In this document: positions 1 through 64,000 of the stretch, piece after piece
How positions within the stretch are numbered: position 1 is the first letter of the stretch
Layout of the letters: each line of letters opens with the position of its first letter
DNA from: Acholoe squamosa
Lineage: Eukaryota > Annelida > Polychaeta > Phyllodocida > Polynoidae
NCBI GenBank assembly: GCA_949317995.1
Contig: OX439038.1
Span: forward strand, 2,002,001-2,066,000
Direction of reading: 5' to 3'
Length of the DNA stretch: 64,000 nt
Position numbers and translations under genes: made by a program
Notes under the pieces: generated by a model
Told to the model about the DNA's origin: nothing
The model's input: the letters and a program-made list of their open reading frames with translations, nothing else
Database searches by the model: none

Positions 1-889
1 GGTAGGGTCAGCATAAAAACATCATGACTTTTACATGACTTTTGATACATCATGCTGACCCTATGGTAGGGTCAGCAGATTACATCATGACTTTTACATG
101 AATTTAGATACATCATGCTGACCCTATGGTAGGGTCAGCATGATACATCATGACTTTTACATGACTTTTGATACATCATGCTGACCCTATGGTAGGGTCA
201 GCAGATTACATCATGACTTTTACATGACTTTTGATACATCATGCTGACCCTATGGTAGGGTCAGCATGATACATCATGACTTTTACATGACTTTTGATAC
301 ATCATGCTGACCCTGTGGTATTGTCAGCATGATACATCATGACTTTTACATGACTTTTGATACATCATGCTGACCCTATGGTAGGGTCAGCATGATACAT
401 CATGACTTTTAATTGACTTTTGATACATCATGCCGACCCTATGGTAGGGTCAGCAGATTACATCATGACTTTTACATGACTTTAGATACATCATGCTGAC
501 CCTATGGTAGGGTCAGCATGATACATCATGACTTTTACATGACTTTTGATACATCATGCTGACCCTATGGTAGGGTCAGCATGATACATCATGACTTTTA
601 ATTGACTTTTGATACATCATGCCGACCCTATGGTAGGGTCAGCAGATTACATCATGACTTTTACATGACTTTAGATACATCATGCTGACCCTATGGTAGG
701 GTCAGCATGATACATCATGACTTTTACATGACTTTTGATACATCATGCTGACCCTATGGTAGGGTCAGCAGATTACATCATGACTTTTACATGACTTTTG
801 ATACATCATGCTGACCCTATGGTAGGGTCAGCAGATTACATCATGACTTTTACATGACTTTTGATACATCATGCTGACCCTATGGTAGG
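1..889. repeat. 63-bp minisatellite of hairpin units (about 14 copies)
   Basis: A 63-bp unit repeats head to tail from the window edge. Each unit starts with TAGGGTCAGCATGAT or a close variant and ends with its reverse complement ATCATGCTGACCCTA, so every copy can fold as a hairpin around the core CATGACTTTTACATGAC. Copies differ by a few substitutions. The array probably continues to the left of the window. Confidence 0.95.
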
Positions 890-2277
890 CACGGCCTGCA
901 TCCATGCATCATGGTTACAAAGCATGGAAGTAGTGATTTAAAGGCTGCAATCGCAGCGAGTTACTTGCCAGGGCTTCACTCTTATCGTATGATAGGCTAC
1001 ACTGTTCTGTATGATGCACTGATGCAGCAACATCGCCTTAAATGGTTACTGACCAGGCCATTTCAACTCTATGAAGCGTTTGAAACACCAACAATGGCGT
1101 GTCAAAATGAGTTCTCTAAATCATATAAATACACCATTTGCACATCTCTGATATACGATCCATACAATCGGACCATAGAGCTGATAAGCACCCCCATGAA
1201 ATATCTGACGTTACAGCTGTACAGGAAACACAATTGGTGTAAGGGAATACTTGGAACTCAACAAATGTATAATAGCATGTTTTAATAACACTGATGGTTA
1301 AATAGATATGTTGCCTAGTTCTAGCGTATGTGTACAATATGAAAAGATGCCTGTGCTCATGATTTTTGATACATTTAAGCCATCGGTTATGAAAATCCTA
1401 TTTGCTGGCACCCATCTACTCTGGAACATCAATTACCAGAACCAAAACATCCATTAACTATTCCCGGTTATAACATTGGCCAGACAAGGGTCTCCGGAAT
1501 TTATAATGCTGCTTTTATTTACTAGTTCTTTAAGTCTCTAAAGGCTGTTGGTGCATTCGTGCATCATGCCCATTGATTGCTATGATGTGTGAATGAAGCC
1601 TGCCCACCAAGACTGCATTCATGCATCATACTGAGCCTATGAATGTTCCCTGGACACGGCCCGAGGGCTACCAGTACTGCAATGCCACACATAAAAGCCA
1701 TGGCTTTTATGATAACACCTTATACTGACTTATAGATCTGCCTGAAGTCAAGATGTGCCTTACAGGCAATATAGAGCAGCATTAATAGGCAAACTCCAAG
1801 TGCTCTGTATGTGCTCTGTATACCTAGGTCTGGCAATAGTTTACGATGCATCTTATATTCGAGGGAGTCCATGGTATCACTGTGTCAGCCAGAAACCTCT
1901 GGTCAGAAACCTTCATTTCTGGACAGATAATAGCCAATTGCAACCTCAAAGATGATATTTAAGATTTAGATTGTTTTACTTGAAACATATGCAAGATTAC
2001 ATGTTCTGACAGTTCATTATGGAATTTAGCTATTTCCTGCAAGTATATAGTTGGTCAGAAACCGGTTAGAAACCTTCACACTCAGAATTGCATCACAGTG
2101 GTAAGACAGCCTACACATGAATAATATTGATTTTAAAGTACTCCCTGGATTGCAGGTAGGTTACCAAGGATACATCTGATTCATCAGATCTTGCCCTCAT
2201 TAATGCTGCCTTGAGGGTAACTTCATAGGACCTCAAAGAGTTAATTTTTAACCCTTTAAAGGCTGCTGATGCAGGAG
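890..2277. other. Non-coding DNA, no gene recognised
   Basis: No recognisable gene. A 124-codon open frame (911-1285, +) has no domain or homology I recognise and lies just after a minisatellite, so it is not called. Short relics of the ATGCATCATGC hairpin family occur around 1550-1630 and 2270-2309. Two similar stretches containing GGTCAGAAACC lie near 1900 and 2054. Confidence 0.5.
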
Positions 2278-2309
2278 TGCATCATGCCCATTGTTCGGCA
2301 TTATGCACT
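2278..2309. repeat. Left arm of a dispersed hairpin repeat, split by element 1
   Basis: The sequence up to 2309 ends CGGCATTATGCACT. It continues, after removal of element 1 and one copy of CACT, at 18168 with AATGAAGTACTGGTGAG. The rejoined piece mirrors the right arm CTCACCAGCACTTCATTGG followed by GCATCATGCCG (18190-18216). The last four bases, CACT (2306-2309), are the left target-site duplication. Confidence 0.75.
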
Positions 2310-2896
2310 TATGATATACCATTTTATTATTCCATAAATTGTAACATATTTTGTATTAATCAAAGGATATCTATGAAATTAATACATGGGTTGGTTCTAA
2401 GAGCTATAAGAGCGCTCAAACTTTGTATAAGAGCGTTCATGCCCCACTGCACACCAGCCAGGTCAGTTACAAACACTCTCTCTGACATCAAAGGCTCCGA
2501 CCTAATGGTTCACTGCACAATATAATAAAAATGAGGGTCTCAGTGTGCGACCTCATGGTTCAATGCACAAATTAATAACTTGTAAATGAATGCAACCGGC
2601 CGTCACGGGTGCCTGAGCACCGCTGACGCCGTCATGAGTGTCTGAGCACTCTAAGGACTGAACAATGGGTTACATAAGCACGACGCCATAACCTTCCGGT
2701 CGCTCTAGCGTCGCTCCTGAGCAACCTAGGTCAAATATCAAAATATCTATGGAAAGCCCATAATTAGACGGTCAGAATGAGCCCAAGATCAAGGCGGAAC
2801 TCTCAGTATTAAGGAAGTTACGCCATGGAGACTGAATCAACCTCCGAGTAAGCTACAGACAAACTGGCGGGAGTTACGCGCCTATCCAGCGGGCAT

Positions 2897-2902
2897 TATA
2901 AA
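2897..2902 (+). promoter_or_regulatory. Candidate TATA box in 5' LTR
   Basis: TATAAA lies downstream of GC-rich sequence (2590-2720) and about 640 bases before the AATAAA at 3536. That is the order expected for U3 promoter and R-region poly(A) signal. The same box is at 17401-17406 in the 3' LTR. Function is inferred from position only. Confidence 0.5.
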
Positions 2903-3535
2903 CTTGGCATATTCAACTCCGCGCATGCCCAAAATGGCGGTTATACAAGCATAAACGACCGAGTTATGAGGGTTTGAAGATGCAGAACCGACCAAGACAA
3001 TGGGGGCCATAGCGGCGTCCATGGGGGTCCTTTGTCCCCCTGTGACACTTGAAAGAGTCCCCTCAAACAATTGTAGAGTTAGGCAGATGCTGCTGGCTCC
3101 AGTCAGTCTGGAGGTGCTTTTCCAAGATTTGCTACAAATAGCCTGTCTGCACCTCCAGGAAGACACATCACCAAGAACCGCTCTAGAGGTAACATCTCCA
3201 GTCATCTCCTGCTACCTGCTATACCACTGCACTATGGTGAAACTATGCTAGACAGGCATTGGTTTCCTACCATTAGTGGCCAGAGGCTATCTTCTTCAAG
3301 ACTTCCACCAGAGGGTAAAGTTATCCATTATTACATTATTCCTCTAAGCAGCAGGTCAGGAGCTAGGTGTGGGAACCCACCTAGAACTATGCTGGACACT
3401 GTATTATTAATACCTCACAGGTGGAGTGGAACTGAACATTATACTTTATAAATTACTGTATGTTTACTGTATGTGCAAATTACCTACATACTAACTACTG
3501 TATGATTGATATTTCTTACATGTTGCCTAAAGCTG

Positions 3536-3541
3536 AATAAA
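3536..3541 (+). terminator. Polyadenylation signal in 5' LTR
   Basis: AATAAA in the sequence GCTGAATAAACCAG, with the matching copy at 18040-18045 in the 3' LTR. The 3' copy would end the genomic RNA. Confidence 0.6.
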
Positions 3542-3662
3542 CCAGTGACAACTGGAAATAACACTATTTATAAGAGCCTTGAGATAATTACACCATACAC
3601 CACTAGTCATATGATATTTCTCATATGACAACTTGATCATGCCAATCACTAGTATGACAAAG

Positions 3663-3677
3663 TGGTGGAGAACATCC
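3663..3677 (+). other. Primer-binding site of element 1
   Basis: TGGTGGAGAACATCC begins three bases after the 5' LTR. TGG is the complement of a tRNA CCA end. The tRNA would end TTCTCCA plus CCA; I cannot name it. The first ten bases are identical to the primer site of the TRIM at 25634. Confidence 0.65.
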
Positions 3678-3712
3678 TACTAAGATCCCATCTCTCACAG
3701 GCTCATAAAAAT

Positions 3713-3827
3713 TAAAGCTGGTAACACAACTAAGAACAATCATGCACACAGTAAGTTAAAGCTGGTACCGCAACTAAGAACAATCATGCACACAGTAAAT
3801 TAAAGCTGGTACCTCATACACACAGTA
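3713..3827 (+). repeat. Short tandem repeat in element 1 leader
   Basis: A unit of about 47 bases containing AAAGCTGGTA, CAACTAAGAACAATCATGC and ACACAGTAA occurs two and a half times between the primer site and gag. Confidence 0.75.
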
Positions 3828-3887
3828 AGACCCACTCCACCCACCCAGTGACCTTGACCTTGACACCATACCCACCAAGGTCACCAG

Positions 3888-4152
3888 TGAGATCTCCCAC
3901 ACACCAGTGAGATCTCCCACACATCAGTGAGATCTCCCACACACCAGTGAGATCTCCCACACTTCAATGAGATCTCCCACACATCAGTGAGATCTCCCAC
4001 ACATCAGTGAGATCTCCCACACACCAGTGAGATCTCCCACACATCAATGAGATCTCCCACACATCAGTGAGATCTCCCACACACCAGTGAGATCTCCCAC
4101 ACATCAGTGAGGTCTCCCACACGTCAGTGAGGTCTCCCACACGTCAGTGAGG
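3888..4152 (+). repeat. 20-bp tandem array just upstream of gag
   Basis: About 13 copies of AGTGAGATCTCCCACACATC, the last three with GAGGTCTCC and CACACGTC variants. Because 20 is not a multiple of three, TGA stops appear in every frame through the array, so the long gag frame can only open at its end. Confidence 0.9.
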
Positions 4153-4530
4153 TCCACCCCACACATCAAGGTCTTATCAGTCAAGCTGGCAGAACAACAC
4201 ACAAAGACCTTACGTAGTCAGGGGCCTGTTGAAGAGGTCTCCCTCCCACCTAGGTCTAGGAGGCCCACAGGAGGCAAACCAGCCTCCAATACAACAGACC
4301 CACACTCAGTAGACCCCACACCTCCCACCCTGTCTACTCAGGGAACAACCAGTTCTCAGGGATCCAACATTTCCCAGGGATCTCTACAGGACGCTCAACT
4401 CACGCTATCTACCTCGGGGGAAGAAGGATCTGCCTCAGGGGGTGGATCCACACCCTCATCTAGATCCTCCACCCCAGCTCCAGCCTTTGACAGCCACTCC
4501 TCCAGAGACACCTCCCCCACACCCTCCATC
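4147..4530 (+). other. AUG-less open frame in phase with gag
   Basis: 128 codons run in the gag frame from the end of the 20-bp array to the first ATG at 4531. The encoded peptide is rich in Ser, Thr and Pro. No in-frame ATG exists here, so it is either untranslated leader, an N-terminal extension from a non-AUG start, or coding after a splice. No choice can be made from the sequence. Confidence 0.5.
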
Positions 4531-6168
4531 ATGGACACCGATGAAGGCCCCCAACCTAATCAGACAGCTGAGAAGATAAGGGCCTATGAGAAGGCCATCC
4601 AAGATGCAGTTACTGCCCTAGAGACCAACAAGTCCCAGCAGGAGGAAAGGGAGAGGATCCTCAACCAACAACTGGCAGAGAGGAATGCAGCAATAGATGC
4701 TCAACAGAAGGCCATGGAAGATCAGCGGAAGTCCCTAGAGAGACAACAACAACAGATAGCAGATCTCATGAAGATGGTATCATCCCAGACCCCACAACCT
4801 CCCACACCTGCCATCACACCTGTTGTCACACCATCTGCCTCGGGATCCAAAGATGACATCATAATCTCCATGGTGTCCAACATGACCAAACTCATAGACA
4901 GAAAACAACAGGATGACAGAAAGATCAGGCTACATGAGGTAACAAAACCCAAAACCTTTTCACACCCATCACCACTCATGTCAACAGCATTATTTATTGA
5001 TCACAAATTCCCAGAATATCTGAAGGATAAGTACAAAGTGACAGACAGTGACACCATGGTAACATATTTACCCAAGTACCTCGAAGGACAAGCACTAGCT
5101 TGGTTTGAATCCTTCAGGGAGAGTGCCACACCTGATATGTTGACATGGACCAATGTAGTGGATAAATTAAAAGAGTATTTTGCTACTCGAGACAATATAA
5201 TCTCAAGGACTGCACTCCGTGCACAAAAGGTAGATGAACCTGTCCTAGACTATGCATGCCATCTCAGGAAAGTGTGTAATGCCCAACGCCAGAGTGATGA
5301 AACCCTAAGCAAGGCATTTACCCAAGGCATGAGGCCCTGGATCTCTGTAGCTCTTGAGAACAAGAAAATAGACTCTTTTGACCAAGCCCTAGACCTAGCC
5401 CTAGAGGTTGAGACCCAAGAGAGATCTAGGAAGGTGAGGGATGCAGAATCCAACCCACAGCCTACTAAGAAAAAGGTCCAGGAAATCAGCACTAGTGCAG
5501 ATGAAGATGTTAACCTAATGTCTAGTGCCCATGTAAGGCAACAGGAAGCTAAGGTTACATCAAGAGACCGTACCGGTAGATATAGAGGAAATAACTATGA
5601 CCCCAACTACCAATCCAATAGAGGTAGAGGTAGAGGGGGCAACAACAACAACCGGGGGGGTCACAACAGTAGGAAAGACAACAGCTCTTCCAACTCCAAC
5701 AATGGTAACTCTTCATACAGTGATAGGAGAGACAGAACCCCAAGTAATGGCAGATCCTATAATAATCAAGGATCCAACAGTAGGAGCCAGAGTCCACATA
5801 GGAACTACGACTCTGGATCCTACAACAACTCTGGATCCTACAACAACAGCCAGGGTTCAAACAACTCTGGATCCTATAATCAAGGATCCAACAGTAGGAG
5901 CCAGAGTCCACATAGGAACTACAACAGTGGATCCTACAACAACAATGGCGCCTACAACAACCAGAGATCCAATAACTCCGGTCAATACAGCAACTCTGGT
6001 CAATATAACCAGGGTTCCAACTCACGCCGGGAGGATTACAAACCTGACACAAGAGGTTACCAGGGGAACCAACAAAGTAACCCCCAAATACCACCTCATG
6101 TGATGGATCAAATCTCCAAACTCCTGGTGGCAAGCATCACAACCACCCCACAGAACCAGGAAAACTAG
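4531..6168 (+). CDS. gag: Gag-like structural protein of element 1
   Basis: 545 residues from the first ATG, which has A at -3 and G at +4. This is the expected capsid/nucleocapsid polyprotein that packages element RNA. An N-terminal Gln/Glu-rich coiled coil (about residues 10-80) is followed by a retrotransposon-gag type domain (about 150-300) with the landmarks YLPKYLEGQALAWFESF and LDYACHLRKVCNAQRQSDETL. The C-terminal third is a low-complexity Arg/Gly/Asn/Ser tail with RGRGG and repeated SYNNSGSYNN and GSNSRSQSPHRNY blocks. There is no CCHC zinc knuckle; the basic RG-rich tail probably replaces it, as in errantivirus-type Gags (family knowledge). It ends at TAG 6166-6168, with the protease frame already open in the -1 phase. 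Long ORFs on the other strand and in the +1 frame over the tail are composition artefacts. Confidence 0.85.
   Translation: MDTDEGPQPNQTAEKIRAYEKAIQDAVTALETNKSQQEERERILNQQLAERNAAIDAQQKAMEDQRKSLERQQQQIADLMKMVSSQTPQPPTPAITPVVTPSASGSKDDIIISMVSNMTKLIDRKQQDDRKIRLHEVTKPKTFSHPSPLMSTALFIDHKFPEYLKDKYKVTDSDTMVTYLPKYLEGQALAWFESFRESATPDMLTWTNVVDKLKEYFATRDNIISRTALRAQKVDEPVLDYACHLRKVCNAQRQSDETLSKAFTQGMRPWISVALENKKIDSFDQALDLALEVETQERSRKVRDAESNPQPTKKKVQEISTSADEDVNLMSSAHVRQQEAKVTSRDRTGRYRGNNYDPNYQSNRGRGRGGNNNNRGGHNSRKDNSSSNSNNGNSSYSDRRDRTPSNGRSYNNQGSNSRSQSPHRNYDSGSYNNSGSYNNSQGSNNSGSYNQGSNSRSQSPHRNYNSGSYNNNGAYNNQRSNNSGQYSNSGQYNQGSNSRREDYKPDTRGYQGNQQSNPQIPPHVMDQISKLLVASITTTPQNQEN
6159..6168 (+). promoter_or_regulatory. 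Candidate -1 frameshift site between gag and protease
   Basis: Gag ends in the codons GAA AAC TAG, and the heptamer G-GAA-AAC sits immediately before the stop. The protease frame (-1 relative to gag) opens at 6081 after a TAA at 6078 and stays open, giving an 88-base overlap. The heptamer is only a partial match to the X-XXY-YYZ rule, so the exact slip position is inferred. Confidence 0.4.
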
Positions 6169-6191
6169 GATGTCACAGTGCCGATGGGCCA

Positions 6192-7343
6192 GTGCACTGT
6201 GACACCCCAAATACAAACAATCAATCAGGATTAACAAAGATCCAACCAGAGACAATTGCTAGTGCAAATCTACCATCTAACAGACAGAGACGTCCATCAG
6301 TGATACACATCACCCCACCAGATTCATCATCAAAGGATACAGGTGAGAGTACCAAGCTTTCTATTGTACTTCTTCAAAATGGCTGTATCAATGCAAATCT
6401 ATATGATGTTTCAGATGTACAATGTTTGGTTGATACAGGTGCTACTATCACCTGTGTCAGACAATCATTCCTCATGGATCTCCAAAAGAGATTCCATATC
6501 CAACTGAGGAAATCTAAAATCAACATCCACTTGGCAGATGGATCGGTGTGTCATGTTAGACATTCAGCTATGCTGAACTTTAGAATCCAAGGTGTCAGAT
6601 TCCAATACCAATTTGCTGTAATACCCAACCTCACACAGCCCATTGTACTCGGCACAGATTTCTTAAGCACTACAAAATCTCAAATTGAATTTAATGTTGA
6701 TCCTGAACAAATTCTCAAACCCATTAGGGCAGTGAGGGATTTTACCATCCCTCCATTCTCTGAACTTGCAGTATTGGGTAAAGTCACATCTACTCAATCA
6801 TTGCAAGGCAAAACTGGAGTAGTAGATAACCTCCAAAGAAATAACAATGCCCCATATCTAGTTCAAAGGGCAGCAGTAACCCCCAGGGAAAATAACAAAC
6901 ATCCCCTAGTGTTACTCAACACCAGCAGGCGCCCACATAAAATCAAAAAGGGTGCCATCATAGCTCTATTTCAGGAAGTCAAGGAATCTGATTTAGAAAA
7001 ACCCCAACAGGTGTCAGACACTACCCCACACACTGATCAATCCATCTCAGCCATACGGCCTGAGGATGTAGCTCAATTCAGTGACACAGACTCAGACTGT
7101 GAGTCCACATATGCTGACCCTGAACCCAACTCAATCAGACTCTCTGAAATAGCTGCTATACATAGTGAGGCACATGACCTCGAGCCAGAATTGGAAGAGA
7201 ATGTTCCACCAAAATCTGTGCTCACATCCAAAGATCAGCATGATAGATTAGGATCACTGCTGACCAAGTATGATGATGTATTTGTAGGAAAAGATGGAGA
7301 CATTGGTGCCACACACACCTGTATACACACTCAATACATGTAA
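6192..7343 (+). CDS. pro: Aspartic protease region of element 1 (pro)
   Basis: Open frame in the -1 phase relative to gag. It has no early ATG, and the frame is open from 6081, so expression by frameshift from gag is the simplest reading. Retropepsin motifs are clear: active-site DTGA at 6432-6443 within CLVDTGATITCVRQSF, and the second motif PIVLGTDFL downstream. The enzyme would cut Gag and Gag-Pol polyproteins. The C-terminal part is an acidic linker followed by a block typical of the start of Gypsy pol, containing LLTKYDDVFVGKDGDIG. The frame ends at TAA 7341-7343, while the continuation of the pol homology is in the -1 frame. That is either a second programmed shift or a one-base mutation. 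Confidence 0.85.
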   Translation: MHCDTPNTNNQSGLTKIQPETIASANLPSNRQRRPSVIHITPPDSSSKDTGESTKLSIVLLQNGCINANLYDVSDVQCLVDTGATITCVRQSFLMDLQKRFHIQLRKSKINIHLADGSVCHVRHSAMLNFRIQGVRFQYQFAVIPNLTQPIVLGTDFLSTTKSQIEFNVDPEQILKPIRAVRDFTIPPFSELAVLGKVTSTQSLQGKTGVVDNLQRNNNAPYLVQRAAVTPRENNKHPLVLLNTSRRPHKIKKGAIIALFQEVKESDLEKPQQVSDTTPHTDQSISAIRPEDVAQFSDTDSDCESTYADPEPNSIRLSEIAAIHSEAHDLEPELEENVPPKSVLTSKDQHDRLGSLLTKYDDVFVGKDGDIGATHTCIHTQYM

Positions 7344-10300
7344 AACCTGAGGCAGTACCATGTCATTTCCTACCATATAGACAAACACCAGAAAAACAGG
7401 CCGCAATAGGGGAAGAGTGTGAAAGGCTAGTACAACAGGGCATTCTGAGAGAATGTGCTGAAGGCCCCTGGGCCTCCAGATCCTTTTTAGTACAAAAATC
7501 ATCGGGAGGCCATAGGCTCGTCACAGATTTTCGTTATTTGAACCAGAACACGATAAATCAAGCCTTATCTACACCCCGGGCCGATGACACTCTAGACATG
7601 ATAGGGTCACTCAGACCAAGAGTATTCAGTAAGCTAGATGCCCAACAGGGATTTTTTCAAATTCCTATAAGACAGGAAGATCAGCATAAAACCGCATTCA
7701 TAGCAAATGACAAAAAATATGTCTATGAAAGGATGCCGATGGGTTTAGCGACGGCACCGGCGGGATTCTGCCATCTAGTCACATTAATTCTGAACAAACT
7801 CAAGTACAAATGTGCCCTACCATACCTAGATGACATATTGGTATTATCACCATCAATCGAACAACACTTCCATGACCTGGAAGATGTATTCAACAGCCTA
7901 AGAGTTGGTAAACTCAAACTGAAGAAATCAAAATGTGAATACTTCATTGACAGAATAGACTTCTTGGGAATTAGAGTGACACCCATGGGACTGCAACCAT
8001 CTCCCACAAAGGTGGAATCAATCAAAACCTTCCCAACACCAAAATCAGTCAAAAATGTCCGATCCTTCACAGGCCTATGCCAATACTTCAAAAAGTTTAT
8101 CAAAGGTTACGCCCAAATTGCTAGACCATTATATGATCTACAGACACATCTCAAAGCATTTGTCTGGACAGAAGAGGCAGATAATGCTTTCAAAACATTA
8201 AAGCATGCCCTCTGTACCAATGCTCTTCTCAGATATCCAAACTATGAGAAAGAGTTCAGTTTGGCAACTGATGCTTCCAATGTGAGCTTAGGAGCTGTAC
8301 TCTCACAGAGAGATAATGAAGGAGTGCTCAGACCAGTAGCCTTTGCAGGTAGAACCCTCTCCAAACATGAGAGAAATTACAATACCACAGAGAGAGAACT
8401 ACTGGGAGTGGTGTATGGAGTATTACACTTCAGACACTATCTAGAGACTAGACACTTCCAATTATACACAGACCATGCAGCCCTAATCCCACTGCTAACC
8501 AATACAGGACTCACACATAGATGGGCCAGATGGGCTCTAGACATACAACAATTTTCATTCACCATCCAACACGTGAAAGGTGATGATAACACACCACCAG
8601 ATGCTATGTCTAGAAGAGAATACCCAGACTCTGGACCCATGACTAACCCTCCACCCCCACCAAGGAGAGTTAGAGCAGCCAGTAGAACCAAGTTTGCAAA
8701 AGTAACAAAGAAAGTACCATTCAAAAGGGATGATCCACCCAACACCATTGAAAGGCCAGAGACACCCATTAGGGGTATCTTGAAGCAATCTACACACTAT
8801 GTGTTTTGCCACTGTGAGAGAGAATACTCACAACTCTTTCCAGATAATGACTTCGAGCCTATCGAATTCTCATCACTCAATCAGATGCTGAAGGCAACTC
8901 CTAAGGAGCCACCCTTCACCCCACCTGACTCAGATGATGAAGATTCAGAAGACACAATATATGCTATCACTCAAGCAACTTCCAAATCAGTCAGATTCTT
9001 TGAACCGATGCAGGGAGAGGAAACATCAAACCATTTGTGTCCTATGACCACACGCTCAAAGACTAGAGAAATGATTCAGGAGGGCACACCGAAACTCCCC
9101 ACACAATCACAAACTATTCTAAATGAGAAAAAGGTCACAGGAAACAAACCTACCAAAATCCCACCTGCCAGGAAAAATGTCACAAAAGACACTGCATCTA
9201 CTAAGTCAAAGAACTCTGAGACAAAGAAGAATGACAAAAAGCAAATTGTGCCTTTAAAGAAAAAGGTTGCCACTCCCATTAAGGCGAGAATAGGCCCTCC
9301 AAAGGAACCTACACACCAAAACAAGAGTGACACACCCCAACAAAAGGCACAAGATAGGCCAATAGTCGATGAAAAAGAAAAAGAAAGAGACAGAATAAAA
9401 CAACATGTGCTAGATATAAATCAACTACTGGATCAGATTCCCGACACATCCATCTCAGGTACAAACCTTGGCTTGGAACAAAGGAAAGACAAGGACCTAT
9501 TGCCCCTCATACAATATCTTGAGGATGGAACCTTGCCTGCACCAAAAGCACAAGGAAATAGAATCATCAACCAAGGCCAGACATACACCTTGGTAAATGG
9601 TACATTAGTCCATATATGCCCCATAAATTGGAGAAAGACCAATACTGTACCACTTCAAATTGTTATACCACAGCAATGGGTAACAAGTACACTACAGTAT
9701 TTCCATGACTCACCTACCGGCGGCCATCTTGGTTCAAGTAGGATGCTGTCAGCACTCCGACCTAGGGTATATTGGAAGTCTATGCTAGCAGACACAACAA
9801 AATATGTTTCCACCTGCCACACATGCCTCACAGCAAAAAGGCAAGTACACTCACACAAAACACCAATGACAGTGAGAGAGTACATGACTTCACCAATGAA
9901 GTTCCTAAACCTAGACGCGGTGGGACCACTTCCCACAACTGCCAGGGGAAACAAACATATACAAGTCTGCATAGATTATGCTACCAGATATGCAACAGCT
10001 TGGGCTACTACTGACTTAAAAGCTGAGACAACAGCAGCAGAGTTCTACAAGAATATAATTTGTCATCATGGAACACCAGCCACTCTTCAAACAGACAATG
10101 GGACATGTTATACAGGTGCAAAGTTCACAAAGTTAACTAAACACCTCAAGATCAAACATAAATTCTCCTCACCATACAGGCCACAATCAAATGGGCTTGT
10201 AGAGAGATTCAATGCTAGCATAGGCACAGCACTCAGAGCATTCTGCTCAAAGCACCAAAACAATTGGGATTCATTTATTGAACCCATAACCTTTGCATTA

Positions 10301-10924
10301 AACAACACTGAATCCCAAACCACAGGATTCACCCCTTTCTTCCTACTCCATGGAAGAAACCCAGCCACCCCAATGGACTTAGGGCTGGGAATACAGGAAG
10401 ACATATCCACAGTAGCAGACCATGTAGCTAACATGATAACAAATCAAGATACCTCTAGGAGGAAAGCTATAGAAAGGGTCGCCAAGCTACAAAAGGAAAG
10501 GAAAGATAGATATGATAAGAAACTTACACCACAGGAAATCAAGGTCACCGACATGGTGTACCTAAACATACCAAGAATCCTGACCAACACAGAGTGTAAG
10601 AAACTTCAACCCCTTTTTATGGGACCATATGTTGTAGTAGATAGACCTAGTTTGACAAGTGCCAAACTCAAAAACTTGGACACCAATCTATTGGTGGCCA
10701 GACCAGTGCACATAGACAGACTGAAAAAGGTTGTGGCTGTCAGAAACAATGAATTTGCACACAGGCTTATTCCACATGAGGCCAAATACTACAGCAAAAT
10801 TGTAAGGAACAAAAATGATATCACCCTTACAAGAGAAACCACAGGCATAGGCCCTATCAAGCCTAGGCCTGCACACCACATACTAAGAAAGACATCTAGG
10901 TGTGGTGCAGTTTCAAGAAATTAG
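7340..10924 (+). CDS. pol: Reverse transcriptase-RNase H-integrase polyprotein of element 1
   Basis: The frame is open from 7277 with no ATG near its start, so it is probably made as a Gag-Pro-Pol fusion. RT: SKLDAQQGFFQI, then PYLDDILVL with the YLDD box at 7823-7834. RNase H: LATDASNVSLGAVLSQ, then TERELLGVVYGVLHF and YTDHAALIPLL. A Lys/Thr/Pro-rich linker of roughly 250 residues (about 8690-9450) separates RNase H from integrase, unusually long for the family. Integrase: zinc-binding H-H-C-C region with GGHLGSSRM and CHTCLTAKR, and catalytic triad Asp 9914, Asp 10094, Glu 10202, spacing D(35)E. The C-terminal module has GPYVVVDRP. No chromodomain is seen. It converts element RNA to DNA and inserts it in the genome. 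All catalytic residues are present. Confidence 0.93.
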   Translation, partial: VKPEAVPCHFLPYRQTPEKQAAIGEECERLVQQGILRECAEGPWASRSFLVQKSSGGHRLVTDFRYLNQNTINQALSTPRADDTLDMIGSLRPRVFSKLDAQQGFFQIPIRQEDQHKTAFIANDKKYVYERMPMGLATAPAGFCHLVTLILNKLKYKCALPYLDDILVLSPSIEQHFHDLEDVFNSLRVGKLKLKKSKCEYFIDRIDFLGIRVTPMGLQPSPTKVESIKTFPTPKSVKNVRSFTGLCQYFKKFIKGYAQIARPLYDLQTHLKAFVWTEEADNAFKTLKHALCTNALLRYPNYEKEFSLATDASNVSLGAVLSQRDNEGVLRPVAFAGRTLSKHERNYNTTERELLGVVYGVLHFRHYLETRHFQLYTDHAALIPLLTNTGLTHRWARWALDIQQFSFTIQHVKGDDNTPPDAMSRREYPDSGPMTNPPPPPRRVRAASRTKFAKVTKKVPFKRDDPPNTIERPETPIRGILKQSTHYVFCHCEREYSQLFPDNDFEPIEFSSLNQMLKATPKEPPFTPPDSDDEDSEDTIYAITQATSKSVRFFEPMQGEETSNHLCPMTTRSKTREMIQEGTPKLPTQSQTILNEKKVTGNKPTKIPPARKNVTKDTASTKSKNSETKKNDKKQIVPLKKKVATPIKARIGPPKEPTHQNKSDTPQQKAQDRPIVDEKEKERDRIKQHVLDINQLLDQIPDTSISGTNLGLEQRKDKDLLPLIQYLEDGTLPAPKAQGNRIINQGQTYTLVNGTLVHICPINWRKTNTVPLQIVIPQQWVTSTLQYFHDSPTGGHLGSSRMLSALRPRVYWKSMLADTTKYVSTCHTCLTAKRQVHSHKTPMTVREYMTSPMKFLNLDAVGPLPTTARGNKHIQVCIDYATRYATAWATTDLKAETTAAEFYKNIICHHGTPATLQTDNGTCYTGAKFTKLTKHLKIKHKFSSPYRPQSNGLVERFNASIGTALRAFCSKHQNNWDSFIEPITFALNNTESQTTGFTPFFLLHGRNPATPMDLGLGIQEDISTVADHVANMITNQDTSRRKAIERVAKLQKERKDRYDKKLTPQEIKVTDMVYLNIPRILTNTECKKLQPLFMGPYVVVDRPSLTSAKLKNLDTNLLVARPVHIDRLKKVVAVRNNEFAHRLIPHEAKYYSKIVRNKNDITLTRETTGIGPIKPRPAHHILRKTSRCGAVSRN

Positions 10925-11750
10925 AAACAAGATTGAGATACCAAAAGAACATAAGATTTTCAAAATGTATTACAAATTCTCTTCATCCACACATAAGACA
11001 TGTGTGACTGATAATGAATTACTATGTATATAAAGCCAATCAAATTTGTAAATATATCAGTAGGTTATTGCCTCTGAAAAGGGTCAAAGACTGGGACCCC
11101 CCAAGTAAAGCAGACATGAAGTCTAAGAAGAGTAAGGGTAACACAATGGAGTGTCTAAAGCCTAATCCCCACATGAAAGAGCGCGCTATGCCAACACAGC
11201 AGTCTATAGAGATCAATTGACCTTATAAGCTACCCTCAGACAACTGTCTAGACGGTCATGAATGGCTGTCCTGGATGACAGGAGGAGCTAATTACCAGTA
11301 CACAGACTACACAATAGATCCCACAGTTAGCAGACACTGGAGATTATGCATGGTCTCCAGAGAAACAATACCAGGCCCACAATGGATGTGGGTAGGGTAG
11401 GCTACATAAGAAGCACTGTGGACCATAGCCCACCATCAGTCTTCATCCAGCTGCAGTCTGGAACACAAGTCTACAGGACCCCACTTGGGAATTAGCCAGC
11501 CCACTTCTCCATTAGGAGAGACTGCACTAGGATAAAGAACACACCTACTTCACCTTCAACCTGACCTTACCATTTACTGGTCAACCTCTATAGACTCACT
11601 GGACATATTGCCAAGACAGCTCAATCTTGCAAAGGTACAGTTTGAACCACTTCATTTAAAGTGTTACACCATACACTTAGACTTTACCAGCACCAAATCA
11701 CTACAAATTTGACAAGACTTTAAACAGCAAACTTGCTTTACACAAGCACC
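10925..11750 (+). other. Pol-env spacer of element 1
   Basis: An 826-base stretch without a convincing gene; a 68-codon ORF (11014-11220) has no recognisable content. Env-bearing retroelements usually make env from a spliced RNA, so a splice acceptor may lie here. TTGCAAAGGTACAG ending at 11640 is one weak candidate. Confidence 0.4.
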
Positions 11751-14375
11751 ATGGGGAGACTGAGAGTTTCACCCATACTGCTAACTATGCTGTTATTATA
11801 TACTATAGAACCACTTACTGCAGGTTATACACCTGTGGTGAGACAAAACATAGGAGTAGTATTCAAACCTAGCCCTCAACCATTGGTCAATGGACATACA
11901 ACCACAACACTGTTGTTAGCTATTCCCTACAAGATACCTCGGGCACCCGTTACCCAAGGATCCATAAGGGATAGAATACTCCAGTTGACCACTCCTACTC
12001 TACAAGATCATACCTCTGGCCAAATTATCCAACAAGCTAAAGAGCTAGACACCTTGCTGGAAATTGCAGACAAGGAGATAAATGAAACACTAGCCTCCAT
12101 CAAATTGTTCTTATCCAACCCCATAAACACATTGGACAAAGCCAAAAGAGAGGCCATACTGGGTTTTCTAGCACCCCTGTTTCGCGGTGTGCTAGGGCTA
12201 GCCACAGTAGAAGATGTAAACCAAGTAATGGGACAGCTCAAGAACATAGATGAAATACTAAGAAAATTTGCTAAACAGGATCAGGAAGCAGCTAATCTCA
12301 TTGAAAGGATCACAGACAGACAAGATAAGTTTGTTAAAGCATACATCCAAGATAAGAAGGTACTGGACAGCACAATCAACACCATAGGTGACACTGTCAA
12401 CCTGTGGGCCTCTAACATGTCCAGGTCACTTGACTCATATTCAAGGCACGAGAAAACTCAAAGGGAGAAAATGCAAGTATTAAATGATGCACTAATTATC
12501 ATAGCAGCAAGAATGAATACAGTTCAATCACTGCAAAGGACAAATGCAGCCCTGAGGATGCTATCATCAGGGATCCTAACCCCTGATATAGTACCACCCT
12601 CAGACCTTGCTAGATACCTAATTGACATTAATAACAAACTTAGGATTACACACCCTGGAGCACAAGTCGCAATTAATGACTTAGATTTCTATTATTCACA
12701 GAAGCTGACCTCATACACTTACTCAGCTCACCATATATATACTCATCTGGACATTATAATACAATCTACCACCTCAACCTTCAAACTGTACCAAATGATT
12801 ACATCACCCATGCCTATAGACACACAGGAGACCCCCACCAGAGGAGTCACCAAACTACAAACCACGACTGAGTTTCTAGCAGTATCTTACGACCAATCAT
12901 TATTCATCGAATTGGACTCAGCAGATATGCAGGCATGTGAAGGTACTACAGTAAAGGTATGCAGAGATGTAAATGGTAGAATCTATAAACACAGGCCTAC
13001 ATGCCCTGTAGCCATTTTTACTAACCAGGCTCAACAGATTAAGGAACATTGCAAGTTTACAGTTTCACCACTGCAAGCACCTACCACCCATGCTATTTCC
13101 ATTTCTGAAGATGAGTATCTGGTCACTACTAATGAACCCCATTACTTTATCAACTGCCATGGTAAAACGTCTGAAACTCGGAAGGCCCAGTCCTACTCAA
13201 TCATTGGTGTACCCTGTGGGTGCACGATCAGTGTAGGAGAATTTTCTCTTCCAAACACAAGGTTGCCCTGTAACTCAACCTTATCATTTCATTACATTCT
13301 CAAGACAATTAATTTACCATTCATGGCAGCACTTAACAAAATTTCTGAAACCAAACCAGATGAAAGAGAGAATCTTCCAAATTTCCCAGTAGTAAACCTT
13401 TCTAGAACCTTAGAAAAACTACAGGAAAATCCAATCATGGATGATATTACTCAACTAAATTTAGAGCCCTTTGCTAAAACAGTATTAAAAGATGCCTCCA
13501 ACCTTAATAAGGAAATGGAAACGCGCTACGAGGAATCATACCTACGTCGAGTTACAGAGCATCCTATCTTCCAAAGCTTAGCACTCATCCTAGGGATATC
13601 AGCTCACATTTTTTTAGTATACATACTACTCAAACTGTACCGACTAGGAGGAACTGTAGCCTACCTGCCTACAGCCAAAGCATTCAGACTAGGGACCGAG
13701 CTGCCCCTACACAAATTGCTCCCAGATAAGAATCCTACCAAACTAACCCCTACAGAGGAAACCCACACCCCTTTCCTCACAATTCAGGAAACCCACACCC
13801 TGATAATTGCTATATTATTCACCCTGACCATCTACTCAGCCTACAGAATAATGAAGTACCTTAAGAAATTTGCACAGACACACTGTGGCAAGAAAAATGT
13901 GGCCAAGCGCACAAACCCCACAATATATTTTAAAATATATTGTGGAGACTCAAACTTCGCGCTACCCTTGAGGCCAATACCACATGAATTTGATGAGATT
14001 AAATCAGCAGCTGCCCCTACCTATAAGGATATAGTGGTTAAAACCTTCCCACTACCTAAGGCTATATTTACCTGGAATGGACCAGCAGTTATAACAACAC
14101 AGAGAGGAGAATTTGCTTATCACCTCCCTCAGGTGATACACCTACCTTGGCGCACTAGGTTCAGTACTATACCAGCCCTTAAAAACAAAGGACTGTACTA
14201 CTCCATGCTTCTCCAGAATGATTGTGGCACCAGCCCGGTGACCATGACAGCACTGGAAAATACAACAGATATAATTATTGACGAACAACAGGAGGAGACC
14301 GCAAGGTCAAACATGCAGACTATTGCTAATTTTCTAAACCACCAGCCCTCCCCGGTGACTGTGGAAACAGCCTAG
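11751..14375 (+). CDS. env: Env-like membrane fusion glycoprotein of element 1
   Basis: 874 residues from the ATG in CACCATGG, a strong initiation context and preferred over an ATG six codons upstream. It starts with a signal peptide (MGRLRVSPILLTMLLLY). A short N-terminal subunit ends at a basic KAKR site (about residue 133), followed by a hydrophobic stretch AILGFLAPLFRGVLGL and a long helical region. This matches the arrangement of baculovirus F and errantivirus Env proteins: short SU, furin-like site, fusion peptide, heptad repeats. Family membership is inferred from layout, not from a database match. A Cys-rich segment lies in the middle. A transmembrane segment is near residues 605-632 (SLALILGISAHIFLVYILL), and a second hydrophobic stretch is near 680-702 (LIIAILFTLTIYSAYRIM). 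The tail after them is long. The frame is uninterrupted. Whether it mediates infection between cells is unknown. Confidence 0.8.
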   Translation: MGRLRVSPILLTMLLLYTIEPLTAGYTPVVRQNIGVVFKPSPQPLVNGHTTTTLLLAIPYKIPRAPVTQGSIRDRILQLTTPTLQDHTSGQIIQQAKELDTLLEIADKEINETLASIKLFLSNPINTLDKAKREAILGFLAPLFRGVLGLATVEDVNQVMGQLKNIDEILRKFAKQDQEAANLIERITDRQDKFVKAYIQDKKVLDSTINTIGDTVNLWASNMSRSLDSYSRHEKTQREKMQVLNDALIIIAARMNTVQSLQRTNAALRMLSSGILTPDIVPPSDLARYLIDINNKLRITHPGAQVAINDLDFYYSQKLTSYTYSAHHIYTHLDIIIQSTTSTFKLYQMITSPMPIDTQETPTRGVTKLQTTTEFLAVSYDQSLFIELDSADMQACEGTTVKVCRDVNGRIYKHRPTCPVAIFTNQAQQIKEHCKFTVSPLQAPTTHAISISEDEYLVTTNEPHYFINCHGKTSETRKAQSYSIIGVPCGCTISVGEFSLPNTRLPCNSTLSFHYILKTINLPFMAALNKISETKPDERENLPNFPVVNLSRTLEKLQENPIMDDITQLNLEPFAKTVLKDASNLNKEMETRYEESYLRRVTEHPIFQSLALILGISAHIFLVYILLKLYRLGGTVAYLPTAKAFRLGTELPLHKLLPDKNPTKLTPTEETHTPFLTIQETHTLIIAILFTLTIYSAYRIMKYLKKFAQTHCGKKNVAKRTNPTIYFKIYCGDSNFALPLRPIPHEFDEIKSAAAPTYKDIVVKTFPLPKAIFTWNGPAVITTQRGEFAYHLPQVIHLPWRTRFSTIPALKNKGLYYSMLLQNDCGTSPVTMTALENTTDIIIDEQQEETARSNMQTIANFLNHQPSPVTVETA

Positions 14376-14461
14376 ACTGCCCACAGCCTAGGCTGCCCCC
14401 AGTCCACCACCAGGAGACAACACATCAGAGACAGTATTCAGAACTTTTCGGACAATTTGCC

Positions 14462-14477
14462 GGCCCTGAAAAGGGCC
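14462..14477 (-). terminator. Histone-type mRNA 3' stem-loop on the minus strand
   Basis: Read on the minus strand this is GGCCCTTTTCAGGGCC: a six-base-pair stem and the four-base loop TTTC. It is preceded by CCCAAA, matching the 5' flank of metazoan histone mRNA ends. The standard element is GGCTCTTTTCAGAGCC, so the only change is a compensated base pair. It is followed by GGCA, a plausible cleavage position, and then by a purine stretch (CGAAAAG) where the histone downstream element would lie. It sits 47 bases after the stop codon of the antisense ORF, a normal histone-gene distance. Confidence 0.6.
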
Positions 14478-14524
14478 TTTGGGATGGCGGGTTTTTACAC
14501 CCTAGGTTTCAGTCAGTCGGGATC

Positions 14525-15004
14525 CTACCACAGATCCTCGGGTTCAACATCAATGGGAGAGTCCGGGGCCGAGTCCGAGCCATACATATGGCCGTGATCC
14601 TGCTCCCACTCAGCGAGCCGGGCCTCCAGCATCCCCAGTCCATACTCGGCAGCCGTGGATGGATTCCCGGATGCCGCAAGATCGAGGAGGGATGCCGCCA
14701 ACAGATAATCCCATAGCACTCGCTCCCGCGGCCCTAGGTTATAATCCATGGGCCAGAAACCCATATTACCCAAGGCCCTAGTCAGAAGGGCCACAGTGGC
14801 CCCCCGACGCAAGGCTGAGCCCAGGAAATAATGGCAGGAGTAATTACAGACCATCACATCACCATGCTCAATGATCTCTTTGAAATTACTCACTATGTAC
14901 CCATAATGGATGGTCTGGTTAGACTCAACCAGGGCCCTAGCTGGACTCCCCACCTCCATCACCTGGGGGACAGGCAGAGCAAAGAGAGCTTGTAGGTGGG
15001 CCAT
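14525..15004 (-). CDS. Antisense accessory ORF of element 1 (unknown function)
   Basis: 159 residues on the strand opposite to gag, pol and env, between env and the 3' LTR. I chose the ATG at 15004 because its context ACCATGG is strong. The frame is open further upstream to 15220, but that part is Cys/Ser/Val-rich and has no good start. I do not recognise the protein. It begins MAHLQALFALPVPQV, has a central block IHYGYIVSNFKEIIEHGDV, a probably helical part RERVLWDYLLAASLLDL, and a very acidic end (SDSAPDSPIDVEPEDLW). No signal peptide or zinc motif is evident. The region is clearly richer in G and C than the rest of element 1. It is followed by a histone-type stem-loop on the same strand. 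It could be a captured host gene or an antisense accessory gene; a chance ORF is less likely given start context, length and 3' signal together. Confidence 0.55.
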   Translation of the reverse strand: MAHLQALFALPVPQVMEVGSPARALVESNQTIHYGYIVSNFKEIIEHGDVMVCNYSCHYFLGSALRRGATVALLTRALGNMGFWPMDYNLGPRERVLWDYLLAASLLDLAASGNPSTAAEYGLGMLEARLAEWEQDHGHMYGSDSAPDSPIDVEPEDLW

Positions 15005-15220
15005 GGTACTACAGCAGTGACTTCCAGAGAAGAACTGATGCTCCAATACCAGCCACACACTCCTTAAATGGACACACACACACCCCCCCCACCCTGAACT
15101 GTCCACTGACACCAAGCTAGGCACTGCCACAGACACATGCCAGAATCTGGCACCTAACACCTCAAGTGCCACCACTGCATGAGCACACCAGGGAGGAGAC
15201 TCACATCTCACTCCTGACAC

Positions 15221-15813
15221 ACCTCCACTGTCAATGAGATTATCAAAGTATTAGAAAAAAAAAATTATATACACAGCCACTTGTTGATGTATAATATGAA
15301 AATCTATGGTATTCTCACAAAACCGATGATTAATGCACGCATATACGCGCAAAATTGCGAAATTGCAAATTACAGATTGTAAAATTGTACAAATCTAACA
15401 TTAATATACATGAATGCAGGTAGATAACTAAGACAGTTTTTGTACCCACTAGCACTTGTATACTTACCAAGGTTTACTTAAAGTAACACACTTTAGGTAT
15501 CCAGGAAAATTGTTGGAAAAAATGAATGAAAAAAAAAAAAAAAAAAGAAAAATTGTTGAGAAAATTGTTGACATAAAACATGTTTACTTAAGATACTCAC
15601 CAAATAAATCTCTTTCAGGGACACATGCTCAAAAGGCTAGGGGAAAAGTCAATTAAGCAGCGGCCCACTGCCGAAATTGCCAATTAATACACCCATATAG
15701 CAAAATCAATGAGTAACTCAGAGACAAACAAGCCTATTGTACATGAAGTACTTTGTTTTTCCGGCCCTCGGAAAAATTTGTCTCAAATCCCATAAATTGA
15801 ATAGTGTAATCTA
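15221..15813. other. AT-rich non-coding 3' region of element 1
   Basis: No gene. It contains an A-rich run (about 15531-15548) and short direct repeats. A 66-codon ORF at 15456 is low complexity and is not called. Confidence 0.5.
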
Positions 15814-16080
15814 GATTGTACGTTTGTACCCAATTTGCACACAAAATTGTATGTTTGCACACCAGATTGTACGCTTGTACCCAATTTGCACACTAAAATT
15901 GTATGTTTGCACACCAGATTGTACGCTCGTACCCAATTTGCACACTAAAATTGTATATTTGCACACCAGATTGTACGCTTGTACCCAATTTGCACACTAA
16001 AATTGTATGTTTGCACACCAGATTGTACACTTGTACCCAATTTTGCACACGAAGATTGCATGTTTGCACACTAGATTGTA
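15814..16080 (+). repeat. 52-bp tandem repeat near 3' end of element 1
   Basis: GATTGTACGCTTGTACCC, then AATTTGCACACTAAAATTG, then TATGTTTGCACACCA recur with starts at 15814, 15865, 15917, 15969, 16021 and 16074 (periods 51-53). Confidence 0.9.
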
Positions 16081-16236
16081 AGTTGTATCCAATTTACATT
16101 TGGATTATATATTGCACATTATACTGTATGTCTGTACCCAATTCATACACTGAAGTCAGATTTTTAGAGAAATCAACATTTCTATGTGTATCCAAGCTGT
16201 ACGCAAAATTATATATGTACATACAGAAACTATCAA

Positions 16237-16440
16237 TTGAACGCAAAATTATATATTTGCATACTAAAATTGCCAAATACACGCGAAATGTACGCAAAAT
16301 TATATATTTGCACACTAAAATTGCCAAATATACGCGAAAATTATATATTTGCACACTTAAATTGCCAAATGTACGCAAAAATTATATATTTGCATACTGA
16401 AATTGTCAATTGAACGCAATTACACGCGAAATTGTAAATT
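16237..16440 (+). repeat. Second tandem repeat block near 3' end of element 1
   Basis: Degenerate units of about 40-50 bases containing TATATATTTGCACACT, AAAATTGCCAAATA and ACGCGAAAT. They resemble the 52-bp block in their GTACGC and TTTGCACACTAAAATTG words and probably derive from it. Confidence 0.8.
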
Positions 16441-16796
16441 TGCACACTGAAAATTGTCATTTATGTTCAATTTGCACGCTAAATTGAATATTGAATGCCA
16501 AAATTGCACACTATTTGCCAAATTGTATGTTGTACATAAAAATGGGAAATTGTACCCAAAATTGATGTTACATAAGCAAATAAGCTCAGGTATGGTAAGA
16601 TATAGAAACTCGGAAATGTACTTATACCCAGGAGAAAATTGTTTATACTGACAAAGCTCTACCACAAAAATTGCATTTGAAGCACTCCCCATCACTTCAA
16701 ATCCTCTTACAAAACAGTATATAACTCCAAAATAAGGTAAAAATTGTATAAATTGTACATTCCCTCGGCGAAATGACGGAGTTTCGCATTCTTTCG

Positions 16797-16808
16797 GGGG
16801 AGAGGGAG
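16797..16808 (+). other. Polypurine tract of element 1
   Basis: GGGGAGAGGGAG ends five bases before the 3' LTR as delimited by the repeats. This is the usual plus-strand primer position, although the tract is normally directly adjacent. Confidence 0.6.
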
Positions 16809-16813
16809 TATTC

Positions 16814-18163
16814 TATGATATACCATTTTATTATTCCATAAATTGTAACATATTTTGTATTAATCAAAGGATATCTATGAAATTAATACATGGGTTGGTT
16901 CTAAGAGCTATAAGAGCGCTCAAACTTTGTATAAGAGCGTTCATGCCCCACTGCACACCAGCCAGGTCAGTTACAAACACTCTCTCTGACATCAAAGGCT
17001 CCGACCTAATGGTTCACTGCACAATATAATAAAAATGAGGGTCTCAGTGTGCGACCTCATGGTTCAATGCACAAATTAATAACTTGTAAATGAATGCAAC
17101 CGGCCGTCACGGGTGCCTGAGCACCGCTGACGCCGTCATGAGTGTCTGAGCACTCTAAGGACTGAACAATGGGTTACATAAGCACGACGCCATAACCTTC
17201 CGGTCGCTCTAGCGTCGCTCCTGAGCGACCTAGGTCAAATATCAAAATATCTATGGAAAGCCCATAATTAGACGGTCAGAATGAGCCCAAGATCAAGGCG
17301 GAACTCCCAGTATTAAGGAAGTTACGCCATGGAGACTGAATCAACCTCCGAGTGAGCTACAGACAAACTGGCGGGAGTTATGCGCCTATCCAGCGGGCAT
17401 TATAAACTTGGCATATTCAACTCCGCGCATGCCCAAAATGGCGGTTATACAAGCATAAACGACCGAGTTATGAGGGTTTGAAGATGCAGAACCGACCAAG
17501 ACAATGGGGGCCATAGCGGCGTCCATGGGGGTCCTTTGTCCCCCTGTGACACTTGAAAGAGTCCCCTCAAACAATTGTAGAGTTAGGCAGATGCTGCTGG
17601 CTCCAGTCAGTCTGGAGGTGCTTTTCCAAGATTTGCTACAAATAGCCTGTCTGCACCTCCAGGAAGACACATCACCAAGAACCGCTCTAGAGGTAACATC
17701 TCCAGTCATCTCCTGCTACCTGCTATACCACTGCACTATGGTGAAACTATGCTAGACAGGCATTGGTTTCCTACCATTAGTGGCCAGAGGCTATCTTCTT
17801 CAAGACTTCCACCAGAGGGTAAAGTTATCCATTATTACATTATTCCTCTAAGCAGCAGGTCAGGAGCTAGGTGTGGGAACCCACCTAGAACTATGCTGGA
17901 CACTGTATTATTAATACCTCACAGGTGGAGTGGAACTGAACATTATACTTTATAAATTACTGTATGTTTACTGTATGTGCAAATTACCTACATACTAACT
18001 ACTGTATGATTGATATTTCTTACATGTTGCCTAAAGCTGAATAAACCAGTGACAACTGGAAATAACACTATTTATAAGAGCCTTGAGATAATTACACCAT
18101 ACACCACTAGTCATATGATATTTCTCATATGACAACTTGATCATGCCAATCACTAGTATGACA
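16814..18163 (+). repeat. 3' LTR of element 1
   Basis: Partner of 2310-3659, same length. TATAAA at 17401-17406 and AATAAA at 18040-18045. CACT at 18164-18167 is the right target duplication. Confidence 0.95.
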
Positions 18164-18330
18164 CACTAATGAAGTACTGGTGAGACTGCTCACCAGCACT
18201 TCATTGGAGCATCATGCCGACCTTATGGGGTTGATAAATATACTCCAGGAGGGTCGGCATGATGCTCCAATGAAGTGCTGGTGATTAGACTTCATTCGTG
18301 CATTATGATGGCATGATGCACTCCTGTATT
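18164..18330. repeat. Right part of split hairpin repeat and a second copy
   Basis: After CACT the sequence reads AATGAAGTACTGGTGAG, a short loop, then CTCACCAGCACTTCATTGG and GCATCATGCCG. A second hairpin arm (GGCATGATGCTCCAATGAAG and on) follows at about 18257. The same family is seen at 23776-23852 and 30232-30290. Confidence 0.75.
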
Positions 18331-18604
18331 AGCCGCTAGTCCAATACTGCACCATCCACATACATTAGTTATCATGATGCATTGATGGAGCCCACAACTC
18401 ACAAGAGCCGCATGAGATACATAAAGGTAGCCCTGGAAGGCATTTCTCAAGATGGTAAGTCTAGACCCTCTTCAGATCATGGTGGGATCCCTCAATATAA
18501 TGCCAGTACAGCCATGAATCTAGTGGCCAATAATAATTGTACTGGTACAATTGCCCTACCAAACCCTATGTAATTATTACATTAAGTGCTAATCGTACTG
18601 AGTA

Positions 18605-19450
18605 CACTGCAAAAATGGTGTTTAGATTTTAAACATGTTTAGGTCTAAACATGTTTAAAACCTAAACATATAGGTCAGTTAGGTGTCTCATAGACTACAC
18701 ATTTAGGAAATGAACACTTTTATTCTAACTACATAAACATTTATGCTAAACATGTTTAGATGTTTAGAGTTGAGACAGTTGAATAATAGGTGTTTAGATG
18801 TAAACATCAATATGTTTAGATACTTGTATGTTGAATCCACACCAGCCAGGTAGCAGCACTACCTTTGACTGGACTATCTGCACACAGTTATAATCAATTG
18901 TTGTGACAAATGTCCCCAAATCCCATGTTTATCATGGTTTCATTTCATAGAATGTCATGTGAATAGAAAGGGCAATAGAAAATTGACTAGATTCACCTCA
19001 TGCCACCATCATTACCATAAAATAATCAATAAACTCAATTACTGACACCTATTTGATGTTATTCTGGAATAGACAAGGCAATTTCCTTCCTGCCAAGCTG
19101 TTGTACTTTCTCAAGTCTCTCATTCTGATGCAGTGTGTAATATACGTACACGTATATAGCTGTGGCTGACATCTTTGGAGACTTTGACAAGTAAATACCT
19201 GCTGATGTCCCCCCCAGTAAATGAGAAAAAAAAATATATCTCTGTTTTTTAATGCATACATGTCTGCAAACCTTAAATCTCCATCATCATGTCTAAACAC
19301 AAAAGTTTTAACGTAAACACCTACATTTCTAAACACTTGAGCTAAGCACATTGTTTGGCTAAACATGTTTAGGAAATTAATGTGATTACAAAAACGTTGC
19401 AAGAATATGTTTAGGATTGTGTTTAGGATCTAAACACCATTTTTGCAGTG
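18605..19450. mobile_element. Non-autonomous TIR element, CACTA-like ends
   Basis: 846 bp with perfect 23-bp terminal inverted repeats that start CACTGCAAAAATGGTGTTTA (18605) and end with the complement (19450). TA flanks both ends, consistent with a 2-bp target duplication. The ends carry several copies of TAAACATGTTTAG, i.e. subterminal repeats. CACTG termini with subterminal repeats suggest the EnSpm/CACTA group, but without a transposase this is an inference. It has no coding capacity. Confidence 0.85.
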
Positions 19451-19452
19451 TA

Positions 19453-22303
19453 GTGAGAGTGCACCACCTACGATCAACTTCTCTAATATTGATAGTTTTC
19501 AAATCGTAGTAGATGCGTGTAGTTGTACCATCTGGAGAAATGCCCTCCAGGAGCCTCCTTGGGACTGAATTCATGCTTCATGCCAACCTATGGACATGAT
19601 GTATTAATTCATTAGAGCCTTTATAAGGGTTAAACAGAATGTCCCTGTGAGGGTGGATCAAATGGTGGTACATCAGAGGGGAGCCTATATATAGACAATA
19701 AATACGTAAATAGTAGATGGACAACAGGTGAGGTATGGGGCATTTCACTATGGTAAATACCCACATATAAGTCAAGCCTTATACATAAGGACAGGCACCA
19801 GTTGTGTCCTTAAAAATGTAGCTGAACTTTCAATGTGCCACATAGATCTTTTCTTTAGGATGCCACTAAACTGTCCAAAATCGAAATCACCTTATAGCAT
19901 CTATAAGTCAGGGTGTGGCTTATTTGTGAGGTATGCCTCATTGTATAGACTGTATAGACAAGTACCTCAGCAGACACATCCCTCCCACACACCTCCAGAA
20001 CCAAACACAAAATGCTGATAAGCCAACTATAAAGCACAGAGAGCACAGTAAGGTCTAGGACAAAGATTATGACTGTATGTGTGAGGTCAGTTCAATCCAG
20101 CATAGCTGTCAACTCCAGCACGTACCATCAGAAGGCCACTCCCAAGTAGCATAAATGTATTGGACCATGCTTGGACCCATAATAATCAGTAGGGTGGCCC
20201 AATGTTTGGATTCATGTATTGTGCCCCTACATGGAGGCCGAGAACAAGGGCTGTGTCCCTGTGTCGAATTTAAGAGAACTGCCGTTTTGCGTATGTCGAT
20301 TTTTATCCAATTATTCCCCCATGTCTGATGATTTTTAAAAGTGCCGTATTGCAAGTGTCAATTTTCAAAAGTGCCTTATTGCCTAAATCACCCATGTCAC
20401 TGATGTTGCATGTGTCGATTTTTTCCCATGTAAAGGCACTGTATTTGTTGCTAGCAAAAGAATGGCTTGACATCTGACCCTTCATTCATGTGAAACAGTG
20501 ATCTTGGCTTTATGTTGGCGTAATATTGGGCCACCATTTTGAGGTTCAAACATTGGTTCGTGGATAGAAATTAAGTATCAAAATTATGTTGTGATGCAGA
20601 TCTATGTTGGTCTAATCGTTTTCAAATATTCAGCCAAAATGGTAATTCCTGATAGTGGCCCAATATCATTTCCTCTATTGACATTAACCATCCGTGTAGT
20701 ACATACATATAGAGTGTTTTCCTTTTAGATATGTTTTAGCAGTTACCTTTGAAATTCATCCCAATCTAGGCACAAAAAGGGCTAATTATACAAACAGTTA
20801 TACTAGGATTTAGGAAACAGATTATGTTACCACAAATATCATGCTACTAGTGGTTCACAGGGATTGAGTTTTCAAACAATGATAAGACAATGTTGGAGTT
20901 AACCAACAACTCTTCAACCAACATAAAACCCCCTGGTGGAGATCTGGGGCCGAGACCATAAACATTGCCAATGTTATGTAAATATTTGGACCAGCAATCA
21001 AGCCAGAATTCACCTGCTATCAGATTCATATGTTGGCTCAGTGTTCTGTTCCCTGAATTATTGGGACAGTATCTGAATTTGTATAATTTACCATTGTGTA
21101 CTTACCTGTGTTTGGCAAAGGTCATGATAATGATCGCGATGGTGTCGAAGATAGCCAACATAGACCCAATGTATCCTTGCTACCTTGATACAGTACCTCT
21201 ATTACCGACATATGTAACAAGGATATTTGCACATTCATTGAGCCGAAAAGTAACATTACCCTGGTCACCTTGGTAATGATTGCCATTACCAAGGTCACCT
21301 TGGTAATGATAGTCTAACATACGCAGGATCCGCCAGGCTTTAGCTCTGACAGTTCAAGTATATAAGCAGTAAAATATGACTTGAGAGTCTGACAAATATG
21401 AAATCCACCATCATTTTGCCTGCAACCACAAGGGACAGACTATCAAGGTCTGACTGTACTTTGAATAGTGGGCACAGTACTGAAGCATGAGTAGCATGTG
21501 AGAGTGTCCCCAGGGGAAAATGGCTCAGTCTGAACATTACCTTGGTAAATCACTATACATACATGTATATATGCACGGTAGTTATCATCAGCATGCTGCT
21601 GGGAACAGGATGTTATCTCTTTGTATATGCTGTGCCTTATATGTGGACGGTTTTAGGGTAGATCTCCTTGGTGTATTTATATTGCTGTGTTAGGTAACAC
21701 AGAGCTAATTACATTTTCTCTATGTGTCTATATAGCATAACATACAAAAAGAGCTGCTTAAAATGTTTGCCGGACCACCGTAGAACCATTAAACCATCTC
21801 TCATACACAATGTGACAGAATACTGGATAGCTTTAACTGTGAAGACATTAACTAAGGGAGTGATTTGTGCAGTAAGTGACTTTCTGCTCCGTATTGGGCC
21901 TGAAAATCTCCATTGGCCAGGTTAGTTTTTATATGCCTCATAAAATCCCAGCAGCAAGAGCACCCTTCAGTGCATGCCTGAATACCATATTATTGACGAG
22001 AGGGCAGCATTTACTTTCATTTGACCTTAATATTGCAGATAAGATATCAGAAAGTGCTCTGATACATTGTATCCGTGTATTGGAATAACCCTGCAGCCCT
22101 CACTCTAAATGAAGGTAATAAACTATGAGAAGCTCTGACGTCATCTTGTGGCCTTTTCTAAACGTTTCCGTTATTCTGTAACTGGCCTCTTAGTCAGTAC
22201 TGCCCTAGGGCTCCATGGTGACTGACCCTCTGTGAACCTCCAGTGTACCTGGGCGTCTTGATGTCCAACATTGACTCCACTCTACTCCCCTTTACACCTA
22301 ACC
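19453..22303. other. Non-coding DNA, no gene recognised
   Basis: No supported gene. Features seen: degenerate repeats with TGTCGAATTTAAGA words at 20255-20450 (related to 27855-28030), and a near-perfect inverted repeat CCTTGGTAATG / CATTACCAAGG at about 21266-21310. Downstream exons of the receptor cyclase gene were expected on the minus strand but none could be recognised. Confidence 0.45.
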
Positions 22304-22945
22304 TTGTCTGCTGGTATAGACATAATGATTAACACATTAACCCTTTGTCTGCTGGTATAGACAAAATGATTAACACGTTAACCCTTTGTCTGCTGGTATA
22401 GACACAATGATTAACACGTTAACCCTTTGTCTGCTGGTATAGACAAAATGATTAACACGTTAACCCTTTGTCTGCTGGTATAGACAAAATGATTAACACG
22501 TTAACCCTTTGTCTGCTGGTATAGACACAATGATTAACACGTTAACCCTTTGTCTGCTGGTATAGACACAATGATTAACACGTTAACCCTTTGTCTGCTG
22601 GTATAGACACAATGAATAACACGTTAACCCTTTGTCTGCTGGTATAGACACAATGATTAACACGTTAACCCTTTGTCTGCTGGTATAGACACAATGAATA
22701 ACAAGTTAACCCTTTGTCTCCTGGTATAGACATAATGATTAACACATTAACCCTTTGTCTGCTGGTATAAACAAAATGATTAACACATTAACCCTTTGTC
22801 TGCTGGTATAGACATAATGATTAACACATTAACCCTTTGTCTGCTGGGTATGGACACAATGAATAACACATTAACCCTTTGTCTGCTGGGTATAGACATA
22901 ATGATTAACACATTAACCCTTTGTCTGCTGGTATAGACTTAGAAA
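22304..22945. repeat. 41-bp minisatellite (about 15 copies)
   Basis: Unit CCCTTTGTCTGCTGGTATAG followed by ACACAATGATTAACACGTTAA, with starts at 22341, 22382 and 22423. Variants are mainly ACATAATG/ACAAAATG and CACGTTAA/CACATTAA. It lies beyond the last recognised exon of the receptor gene. Confidence 0.95.
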
Positions 22946-23403
22946 TTATGTGCAGGTGCCTTAACCCTTTATAGGCTGCTGGTAAATTCCATTGGTCATC
23001 ATCAAACATTCATAAACAAATTTCCATGACCATGGAATATTTCTGTATCATATTCCCTGAGCTTTATCCCCACCTATAAGATGCACGGCCAACTTTTGGT
23101 GATCATATAAGTGCTGTATATGGGCTCGCTCCTTATGTATATACGCGGCACCTTATACACAAGGCAAGTTGTATTATGGTGTTCACCAGGGCTGCGTCAT
23201 GAGGATAAAGTGTAAAATTACATTGACCTTGAAAAGGCTGCTGATGAAGTGATACACTCTGGCTATCGGTTTGCATGATGCACCAGTGGAGTTCTGGTTG
23301 ATTTGCTCGACAGTACTTTATCTGGGCACCATGATGACCAATGGTTACAGGGTTAAAGCAATATACCACAAATACATGATTATTAACAAAGACAAAGACC
23401 TAC

Positions 23404-23508
23404 CCTGAAGTTGGCGACCTGCGTAAAGAGCCGCTCCGGTGTGACCTGCTCACGGGAACAGACGCTTTTCTGGGAACCAATCAACTGGGACCGCATCACC
23501 TGGCTGCC
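23404..23508 (-). CDS. Receptor guanylyl cyclase exon 9: start of kinase-homology domain
   Basis: 105 bp, phase 0 to 0. It encodes GSQVMRSQLIGSQKSVCSRE and QVTPERLFTQVANFR, ending where the family continues with a 'G..VA.K' glycine-loop-like segment. Acceptor CCCCCCACAG, donor GTAGGT. The following exon was not identified. Confidence 0.82.
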
Positions 23509-23775
23509 CTGTGGGGGGAAAACACTTTGTTTGATGAATGGAAAGATCTCCTTGACTGACATGCCCAGTGGGCAGGTCGCATTGGATCGGTGATGACAAC
23601 TGGTTGATAAAAGTTGAAGGTTGATTTTTTTTTTTAATGTAGATTGATACTTTTCAATATAGATTGATACTTTTCAATTTAATATATTGTGTGCCCACTG
23701 GAGCAGTACAGAGAGGCCAAAAAGAGTACAGGTATTGTTCATTTAAGGCATTAAGGGCTGCTAATGTAGGTCCGT

Positions 23776-23852
23776 TGGTCATCATGATGCACCAATGAAG
23801 TGCTGCCAAGTACTCACCAGCACTTCATTGGTGCATCATGCTGAACCTCTGG
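23776..23852. repeat. Dispersed hairpin repeat
   Basis: CATGATGCACCAATGAAGTG and CTG, spacer, then CAGCACTTCATTGGTGCATC and ATG: an almost perfect inverted repeat. Intact relative of the copy interrupted by element 1. Confidence 0.85.
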
Positions 23853-24149
23853 GAGTGTATCAGCCCTGGCAAGTAACTTGCCAATTGTAAATGGGCCATG
23901 AAGACCACTGTAGTGGGTACAGTACAACCCACATCAGGTCATTGGTTTTGTACCTACAGCAACTACCACTGTTTTCTAGAATTAGAATAAAACCCTTGCC
24001 GCGGTCTGACAGTGTAGTTAGCAAACCCTTTGTGCATTCTAACTCAATGGGCAGGAAATCTCAATTTAAGAATTTTATTTTTTCATTCTTAAGAATATGC
24101 AGAAAATGGCTAATCAAAAGCTCGCCATATTAGTTACTTAAGAACTTAC

Positions 24150-24237
24150 CGTTTTGAAGCTTGTTTTCCCAGACAACTCACTCCAATCAATCTTCCAACT
24201 AGAGATCATGTGAAGCTCTGCTAGGTCACGTTTTCGC
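24150..24237 (-). CDS. Receptor guanylyl cyclase exon 8: juxtamembrane segment
   Basis: 88 bp, phase 2 to 0. It encodes RRKRDLAELHMISSWKIDWS and ELSGKTSFKT. Stop-transfer basic residues are followed by the W-x-(I/V)-x-W motif that opens the kinase-homology domain in membrane guanylyl cyclases. Acceptor ATCTCCAG, donor GTAAGT. Confidence 0.9.
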
Positions 24238-24667
24238 CTGGAGATTAAGACGACCAGAAACAAAACAACATCATATCAGGTTTGTGTAATAGGTGTTCAG
24301 TGATTTAAGTAAATATGTGTCGCCATAGTTTCACATGCTTTGTAATGTGTTGGAAATTTCCAAAGAAAGGAAGGATTTGGTTGAAGGAAAAGGGATTGAG
24401 AAAGTATTGTATAATTCCAAGAAATATTTAAAATAAATCATTCTTATCTTCAGTGAGCTCTCAATGCTCTGTCATGCCTAAAATATCAAATATTGACTCT
24501 GAGAAAAGCAGATTATTGAGTAAAAATGAAGTTAATTCATCAAAAAAGGTCTCATATGTGAACCTGCATGGCAGATATCAGAGGTGGCGGACTAATGGAG
24601 GTCCAATTAAACTTGGCCATTGAACAAAAAGGGAAAATTGAAATGAAACAGTGACTGTGTCAATTAC

Positions 24668-24746
24668 CTGTAGTAGAAGAAGGTGGCAAGGGCAGCGGTG
24701 GTGGTCAGCCCGGTGATGGCAACAACGACAATCAGGGTGATGGCCT
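24668..24746 (-). CDS. Receptor guanylyl cyclase exon 7: transmembrane helix
   Basis: 79 bp, phase 1 to 2. It encodes AITLIVVVAITGLTTTAALA followed by TFFYY, a single membrane-spanning helix, with Arg/Lys residues starting the next exon. Acceptor TTGTTACAG, donor GTAATT. Confidence 0.9.
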
Positions 24747-24814
24747 CTGTAACAATTACATACAGTTTTACTATATTATATTACCGTAAACCTCTACTGT
24801 GCATTGGTAGGCAT

Positions 24815-25262
24815 GATGCAAGAATGCAGCCGTTATGAGCACTGCATCAATGCATCATGCCCACCCTATATGTAGGGGCAATGTCAAAGGGACAGCATGA
24901 TGCATGAATGCAGCACAAGCATGCATCTGTGCATCATGCCCACCCTATTTGTAGGGGCAATGCCAAAGGGACAGCATGATGCATGAATGCAGCACAAGCA
25001 TGCATCAATGCATCATGCCCACCCTATTTGTAGGGGCAATGTCAAAGGGACAGCATGATGCATGAATGCAGCACAAACATGCATCAATGCATCATGCTCA
25101 GCCTATCTGTAGGGGCAATGTCAAAGGGACAGCATGATGCATGAATGCAGCACAAACATGCATCAATGCATCATGCCCAGCCTATTTGTAGGGGCAATGT
25201 CAAAGGGACAGCATGATGCATGAAAGCAGCACAAGCATGCATCAATACATCATAGACCTGAT
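24815..25262. repeat. 79-bp tandem repeat (about 5 copies)
   Basis: CAGCATGATGCATGAATGCA recurs at 24893, 24972, 25051, 25130 and 25209, an exact 79-bp period. Each unit also has TGCATCAATGCATCATGCCC and GTAGGGGCAATG. It lies in the intron between exons 7 and 6. Confidence 0.93.
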
Positions 25263-25380
25263 GCATCATGGGTAATGCACAAATAGCCAGTAAGGGTCTA
25301 AAACCTTAATAGACTGATTTACTGGATTTACAATTAAGCTGTGTCATTAGTCTGAACTGGTTGTCATTCCTTAATACAGT

Positions 25381-25632
25381 TGTAGGGGCAGTAATTCCCC
25401 GTACTTGGTGGAGATACCGAGTGGTCCCACCTTGTGAGGGGGATCTCTAGAGAGCTCAGTACCAGGTAATCACTGCCCCCTAGTGTGTGTATCATACCGA
25501 TCCAGGTGTAGTTGGAAGGTAGAGAATGTCAGGCCAGGGGAAGTAGCTCAGGGGTAGAGCTTCCGCTTCGAAGTTGGAGGGTCCCGGGTTTGAGTCCCGG
25601 TTTCTCCATGACATTTTCCACTGACCACTACA
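25381..25632 (+). repeat. 5' LTR of the TRIM
   Basis: 252 bp, TG...CA ends. Differs from 25899-26150 at two positions (around 25454 and 25458). It also holds TTGGTGGAGATACCGAG, a near-copy of the primer site, about 20 bases from its start. Confidence 0.93.
25537..25608 (+). ncRNA. tRNA-like gene inside TRIM 5' LTR
   Basis: 72 nt fold as a cloverleaf: 7-bp acceptor stem (two G-T pairs), 4-bp D stem GCTC/GAGC, anticodon stem with one mismatch and loop TTCGAAG (CGA in anticodon position, T33 present), 5-nt variable loop and a perfect 5-bp T stem CCGGG/CCCGG. The A box TAGCTCAGGGG (25544) and B box GGTTTGAGTCC (25587, one change from consensus) are in place. TTTT follows six bases after the end (25614). 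CGA would be serine, but serine tRNAs have a long variable arm, so this is not an ordinary tRNA-Ser. Confidence 0.7.
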
Positions 25633-25633
25633 T

Positions 25634-25647
25634 TGGTGGAGAAACCG
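25634..25647 (+). other. TRIM primer-binding site
   Basis: TGGTGGAGAAACCG equals TGG plus the reverse complement of CGGTTTCTCCA, the last eleven bases of the tRNA-like gene in the LTR. It begins one base after the LTR, the usual position. Confidence 0.8.
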
Positions 25648-25886
25648 AGCATCCTAACGCAATCATGGTTTGAAGGTACGGGAAGCCTGTATCTTAACGC
25701 AATCATGGATTGAGGACTCGGGAACTGGGCCGATATGATACAGATGACGCTTCGACCAATCCAGTACTTGTACCAGTACACCCACTGGGAAGTCAGGAGT
25801 GCCCCAACACTGCTTGATAAAGCCTCAACTCTCAGGTAACTGGATTGAGGGGGAATGCCGGGTGCTAGTGGATGGTGGTTGAAGCT

Positions 25887-25898
25887 GATGGGGAGGAG
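25887..25898 (+). other. TRIM polypurine tract
   Basis: GATGGGGAGGAG directly abuts the 3' LTR. It is purine except for one T. Confidence 0.8.
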
Positions 25899-26150
25899 TG
25901 TAGGGGCAGTAATTCCCCGTACTTGGTGGAGATACCGAGTGGTCCCACCTTGTGAGGGGGATCTCTAGAGACCTCGGTACCAGGTAATCACTGCCCCCTA
26001 GTGTGTGTATCATACCGATCCAGGTGTAGTTGGAAGGTAGAGAATGTCAGGCCAGGGGAAGTAGCTCAGGGGTAGAGCTTCCGCTTCGAAGTTGGAGGGT
26101 CCCGGGTTTGAGTCCCGGTTTCTCCATGACATTTTCCACTGACCACTACA
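25899..26150 (+). repeat. 3' LTR of the TRIM
   Basis: Second 252-bp repeat, followed by the CAGT duplication. Confidence 0.93.
26055..26126 (+). ncRNA. tRNA-like gene inside TRIM 3' LTR
   Basis: Identical to 25537-25608 over all 72 nt, with the same A box, B box and TTTT terminator. Confidence 0.7.
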
Positions 26151-26300
26151 CAGTTTATACATGTGAAACCCAACATACAATCCACAACATGAGTTCCTAA
26201 ACATACCCTTAGTCTGAGTATATAAGTCAGTATAACCCTCTGATATATAACTGATATGTTATATATATGGGTTTGTGTGAAGAGTAAGAGTGTTCATTAC

Positions 26301-26531
26301 GTGCGTTATCCTGGCAGTGTTCATTCATCCATCCACAGGTCGGTGAGTCAAGTGGTGCTGAGGTCCGGCCCCCCTTGTACTTAACACCTACAGGGTGTGG
26401 TACTCTATGTAGCTGCCCTGCCCGCGCGTCCCACCAGAACAACGTGTGCCACGCGTTATCCTGAAATATCTGTATCACATAGTCGGCCATCCTGTCACCA
26501 TTACTGTTTATAACCACTTCTCCACTGATAC
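26301..26531 (-). CDS. Receptor guanylyl cyclase exon 6: membrane-proximal ectodomain
   Basis: 231 bp, phase 1 to 1, acceptor GTTGTGCAG, donor GTAATG. It encodes GISGEVVINSNGDRMADYVI, equivalent to 'GVTGYLKIDSSGDRETDF', and ends with CGWMNEHCQDNA, the paired cysteines just outside the membrane in this family. Confidence 0.92.
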
Positions 26532-26875
26532 CTGCACAACAGGGAGTAAACAGAGAGAAGATTTCAGACTTAAAAAGCAAAATAATAGCCATTATCTTTT
26601 TGGCTTCTCCACTGAGTCTATACAGGGAGTTAAAGGGAGGAAATCAGAGTCTGTAAATGTGACCTTAAAAGGGGATATTGGTGATATCATGACCTTAGAG
26701 GGTCATATCGATCATGATCTGACATTGGAAAGTGATCATATCATCAATGTGGTTCTGACCTTGGAAGAAGGTATTGATGATAATTGGCGCTGATAATTGA
26801 CATTGATGATGATATGACCTTGGAATATATTTATGACATACTTACCTTGGAAGGGATATTAGTGATGTAATGACC

Positions 26876-27833
26876 TTAGAGAGTGATATGTAATGACCTT
26901 GGAGGGTGATATGTAATGACCTTGGAGGGTGATATGTAATGACCTTGGAGGGGAATATTGGTGATGTAATCATCTATTAAAGGGATATTGGTGATGTAAT
27001 GACCTTGGAGGGTGATATGTAATGACCTTGGAGGGTAATATGTAATGACCTTGGAGGGTGATATGTAATGACCTTCGAGGGGAATATTGGTGATGTAATC
27101 ACCTATCAAAGGGATATTGGTGATGTAATGACCTTGGAGGGTGATATGTAATGACCTTGGAGGGTGATATGTAATGACCTTGGAGGGTGATATGTAATGA
27201 CCTTGGAGGGTGATATGCAATGACCTTGGAGGGGAATATTGGTGATGTAATCACCTATTAAAGGGATATTGGTGATGTAATGACCTTGGAGGGTGATATG
27301 TAATGACCTTGGAGGTGGATATGTAATGACCTTGGAGGGAATATTGGTGATGTAATCATCTAATAAAGGGATATTGGTGATGTAATGACCTTGGAGGGTG
27401 ATATGTAATGACCTTGGAGGGTGATATGTAATGACCTTGGAGGGTGATATGCAATGACCTTGGAGGGGAATATTGGTGATGTAATCACATATTAAAGGGA
27501 TATTGGTGATGTAATGACCTTGGAGGGTGATATGTAATGACCTTGGAGGTGGATATGTAATGACCTTGGAGGGAATATTGGTGATGTAATCATCTAATAA
27601 AGGGATATTGGTGATGTAATGACCTTGGAGGGTGATATGTAATGACCTTGGAGGGTGATATGTAATGACCTTGGAGGGTGATATGCAATGACCTTGGAGG
27701 GGAATATTGGTGATGTAATCACCTATTAAAGGGATATTGGTGATGTAATGACCTTGGAGGGTGATATGTAATGACCTTGGAAGGGGATATGTAATGACCT
27801 TGGAGGGGAATATTGGTGATGTAATCACCTTTG
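26876..27833. repeat. Minisatellite with 233-bp higher-order period
   Basis: The basic word is GATATGTAATGACCTTGGAG plus GGT (23 bp), interspersed with longer units carrying AATATTGGTGATGTAATCAC and CTATTAAAGGGATATTGGTG. The longer unit alternates at 106 and 127 bp, so a 233-bp block recurs (27236, 27469, 27702). It lies in the intron between exons 6 and 5. Minus-strand ORFs over it are repeat artefacts. Confidence 0.93.
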
Positions 27834-28124
27834 GGGGTGTGTATGGGGGTCCCCATGTCAAATGTCACTTGAATTCCCATGTCCCATGTCACTTCTAAGA
27901 ACCTATCATGTTCCATGTCGATTTTAAGAAAGCACCTATATCATGTGACTATTATTTTGCCTTATGTCACTAATGCCCATGTCACATGTCAATTTTAAGA
28001 AATAGCTATGTCACCATGTCGAATTTAGTGGTCACACCCATACCTTCGGGGACATTGATTGTTTTAGGCCATATGATGATATTTTCAATATAGTGACCTC
28101 AGGAGATGCCATCAATGATCTTAC

Positions 28125-28260
28125 CTTGGAAGGTCATGTTGATGATGTTCTGTGTGATGTTATACCCATCGTCATAACGACCACCATCCTCCACCGTCTG
28201 GTTCACACCCCAGGCCCATTGTAGAATGGCATCATGTAGAAAACCAGCATGGACGTCAAC
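28125..28260 (-). CDS. Receptor guanylyl cyclase exon 5
   Basis: 136 bp, phase 0 to 1, acceptor CATACAG, donor GTAAGA. It encodes VDVHAGFLHDAILQWAWGVN and NITQNIINMTFQ, the segment aligned with 'ASFHDGLLLY...ITQRMWN' in natriuretic receptors. Several N-glycosylation sites (NQT, NIT, NMT). Confidence 0.9.
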
Positions 28261-30325
28261 CTGTATGATGCAGAAAGATCAAACTTAAATCTTCCTTTTC
28301 TGTAACATTTCCTTAAGCAAGAGAGCAGTCTCTAGGAAAGTTTGACAGGATTTGTAAAACATGTTTGACCAATCAAGGGTCTGACCTGATGTATAGCTAC
28401 CCCTACTGACACCTATCTGTGCTCTCCTAAACCACCAAAATGGCCTGTATAAGTAATGGCATCTAAAATGATGTCGCTTTGAAGATCAGGGCTGTTACCC
28501 TGCCAACCCCACCCACCAAACCTTAAAACGACTGAAATAGTCACATACCCAATTCAAGCACAGACCGTAGGAGCGGTAACATGGTTTTGAAATCTATAGA
28601 TGCAGGTGTACCTAGATGACAAATCCAGAAATGACAAGCTTACACAACCTGTGTAATTTTAATTATTCTTACATGGGCTTTATGTAAAAAGGACGTAATA
28701 TAGATGAGTTGTGGCAGCAGGGTACTTAGGTGTGAGTGACCTACATACTCACCCCTCCTACCTGTACTCAGTAATTGTGTCAGTGACATGAGTCAGTGTC
28801 TGATGGCTCCTACAGCCTGTCATTCCCTACTTAACCTGTAACAGTGTGAGGTTGGATATCTGTCAATTGGACAGCCTGACGCAATGGACCGATTTATTTG
28901 TGTTACCAGAAATGGAAAACGGGTTCATCCAGGAAATGGTGGGAATGCATTGACCTGCCCTTTTTATTTCCAGGTAACTGTCATGACGATTCCCACAAAG
29001 GTTTAAGTTGACGCTTAACCCTTTGAACTTTTTAAAGCTGATAGAAACTAAAGATAGGAATACATCTTATTGCAATCCTAATTTGCCTTACAATGCACTA
29101 GCCTCAGTTATCATGACAGCTTTAACCAGATGAAGATGGCATATCCCAGCCTTGATCTTCCAGTTCCAAATTCTGCCACACAGTCTACAGTGGGGCTGGA
29201 CCAAACACATTTATTGAATCGCTGTGACCAAATCTTAAAGATTTTCCCAGATCCTGGATCATTTTATAAGGCTGTAAAGCCTATACCTGGGTACAGTGTT
29301 AATGCTCCCAAGTGATCGTCATGCAGGCTGTACTTAGTTCAGTCTGGGCAAGTATGAGACTGGGCATGTCCCACTTTTGTCAGAAGAGGCTGTTTTTTCT
29401 GATTATAAATAGCCCCCACAGTCCATAATATGACTCAGTTGGTGGTTGACCTATGTGTATAACCTACTAGAGTTCATCGTATGATGATTGCACAGTGGGT
29501 TGTGCTGTTTAAGGGGCCCATATAAGCTGTTTGCCACCCATTTCATCCAACATACACAGCTGTGCCTTCTCCCACCATGTGCTCTTACCACTCACTAGGC
29601 ACAAAATGTACTCTTTGTGCTACAGCCAAGGTCAGAATACAGACCGGTCCCGCTATAAGCTGGAATGAGCTAAATAAGTGCTGGACTTGAACAACCAGGG
29701 GTTAGAGGGTACAAAAATCACTCAGTATTGAAATTAGCTCTGGCCTCAAAACCTTTATTATGTATTGGGACCAATCATTGGGAGGAATCTCTGATGCCAG
29801 CATGCATCTCTACTAACATCGATCCGATCGTCAGTGAATTTTCAGATCCTCAGTTATATTGAAAATGAGGTCCAGGATGTCAATGAAATCTCCATGGTGA
29901 ACATAACATGCACCAATTCTATAAAGCCTCTAGAATTGAACACATTTATTTCCAGTTAAAATGAAACTGAAAATGGCTGATGACGCATCCCAGACCATTG
30001 AATTGTTGACAATAAATGACCAATGATAAATGAAAAAGCGGATGTCCCGCAAGAGCCTTATACAACAACATGACATGATTTCATCCTGCAGGGTTAACTA
30101 TTTAAGGACCACTGATGCATTAATGTATCATGCACATTGGTTGACATGATACATAAAAGCAATTTACCCACCAGAGCTTAATGCAAGAATCATGCCTACC
30201 CTATGGGATCACTACACTTCTGGAAGGTTATCAAGATGCACCAATGAAGTGCCGGCAAGCAGACTTGCCAGCACTTCATGCCAACCAATAGAGATGACAA
30301 ACTTAGTATCAGCAGGCCTCAAACG
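28261..30325. other. Intron 4 sequence, no gene
   Basis: No gene recognised between exon 5 and the 26-bp array. Hairpin-family relics occur near 30110-30200, and a clear inverted repeat lies at about 30232-30290 (CACCAATGAAGTGCCGGCAAG / CTTGCCAGCACTTCAT). Confidence 0.5.
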
Positions 30326-30776
30326 GTTGACCAGATAGCAGTCCTTAAAGGGTTAACCATATAGCAGTCCTTAAATCATTAACCATATAGCAGTCCTTAA
30401 AGGGTTAACCATATAGCAGTCCTTAAAGGGTTAACCATATAACAGTCCTTAAAGGGTTAACCATATAGCAGTCCTTAAAGGGTTAACTATATAACAGTCC
30501 TTAAAGGGTTGACCATAAAGCAGTCCTTAAAGGGTTAACCATATAACAGTCCTTAAAGGGTTAACCATATAGCAGTCCTTAAAGGGTTAACCATATAGCA
30601 GTCCTTAAAGGGTTAACCATATAGCAGTCCTTAAAGGGTTAACCATATAGCAGTCCTTAAAGGGTTAACCATATAGCAGTCCTTAAAGGGTTAAACATAT
30701 ATAGCAGTCCTTAAAGGGTTAACCATATAGCAGTCCTTAAAGGGTTGACCATATAGCAGTCCTTAAAGGGTTAAAC
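30326..30776. repeat. 26-bp minisatellite (about 17 copies)
   Basis: Unit AACCATATAGCAGTCCTTAA followed by AGGGTT. It ends about 45 bases from the donor site of exon 4. Confidence 0.95.
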
Positions 30777-30821
30777 ATTTTGAATAATTAATGTGTGTAC
30801 AACATAAATCAGTGCACTGAC

Positions 30822-30928
30822 CGAGTCATTGACTGTTAGCTTTCGTAGAGATGGGTCATCAAATACAGCGTTGTTCATCTCCTCTCTAACTTGGCGCTTG
30901 AACTCCTCCCATTCTGGTCCATCCGGTG
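30822..30928 (-). CDS. Receptor guanylyl cyclase exon 4
   Basis: 107 bp, phase 1 to 0, acceptor CATCCAG, donor GTCAGT. It encodes SPDGPEWEEFKRQVREEMNN and AVFDDPSLRKLTVNDS. It corresponds to the 'NPEYLEF...' segment of vertebrate receptors. A 26-bp minisatellite begins about 45 bases beyond its donor. Confidence 0.85.
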
Positions 30929-31702
30929 CTGGATGTTTGTAATAAAGGATATAGAATAACTGTAATACAAATGTACCTCACAACATAATTCTCTACTCAC
31001 ATAGACAGATGTCTACACTGTAAAGAAATAACTGTTGAATCTACCAGGGATCCCCATAAAACAGAACAGTGGACTACCCTAATTATACAGCAGTGAACCA
31101 GTGTAGTTTTTACAAGAAGCCCCAGGTGGCAGTACAGTGGTACAAAGAAGCTCTGTGAAAGTAATATCAAATCTCTGGTAACTTTGGGATATTGATTCTG
31201 TTGTTATTTTGACAACTTTTTTAACAGTATTTACATGGATAAAATGTGAAGGTTGTGATGTAGGGGTTTTAAAACTTGATGCTTTTGATGCAGGGGTTTT
31301 AGGAAATGATGTAAAGCATCAATATCAGAAGTTCTGTATCATTGGGATATATACATAAAAAGTGATGTAATGAAGCTCTCCAACCCTTCTAAATGGTGTG
31401 ACATCCTGAATAAATCACCAATTAAGAATGGCTGTGCTACCTGGATTAACATTGCGAAATCAATGATAAGCATTGAATTAACCAGTTGGAACTTTAGATC
31501 CAGCAGTAAAATTCTTATTAAAGACGATTTTGTTGGATGGATGTGTCAAGGTATGCGGACACCTTTAGGTTAACCTACCCTATTCTATAGTATCATGTGA
31601 CTGGACTGAACAATGCTACAGGACATGATAGATTTCAGGATATAAAGATAGTTGAGAATTTTACATAAGATTTATAATTTTATATCAAATTTTTGTACCT
31701 AC

Positions 31703-31777
31703 ATTTGACGTTAGCAGATACAAGTCCCTCAAACGACTGAAGTGTGGCATTAGGACGGTACCTGCTGAACCTGGTAG
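31703..31777 (-). CDS. Receptor guanylyl cyclase exon 3
   Basis: 75 bp, phase 1 to 1, encodes STRFSRYRPNATL and QSFEGLVSANVK. The acceptor is TTTGTCGATAG and the donor GTAGGT. An N-glycosylation site (NAT) is present. Confidence 0.75.
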
Positions 31778-32212
31778 CTATCGACAAAGGTAGGCAAGAT
31801 TAAAACATGTAATTAGAATTCAAAATTCATATTTCAAGCTTGAATCTATTGTGTCTCCTGGATTAAATAGTGATTTACAGTTTTGCCAAAAACTAAGAAA
31901 CTTTGTACCGCCTAGATGCAGCTAGACTGTTTTGGGTTCATATGGATAATGGGTAATCAATAGTCAAAATTTGAGTTGAAATTTTTCAAAAAACTTTCTG
32001 AATGATCATTCAAAACAGGGATTAGGATATTCTTAATAATACAAATGTATACAAAAAATATTCGATTCAGAATAGCTGAACATAACAAAATGATACCAAA
32101 GATTTATGGTTCAAGAGAGAAAAAAAGTCACCATAGCATTAGCAGTAATGATTACAATATTCCTTAAAGTGTGACAATGGAACTAAACAATAGTGAACTT
32201 TATCACAATTCA

Positions 32213-32380
32213 CAGTGGCGGATTTAGAGGGGGACACGGGGGCGTGCGTCCCCTCCTTTTTCCGAGTACTTAAGAGTTTAACTACATATTTTGGACCCAA
32301 AAACTCGTCCAAAAATAGGGGGTGCACCCGCTCCTTTGGGGCCAAGCCCCCTCCTTTTCCAAATCCTGGATCCGCCACTG
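32213..32380. mobile_element. Small TIR element (168 bp) with 6-bp target duplication
   Basis: It starts CAGTGGCGGATTTAG and ends CTGGATCCGCCACTG. AATTCA occurs directly outside both ends (32207-32212 and 32381-32386). It lies in the intron between exons 3 and 2. The superfamily cannot be assigned from termini alone. Confidence 0.85.
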
Positions 32381-32845
32381 AATTCACTACAAAAAGTGAA
32401 TCTTAGTATAATGAGAAAACATGACATTGTGTTTCTTACCATTGACATAATAAAGGACAGCAAGAGTCACCATGACCACTCTATTACTTACAGTAAACAG
32501 TTACATAATGATAAATAGTGACAGTCTTATTCAGGTTAAGCACTGCCACCTCCATATTGAATATATTGAGGCTGATCTATACGAGTCAATGACCCACATT
32601 TCTGGATGTGGCCTCGCAGTTTGCTCAGGAATTGTATTTCTTAGGGCCAGATAACTGTAAAAGTTCCAAATATAGTAAAACATAACTAAATCAACATAGG
32701 CATGTAGTTTGGTAATGGAATCTATCAGTTCTAGTCAGGTATTGCTAAGACCTGAAAGGGGTTCTACCGCTGTGACCTTCTAGTTAATGCCATTTATGAA
32801 AGTATAGGTTTATTATGATACTGAGACAGTGAAAATTAGACTTAC

Positions 32846-32956
32846 AGACTTCTACCTCAGATGTGATGAAGATGTACTCCCCATTATGCATGCCCTCATC
32901 GTACGTAGAAAGCAGAAAGCGTCTTAGGTCCCGTGGGTACATACAACCTATTACAA
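32846..32956 (-). CDS. Receptor guanylyl cyclase exon 2
   Basis: 111 bp, phase 1 to 1, acceptor CTGTTCCAG, donor GTAAGT. It encodes IVIGCMYPRDLRRFLL and HNGEYIFITSEVEV, the position where natriuretic receptors have their 'ICSSPD...' strand. It joins in frame to exon 1 across 14.8 kb of inserted mobile DNA. Confidence 0.85.
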
Positions 32957-33312
32957 CTGGAACAGCATCAAGGTATAAGAGTACACCACCACATTATTCT
33001 CAAACCAGAAAGGTCATTCTGTTCACTTAATGTTGTGTCCATTTCACGTGGATCTTTTGCACACAAAATATCCACTGAATAAAAATAACGTCACCATAGA
33101 TTGTGTGTGAACCAACACACTGACATAACTAGGTGCAACAACATCCTGCACAAAATTTAGAGCGCATCACTACAATATGTGATAAGATTTATATTTTCTT
33201 TTCTTTCCTATATACTTAGATTATAAACTTGCACTTAAACAATGTACATATTATTTTAAGCCTAGCTTGGAGGGTGCTACCTCCCCTCTGACTGCCATAC
33301 CAATGAGATATC

Positions 33313-34110
33313 ATGCCCTTACTGCGATCATCATTCATATCACCTGCATACTTGGTATCATATCATATCACTCTCATGTCTTTTTGTATTACAATAATGG
33401 TATTTCTTAATGAAATTAAAACCATGAAGGGGTTAAAGCTTGCATGTATCAACACAAGATCAATGTTTGGCAAGAGAACCGATGTATTTGATATAGTGAG
33501 TACCTTGGATGTATGTGGAATAGTGGAGTCATGGCTAAATGAAACACATAATGATGCAGATCTCTTCATTCCTGGTTATCAGTGTGTAAGATTTGATAGG
33601 AAACCAAGTAGAGATAATGATGCTGGGGGGCTTATTCTATATGTAAGGGACTCCATTACTGTTAATGTAGATTTAGACTCTTCAATAATAACAGAGGAAG
33701 ATGAGATCTTGTGTATTGATATGCAAGTCAGTGTGATTAAATATAAACTATATCTATGTTATCGTCCACCTGACTCCCACTTGGATAAAAGTGTAATCTA
33801 CACAAAGCTCACAGCCTTAAGAGCTAATGTAACCCACAATAGAAAACTAATATATATGGGCAACTTTAATGTCAATTTATTTGATGCTAAACAATTGGAG
33901 GACTCTACTGTTGAAACTTTTTGTACTGAAAATCAATATTATCAGTTAAAAGATAAGGTTACACGACCAAAGTCACAAACACTTTTGGATCATATATATA
34001 CAAATGTGCACAATGTAGCAGACTCTGATTGTATTGACATGCATGTTTCAGACCACTGTCCTATATACATGGTAATTAAATGTCAATGGAATAAAATTAA
34101 GAAAAAGCAG
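33313..34110 (+). pseudogene. LINE endonuclease domain, 5' fragment of a non-LTR retrotransposon
   Basis: The open frame with APE-type endonuclease homology starts effectively at the ATG at 33424. Motifs in order: LACINTRSMFGKRTDVFDIV, GIVESWLNE, LYLCYRPPDS, GNFNVNLFD, LLDHIYTN and VSDHCPIYMV. The usual GDFN catalytic motif is GNFN here (AAC at 33862), which should inactivate the enzyme. The frame is cut by element 2 after the GCAG target site and resumes at 46951. It lies in intron 1 of the receptor gene, in opposite orientation. The exact 5' end of the LINE is unclear. Confidence 0.88.
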
Positions 34111-35335
34111 TGTAGTGGTTCGGCTCAATAAGTTAGATTAAATCATAACGAAGAGAGAAGAAGTTTCCGGGTAGGCAACCGAGCTTTTATTGCATAAGCT
34201 TTTGTTACATACAATCACGGTCTTAACTCTTCCTTTACGGATTACACATTTATGCGTAGTTTGGGCCGAATTTGGCCGATTTCTTTACCTATTTTGAGTA
34301 TTCTATAACTTCCTCAAAATCCACTGAAAGTCTTAGATTTTTTTCATTGTTGCACATTGTGTTGGGTTCTCTATGGAGTACAAGGAATTAGTCTCTACCT
34401 CTAATACTTTTTGTATGGTAGGCTTGCAAACTTGAGATAGATTTCTGAATCACCTTAAAAGTTTTCCTTAGATTTAATTTAAGCTAAAAATCATGAAAAA
34501 CATCAAATAATATAAATTTTTGGGTGAAAATTGACTTTGTACATTTTTTTATGCTCTACAAGATGGCATTTTCAGTGTATTATCATGCATTATGAGTCAT
34601 TTGGAGTGGTTACCAAGGCAACATATATGTTGTAAATGCTGATTTTCTATAGTTTTGGTTGCTATGGTAACCAAAAAGAACATTTTCTAAATTTCATCAT
34701 TAACCAATTTTGTAATAAAATGTCGGATTTCCTACAATATGCACCTTATTTCATCACAATCGGTACAGGGAGTGTTGAGATATTACAATTTAAAGTTTGG
34801 TTGAATGATAAACTTTTCCCATTAAAACACCATGATTCTGATCCTATTTCTCATAAAATAAAGTAGCTAGAGAAACCTTGGGTGTTACTCTTTCTGATTG
34901 ACTAGCCCAGCCTAATCCATCACCATTTCCATTCTAATTGGAATATCCACATAATTCCAGCAGTTTTTGAAAGCCTATTACACCAACTATTACCCGAAAT
35001 CTGCTCTGAAATAGCCTGGTAAAGGAAGAGTTAAAGGACTACATGCTGCCAGGGCATTCGGTTACCCTTTCAGGTAACGACCAGGTTGAGCAGTGGGTAG
35101 GACCACTACTGGAGAGTATAGGGGTGGAACCACCTTTATATAGGGAAAAAGCCAGTGAAACTCAGACCGGCCATGTGACGTGTGGCGGACGAGTGGTAGG
35201 CCCCCTGGTGTAGTGGATACAAGCCCAGAGGCAGGTGCTGCCACCTTCCATCCGGATGCCCCCACTACACCCGAAGACCTAGGTCTGAGTCCCACGGGTG
35301 CATGAACGTATGAGTGTAAATACCATACCCCTACA
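34111..35335 (-). repeat. 3' LTR of element 2, interrupted
   Basis: Parts 34111-34226 and 35035-35335 together equal the 417 bp of the other LTR. A TTAA-flanked element separates them. On the minus strand AATAAA is at 34191-34186 and a TATA motif (CTATATAAAGG) near 35139. Confidence 0.93.
34227..35030. mobile_element. TTAA-specific TIR element (804 bp)
   Basis: It begins CTCTTCCTTTAC and ends GTAAAGGAAGAG, with TTAA on both sides (34223-34226, 35031-35034). The other LTR of element 2 shows the empty site with one TTAA. TTAA duplication is typical of piggyBac and Kolobok elements; no transposase is encoded, so the choice is open. A 76-codon ORF inside has no recognisable content. Confidence 0.9.
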
Positions 35336-36736
35336 CTGCCCCCCTTAGACAATAACTTGGGGGTAATTAAATGCAGTGTATTAATAACCTAGTAAGTGAT
35401 TGTTTTACAATACTAAAAAGGGGTATTAATTACACTCACTCAATGTGAAATAGGCTATAGGATGAGACTATCCTATTTCTGAAAAATTATACAATAATAG
35501 CATCGAGTATCGTTCATCACAGTTCCACTAGTAACCATGACAAACACCTATGATAAGTGTAAGTATCCCAGATTATATTAACTTTGACAATAATAGAGTC
35601 CTGAAAAGGACTGGTGGTTGTAAGTCATGACTGTAATACAGTTATTATACCCGTAAAAAAAAAGATTTTCTGACTTTTTAAATTAACAACTTTATCCACA
35701 TTAAAGTGAACTGAACAATAAATATCAGATATGAATAATCATTCTGATACCTTAGTAAAAAAAAATATATAGCACCCACACTGGTATGCTTATATATTTT
35801 TTTAACACAATAAGGTTTCAAACCTGAGTAATATAATACTAAATTAGAGAAATCCATTGGACCTTCTCTATTTTATAGAAGAAAAATATTTATATATTTG
35901 AGATGTAGCTCAATTTATACCTTAGTGTTTGATATTTACAAAGTACAGAAGAATTATAGTCTATTAATGTGTTGAGACCAGGAATGACCTATTTAGACAA
36001 TTATAGGTCTAGTACTACCTTAAATAACTTAAAGGTAAGTACCTTTATATAATAATATATCTTTATGAAAGATATTAAAGTTATAAATACAGTTTTACAT
36101 GCAATACAATAATATTAACAAAGTTTCTTGTTTCTAGGTGGAGAATATAGGTGGAGCCAGAAGCTGCTGATGTCTTGGTACGGGCGAGCTGAACCCTGAT
36201 GCCTGAAGTGCTATATAATCTTGAAATTTGTAGATTTTGGGCGAGCTGAACCCTAATGCCTGAAGTGCTATATAGGAATATGTAGATGGGCGTAGCTAAA
36301 CCCTGTTGTCTGTAGTGCTAGCTAACTGGAGGTAGTAGTAAATCCAGTTGTAGAGTATATATATAGGAATATGTAGATGGGCGTAGTTAAACCCGGATGC
36401 CTGTAGTGCTAGCTGACAAGTTGTAGTTTTAAATCCATAATAACGTAATCCAGTTTTAAAAGTCCATAGTTCAATGGTAATAAGCACAGTCCTTAGGTAA
36501 TAGCACAGTATACAAACTAGTTTAGAGTGACACCACTAGTTGTATTTCCTATGGACAGCATTCTTACTCCTTCTCCAAGGTAAGTTGTTTTCTGCTTTCA
36601 GTTTCAGGATTAGGGTTCAGTTTATACCCGAATCAATACTTAACGGGTTGGATAAGAAAATGAATTCCCAACTAACAGTACATAAGTAATAACATCTCAG
36701 GACACACAATTATGTCCTACCTACATGCAACAGTTT
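35336..36736. other. Non-coding 3' region of element 2
   Basis: AT-rich, no gene. Next to the LTR the minus strand reads AAGGGGGGCAG (35346-35336), a polypurine tract. At 36180-36420 four degenerate direct repeats contain GGGCGAGCTGAACCCTGATG or GGGCGTAGCTAAACCC, then CCTGTAGTGCTA. Confidence 0.7.
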
Positions 36737-37363
36737 TCACTGTTCCATGTTCTCCTCGGTTGGCTGGTTTGGACCCGGTTGTTGAGTCGGTTGCTGAACA
36801 AGTGGGTCTACACCAGCTCCATCCGTAGGTACAGGGAGTGCGGGAACAACAGGTGCAAGTTTCACCTTCTGGCGTGCTTCAAACAAGGTCAAAGCATGTC
36901 CAGGTGTGCCATCCCAGTTATCCATGATAACTCCAAAGACTTTGAAGAACTTTTGTTGGTTTTTCATGTTCGTTGCCCGTTCTAAGTCGAGCATCTGAAA
37001 AGCTGTTTCCTTCTCGGATAAGGCTTCTTGCCGCAGATTAGCAGCTTCCTGCTTCTCTTTGGAAACATCAGCCTTTATCTGAGTAGAGATTCGGTTAATC
37101 TCTGACTTCTGGATCGCGTCTATGCACTGGAGAACACTCGACACGGTCTGACTGGAGGTATCCAAATGGAGGTTTTCCAAGTGGTGCTGTAACGTTTCAA
37201 ATTGCTTGGTCTGTATGGCACAACACAATTTATCTTCCTTCTTGAAGAAGGTCTCCACTGTCTGGATCACTTTAGGCCGGTGGACCACAGCGCCAGGTGG
37301 GGGCACCTGACTCTGAGGTTTCAGTTGTGAACCAGACCCACTCGGAGTGACGGCTACCTGCAT
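36737..37363 (-). pseudogene. Element 2 third ORF, C-terminal part (coiled coil)
   Basis: 208 codons with a Pro/Ser-rich start, then a probable coiled coil (FETLQHHLENLHL, then EINRISTQIKADVSKEKQEA and NLRQEALSEKETAF), then KFFKVFGVIMDNWDG and a Pro/Gln-rich tail. It is on the coding strand of element 2, downstream of pol where env often lies. No signal peptide, transmembrane segment or fusion motif is present, so it is not env. It was probably continuous with the upstream frames before frameshifts. I do not recognise the family. Confidence 0.6.
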
Positions 37364-38573
37364 ATATGCGATGAGGCAACTGCAGTAGTAGCCACACTAG
37401 TGGTGGGCATAGGAGGGCCTTGGTTTGGTAGTCCCTGGGTTAGGGGCAACCGAGACAATTCCCTTCTGAGGTCTTTAGCAGTCAACAATGGTGCGGGTGG
37501 ACGTTGTCTCACCACAGCACTCATTGTTGGTCGTGGAGTTTGACCTCCTCCTGCCGGCAGTTCCTGCTTGACTCTCCCGTACTGATCAAAGACTTGCATC
37601 TCTGGTCCAGGTGGGCCCATAGCAGGGTACTGCTTCGGGTCTCGGACATTCAAGGGCATATGTGTTCGGGAGGGGTGACCACCCAGTCCATTGACACCAA
37701 AGAATGTTGGGTTATGTGCACCACCCTGCGGGGCTGGTGCTCGTCCATAACTGGAAGGAGTTCTAGTAGGAGATGGAAGATTTGGCTTCTTCCCTCCCCC
37801 ATTTGCCTGTCTCTCCAGCGTTTCCAGTGGTGACCTGGATCGGCTAGGAGATTCAGATGCCTGTCTCTTCCTATCTGCTACAGAGGGTCCCTGACGGTAA
37901 TCCCTGCGGCTTCAGATTTGCTCTCCGGTGTGAGTGAAGCAAGTTTCTTGGCATTAAGGCTCTTGAGGTTACCATAGAGCTGAGAGTGAATTTTCATTAC
38001 TCCTTCTATGGCTGACTCCAGACCCTCTCCATGTGCAGTCACATAGTGCCAGATCATATCTCCGCATCGGGGAGTGACACATCCTGTGCATTTAGCACAT
38101 TTCTTGCCAACTTCTCAATCGCAGACATACTCCGGTCTCTGGTGCATATGAAACTCCATGAGATGACGAAGGAACTCGTCTTTCTAGATGAAGAATTCAA
38201 CCTCACCTTCACTCTGGGTACAACATTGAAAGGGACAATCTTTACGATCCTCCCCGTAGTACTCATCTAGAGCAAACTTCAGTTTACCCTTCTGGTCGTA
38301 ATTGTAAAGGCCATTGGGTGAATTCTTAATGAATTCCCAATAGATCCAATACATATTGGCCGGTTTCCTGTCAGAGAGCTTCTTACGAAGCCACTCCTCC
38401 ATATCCTCACGCCCTTCACAGGTTTTCAGAGGGGGTAGCTTTCATACGGATTTACTCCCCTTCAGATGTCCCCTGTGTAAAGGAATGAAGTCAGCAAAGT
38501 TGCTATTGGCGTTATCCCAGATAGCAGCCTCTTGCTCGTCAGTAGGAGTGGCGTCCACAACTGGGTCAACCGG
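37364..38573 (-). pseudogene. Element 2 third ORF, middle part (zinc-finger-like)
   Basis: Coding-like sequence in several frames with in-frame stops. One stretch (38402-38184) contains MEEWLRKKLSDRKPANMYWI and DCPFQCCTQSEGEVEFF. After a TAG it continues with a His-rich FLRHLMEFHMH, and after a TGA with CAKCTGC and MIWHYVTAHG. The Cys-Cys/His-His spacing resembles two C2H2-type fingers. Pro-rich sequence follows (37659-37354, including GPPGPEMQVFDQYGRVKQEL). The stops and frame changes show it is no longer functional. Confidence 0.55.
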
Positions 38574-39886
38574 CTACTCTCCCTCAGGGTCGGATGGTAC
38601 ATCCACGGGTTGCACAACAGGTTGTTGACCTGCGAGCACCTGGGCTGCGGCATCTTGAGCGTCTCCACTCAAATCGGCCATTACGTCATGTAGCTTGACT
38701 ACTGGCACGCCAAGCTCAACCTTTACGGTTGGAACAGCCTGTTCAACTTCTGGAGTCTCGAGTTGAACATCTACCTCAATAGGTTCCGGTTTACATTGGT
38801 TAACCTTCTTCTTATTCCGTCTGCGGGGTCTGCCACTAGTAGGGGTGCCAGACTCGGATGCATCCATCTCGTTGCTGGAGACATCCGAAGCCTTAGCTTC
38901 CTTCCTATTGGCCGAGCGTGGGGACACCCGACGAGTTCGGGTACTGTTGGCCACACTTGTGCTGGTAGATGGTTCAGTTTCTGACTGCTTCCCTTTACCC
39001 TTGTTGTTAGTGGGGGTACCCTTACCCTTTCCACTAGCTGGTTTCCCTGACTTCTTTTCAGTCTTCGGAGAGTTGACTGAGCAGTTTTAGGGGAACTATC
39101 TGCACGAGGCGGAGCAGGTGGAGTCTTCTCAGGTACTTCTGCCATATCTCCTGAGGTAGGAGTTTCAGCAGGAGACATGAGACGCTCCATCCGATCGGCC
39201 ATCTTGGCTGTCACCTGCATGGGTGCTGGCCCGGGGACAAGCTCCGGGTGCGCCAGTGCATACTGCCTCTCCAATAGTCGTACTACGAGGTCCTGGATTA
39301 CCCCGAGTCTGACTAGTGGAGACACACCAATCCGGGCCTCCTCTGCCTCAATGGTTTGAGACGTGATGGGGACCCCTGGACAGTAATCCCCAACAGTGTT
39401 ACCTGCTGCTTCATACTCCTCCACTGTTCCTAGAAATAGGATGTGGTCTCGGTCAATGTACCTAGAGACTTCGTCTGCCTTGACACCAGTGTAACCCGTT
39501 CTGTCAGACACATAGGAAGGCCTATAAAAGCTATTCCTGCGGAAAGCCATTTCTGCATCCCAGACGGCTTCAACCTGTCTGGATGTTTCATCATGGGTGG
39601 GCATTAGCATTTCTTCTGAAATAGCCAACATCCGTCCGTCATAGGGACCGGCTACATCCTGCCATTCAGGACTGTCTGGAGGGGGCAACTCTAGATGCAT
39701 TGGCCTGTCAACCAGAGAAGCAGGTCCCAAGGCATCATGTGAGGTGCTCACACTCAAATGGAGCGGAAGTTGAAGGGGAGGTGAAATTAGAGTCCTGTCA
39801 TTAGACTGGACTCCTGCTGACCCTCCACTCAGACTTACAGATGGAGGAGCTACATAAGGCTGACCTACATCGATTGATTGCTGCAC
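38574..39886 (-). pseudogene. Element 2 third ORF, N-terminal part
   Basis: 371 codons from ATG 39886, overlapping a second frame (38954-38574) that carries the natural continuation: basic RPRRRNKKKVNQ followed by acidic VDVQLETPEVEQ and PVDVPSDPEGE. The first frame loses coding character after about 39060, so a frameshift lies there. It starts MQQSIDVGQPYVAPPSVSLS, with a central ADEVSRYIDRDHILFLGTVE and VRLLERQYALAHPELVPGP. No known domain is recognised. The layout (acidic and basic blocks, then finger-like and coiled-coil parts) suggests a nucleic-acid or chromatin binding protein, which is only inference. Confidence 0.6.
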
Positions 39887-40504
39887 GCTACGGCATTCAG
39901 GACTCGCTTGTCTGGAGCCATTGGCAGAAGTGGCTTTACGGGGATAAATTATCCCAATTCACCGGATAAGCAGTTAAAACTGCTTACCCAGTGAAAGGCG
40001 GGTGCCTTTTAATGAGGGCACACCTCGAAACACCGCTGCAAAAGGCTATCAAACTCCCAAAAGAGTAGGACCACCCTCGGCCACGTCTTCTTCCTTTGCA
40101 GGAATAAGACAATATGGCGGGTTACTCGAACTTGAATCGCTGCGCATGATCAAACCGGCACGTCACCTGACCAGCCTAAAGAGGTCAAGTCTTTCCCACG
40201 TGCCCTTAATTAGGTCACGTCCTTTTAAATATAGACAATACAATACCTGAACGGTCATCTGTCCGTACTCTTGTTTCAACCATGACAACTCACTAGGTAT
40301 CATAGAGTTTATGGATAGCATAAGCATATATCCACCGGATTATCCGTCCATAACCATGGGTACATTGTCATGGGTCATTTTCCAGGAACTCGCGACTGGC
40401 TCAGATCAACATTGAACAAGGTTACAACATATAACAGTACACAGTACAGGACAACACACTCATTGTGTTAACAGGCTAGGTTACGGCAGACAATTACTAG
40501 ACAA
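39887..40504. other. Spacer between integrase and third ORF of element 2
   Basis: No gene recognised. It probably contains the leader or splice region for the third ORF. Confidence 0.45.
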
Positions 40505-41533
40505 TTACACATCTTTTTGTATCTTCCCCTGTTTTCCGGATGTTACAACAGGGGGAACCACCTTCTTCGGGTTTACAACCTTCCCTGGCCTCACGGGTCC
40601 TCGCTTCCGGGTCGGTACCACTTCGAGTTGTCTTACACGATCTTGTTCTAGCACTTGCAATAGACCATCACCATACATTTCAGTTGAGGTATCCCTCCCC
40701 CTCCATGGGCGTAGTCTTGCTACATTTGACTTGTAACATTTTCCCATCTGTGATTTAATAATCACTGTACAATCACTGATAACCTGGGTTATCGTGAAGG
40801 GTCCCTCCCAATTACTGGCTAATTTCAGGTTGGCAAGGGTTTGGTGTAGACGCAAAACTCTATCCCCCAAAACAAAAAATCTAGCTTTTAGACCTGTGTC
40901 ATAACCAACCTTCTGCCAATGTGCAGTTTTCTGCAACTCATCTCTAACCCTCTCATAGGCTTGTTTGAAGTTATCTCGTACAAGGAGATTAGGGGAACAA
41001 TTGGTGCTTGCGTGTACAGTGCTATTATACCACGAATTCACACTGTTCGTCCCAATCATCCATCTGCTCATTTACTAGAGTTTTCAATACTTGGATCAGT
41101 GTCCTATTGAATCTCTCTACTTGTCCATCACTCTGTGGCCTATAGGGATTAGTTCTTGTCTTGCAGATTGCTAGACAATTACACATCTCTTGCCACAGGC
41201 TAGACTCAAATTCTCTGCAGTGGTCACTATGTAACATGAGTGGGACACCTAGGTGTAATACCCACCCTTTTACAAAGGCCATAGCACAAGTAGCAGCCTT
41301 ATGATCCGGTAAAGGATACACTCGGGTGTACTTGGTATAATAATCTGACACGGCATCATACATGTGTTGCCACTAGGAGTGGGAGGGATCCCACTAATAA
41401 TGTCAAGAGCTACTCTAGCAAATCTCACACCAAACAGTTCCTGCGATAATGGCAATTTGCCTAACCCGGGTCCTGGTTTGTTCTTACAGCATTCGGGACA
41501 GGTCTCTACCCATCGGGTGAGATCTGTACTCAT
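40505..41533 (-). pseudogene. Integrase of element 2, broken
   Basis: Three overlapping frames carry successive parts: the zinc module end (WVETCPECCKNKPG) and first catalytic Asp in VALDIISGIPPT (41533-41270); the second Asp in HSDHCREFESS and Glu in QVERFNRTL (41363-41025); and the C-terminal region with NWEGPFTITQVISDCTV and KSNVARLRPW (41071-40505). At least two frame changes separate them, and the His pair of the zinc module lies further upstream in degraded sequence. It would have inserted element DNA; now inactive. Confidence 0.85.
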
Positions 41534-41809
41534 GCCAGGCCAATAGTATCATCTGGCTAGACCTTCTAGAGACCGTTTCTTTCCAAAGTGTCCACTAGTT
41601 CTATGCCCATGACAGAAATACATAATATCTCATCGCATAGCACTGGGTATGACAACTTGCAAAGCTTTCTTCCTATTAGAATAGTTCTTCCATCAGAATA
41701 GAAGACCATCCTGGACTTCTAGCTCAGCCCATTGAGCTATGAATCATCTCATTTCCCTGTTCTCCTATGACACTTCAGGTCTTGGGGGACAGATGCCCTG
41801 ATTAAGAAA

Positions 41810-43306
41810 CTAAATCAAACGTGATGTGACTGCATCAGCCTCCTGGAACTGTTGAATAGTCTCCATGGACCAATTCAAAACATTTTCCAGTTGGGTTTCG
41901 AAATGTCCTCGAACCCCTGCCAATACAGTATTGTGTGCTCCACAATCAGTGCACTCAGCGTTTGCACATTTCCTCACCGGGATTCTAGACAAAGCATCCG
42001 CATTTAAATGCTTTGCCTCGGCTTGCTGTTCAATCTGGCTGTGATTTAGACCGAATTCGGATAGGTGCGCCAACCAGCGACCTATCATCCCCTCTGCATC
42101 CTTGAAGTTCAATAACCATCTGAGAGAAGAGTGATGATTCCACAGAGTGAAATCACTTCCCCACAAAAAGTGCTTGAACTTCTTCGTATAGACCACCACA
42201 GCCAACAACTCACGTTTAGTGGTACAATAATTTCTTTGAGATTTACTCAACGTGTTACTAGCGAAGGCTATAGGAACCTCAACCCCATCCTGGACCTGAG
42301 AAAGGGCAGCTCCTATGCTTTCATTACTAGCATCAGTATCTAGAATGAAATGACCATTCTCCGTCGGGTACTTCAACACAGGTGTACTAGCAACAACTCC
42401 TTTATTTTCATAAAGGCTTCGTCTTGCTCGGATCCCCAAGGAAATCGTTCTTTCCTCATTCCTGGTGTCCAATGGTGTCTGAATAGGAAAGGTGACCCTC
42501 GAATATCCTGGTATAAAGTCCCTGTAATAGGAACAGAATCCAAGAAAGGATCTAACTTCTTTAGCATTCGTGGGTGCCTGCCAATTTGATACAGCATCCA
42601 GTTTCTCCGAATCGGCTTTAATCCCTTTATTCGAGATTATTCGTCCCAAGTAATTGATGGATCTCATAAAGAGATCACATTTCTTGGGCTTCAGCTTCAA
42701 TCCATTAGCTATGATCTGTTCCAGAACCATACCTAAATTTTCCAAGCATTCTTCATACGTCTTTCCAAAGACTATCACATCATCCAAATAGACGAGACAT
42801 TTCTTCCATAATAGGTCACTTAATAAAGTTTTCTCCATGGCTTCAAATGTCGCCGGTGCATTGCACAACCCAAACGGCATCACATTATATTGGAATAGCC
42901 CAATATGACTGGAAAAGGCCGTCTTCTCCATATCTTTCGGATGCATACCCACTTGCCAATACCCGGATTGTAAGTCTAGAGAGCAATACCATTGCTTACC
43001 TCCAAGGGAGTCTATAGTCTCATCAATCCGTGGTAAGGGATATGAATTCTTCTTGGTCATACCATTTAATTTTTGGTAATCTATGCAAAAACAGATGGTA
43101 CCATCTTTCTCAGTCACAATGCACACAGGGCTAGACCAAGGACTGGTTGATGGGATTATCACATCCTGTTCAAGCATTCTAGCTATCTCCTCCTCAGCTA
43201 CCCTTTTCTTGGCTAGCGGGAGTCTTCTATAAGGAATCTTAAAAGGTTCATTCTCCCCAGTGTCAATCATATGCAGTACACCCCAATTGTTCACCTGGTG
43301 CTGCAA
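41810..43306 (-). CDS. pol: Reverse transcriptase-RNase H of element 2
   Basis: 498 codons. RT motifs are well kept: first catalytic Asp in WYCSLDLQSGYWQVG (residue 111), MPFGLCNAPATF, and YLDD at residues 173-176. RNase H follows with DTDASNESIGAALSQ and TTKRELLAVVVYTKKF. The later TDH-type motif reads TLWNHHSSLRWL, so one catalytic acidic residue appears lost. The frame overlaps the end of the protease frame by 44 bases in a different phase and ends before integrase, from which it is now separated by stops. It is a remnant of a polyprotein. Confidence 0.85.
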   Translation of the reverse strand: MQHQVNNWGVLHMIDTGENEPFKIPYRRLPLAKKRVAEEEIARMLEQDVIIPSTSPWSSPVCIVTEKDGTICFCIDYQKLNGMTKKNSYPLPRIDETIDSLGGKQWYCSLDLQSGYWQVGMHPKDMEKTAFSSHIGLFQYNVMPFGLCNAPATFEAMEKTLLSDLLWKKCLVYLDDVIVFGKTYEECLENLGMVLEQIIANGLKLKPKKCDLFMRSINYLGRIISNKGIKADSEKLDAVSNWQAPTNAKEVRSFLGFCSYYRDFIPGYSRVTFPIQTPLDTRNEERTISLGIRARRSLYENKGVVASTPVLKYPTENGHFILDTDASNESIGAALSQVQDGVEVPIAFASNTLSKSQRNYCTTKRELLAVVVYTKKFKHFLWGSDFTLWNHHSSLRWLLNFKDAEGMIGRWLAHLSEFGLNHSQIEQQAEAKHLNADALSRIPVRKCANAECTDCGAHNTVLAGVRGHFETQLENVLNWSMETIQQFQEADAVTSRLI

Positions 43307-44432
43307 AAGCTTTACTGTGCTTGTCTAGCAAGTCAGTTAGGGCTTCACGTTGTTCATCAGTTTCGACATGGCTTTTGGCTATTAGAATATCTAATTCCAG
43401 GTTCCTTTCGGGTGAGGAAGGGACTCCCAGTGCCAAAGCATGCTCACAGCCTTCTACTATTTCAGAGAGGACAACCGACCCTAGGATCGTATCCTTCTGA
43501 ACGTAGACAGTTTTATTACCGGTATTGGATATAGGAACCACTGTCCAAGCAGCATTTGCTACTAGGACATCAGTGGATTCCAATCCGATACTTGACAACA
43601 TTGCCACATCTGGTTCTATAACTCCAGTTTTTCCTAAAAACTCACTATAGGCTTGACATAAGACATCACAGGCAGTGCTTGGTGGTATCTTAACAGTCTG
43701 GGCTACACTGGCTACACTACTTACTTGTCTGAGTACACATTGTACTTCGAGATGATACGGGTCTCTAACCTCCAATATTCCCCTCTGGGAAACTAACCTT
43801 GCTCCATATAATGCAGCAAAATCCAGACCAAGTATACCATCATCTGCGATGTTCGCCACAGTAGGAGTAAGGATAAAATCCTTATCCTTCTGTAGACTGA
43901 ACCTCATACATGTTTTACCAAACGTTTGCATCGTGCTACCATCAGCCGTACGAGCATTTCCTTCCATTATGGAAGTTTCATGATTCGTAGGCAAAAGGTC
44001 ATAGAGCCTCTTAGCAATACAGGAGTGGCTAGCACCCGTATCGACAAGAAACTCAGCAGACCTACCACTCACAGATACAACTGCGTACCACCTCCTACCT
44101 TTCAAGGTAGGACAACTTGCAAACTTGGCAAGTTCCGTCTTAGCGCCGAGGTCAAATCCAAATCCCTTCAAAAATTCGGGACAAGGATGACCCGGGGGAA
44201 GCTGGGTACACCCCACCCTGGCCAACCCATTGGCCACTTCTTCTTGACTGATATCGGGTTTCCCCTCTGTGTTCTTCTGACGGTTCTTGACACCTGGTGT
44301 ACTATCAGTCTCCCCAGCCTCATGAGTAAGGAACTGATCAGGTTCCTTAGCTCCACTGCTAGGCGAATTCGCTAGAGGATTCTCATTAGTACTACAAGCT
44401 GTGATAGGCTGGCAGTCATGGCAATCACTCAC
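43263..44432 (-). CDS. pro: Aspartic protease region of element 2
   Basis: 389 codons. The retropepsin core starts near RRWYAVVSVSGRSAEFLVDT with active-site DTGAS, followed by TADGSTMQTFG and DDGILGLDFAALYG. The N-terminal 110 residues are a polar linker after the gag zinc knuckle. The C-terminal part (ILIAKSHVETDEQREAL, LLDKHSKAFAAPGEQLG) is the usual entry to Gypsy pol. The frame is intact, but the neighbours are not in phase. Confidence 0.85.
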   Translation of the reverse strand: MSDCHDCQPITACSTNENPLANSPSSGAKEPDQFLTHEAGETDSTPGVKNRQKNTEGKPDISQEEVANGLARVGCTQLPPGHPCPEFLKGFGFDLGAKTELAKFASCPTLKGRRWYAVVSVSGRSAEFLVDTGASHSCIAKRLYDLLPTNHETSIMEGNARTADGSTMQTFGKTCMRFSLQKDKDFILTPTVANIADDGILGLDFAALYGARLVSQRGILEVRDPYHLEVQCVLRQVSSVASVAQTVKIPPSTACDVLCQAYSEFLGKTGVIEPDVAMLSSIGLESTDVLVANAAWTVVPISNTGNKTVYVQKDTILGSVVLSEIVEGCEHALALGVPSSPERNLELDILIAKSHVETDEQREALTDLLDKHSKAFAAPGEQLGCTAYD

Positions 44433-44470
44433 TCTGGGGGTAATCTGGTTGCCATCATGGACACCCCCTC

Positions 44471-46486
44471 TCAGTTTTCCTTCTTCACTGAGTCCTCCTT
44501 ATCCGGATGGTTTCGGTAACTCAGATATACTGGCTTATCTGCTTCACATTCAGCAGCATAATGCCCAGTTTCCTGACATCTGAAACACTTCACTACACTC
44601 CTATCAGGCCTAGGCCTTCTAAGATTTTCAGTGATCTTCTGTACCAAGGTGGTAACCAGGTCCTCTGATAAAGATGGACCGGTATTCGGTTTGGTATCAG
44701 GTTTTGTCTCAGGAGTTTTAGTGGCAATCACTTTCTCCTTGACATAACCCGGTTTCTTTCCCCAGTTCCGGTTATACCGGGGGTTTCCTTGGCCAATGGC
44801 CACAACGTTTTCATCGTCATCAGGTTCTCCTAATTCAGATGAATCGGTCTCAGGTATCCCCTCCGGAACTATCATAGCTGACATCCGTTGGGGTACCTTC
44901 CCGGCAAAGATCCGGGCATTACGATCATAATGATCTAAGGACTGGAACAAAACTGCCAAAGAGGCATCATTCTTCAAAGCCTCACAGGCCACGGTCCCGT
45001 GTTCCTGATTCCGCAATACTTCGATGAATTGTTTAAACATTTCATCTAGGAAGCACTCATCATCTAATCTCCATTGAGGTCTGGCTTTATGCGACAGTCG
45101 TTGGCATTCTAAGCCGAAAACTTTGGCAGATTCCTTAGGTTTCTGAGTTCTTTTAGTAAACGTTAACCAAGGATCTTCCCCAACTATGTTTCCATATAAA
45201 TATGAAGCAATCTCTATGAGTTCATCATATTTCATATGGGCTGAGATCCCCTAATTTGGGAATCTCTCCATTGTTCTACGGCTCCTTTACCGTCACCTTC
45301 CTTTAACCAGCATCCTTCCAAGGATTCTTGGCATTAAAGGGAGTAGGTATCTTAGCTACCCTACGAGCTGGATTAGTGGATCCAGTAAGGGTTAATCCCC
45401 TCCTCCATTCCATTTCCGTATCATCCAGACCTTGATTGTAACAATCAACACCTAGGTTAGAAATCGCTGCATTTGAATCATGGCTCTTTACTTTTTCACA
45501 ACGAGGTACAGTGTTTTCTGTTACCTCGTCCTTACCCCTCAAAGAGTTCATCTGGTCACCCGCCATGTTTAGGACAATTCCTGAAACAGTGAAGTCTGGT
45601 TCAAGAGTGCCTACCACATGTCCAGTATCCTCTAGATACTTTGACATCTGGATAGCTTTAGTTTCCAGTTCCGAATAGTCATTCAGTATTTTTGTCTGTT
45701 TAGCAGTCAAATTTGCTGATTCACGTATCCATTGACCTCTGAGTTTTTCATGCTCTTTGGTTTGTTTATGATACATATTTCGTGCATCTTTGAAGGCTGT
45801 TTCAATCTTTTTCAGCTCTTCTTGATACTTGCCATGGGCCGATTGAGTTGAACTTATCTCTTGTTTAGTTCTATTCAACTCTTCACACGAGGCTTTATAT
45901 TCTAAATCCGCCGTGTATAATGCATCACGATATTGTTCGTGCTGGAGTTGGAAATCTTGTTTTTCCTTTTCCATTCTATCCAACAATTCTTGTTGTTGGC
46001 ATCTATAACTCTGATCGGAATCAAGACGTTCTGACATCAACTGTTTGTTTTCAGTCAAAAGTCTCGAGTCCTGGTCAGTGTGATGAGATCCAATTGGATC
46101 TTCTCGTATTCAGCTTTCATGTCTTTAAGCTCGTCCATTTTATTTTTCTCAAATCCACACTTCTGGTGTCTGATTCGAGAACTGTATGGAGTTTCAAACA
46201 TACCTGCACTTGGCTTAGGTACCTCAAATGGTAGTTGACCAAATTGAGCGGTACTCCTATGCATAGGTGCAGGTTTTGAAGTACCTCCTGGCATGAATAA
46301 GAAATCTCCAAATTCTTCCAGTTCATCATGTAAGTTCTTTCTTACATCCACTAACCCGTCTGGGTAGTGTTCTTGTGGATTTCTCCCCCCTGTTACTGGG
46401 GATGGTGACATGATTTCACCATCTTCCATCGGGGAATTTAGCTCAGGATCTGGGCCATTTCCCCTAACTGGGCTCAGCTCAGTCAT
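44471..46486 (-). pseudogene. gag: Gag of element 2, frameshifted
   Basis: Three frames: 46486-46055 (Pro-rich N-terminus, start MTELSPVRGNGPDPE), 46058-45303 (long coiled coil, for example QQELLDRMEKEKQDFQLQHE), and 45235-44471 (gag-type domain with YLYGNIVGEDPWLTFTKRTQ, ending in a CCHC zinc knuckle CFRCQETGHYAAEC). The first two overlap by four bases and need a frame change to join; a stop separates the second from the third. The start lies only about 27 bases after the primer site, a very short leader. Confidence 0.8.
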
Positions 46487-46513
46487 TTCTGACTGCGCTT
46501 ACCCGAAGACTAA

Positions 46514-46528
46514 CTGGTCACGGCACCA
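46514..46528 (-). other. His-tRNA primer-binding site of element 2
   Basis: On the minus strand TGGTGCCGTGACCAG follows the LTR after one base. TGGTGCCGTGAC is the classic complement of the 3' end of tRNA-His plus CCA. Confidence 0.85.
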
Positions 46529-46529
46529 G

Positions 46530-46946
46530 TGTAGTGGTTCGGCTCAATAAGTTAGATTAAATCATAACGAAGAGAGAAGAAGTTTCCCGGTAGGCAACTG
46601 AGCTTTTATTGCATAAGCTTTTGTTACATACAATCACGGCCTTAAAGGACTACATGCTGCCAGGGCATTCGGTTACCCTTTCAGGTAACGACCAGGTTGA
46701 GCAGTGGGTAGGACCACTACTGGAGAGTATAGGGGTGGAACCACCTTTATATAGGGGAAAAGCCCGCAAAACTCAGACCGACCATGTGACGTGTGGCGGA
46801 CGAGTGGTAGGCCCCCTGGTGTAGTGGATACGAACCCAGAGGCAGGTGCTGCCACCTGCCATCCGGATTCCACCACTACACCTGAAGACCTAGGTCTGAG
46901 TCCCACGGGTGCATGAACGTATGAGTGTAAATACCATACCCCTACA
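46530..46946 (-). repeat. 5' LTR of element 2
   Basis: 417 bp. The minus-strand TATA motif CTATATAAAGG lies at about 46754-46744 and AATAAA at 46610-46605. Followed by the GCAG duplication. Confidence 0.93.
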
Positions 46947-47460
46947 GCAGGTTAAAGCTAGAATTCATAAGCACTATGATTTTTTGACACTTAAAAATGC
47001 ACTTGTAAATTACAATTGGGATCATGTGGTCCTGATGGAAAACTGTTTTAGATGAAATGTGCCCAATTAAAAAGATATGTATTCCTGAATGTACACCGCT
47101 GTGGTTGACCCAAACTATTATGGAACTGAGGCGCCAAAGGGATAGATTATATAGGAGAGCAAAAAATACAATGTTAGTTGATGACTGGCGTGTTGCTAAC
47201 TTTTATAAGCACAGGGTGGATGACGCAATTTTTGTTAGTAAAAAAAGAGAAATTGAACATCCTTTAACAATTAGGAAGAATGACCCCCGCAATTTTCGGA
47301 AGCTATTTAAAAACTATTACCTAATAAAACTAAAGCCACCTTTATTAAATTGAGACATAATATATCAGGGCTAATGGTACCAACTGCAGAATGTGCTGAG
47401 TATATAAGTCGCTGTTTCACAGATGAAGGGCCAAACTTAGCAGCAGTATTGCCAATTAGG
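46947..47460 (+). pseudogene. LINE, 3' continuation after element 2
   Basis: The LINE reading frame resumes after GCAG (VKARIHKHYDFLTLKN), hits a stop near 47055, and continues in another frame (47057-47353) with PLWLTQTIMELRRQRDRLYR and NDPRNFRKLF. This is the linker between endonuclease and reverse transcriptase in non-LTR elements. The homology ends near 47460, before any RT motif, so the RT part is missing. That is unusual because LINE copies normally lose their 5' end. Confidence 0.85.
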
Positions 47461-47713
47461 GCTGCATTCCACTTTGTTCATCAGTTGTGATAATCCTTCA
47501 ACAGCAACTGATGCATCCACATGAATGCTGCCCTGAAGAGTTATTCACCAAGGCTACATTCATACATCCACATTCATGATGCATGAATGCATCCCTGGTA
47601 AGTAACTTGCCAAGGCTACATTCATGTATCCACATTTATGACGCATGAGCCCTGGAGATTTACTCCTAGGACTAAATCTTGTGCACCTTTGTCTATGTAG
47701 TTTATATACTTAC

Positions 47714-48379
47714 TTCGGACCTGGTCCTTGAGCATCCTTACGACCTGTTTCTGTAAAGTGAGTAGGTCTTCCACCACCTCGTCCCCCTCAAACACACTCT
47801 GCATGGCATGGAAGAACACCTCCTTACCGCTCCGCTCCAGGTCCCCTGCTATGGCCTTACAGGTTAGATGGTTAATGTTCTGGTCTGTGGTGACCACCCC
47901 GACCCGCTGCCAGCCATTAAGGTCTACCAACTGGTTAAACATGGGGGCTAGTGCTAGCCATGTACCAACCGTCCGGGAGAAGGTCGGGTAGGTGAACTTG
48001 TTACTGAGGCTTTCTGAGGTACAGCCGAAGGACACAAACGGGATGTTCAGTGCGTCGGCCATATTGGCCACCGGCTCGCAGACCACGCTACATATGCTAC
48101 CCACAATGCCGTGTAACTCAGACTGGAAGTAGGACCACATGTCCATGGTCATCCGCATACCTTGTCGTCATCCCGCCACTGCCAACACAGGGTCAGGTTA
48201 TCAGGGAGGAGAGAGAGTTCTTTTACCTTTCTCACCCCGAGGATGGCGCCCCCAGCCATGTACGGCCCCAGCTCCCAATCCCGCGTCCACGGGATGAGAA
48301 TACCAAGGTTAATGTCTTCTCCTGCCACCAGGGGCACCAGGCAGTTAGTGACAAGAACCACCACCAGGGTGTGTGCCAT
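47714..48379 (-). CDS. Receptor guanylyl cyclase exon 1: signal peptide and N-terminal ligand-binding lobe
   Basis: Start chosen at the ATG of MAHTLVVVLVTNCLVPLVAG, a clean signal peptide, 17 codons inside a longer frame; context GACATGG. The mature part begins INLGILIPWTRDWELG and runs through NLTLCWQWRDDDKVCG. The frame then breaks near 48150: the next recognisable stretch, MTMDMWSYFQSELHGIVG, is one base out of phase. Adding a single base would restore continuity, so this is a deletion, a sequence error or a polymorphism. It continues with CEPVANMADALNIPFVSFG and YPTFSRTVGTW, characteristic of ANF-receptor domains. The exon ends before GTAAGT (47713-47708) in phase 1. No upstream exon was sought beyond 48430. 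Confidence 0.8.
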
Positions 48380-48430
48380 GTCCTCTATTAGTGCTTCCAG
48401 CTGTTTGTGTGAAAAGGAGGCTCTACACAC

Positions 48431-50259
48431 TCAGTGCGTTCAATACCTGCTAAAGTGACCATTGGTGCCGTCAGTCCACTATGATTCTCCATCCTCTTTT
48501 GGGTCAATATTGATCCTGTAGTCAGTTTACCACACTCCAAAGCGTAGTGAGGTACTGGTACCTACCCAGATATGGCTGGGATGGAAGAGGATTGGGGCAA
48601 CCAGGTACGGTAGATAGCATTCCATGATAGCATTTAATAGGGGTAATTCACAAACATTTTGCTTTTCGGCCAGGGCTTTTTCACTGCCTAAATGCATCTG
48701 ATTTGGCAGAGTCTTGGTCTGGATCATATGATTATGAGGTTCATTTCTTCTCATGTAGGGGACTGTTCTTTCTACTTCTTTATGAATTTTTAACGCCTTC
48801 TCTAGATCTACACATAGGGAAAGTAGGCCCTACTTTAAGGGCATATATGTAATAGTGCATATATGGTTTCAAACCACTAGGCTATTTGGTCATTTACCAG
48901 GTACTTATACTGGAACCTCAGCTGAATTGTTCAATCTCATCTGTACTGGGTTCATCACTGGGCCTTGTCCAATCCATCCTGAGAGGATATAGGCTTGGGC
49001 CTGAGTATTGTGTTAGTAGGCAGGTACAGTCACTTATTCCAGTGCTGACCAATTAGAAGCCGAGCACAGGCGGCTTATGGATACCGTTTTTGGTGGAGAT
49101 GGTAACCAAGTGAAGAAGGTCAATTTTGCTACAAAAGCGGGTAACTGAAGAGGTTAGATGAGGTTAATTGTTTGACAGGTCAGCCTGATGCATCAATGCA
49201 GACCTTTCAAAGTTTACCTGAAAGTGCTGCATGCATGCATCATACTGCGCAATCAGTGACTGTCAGTGTCAGCATGATGCATTAATGCAGCACTGGTGAG
49301 TGGACTGTCAGTTCTGCATTCCTGCATCATAATGCATTATTGCATTAAACACCATTAGAGTGTTGAGATGATCAAAAAGGTGCCTGGTTGACATGTATAT
49401 GAGGTGGCCCAGCCAATATCACTCACCTCAACCTTACACTTTTGTTTCATGGTGGAGCAAGCTTCTTAATACAGCTGTAACATTGTATACAAACTGGTCC
49501 ATAACTATATCGGCCCTTTAGGTGGAAGACATACACAGCACATAGGTTGCACACAGGTGGCTGTTGCCATGTCAACGTCCACATTAGGAGATCAGAAATT
49601 CCCCATGATTAAAACACATGGTAAATATGGAAAATCAGCATAATAGTGGGACCTCATATTCTCTTGCTATCTCATTACATATCATAATAGTCCATGGGAT
49701 GTTCTGATAGTGGCTCAGCCATGACACTGCTGGCCACTACTGAATTATTATTTTAGGGATTTATATAGGTTTGAGAAGAGAAAAATGACAGAGTTGTTTA
49801 GATCTATAGTCAACATGTAAACAAATATGGACATGTTGTACACCGAGCTACTGGTAGTGAGTCATCATTCTTTAACAATGGGGAGGGGGGGGGGACTGAT
49901 GGGTGGGGGTGCCAAATTGTTTTGACCAAATTACCAGGTGGGGGGTTTTCATCTTTTTACCCCCTCTGAGGGGGCAATATAATCTTACCTGTTTTCATCA
50001 TAAAAGTATGCGGATTACTATAGGTTGTTCACACGCAATTTCCAGCTCCTCCTCAGAGGGAGGCGGGGGGGGGGGGATTGTGACCCTCCAGAGGGGGGGC
50101 AGAATTTTTTTCCCACACCCCACCCTTTCCCATTTTTAACTCTCCACTCCTGAGAGATCAGCACATTGAATTTTCACTAGATCTCACAATGCCTGGAATT
50201 GGGTAGAAACCTTTTATGATACATCTAAGCTTTGATTGGGATTTGCTTAGTAGACCTAC
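48431..50259. other. Non-coding DNA upstream of the receptor gene
   Basis: No gene. It would contain the receptor gene promoter just above 48379, but no TATA box stands out. Hairpin-family relics (GATGCATCAATGCAG, GCATGCATGCATCAT) are at 49185-49340. Two G-rich stretches are at 49880-49930 and 50060-50100. Confidence 0.45.
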
Positions 50260-51550
50260 TTTCAGCTTTCCTTTCAACATCCCTTCCATCAGCCACTATA
50301 TCAGTCTGCTACCACCCTTTTGGGCAAGAGTAGATGTTTGGCAAAATCCCATGCAGTATTCTTTCCATTGTGTAACATTGGTATCCAACAATATACTCAG
50401 TGACTGTGTAAGCTAATAATCCTTCAGGGTTCTCCTACAAGTTAATGGTGCAGTCTCCAAAATACACTATTCCTAGTTAATAGTAGTAAGATATAGAGTT
50501 TACAGGCACGGGTGGTCTCCTCCTACAGAGAGCCTATAACAGGTAGTTGTGCTACTACATCCACCACAACCACAGCTTGTCAGAAACATGAAAGATTAGC
50601 CCAATTGTTTTTAACTAGATGTTGCAATGCCTGGAATTTGGTATTTTATGACACATTTAAGGTTTGACTAAGACTTGCTTAGTAGCCCTACTGTAAATCT
50701 GTGCATATTAGCCGGATCTTGCGGATGACCCCAGGTGCGTCTTTTAGGATGTGGCTGAAGTCAGGGTGCATCTTATAGGATATCAAAATGGTGAAATTAG
50801 GATGCATCTTACAGCTGACGATTTTCTACTGTAGGAAGGCACTAAAATAACCAAAATACTACCTTAAATCTGTCTTATAGCATTTCCGTAAACCCAGTTT
50901 ACAAGTCTATAAGGCACACTTGCATCAGGCGCACCTGCTCCTGTCAACGTCCTTTAATGTGCGAGGTCACCATAACATTTACTGATTCCTGAGACTTCTG
51001 CAACCTACCACTTTCTCCCTCAGACAACATCTTATTCCTCTACCACCCTTTTAGGCCAAGAATAGATGTTTGGCAAAATTCCATGCAGTAGTCCTTCCAC
51101 TGTGTCATGTTGATGTCCAACAATATATACTCAGCAGGAGGTGACTGTTTAAGCCAGTAATATTCACTGGCCTGGTGAAATCCTTCAGGGTTCTCCAAAA
51201 AAAAAAGGTAGTGGTGCAGAGTCTTAGTCCAAGTACAAAGGTGTCAGGTGCAGGTGTTCCCCTCCTACACAGCCTATTACTACATGTAGAGGTCTATTAT
51301 GTGTGCTCATATATCCACCACAGACTGTCCTACACTGAGCTACTCTGAGTCACACAATCTTACAGAGCCTATAACTACAGGAGGTGGTCTATGTGTGTGC
51401 TCATTCATCCACCACTGTCCTGCCAACACTGATCAAGCTACTCTGAGTCTCTCACATGGTGTCTTAGTTCTACTATCCACCAATGGTGGCACCACATCTA
51501 CCAGCACTGATAAAGCTGCTCTACTGTCAGATAACTATTTCAAATGAAAA
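50260..51550. repeat. Duplicated module, copies A and B
   Basis: A block with CTACCACCCTTTTGGGCAAG, AGTAGATGTTTGGCAAAAT, CCATGCAGTA and CCTTCAGGGTTCTCC occurs at about 50310-50450 and again at 51035-51205, and in copy C at 53147-53240 plus 54010-54040. Copy B is preceded by GGCGCACCTGCTCCTGTCAA (about 50929), matched in copy C near 53078. Copy B reads open on the minus strand for about 50 codons, but the other copies do not keep that frame. Confidence 0.75.
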
Positions 51551-51974
51551 TATCTTACCATGAATTGTCTATATAAGTTTGAGAATAACTATAAGCACCT
51601 GTTTCACATAATCCAATAATCTGGTTACATTTCATCAAAAGAAAGGAAAGGTAGCTCAAACATGATGTATTGATGATCTAAGTAGGGCTTGGCATTCTAC
51701 CCCACTAGATGGAATAAACCACGCATCACCTTCTGAATGCACTTTTCCGACACCCCTTTCTTTGAATAGGAGTGATAATTTCTTTACCAAGGGAGATGGG
51801 GGTTGGGGGGTTGCTGAAAGATCAGCACAATGGATTTGCTAGATCTCATAAAGCCTGACAAAAATATCTTACCATGAATTGTTTATATCAGTTTGAGAAT
51901 AACTCTAAGCACCTGTTTCACATTTCCGACACCCCTTACTTTGATTGGGAGTGATAACATTTTTTATCAAAGGG
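51551..51974. other. Short direct duplication before the 45-bp array
   Basis: AAAATATCTTACCATGAATT and the next 40 bases occur at 51547 and again at 51861. TTCCGACACCCCTT occurs at about 51747 and 51925. No gene. Confidence 0.65.
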
Positions 51975-53033
51975 AGATCTGTATATGAAGATTTCAGAGT
52001 GCTTTTTGTACATGAAGCATGTCCTGTACATGAAGATTTCAGAGTGCATTTTATACATGAAGCATGTCCTGTACATGAAGATTTCAGAGTGCTTTTTATA
52101 CATGAAGCACACCCTGTACATGAAGATTTCAGAGTGCTTTTCATACATGAAGCACACCCTGTACATGAAGATTTCAGAGTGCTTTTTATACATGAAGCAT
52201 GTCCTGTACATTAGGATTTCCGAGTGCTTTTTATACATGAAGCACACCCTGTACAGGAAGGTTTCAGAATGCTTTATATACATGAAGCACACCCTGTATT
52301 TGAAGATTTCAGAGTGCTTTTTATACAGAAACCACACCCTGTACATGAAGATTTCAGAGTGCTTTTTATACATGAAGCACGTCCTGTACATGAAGATTTC
52401 AGAGTGCTTTATATACATGAAGCACACCCTGTATTTGAAGATGTCAGAGTGCTTTTTATACATGAAGCACACCCTGTACATGAAGATTTCAGAGTGCTTT
52501 TTATACATGAAGCACGTCCTGTACATGAAGATTTCAGAGTGCATTTTATACATGAAGCACACCCTGTACATGAAGATTTTAGAGTGCTTTTTGTACCTGA
52601 AGCACATCCTGTACATGAAGATTTCAGAGTGCTTTTTATACATGAAGCACGTCCTGTACATGAAGATTTCAGAGTGCTTTTTATACATGAAGCACACCCT
52701 GTACATGAAGATTTCAGAGTGCTTTATATACATGAAGCATGCCCTGTACATGAAGATTTTAGAGTGCTTTTTATACATGAAGCATGTCCTGTACATTAGG
52801 ATTTCCGAGTGCTTTTTATACATGAAGCACACCCTGTACATGAAGATTTTAGAGTGCTTTTTATACATGAAGCATGTCCTGTACATTAGGATTTCCGAGT
52901 GCTTTTTATACATGAAGCACACACTGTACAGGAAGGTTTCAGAATGCTTTATATACATGAAGCACACCCTGTATTTAAAGATTTCAGAGTGCTTTTTATA
53001 CATGAAGCACATCCTGTTCATGAAGATTTATAA
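51975..53033. repeat. 45-bp minisatellite (about 23 copies)
   Basis: Unit GTACATGAAGATTTCAGAGT, then GCTTTTTATACATGAAGCAC, then ACCCT. 45 is a multiple of three and the unit lacks stops in several frames, so ORFs of 374 codons (+) and 361 codons (-) run through it. These are 15-residue repeats such as MKISECFLYMKHTLY, not a recognised protein. Confidence 0.95.
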
Positions 53034-54280
53034 TACTCAAAGTTTACCGGTCTATAAGGTGCATGTGTGCAAGGCACACCTGCTCCTTTCAATATTTCTT
53101 AATGTATGACGTCACTGTAACATTCATTATGTTACTATGTTACTCCTCTACCACCCTTTTTGGTCAAGAGTAGATGTTCGGCAAAATCCCATGCAGTAAT
53201 GTTTTCCATTGTGTCATGTTGGCATCCAACAGTATACTCAGCATACAATTACAATGACACTGATTTTATTTCTCAAAACCTCATAGAGGTACACGAGATG
53301 TAAATGTATATACAAGTTATTAAACAAAATCTGATGCTATTACATGTACTAACACCTAAAATGGTAAATGTACAGGAGATTCAGTTGGATAGCAGTGATG
53401 GCTATAGAAGATGAAATATATAAATAGTTAAACATAATGTTAATTTGCTGATCTATCAGAGTGGTTTCAGCAGTACCATTTTTCATGTTAGTACTGAAGT
53501 CACTTGTTCTACTATACTAACATAATATTTGATACACAAATAAGTATAGGACTTTTTTTATACCTATGGTTTAGATCCTTGGTTAGGGATACAAGTGTAG
53601 CACCTGTTTATTGGCCAGACTGGTATGGACAGTTATCATTGACAAGGATAATACATGTGAGATTCTGCAATTAATGCTTCAGGATTTTAATTAGATGCAA
53701 TCAGTTTCAGGAGCACCAGTTACAGAGGTAGATGTTGGTATTTGCTTTGTAATGCTGACATTATATTCATGAGGCAAGTTTGACCATTATGAACTGGACA
53801 AACTATGACAGTTTTTGTAGTTTTTTCTAGTCCGCACTATTGAACCATTCAGCTCCCGGTCTCATTGTGAGGGGTGTTAGGAATTTACAACGTCCTTGAT
53901 CAAAAGTGGGACATCTAAAAAAGTAGTGCATTTCATCACCTATTTCTCCCCTAGTACAAAGTGGGCAGAGCCTGTCTTTGTGACGGTTTAAGCTAAAGTA
54001 GGCCTAAACTTTCACTGGCCTGGTGAAACCCTTCAAATTACTCCAAAATATGAAGGTAAACAGTTTTCAGGTACAGGTGTTCCCCTATTCCTACAGGTAG
54101 TTGTCTTTGATGTGTGTGTGCTCCTACACCCTTCCACCACCATCTCCTACAAACACTGAGCTGCTCCAGTCAGTCACACTGTGTTTTAGTTCCACTACCC
54201 ACCAGTGGTGGTGCACCAACCACATCTACCAATACTGAGCTACTCTCAGTCACTCACATGTCACAAGCAAATCACCAATT
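53034..54280. repeat. Duplicated module, copy C, split by a LINE tail
   Basis: Left part 53040-53241 and right part 53986-54260 match copy B (50890-51550), including TTCACTGGCCTGGTGAAA and CAGGTGTTCCCCT. The LINE fragment interrupts it. The last part leads into the 60-bp array. Confidence 0.7.
53242..53985 (-). pseudogene. 5'-truncated LINE: C-terminal zinc knuckle and 3' UTR
   Basis: On the minus strand 53984-53827 encodes RHKDRLCPLCTRGEIGDEMH and YFFRCPTFDQGR before a TAG. This is the C-x2-C...H-x4-C knuckle at the C-terminus of many non-LTR reverse transcriptases. The remaining 585 bases are non-coding 3' UTR. The copy lies inside duplicated module C, whose relative (copy B) lacks it. It is far too short to be active. 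Confidence 0.75.
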
Positions 54281-57200
54281 GGGGATGTGTAGCCTCTAAT
54301 TATAGAGATGTGTATGTCTGTGTGTACAATCTATACCTGGGGATGTGTGGCCTCTAATTATAGAGATGTGTGTGTCTGTGTGTGCAGTCTATACCTGGGG
54401 GTGTGTGGCCTCTAATTATAGAGATGTGTGTGTCTGTGTGTACAGTCTATACCTGGGGATGTGTGGCCTCTAATTATAGAGATGTGTGTGTCTGTGTGTA
54501 CAGTCTATACCTGGGGATGTGTAGCCTCTAATTATAGACATATGTGTGTCTGTGTGTACAGTCTATACCTGGGGATGTGTAGCCTCTAATTATAGAGATG
54601 TGTGTATCTGTGTGTGTACAGTCTATACCTGGGGATGTGTAGCCTCTAATTATAGAGATGTGTGTGTCTGGGTATGTACAGTCTATACCTGGGGATGTGT
54701 AGCCTCTAATTATAGAGATGTGTGTGTCTGGGTATGTACAGTCTATACCTGGGGATGTGTGTCCTCTAATTATAGAGATGTGTGTGTCTGGGTGTGTCAG
54801 TCTATACCTGGGGATGTGTAGCCTTTAATTATAGAGATGTGTGTGTCTGTGTGTACAGTCTATACCTGGGGGTGTGTAGCCTCTAATTATAGAGATGTGT
54901 GTGTCTGTGTGTGTACAGTCTATACCTGGGGATGTGTAGCCTCTAATTATAGAGATGTGTGTATCTGGGTGTGTATGGTCTATACCTGGGGATGTGTACC
55001 CTCTAATTATAGAGATGTGTGTATATGGGTGTGTCAGTCTATACCTGGTGATGTGTAGCCTTTAATTATAGAGATGTGTGTGTCTGGGTGTGTCAGTCTA
55101 TACCTGGGGATGTGTACCCTCTAATCATAGAGATGTGTTTGTCTGTGTGTGTACAGTCTATACCTGGTGATGTGTAGCCTCTAATTATAGAGATATGTGT
55201 ATCTGGGTGTGTACAGTCTATACCTGGGGTTGTGTAGCCTCTAATTATAGAGATGTGTGTGTCTGTGTGTACAGTCTATACCTGGGGATGTGTAGCCTCT
55301 AATTATAGAGATGTGTGTGTCTGGGTGTGTACGGTCTATACCTGGGGATGTGAAGCCTCTAATTATAGAGATGTGTGTGTCTGGGTGTGTGCAATCTATA
55401 CCTGGGGATGTGTAGCCTCTAATTATAGAGATGTGTGTGTCTGTGTGTACAGTCTATACCTGGGGATGTGTGGCCTCTAATTATAGAGATGTGTGTATCT
55501 GGGTGTGTACAATCTATACCTGGGGATGTGTGGCCTCTAATTATAGAGATGTGTGTGTCTGGGTGTGTGCGGTCTATACCTGGGGGTGTGAAGCCTCTAA
55601 TTATAGAGATATGTGTGTCTGTGTTTACAGTCTATACCTGGGGATGTGTAGCCTCTAATTATAGAGATGTGTGTGTCTGTGTGTGTACAGTCTATACCTG
55701 GGTTGTGTAGCCTCTAATTATAGAGATGTGTGTATCTGGGTGTGTCAGTCTATACCTGGGTTGTGTAGCCTCTAATTATAGAGATGTGTGTATCTGGGTG
55801 TGTACAGTCTATACCTGGGGATGTGTAGCCTCTAATTATAGAGATGTGTGTGTCTGAGTGTGTACAGTCTATACGTGGGGATGTGTGGCCTCTAATTATA
55901 TAGATGTGTGTGTCTGTGTGTACGGTCTATACCTGGTGATGTATAGCCTCTAATTATAGAGATGTGTGTGTCTGTGTGTACAGTCTATACCTGGGGGTGT
56001 GTAGCCTCTAATTATAGAGATGTGTGTATCTGTGTGTTTACAGTCTATACCTGGGGATGTGTAGCCTCTAATTATAGAGATGTGTGTGTCTGGGTGTGTA
56101 CAGTCTATACCTGGGGATGTGTGGCCTCTAATTATAGAGATGTGTGTGTCTGGGTGTGTACGGTCTATACCTGGGGATGTGTAGCCTCTAATTATAGAGA
56201 TGTGTGTGTCTGGGTGTGTACGGTCTATACCTGGGGATGTGTAGCCTCTAATTATAGAGATGTGTGTATCTGTGTGTTTACAGTCTATACCTGGGGATGT
56301 GTAGCCTCTAATTATAGAGATGTGTGTATCTGTGTGTGTACAGTCTATACCTGGGGATGTGTAGCCTCTAATTATAGAGATGTGTGTGTCTGGGTATGTA
56401 CGGTCTATACCTGGGGATGTGTGGCCTCTAATTATAGAGATGTGTGTATCTAGGTGTGTACGATCTATACCTGGGGATGTGTAGCCTCTAATTATAGAGA
56501 TGTGTGTGTCTGGGTGTGTACGGTCTATACCTGGGGATGTGTACCCTCTAATTATACAGATGTGTGTGTCTGGGTGTGTACAGTCTATACCTGGGGATGT
56601 GTAGCCTCTAATTATAGAGATGTGTGTATCTGTGTGTGTACAGTCTATACCTGGGGATGTGTAGCCTCTAATTATAGAGATGTGTGTGTCTGGGTATGTA
56701 CGGTCTATACCTGGGGATGTGTGGCCTCTAATTATAGAGATGTGTGTACAGTCTATACCTGGGGATATGTAGCCTCTAATTATAGAGATGTGTGTATCTA
56801 GGTGTGTACCATCTATACCTGGGGATGTGTAGCCTGTAATTATAGACATTTGTGTGTCTGGGTGTGTACAGTCTATACCTTGAGATGTGTAGCCTCTAAT
56901 TATAGAGATATGTGTGCCTGGGTGTGTACCATCTATACCTGGGGTTGTGTAGCCTCTAATTATAGAGATGTGTGTATCTGGGTGTGTACGGTCTATACCT
57001 GGGGATGTGTAGCCTCTAATTATAGAGATGTGTGTGTCTGGGTGTGTACGGTCTATACCTGGGGATGTGTAGCCTCTACTTTTAGAGATGTGTGTGTCTG
57101 TGTGTACGGTCTATAGCTGGGGATGTGTAGCCTCTAATTATAGAGATGTGTGTATCTGGATGTACAGTCTATACCTGGGGGTGTGTGGCCTCTAATTATA

Positions 57201-60200
57201 GAGATGTGTGTGTCTGTGTTTACAGTCTATAGCTGGGGATGTGAAGCCTCTAATTATAGAGAAGTGTGTATCTGGGTGTGTCAGTCTATACCTGGTGATG
57301 TGTAGCCTCTAATTATAGAGATGTGTGTGTCTGGGTGTGTACAGTCTATACCTGGGGATGTGTAGCCTCTAATTATAGAGATGTGTGTATCTGTGTGTAC
57401 AATCTATACCTGGGGATGTGTAGCCTCTAATTATAGAGATGTGTGTGTCTGGCTGTGTACAGTCTATACCTGGGGATGTGTAGCCTCTAATTATAGAGAT
57501 GTGTGTATCTGTGTGTACAGTCCATACCTGGTGATGTGAAGCCTCTAATTATAGAGATGTGTGTGTCTGGGTGTGTCAGTCTATACCTGGGGATGTGTGG
57601 CCTCTAATTATAGCGATGCATGTATCTAGATGTGTACGGTCTATACCTGGTGATGTGTAGCCTCTAATTATAGAGATGTGTGTGTCTGGGTGTGTCAGTC
57701 TATACCTGGGGATGTGTAGCCTCTAATTATAGAGATATGTGTGTCTGGATGTACAGTCTATACCTGGGGATGTGTAGCCTCTAATTATAGAGATGTGTGT
57801 ATCTGGGTGTGTACGGTCTATACCTGGTGATGTGTAGCCTCTAATTATAGAGATGTGTGTGTCTGGGTGTGTCAGTCTATACCTGGGGATGTGTAGCCTC
57901 TAATTATAGAGATGTGTATGTCTATGTGTGTACGGTCTATACCTGGGGATGTGTAGCCTCTAATTATAGAGATGTGTGTGTCTGGGTGTGTACAGTCTAT
58001 ACCTGGGGATGTGTAGCCTCTGATTATAGAGATGTGTGTGTCTGGGTGTGTACAGTCTATACCTGGGGATGTGTAGCCTCTAATTATAGAGATGTGTGTG
58101 TCTGGGTGTGTCAGTCTATACCTGGGGATGTGTAGCCTCTAATTATAGAGATGTGTGTGTCTTTGTGTACAGTCTATACCTGGGGATGTGTAGCCTCTAA
58201 TTATAGAGATGTGTGTATCTGGGTGTGTACAGTCTATACCTGGGGATGTGTAGCCTCTAATTATAGAGATGTGTGTGTCTGGGTGTGTACGGTCTATAAC
58301 TGGGGATGTGTGGCCTCTAATTATAGAGATGTGTATACAGTCTATACCTGGGGATGTGTAGCCTCTAATTATAGAGATGTGTGTGTCTGTGTGTACAGTC
58401 TATACCTGGGGATGTGTAGCCTCTACTTTTAGAGATGTGTGTGTCTGTGTGTACAGTCTATACCTGGGGATGTGTAGCCTCTAATTATAGAGATGTGTGT
58501 GTCTGTGTGTACACTCTATACCTGGGGATGTGTGGCCTCTAATTATAGAGATGTGTGTGTCTGGGTGTGTACAGTCTATACCTGGGGATGTGTAACCTCT
58601 AATTATAGAGATGTGTGTGTCTGTGTGTACAGTCTATACCTGGGGATGTGTAGCCTCTAATTATAGAGATGTGTGTATCTGGATGTACAGTCTATACCTG
58701 GGGATGTGTGGCCTCTAATTATAGAGATGTGTGTGTCTGTGTTTACAGTCTATAGCTGGGGATGTGCAGCCTCTAATTATAGAGATGTGTGTGTCTGGGT
58801 GTCTACAGTCTATACCTGGGGATGTGTAGCCTCTAATTATAGAGATGTGTGTATCTGTGTGTACAGTCTATACCTGGTGATGTGTAGCCTCTAATTATAG
58901 AGATGTGTGTGTCTGGGTGTGTCAGTCTATAACTGGGGATGTGTGGCCTCTAATTATAGCGATGCATGTATCTAGATGTGTACGGTCTATACCTGGGGAT
59001 GTGTGGCCTCTAATTATAGAGATGTGTGTGTTTGGGTGTGTACAGTCTATACCTGGGGATGTGTAGCCTCTAATTATAGAGATGTGTGTGTCTGGGTGTG
59101 TACAGTGTATACCCGGGGATGTGTAGCCTCTAATTATAGAGATGTGTGTGTCTGGGTGTGTCAGTCTATACCTGGGGATGTGTAGCCTCTAATTATAGAG
59201 ATGTGTGTGTCTTTGTGTACAGTCTATACCTGGGGATGTGTAGCCTCTAATTATAGAGATGTGTGTATCTGGGTGTGTACAGTCTATACCTGGGGATGTG
59301 TAGCCTCTAATTATAGAGATGTGTGTGTCTGGGTGTGTACAGTCTATACCTGGGGATGTGTAGCCTCTAATTATAGAGATGTGTGTGTCTGGGTGTGTAC
59401 GGTCTATACCTGGGGATGTGTGGCCTCTAATTATAGAGATGTGTGTACAGTCTATACCTGGGGATGTGTAGCCTCTAATTATAGAGATGTGTGTGTCTGT
59501 GTGTACAGTCTATACCTGGGGATGTGTAGCCTCTACTTTTAGAGATGTGTGTGTCTGTGTGTACAGTCTATACCTGGGGATGTGTAGCCTCTAATTATAG
59601 AGATGTGTGTGTCTGTGTGTGCAGTCTATACCTGGGGATGTGTGGCCTCTAATTATAGAGATGTGTGTGTCTGGGTGTGTACAGTCTATACCTGGGGATG
59701 TGTAACCTCTAATTATAGAGATGTGTGTGTCTGTGTGTACAGTCTATACCTGGGGATGTGTAGCCTCTAATTATAGAGATGTGTGTGTCTGTGTGTGCAG
59801 TCTATACCCGGGGATGTGTAGCCTCTAAGTATAGAGATGTGTGTGTCTGTGTGTACAGTCTATACCTAGGGATGTGTAGCCTCTAATTATAGAGATGTGT
59901 GTGTCTGTGTGTACAGTCTATACCTGGGGATGTGTAGCCTCTACTTTTAGAGATGTGTGTGTCTGTGTGTACAGTCTATACCTGGGGATGTGTAGCCTCT
60001 AATTATAGAGATGTGTGTGTCTGTGTGTACAATCTATACCTGGGGATGTGTGGCCTCTAATTATAGAGATGTGTGTATCTGGGTGTGTCAGTCTATACCT
60101 GGGGATGTGTGGCCTCTAATTATAGAGATGTGTGTATCTGGGTGTGTCAGTCTATACCTGGGTTGTGTAGCCTCTAATTATAGAGATGTGTGTATCTGTG

Positions 60201-63200
60201 TGTACAGTCTATACCTGGGGATGTGTAGCCTCTAATTATAGAGATGTGTGTGTCTTTGTGTACAGTCTATACCTGGGGATGTGTAGCCTCTAATTATAGA
60301 GATGTGTGTGTCTGTGTGTACAGTCTATACCTGGGGATGTGCAGCCTCTAATTATAGAGATGTGTGTGTCTGTGTGTACAGTCTATACCTGGGGATGTGT
60401 AGCCTCTAATTATAGAGATGTGTGTGTCTGTGTGTACAGTATATACCTGGGGATGTGTAGCCTCTAATTATAGAGATTTGTGTGTCTGTGTGTACAGTCT
60501 ATACCTGGGGATGTGTAGCCTCTAATTATAGAGATGTGTGTGTCTGGGTGTGTACAGTCTATACCTGGGGATGTGTAGCCTCTAATTATAGAGATGTGTG
60601 TGTCTGGGTGTGTACGGTCTATACCTGGGGATGTGTGGCCTCTAATTATAGAGATGTGTGTACAGTCTATACCTGGGGATGTGTAGCCTCTAATTATAGA
60701 GATGTGTGTGTCTGTGTGTACAGTCTATACCTGGGGATGTGTAGCCTCTACTTTTAGAGATGTGTGTGTCTGTGTGTACAGTCTATACCTGGGGATGTGT
60801 AGCCTCTAATTATAGAGATGTGTGTGTCTGTGTGTGCAGTCTATACCTGGGGATGTGTGGCCTCTAATTATAGAGATGTGTGTGTCTGGGTGTGTACAGT
60901 CTATACCTGGGGATGTGTAACCTCTAATTATAGAGATGTGTGTGTCTGTGTGTACAGTCTATACCTGGGGATGTGTAGCCTCTAATTATAGAGATGTGTG
61001 TGTCTGTGTGTGCAGTCTATACCTGGGGATGTGTAGCCTCTAAGTATAGAGATGTGTGTGTCTGTGTGTACAGTCTATACCTAGGGATGTGTAGCCTCTA
61101 ATTATAGAGATGTGTGTGTCTGTGTGTACAGTCTATACCTGGGGATGTGTAGCCTCTACTTTTAGAGATGTGTGTGTCTGTGTGTACAGTCTATACCTGG
61201 GGATGTGTAGCCTCTAATTATAGAGATGTGTGTGTCTGTGTGTACAATCTATACCTGGGGATGTGTGGCCTCTAATTATAGAGATGTGTGTATCTGGGTG
61301 TGTCAGTCTATACCTGGGGATGTGTGGCCTCTAATTATAGAGATGTGTGTATCTGGGTGTGTCAGTCTATACCTGGGTTGTGTAGCCTCTAATTATAGAG
61401 ATGTGTGTATCTGTGTGTACAGTCTATACCTGGGGATGTGTAGCCTCTAATTATAGAGATGTGTGTGTCTTTGTGTACAGTCTATACCTGGGGATGTGTA
61501 GCCTCTAATTATAGAGATGTGTGTGTCTGTGTGTACAGTCTATACCTGGGGATGTGCAGCCTCTAATTATAGAGATGTGTGTGTCTGTGTGTACAGTCTA
61601 TACCTGGGGATGTGTAGCCTCTAATTATAGAGATGTGTGTGTCTGTGTGTACAGTATATACCTGGGGATGTGTAGCCTCTAATTATAGAGATTTGTGTGT
61701 CTGTGTGTACAGTCTATACCTGGGGATGTGTAGCCTCTAATTATAGAGATGTGTGTGTCTGTGTGTACAGTCTATACCTGGGGATGTGTGGCCTCTAATT
61801 ATAGAGATGTGTGTATCTGGGTGTGTCAGTCTATACCTGGGTTGTGTAGCCTCTAATTATAGAGATGTCTGTGTCTGTGTGTACAGTCTATACCTGGGGA
61901 TGTGTAGCCTCTAATTATAGAGATGTGTGTATCTGTGTGTACAGTCTATACCTGGTGATTTGTAGCCTCTAATTATAGAGATGTGTGTATCTAGGTGTGT
62001 ACGATCTATACCTGGGGATGTGTAGCCTCTAATTATAGAGATGTGTGTGTCTGTGTGTGTACAGTCTATACCTGGGGATGTGTAGCCTCTAATTATAGAG
62101 ATGTGTGTGTCTGGGTGTGTATGCTCTATACCTGGTGATGTGTAGCCTCTAATTATAGAGATGTGTGTATCTGTGTGTGTACAGTCTATACGTGGGGATG
62201 TGCAGCCTCTAATTATAGAGATGTGTGTGTCTGTGTGTACAGTCTATACCTGGGGATGTGTAGCCTCTAATTATAGAGATGTATGTGTCTGTGTGTGTAC
62301 AGTCTATACCTGGGGATGTGTGGCCTCTAATTATAGAGATGTGTGTGTCTGTGTGTACGGTCTATACCTGGGGATGTGTAGCCTCTAATTATAGAGATGT
62401 GTGTATCTGTGTGTACAGTCTATACCTGGGGATGTGTAGCCTCTACTTTTCGAGATGTGTGTGTCTGTGTGTACAGTCTATACCTGGGGATGTGTGGCCT
62501 CTAATTATAGAGATGTGTGTGTCTGTGTGTACGGTCTATACCTGGGGATGTGTAGCCTCTAATTATAGAGATGTGTGTATCTGTGTGTACAGTCTATACC
62601 TGGGGATGTGTAGCCTCTACTTTTAGAGATGTGTGTGTCTGTGTGTACAGTCTATACCTGGGGATGTGTGGCCTCTAATTATAGAGATGTGTGTATCTGG
62701 GTGTGTCAGTCTATACCTGGGTTGTGTAGCCTCTAATTATAGAGATGTGTGTATCTGAGTGTACAGTCTATACCTGGGGATGTGTAGCCTCAAATTATAG
62801 TAATGTGTGTGTCTATGTGTACAGTCTATACCTGGGGATGTGTAGCGTCTAATTATAGAGATGTGTGTGTCTGTGTGTACAGTCTATGCCTGGGGATGTG
62901 CAGCCTCTAATTATAGAGATGTCTGTGTCTGTGTGTACAGTCTATACCTGGGGATGTGTAGCCTCTAATTATAGAGATGTATATGTCTGTGTGTGTACAG
63001 TCTATACCTGGGGATGTGTAGCCTCTAATTATAGAGATGTGTGTGTCTGTGTGTACAGTCTATACCTGGGGATGTGTGGCCTCTAATTATAGAGATGTGT
63101 GTGTCTGTGTGTACGGTCTATACCTGGGGATGTGTAGCCTCTAATTATAGAGATGTGTGTATCTGTGTGTACAGTTTATACCTGGGGATGTGTAGCCTCT

Positions 63201-64000
63201 ACTTTTAGAGATGTGTGTGTCTGTCTGTACAGTCTATACCTGGGGATGTGTAGCCGCTAATTATAGAGATGTGTGTGTCTGTGTGTACAGTCTATACCTG
63301 GGGATGTGTGGCCTCTAATTATAGAGATGTGTGTATCTGGATGTGTCAGTCTATACCTGGGTTGTGTAGCCTCTAATTATAATGATGTGTGTATCTGTGT
63401 GTACAGTCTATACCTGGGGATGTGTGGCCTCTAATTATAGGGATGTGTGTATCTGGGTGTGTCAGTCTATACCTGGGTTGTGTAGCCTCTAATTATAGAG
63501 ATGTGTGTATCTGTGTGTACAGTCTATACCTGGGGATGTGTAGCCTCTAATTATAGAGATGTGTGTGTCTGTGTGTACAGTCTATACCTGGGGATGTGTA
63601 GCGTCTAATTATAGAGAAGTGTGTGTCTGTGTGTGTACAGTCTATACCTGGGGATGTGTAGCCTCTAATTATAGTAATGTGTGTGTCTGTGTGTACAGTC
63701 TATACCTGGGGATGTGTAGCCTCTAATTATAGAGATGTCTGTGTCTGTGTGTACAGTCTATACCTGGGGATGTGTAGCCTCTAATTATAGAGATGTCTGT
63801 GTCTGTGTGTACAGTCTATACCTGGGGATGTGTAGCCTCTAATTATAGAGATGTGTGTGTCTGTGTGTACAGTCTATACCTGGGGATGTGTAGCCTCTAA
63901 TTATAGAGATGTGTGTATCTGGATGTACAGTCTATACTTGGGGATGTGTGGCCTCTAATTATAGAGATGTGTGTGTCTGTGTTTACAGTCTATAGCTGGG
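54281..64000. repeat. 60-bp minisatellite, at least 9.7 kb, running off the window
   Basis: About 160 units of roughly 54-60 bp: GGGGATGTGTAGCCTCTAAT, then TATAGAGATGTGTGTGTCTG, then GGTGTGTACAGTCTATACCT. Length variants come from the GT-rich part. Longer blocks are duplicated: a 1215-bp copy (60011 region equals 61226 region) and a 1050-bp copy (58151 region resembles 59201 region). Many ORFs of 70-300 codons on both strands are artefacts of the period. Confidence 0.97.

Follow-up and report, generated by a model that had tools for sequence, protein, structure and literature searches.

The 64,000-nt stretch of the scale worm Acholoe squamosa genome analysed here (the window) harbours at 25381-26150 an LTR-type element of 770 bp that is a Helenus-type TRIM by definition, Helenus having been defined as TRIMs with tRNA-derived sequence in their LTRs (Kojima 2024, PMC10886601). 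Judging from its sequence, the element probably, though by no means certainly, encodes the RNA that primes its own reverse transcription. It belongs to a known kind and has an apparently new property, namely a primer-binding site (PBS) that matches the element's own tRNA-like sequence. The LTRs, of 252 bp each, run from TGTAG to CTACA and differ at two positions (LTR positions 74 and 78). The parts of the element lie in the window as follows:

25377..25380, no strand: target-site duplication CAGT, left
25381..25632, plus strand: 5' LTR
25406..25421, plus strand: PBS-like relic TGGTGGAGATACCGAG in the 5' LTR
25525..25531, plus strand: inverted repeat arm AATGTCA, with its partner at 25609-25615, flanking the tRNA-like
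25537..25608, plus strand: tRNA-like of 72 nt with alanine-type acceptor stem, 5' LTR
25614..25617, plus strand: TTTT of the 5' LTR, possible pol III terminator
25634..25647, plus strand: primer-binding site TGGTGGAGAAACCG
25890..25898, plus strand: purine tract (PPT) GGGGAGGAG, abutting the 3' LTR
25899..26150, plus strand: 3' LTR
26055..26126, plus strand: tRNA-like, 3' LTR
26132..26135, plus strand: TTTT, 3' LTR
26151..26154, no strand: target-site duplication CAGT, right

The near-identity of the LTRs, the CAGT duplications on both sides, the primer site one base past the end of the first LTR and the purine tract directly before the second had been described in a sequence-only reading of the window, and all four stood. 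The length of 770 bp, the two LTRs, the PBS and the PPT are those of a TRIM, and the LTR structure and 4-bp duplications are not those of a SINE. The open-reading-frame list holds a single frame over the element, of 138 aa on the minus strand. The AATGTCA arms are supposed to be leader and trailer of a tRNA-like precursor. Directly after the PBS, a 34-nt repeat is present in two copies, 82% alike (25651-25724), as a possible packaging or dimer signal, and an 18-nt inverted repeat (83%) links 25725-25742 of the internal region with 26006-26023 of the 3' LTR.

The tRNA-like was detected in both LTRs by ARAGORN and by Rfam RF00005, the latter with a score of 48.7 bits over the full model in either LTR; the tRNA-derived LTR sequence that characterizes Helenus is thus present. 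No 5S rRNA match was found up to E 5 in 25330-26200, and the hits at the Rfam gathering score were tRNA only; the 5S rRNA gene that characterizes Cassandra LTRs is absent from the element. ARAGORN labelled the tRNA-like Ser(CGA) on the basis of its anticodon. In the acceptor stem there is a G3:U70 pair, a mark of alanine tRNAs. The earlier claim of a 72-nt cloverleaf with A box, B box and TTTT terminator held in part: tRNA-like and TTTT are found in both LTRs, but box B of the window copy has decayed (GGTTTGAGTCC, the canonical box B being GGTTCGANTCC), and the cloverleaf of the unmodified RNA (-21.6 kcal/mol) is not its best fold (-28.1 kcal/mol). Cloverleaf stability was therefore rejected as evidence, the bare RNA preferring another fold. 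In addition, a C-U pair closes the anticodon stem in the window copy. The element has TTTT at 25614 and 26132 and nowhere else; depletion of TTTT was considered as a sign of pol III selection and rejected, because when the 518-bp unit was shuffled 1000 times, one TTTT or none turned up in 789 cases.

The PBS is the reverse complement of the last 11 bases of the tRNA-like plus CCA, as had been claimed, with 14/14 nt matching and base 15 differing. Among 200,000 shuffles of the internal region, none gave a 14-nt match at offsets 0-5. The LTR does not encode CCA after the tRNA-like, yet the PBS carries TGG for it, which speaks for a mature tRNA-like molecule as the pairing partner. This bears on a different explanation of the match, namely that the 3' end of the tRNA-like, lying in R, folds on the PBS of the same RNA and either hides it or primes from itself after cleavage. 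The segment 25590-25660 does form an 11-bp stem (z -2.7; one of 200 shuffles as stable), and self-priming is known for Tf1 and its relatives, as described in the available part of one source (PMC6934838). Such a fold leaves unexplained that TGG pairs with a CCA that is not encoded, TGGTGG being kept in 40/40 loci of the family described below, and the longer segment 25525-25660 prefers other pairings (z -0.3); we regard an intramolecular role as very unlikely.

The assembly searched comprises 1.48 Gb in 63 contigs, with the window on contig C4. Contig C63 (15,641 bp) has, within its first 3,000 bases, frames read as mitochondrial ND4L and ND4; among named sequences, this ND4 is closest to that of Eunoe nodosa (80%), with further polynoid scale worms such as Harmothoe imbricata (68%) next, whereas Pol proteins were uninformative about the host. 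The genome search that the sequence-only reading had proposed returned at least 43 matches to the TRIM, each over the full 770 bp and with 97-100% identity; 40 were scored among 2,519 first-look candidates, and a few matches overlap in arrays. The survey of this family (family A) covers 40 loci, the window copy included. All 40 have the layout LTR-PBS-internal-PPT-LTR, the internal region measures 266 bp in 39, exact TGGTGGAGAAACCG is kept in 36 and exact 4-bp duplications are found at 32; two loci are arrays, with three and four LTRs. Four C4 loci with common CAGT and flanking bases are probably segmental duplicates, so the family-A loci are not all independent insertions. LTR statistics were taken from 80 family-A LTRs, all 252 bp long, after exclusion of three that differed in length. 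The canonical C of box B is found in 75 and T in five, the window copy among the latter, and the weak box B of the window copy therefore represents local decay. TTTT is present in 80/80, the leader AATGTCAGGCCA in 79/80 and the intact tail CGGTTTCTCCA in 76/80. Hence, the conserved tRNA-like, the family-wide 14-base match and the LTR-type insertion, on which the sequence-only reading had made its proposal depend, were all recovered across the family. The same loci dispose of the idea that the unit consists of two tandem SINEs merely resembling LTRs: it would account for a tRNA-like unit occurring twice, 518 bp apart, but it is refuted by the constant layout, the nearly constant internal length and the duplications, and we give it practically no chance.

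A second near-copy of the primer site inside the LTR, also claimed earlier, was found as TTGGTGGAGATACCGAG at 25405-25421; the family-A LTRs carry TTGGTGGAGATACCGAG in 52/80 and TTGGAGGAGATACCGAG in 21/80. This relic and the bases following it (25405-25475) resemble, by eye, the PBS and the start of the internal region of a second family (family B); the A LTR could have incorporated a piece of internal region from a B-like element. In the family B copy L073, the LTR extends from TGTAGGGG to CACTACA, with duplication ATAG, an internal region with a purine-rich end and a tRNA-like of 71 nt called Ala(TGC). Family B combines the tail CGGTGTCTCCA with the PBS TGGTGGAGACACCG, which is likewise the complement of its own tail plus CCA.

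The element may, however, be primed by a host tRNA, most likely tRNA-Ala, with the LTR tRNA-like serving only as a pol III promoter and the match reflecting shared ancestry; the LTR tRNA-like would then descend from the primer tRNA or from a SINE made from that tRNA. We take this possibility seriously while doubting it. The alanine features of the tRNA-like and the Ala(TGC) call in family B are consistent with it, and published Helenus elements use host tRNAs (PMC10886601). An anticodon-arm pattern for host tRNA-Ala gave 214 hits in the genome and none in the control. The comparison of the LTR 3' end with host tRNAs, proposed in the sequence-only reading for all host tRNAs, was carried out with tRNA-Ala as the sole species, in 20 of the 214 pattern-matched genes: ten Ala(AGC) genes end in CGGGTTCTCCA, seven Ala(TGC) genes in CGGCATCTCCA and three Ala(CGC) genes in CGGCATCTCCA (twice) or CGGCGTCTCCA (once). 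Each of these tails has at least one mismatch within the 14 nt of either PBS. A fit of 13/14 nevertheless favours a host primer, whereas the fact that all three host tails mismatch both PBS while the element's own tail is perfect in 50 of 67 junctions (see below) argues against one. Calculated duplex energies were -26.5 kcal/mol for the own tail and -22.5 kcal/mol for the best host Ala with PBS A, and -29.0 and -25.1 kcal/mol, respectively, with PBS B. Separately, a dense array of host tRNA-Ala(AGC)-type matches was seen on one strand at C12:51451327-51477176, with a spacing of mostly 288 to 515 bases; it contains at least 71 tRNA-Ala matches, among the matches listed, one copy being locus L144.

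The relation between PBS and own tail was followed in 120 loci (L005-L044, L065-L124 and L145-L164; L001-L004, the contig ends L045-L064 and the host tRNA loci L125-L144 lie outside this set). These hold 189 tRNA-like LTR ends, of which 90 are not followed by PBS-like sequence and are 3' LTRs, solo LTRs or decayed LTRs. Collapsing identical contexts left 67 distinct LTR/PBS junctions; other junction patterns gave 67 uncollapsed, 59, and 24, the last pattern being too narrow. Since the junction pattern captures only PBS that contain TGG and GAG, conservation of those bases was judged from the 40-locus survey. The own tail matches 14/14 in 50 of the 67 junctions and, set against the best of the three host tRNA-Ala tails, fits better in 58, equally in nine and worse in none, distributed as follows:

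Group A, 21 junctions: 14/14 in 17, better than host in 20
Group B, 30 junctions: 14/14 in 21, better than host in 22
GCA-loop group, 8 junctions: 14/14 in 7, better than host in 8
CGA-loop group, 8 junctions: 14/14 in 5, better than host in 8

Moreover, at the PBS position that tells the families apart, 66/67 junctions show the base expected from their own tail. The one junction that deviates is in L082, a mixed array in which the matching tail sits on the next LTR; on the reverse strand, at about 640-1206, this locus shows a B-type LTR, an internal region with an A-type PBS and then an LTR of the GCA-loop group. The covariation is that of one column in a few related families and does not amount to 67 independent events. 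That the PBS shifts together with the own tail from family to family speaks against a host primer. The sequence-only reading had offered both a self-supplied primer and formation of the LTR by capture of the primer tRNA; as the PBS also fits its own tail no worse, and mostly better, than the host tRNA-Ala tails examined, continued use seems likelier than a single capture event.

Locus L077 stands out from the other junctions: here the PBS equals the own tail for 18 nt (1/67 junctions), reading CCGGGATGG where three compared copies read CCGAGTGG, and L077 is one base longer. Reverse transcriptase is established, for retroviruses, to copy 18 tRNA bases before the blocked base 58. The 18-nt copy carries the family-B-specific base, which is at odds with a host primer, and the closest host tail (CGC) would mismatch this PBS at position 11. 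TGG lies within the 18-nt match, again contrary to an intramolecular fold. We read this footprint, in a single element, as the likely trace of a cycle primed by a B tRNA-like.

The two further groups were recovered with a pattern that combines tail CGGTTTCTCCA with a trailer not starting with T and with a nearby TTTT, which gave 2,516 ends in the genome and none in the control; they have either a GCA loop or a CGA loop with other trailers. All 20 ends examined of these 2,516, including one with an odd-looking trailer, are TRIM-type LTR ends, which counts against a host primer, and PBS-like sequence adjoins the LTR in 17 of them and is absent in three. Additionally, the genome was searched for tRNAs with Rfam, which yielded 97,417 first-look candidates, far above the usual number of tRNA genes, and 63 scored hits, all 63 being type-B TRIM LTR ends, one of them inside L093. 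From this scored subset of the candidates, tRNA-bearing mobile elements seem to make up a large part of the genome.

A possible source of the missing enzymes lies in the same window:

2310..18163, plus strand: Gypsy1, autonomous-type element with LTRs at 2310-3659 and 16814-18163 and CACT duplications

Gypsy1 encodes Ty3-type gag, protease, RT-RNase H and integrase. Its PBS, TGGTGGAGAAC at 3663, matches host tRNA-Ala(AGC) over 11 nt, and its first 10 bases are also those of the TRIM PBS; this relatedness is in keeping with a host primer for the TRIM as well. Like the TRIM, Gypsy1 has a 4-bp duplication; no LTR sequence common to the two was seen. A Gypsy1-type element primed by tRNA-Ala would be a sensible candidate helper, and such a link might explain why the TRIM primers keep their UCUCCA end. 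Gypsy1 further contains, after the integrase and in the place of an envelope gene, an 883-aa frame (11724-14375) with no Pfam match. A second Gypsy-type element occupies 35023-46953 on the minus strand; its pol is spread over several frames, and its LTR opens with TGTAGGGG, as do the TRIM LTRs. By eye, neither a PBS nor a clean duplication was recognised in it. It was rejected as a helper, the first 8 LTR bases alone being common with the TRIM. Apart from these elements, the window contains long tandem arrays at 54185-59553 (units of about 58-60 bases) and 51844-53133 (about 45 bases).

Taken together, we somewhat favour the view that this lineage encodes its own tRNA-like primer, written into its PBS, that the two co-evolve in several families and that these elements have been freed from host tRNAs while borrowing reverse transcriptase and integrase. 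In the cycle that we propose, pol III would start at the tRNA-like of the 5' LTR, and a stop at the first TTTT would yield a short tRNA-like precursor, which host enzymes would trim after the discriminator base and supply with CCA. Readthrough to the TTTT of the 3' LTR would give a genomic RNA of about 0.6 kb in which the tRNA-like forms the repeated R region. The short RNA would pair with the PBS over 14 nt and prime the minus strand, reverse transcriptase being supplied in trans by a Gypsy-type element whose integrase would leave the 4-bp duplications. During plus-strand synthesis the 3' end of the primer would be copied, so that the PBS would be rewritten from whichever RNA had primed; because of this rewriting, PBS and LTR tRNA-like would stay matched as the families diverge. 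Several observations speak against a self-supplied primer: the own match ends at 14 nt in 49/67 junctions, where a fresh primer copy would measure about 18; the 13/14 fit of host tRNA-Ala may suffice to prime; the bare RNA has a more stable fold than the cloverleaf; the anticodon stem of the window copy closes with C-U; and TTTT is not depleted.

The scale-worm element resembles published Helenus elements in its length below 1000 bp, the A and B boxes in the LTR, the PBS and PPT, the 4-bp duplications seen in animals, the tandem arrays and the supposed dependence on Gypsy elements (PMC10886601). The hosts given in Table 1 of that study include no annelid. There, the LTR tRNA-like and the PBS were found not to be complementary, and the former was concluded to be of no help to initiation (PMC10886601), whereas the element described here shows complementarity of 14/14 in 50/67 junctions, with covariation between families. 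Our finding thus runs against the 2024 general statement on Helenus. Cassandra is likewise small and non-autonomous, with a pol III gene in the LTR and long tandem arrays, as far as the available parts of the sources go (PMC7215508, PMC10886601); it differs in carrying 5S rRNA, and its PBS, TGGTATCAGAGC, is not described in the available part of one of them as fitting its own small RNA (PMC7215508). The biv-TRIM of bivalves is also an animal TRIM with solo and tandem copies, but has no unambiguous PBS, and an LTR tRNA-like is not mentioned in the available text (PMC6934838). Among the papers listed from the open-licence PMC literature on Helenus/TRIMp3 or on own primers, no report of self-supplied priming was found. 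An engineered counterpart does exist: Lund et al. in 1997 reportedly complemented a PBS-impaired MLV vector with a tRNA-like primer made for it. There too the primer would be a tRNA-like RNA fitted to the PBS, as proposed here, but it was man-made and supplied in trans, whereas the gene for the scale-worm primer would belong to a natural element. As to relatives elsewhere, pattern searches found one phage contig with tRNA-Ala and otherwise nothing in viral contigs, three bacterial contigs, taken as chance, in genome contigs, and none in plasmids; a protein-based scan confirmed none.

Priming in LTR elements and retroviruses is thought to require either a host tRNA or self-folding, the latter being the case in Tf1. 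For genomes such as this one, the abundance of tRNA-bearing LTRs means that tRNA gene counts can be swamped by transposons. If the proposed reading is true, an own tRNA-like primer would constitute a third way of priming, and mutations in its own primer gene would be the means by which such an element alters its primer specificity.
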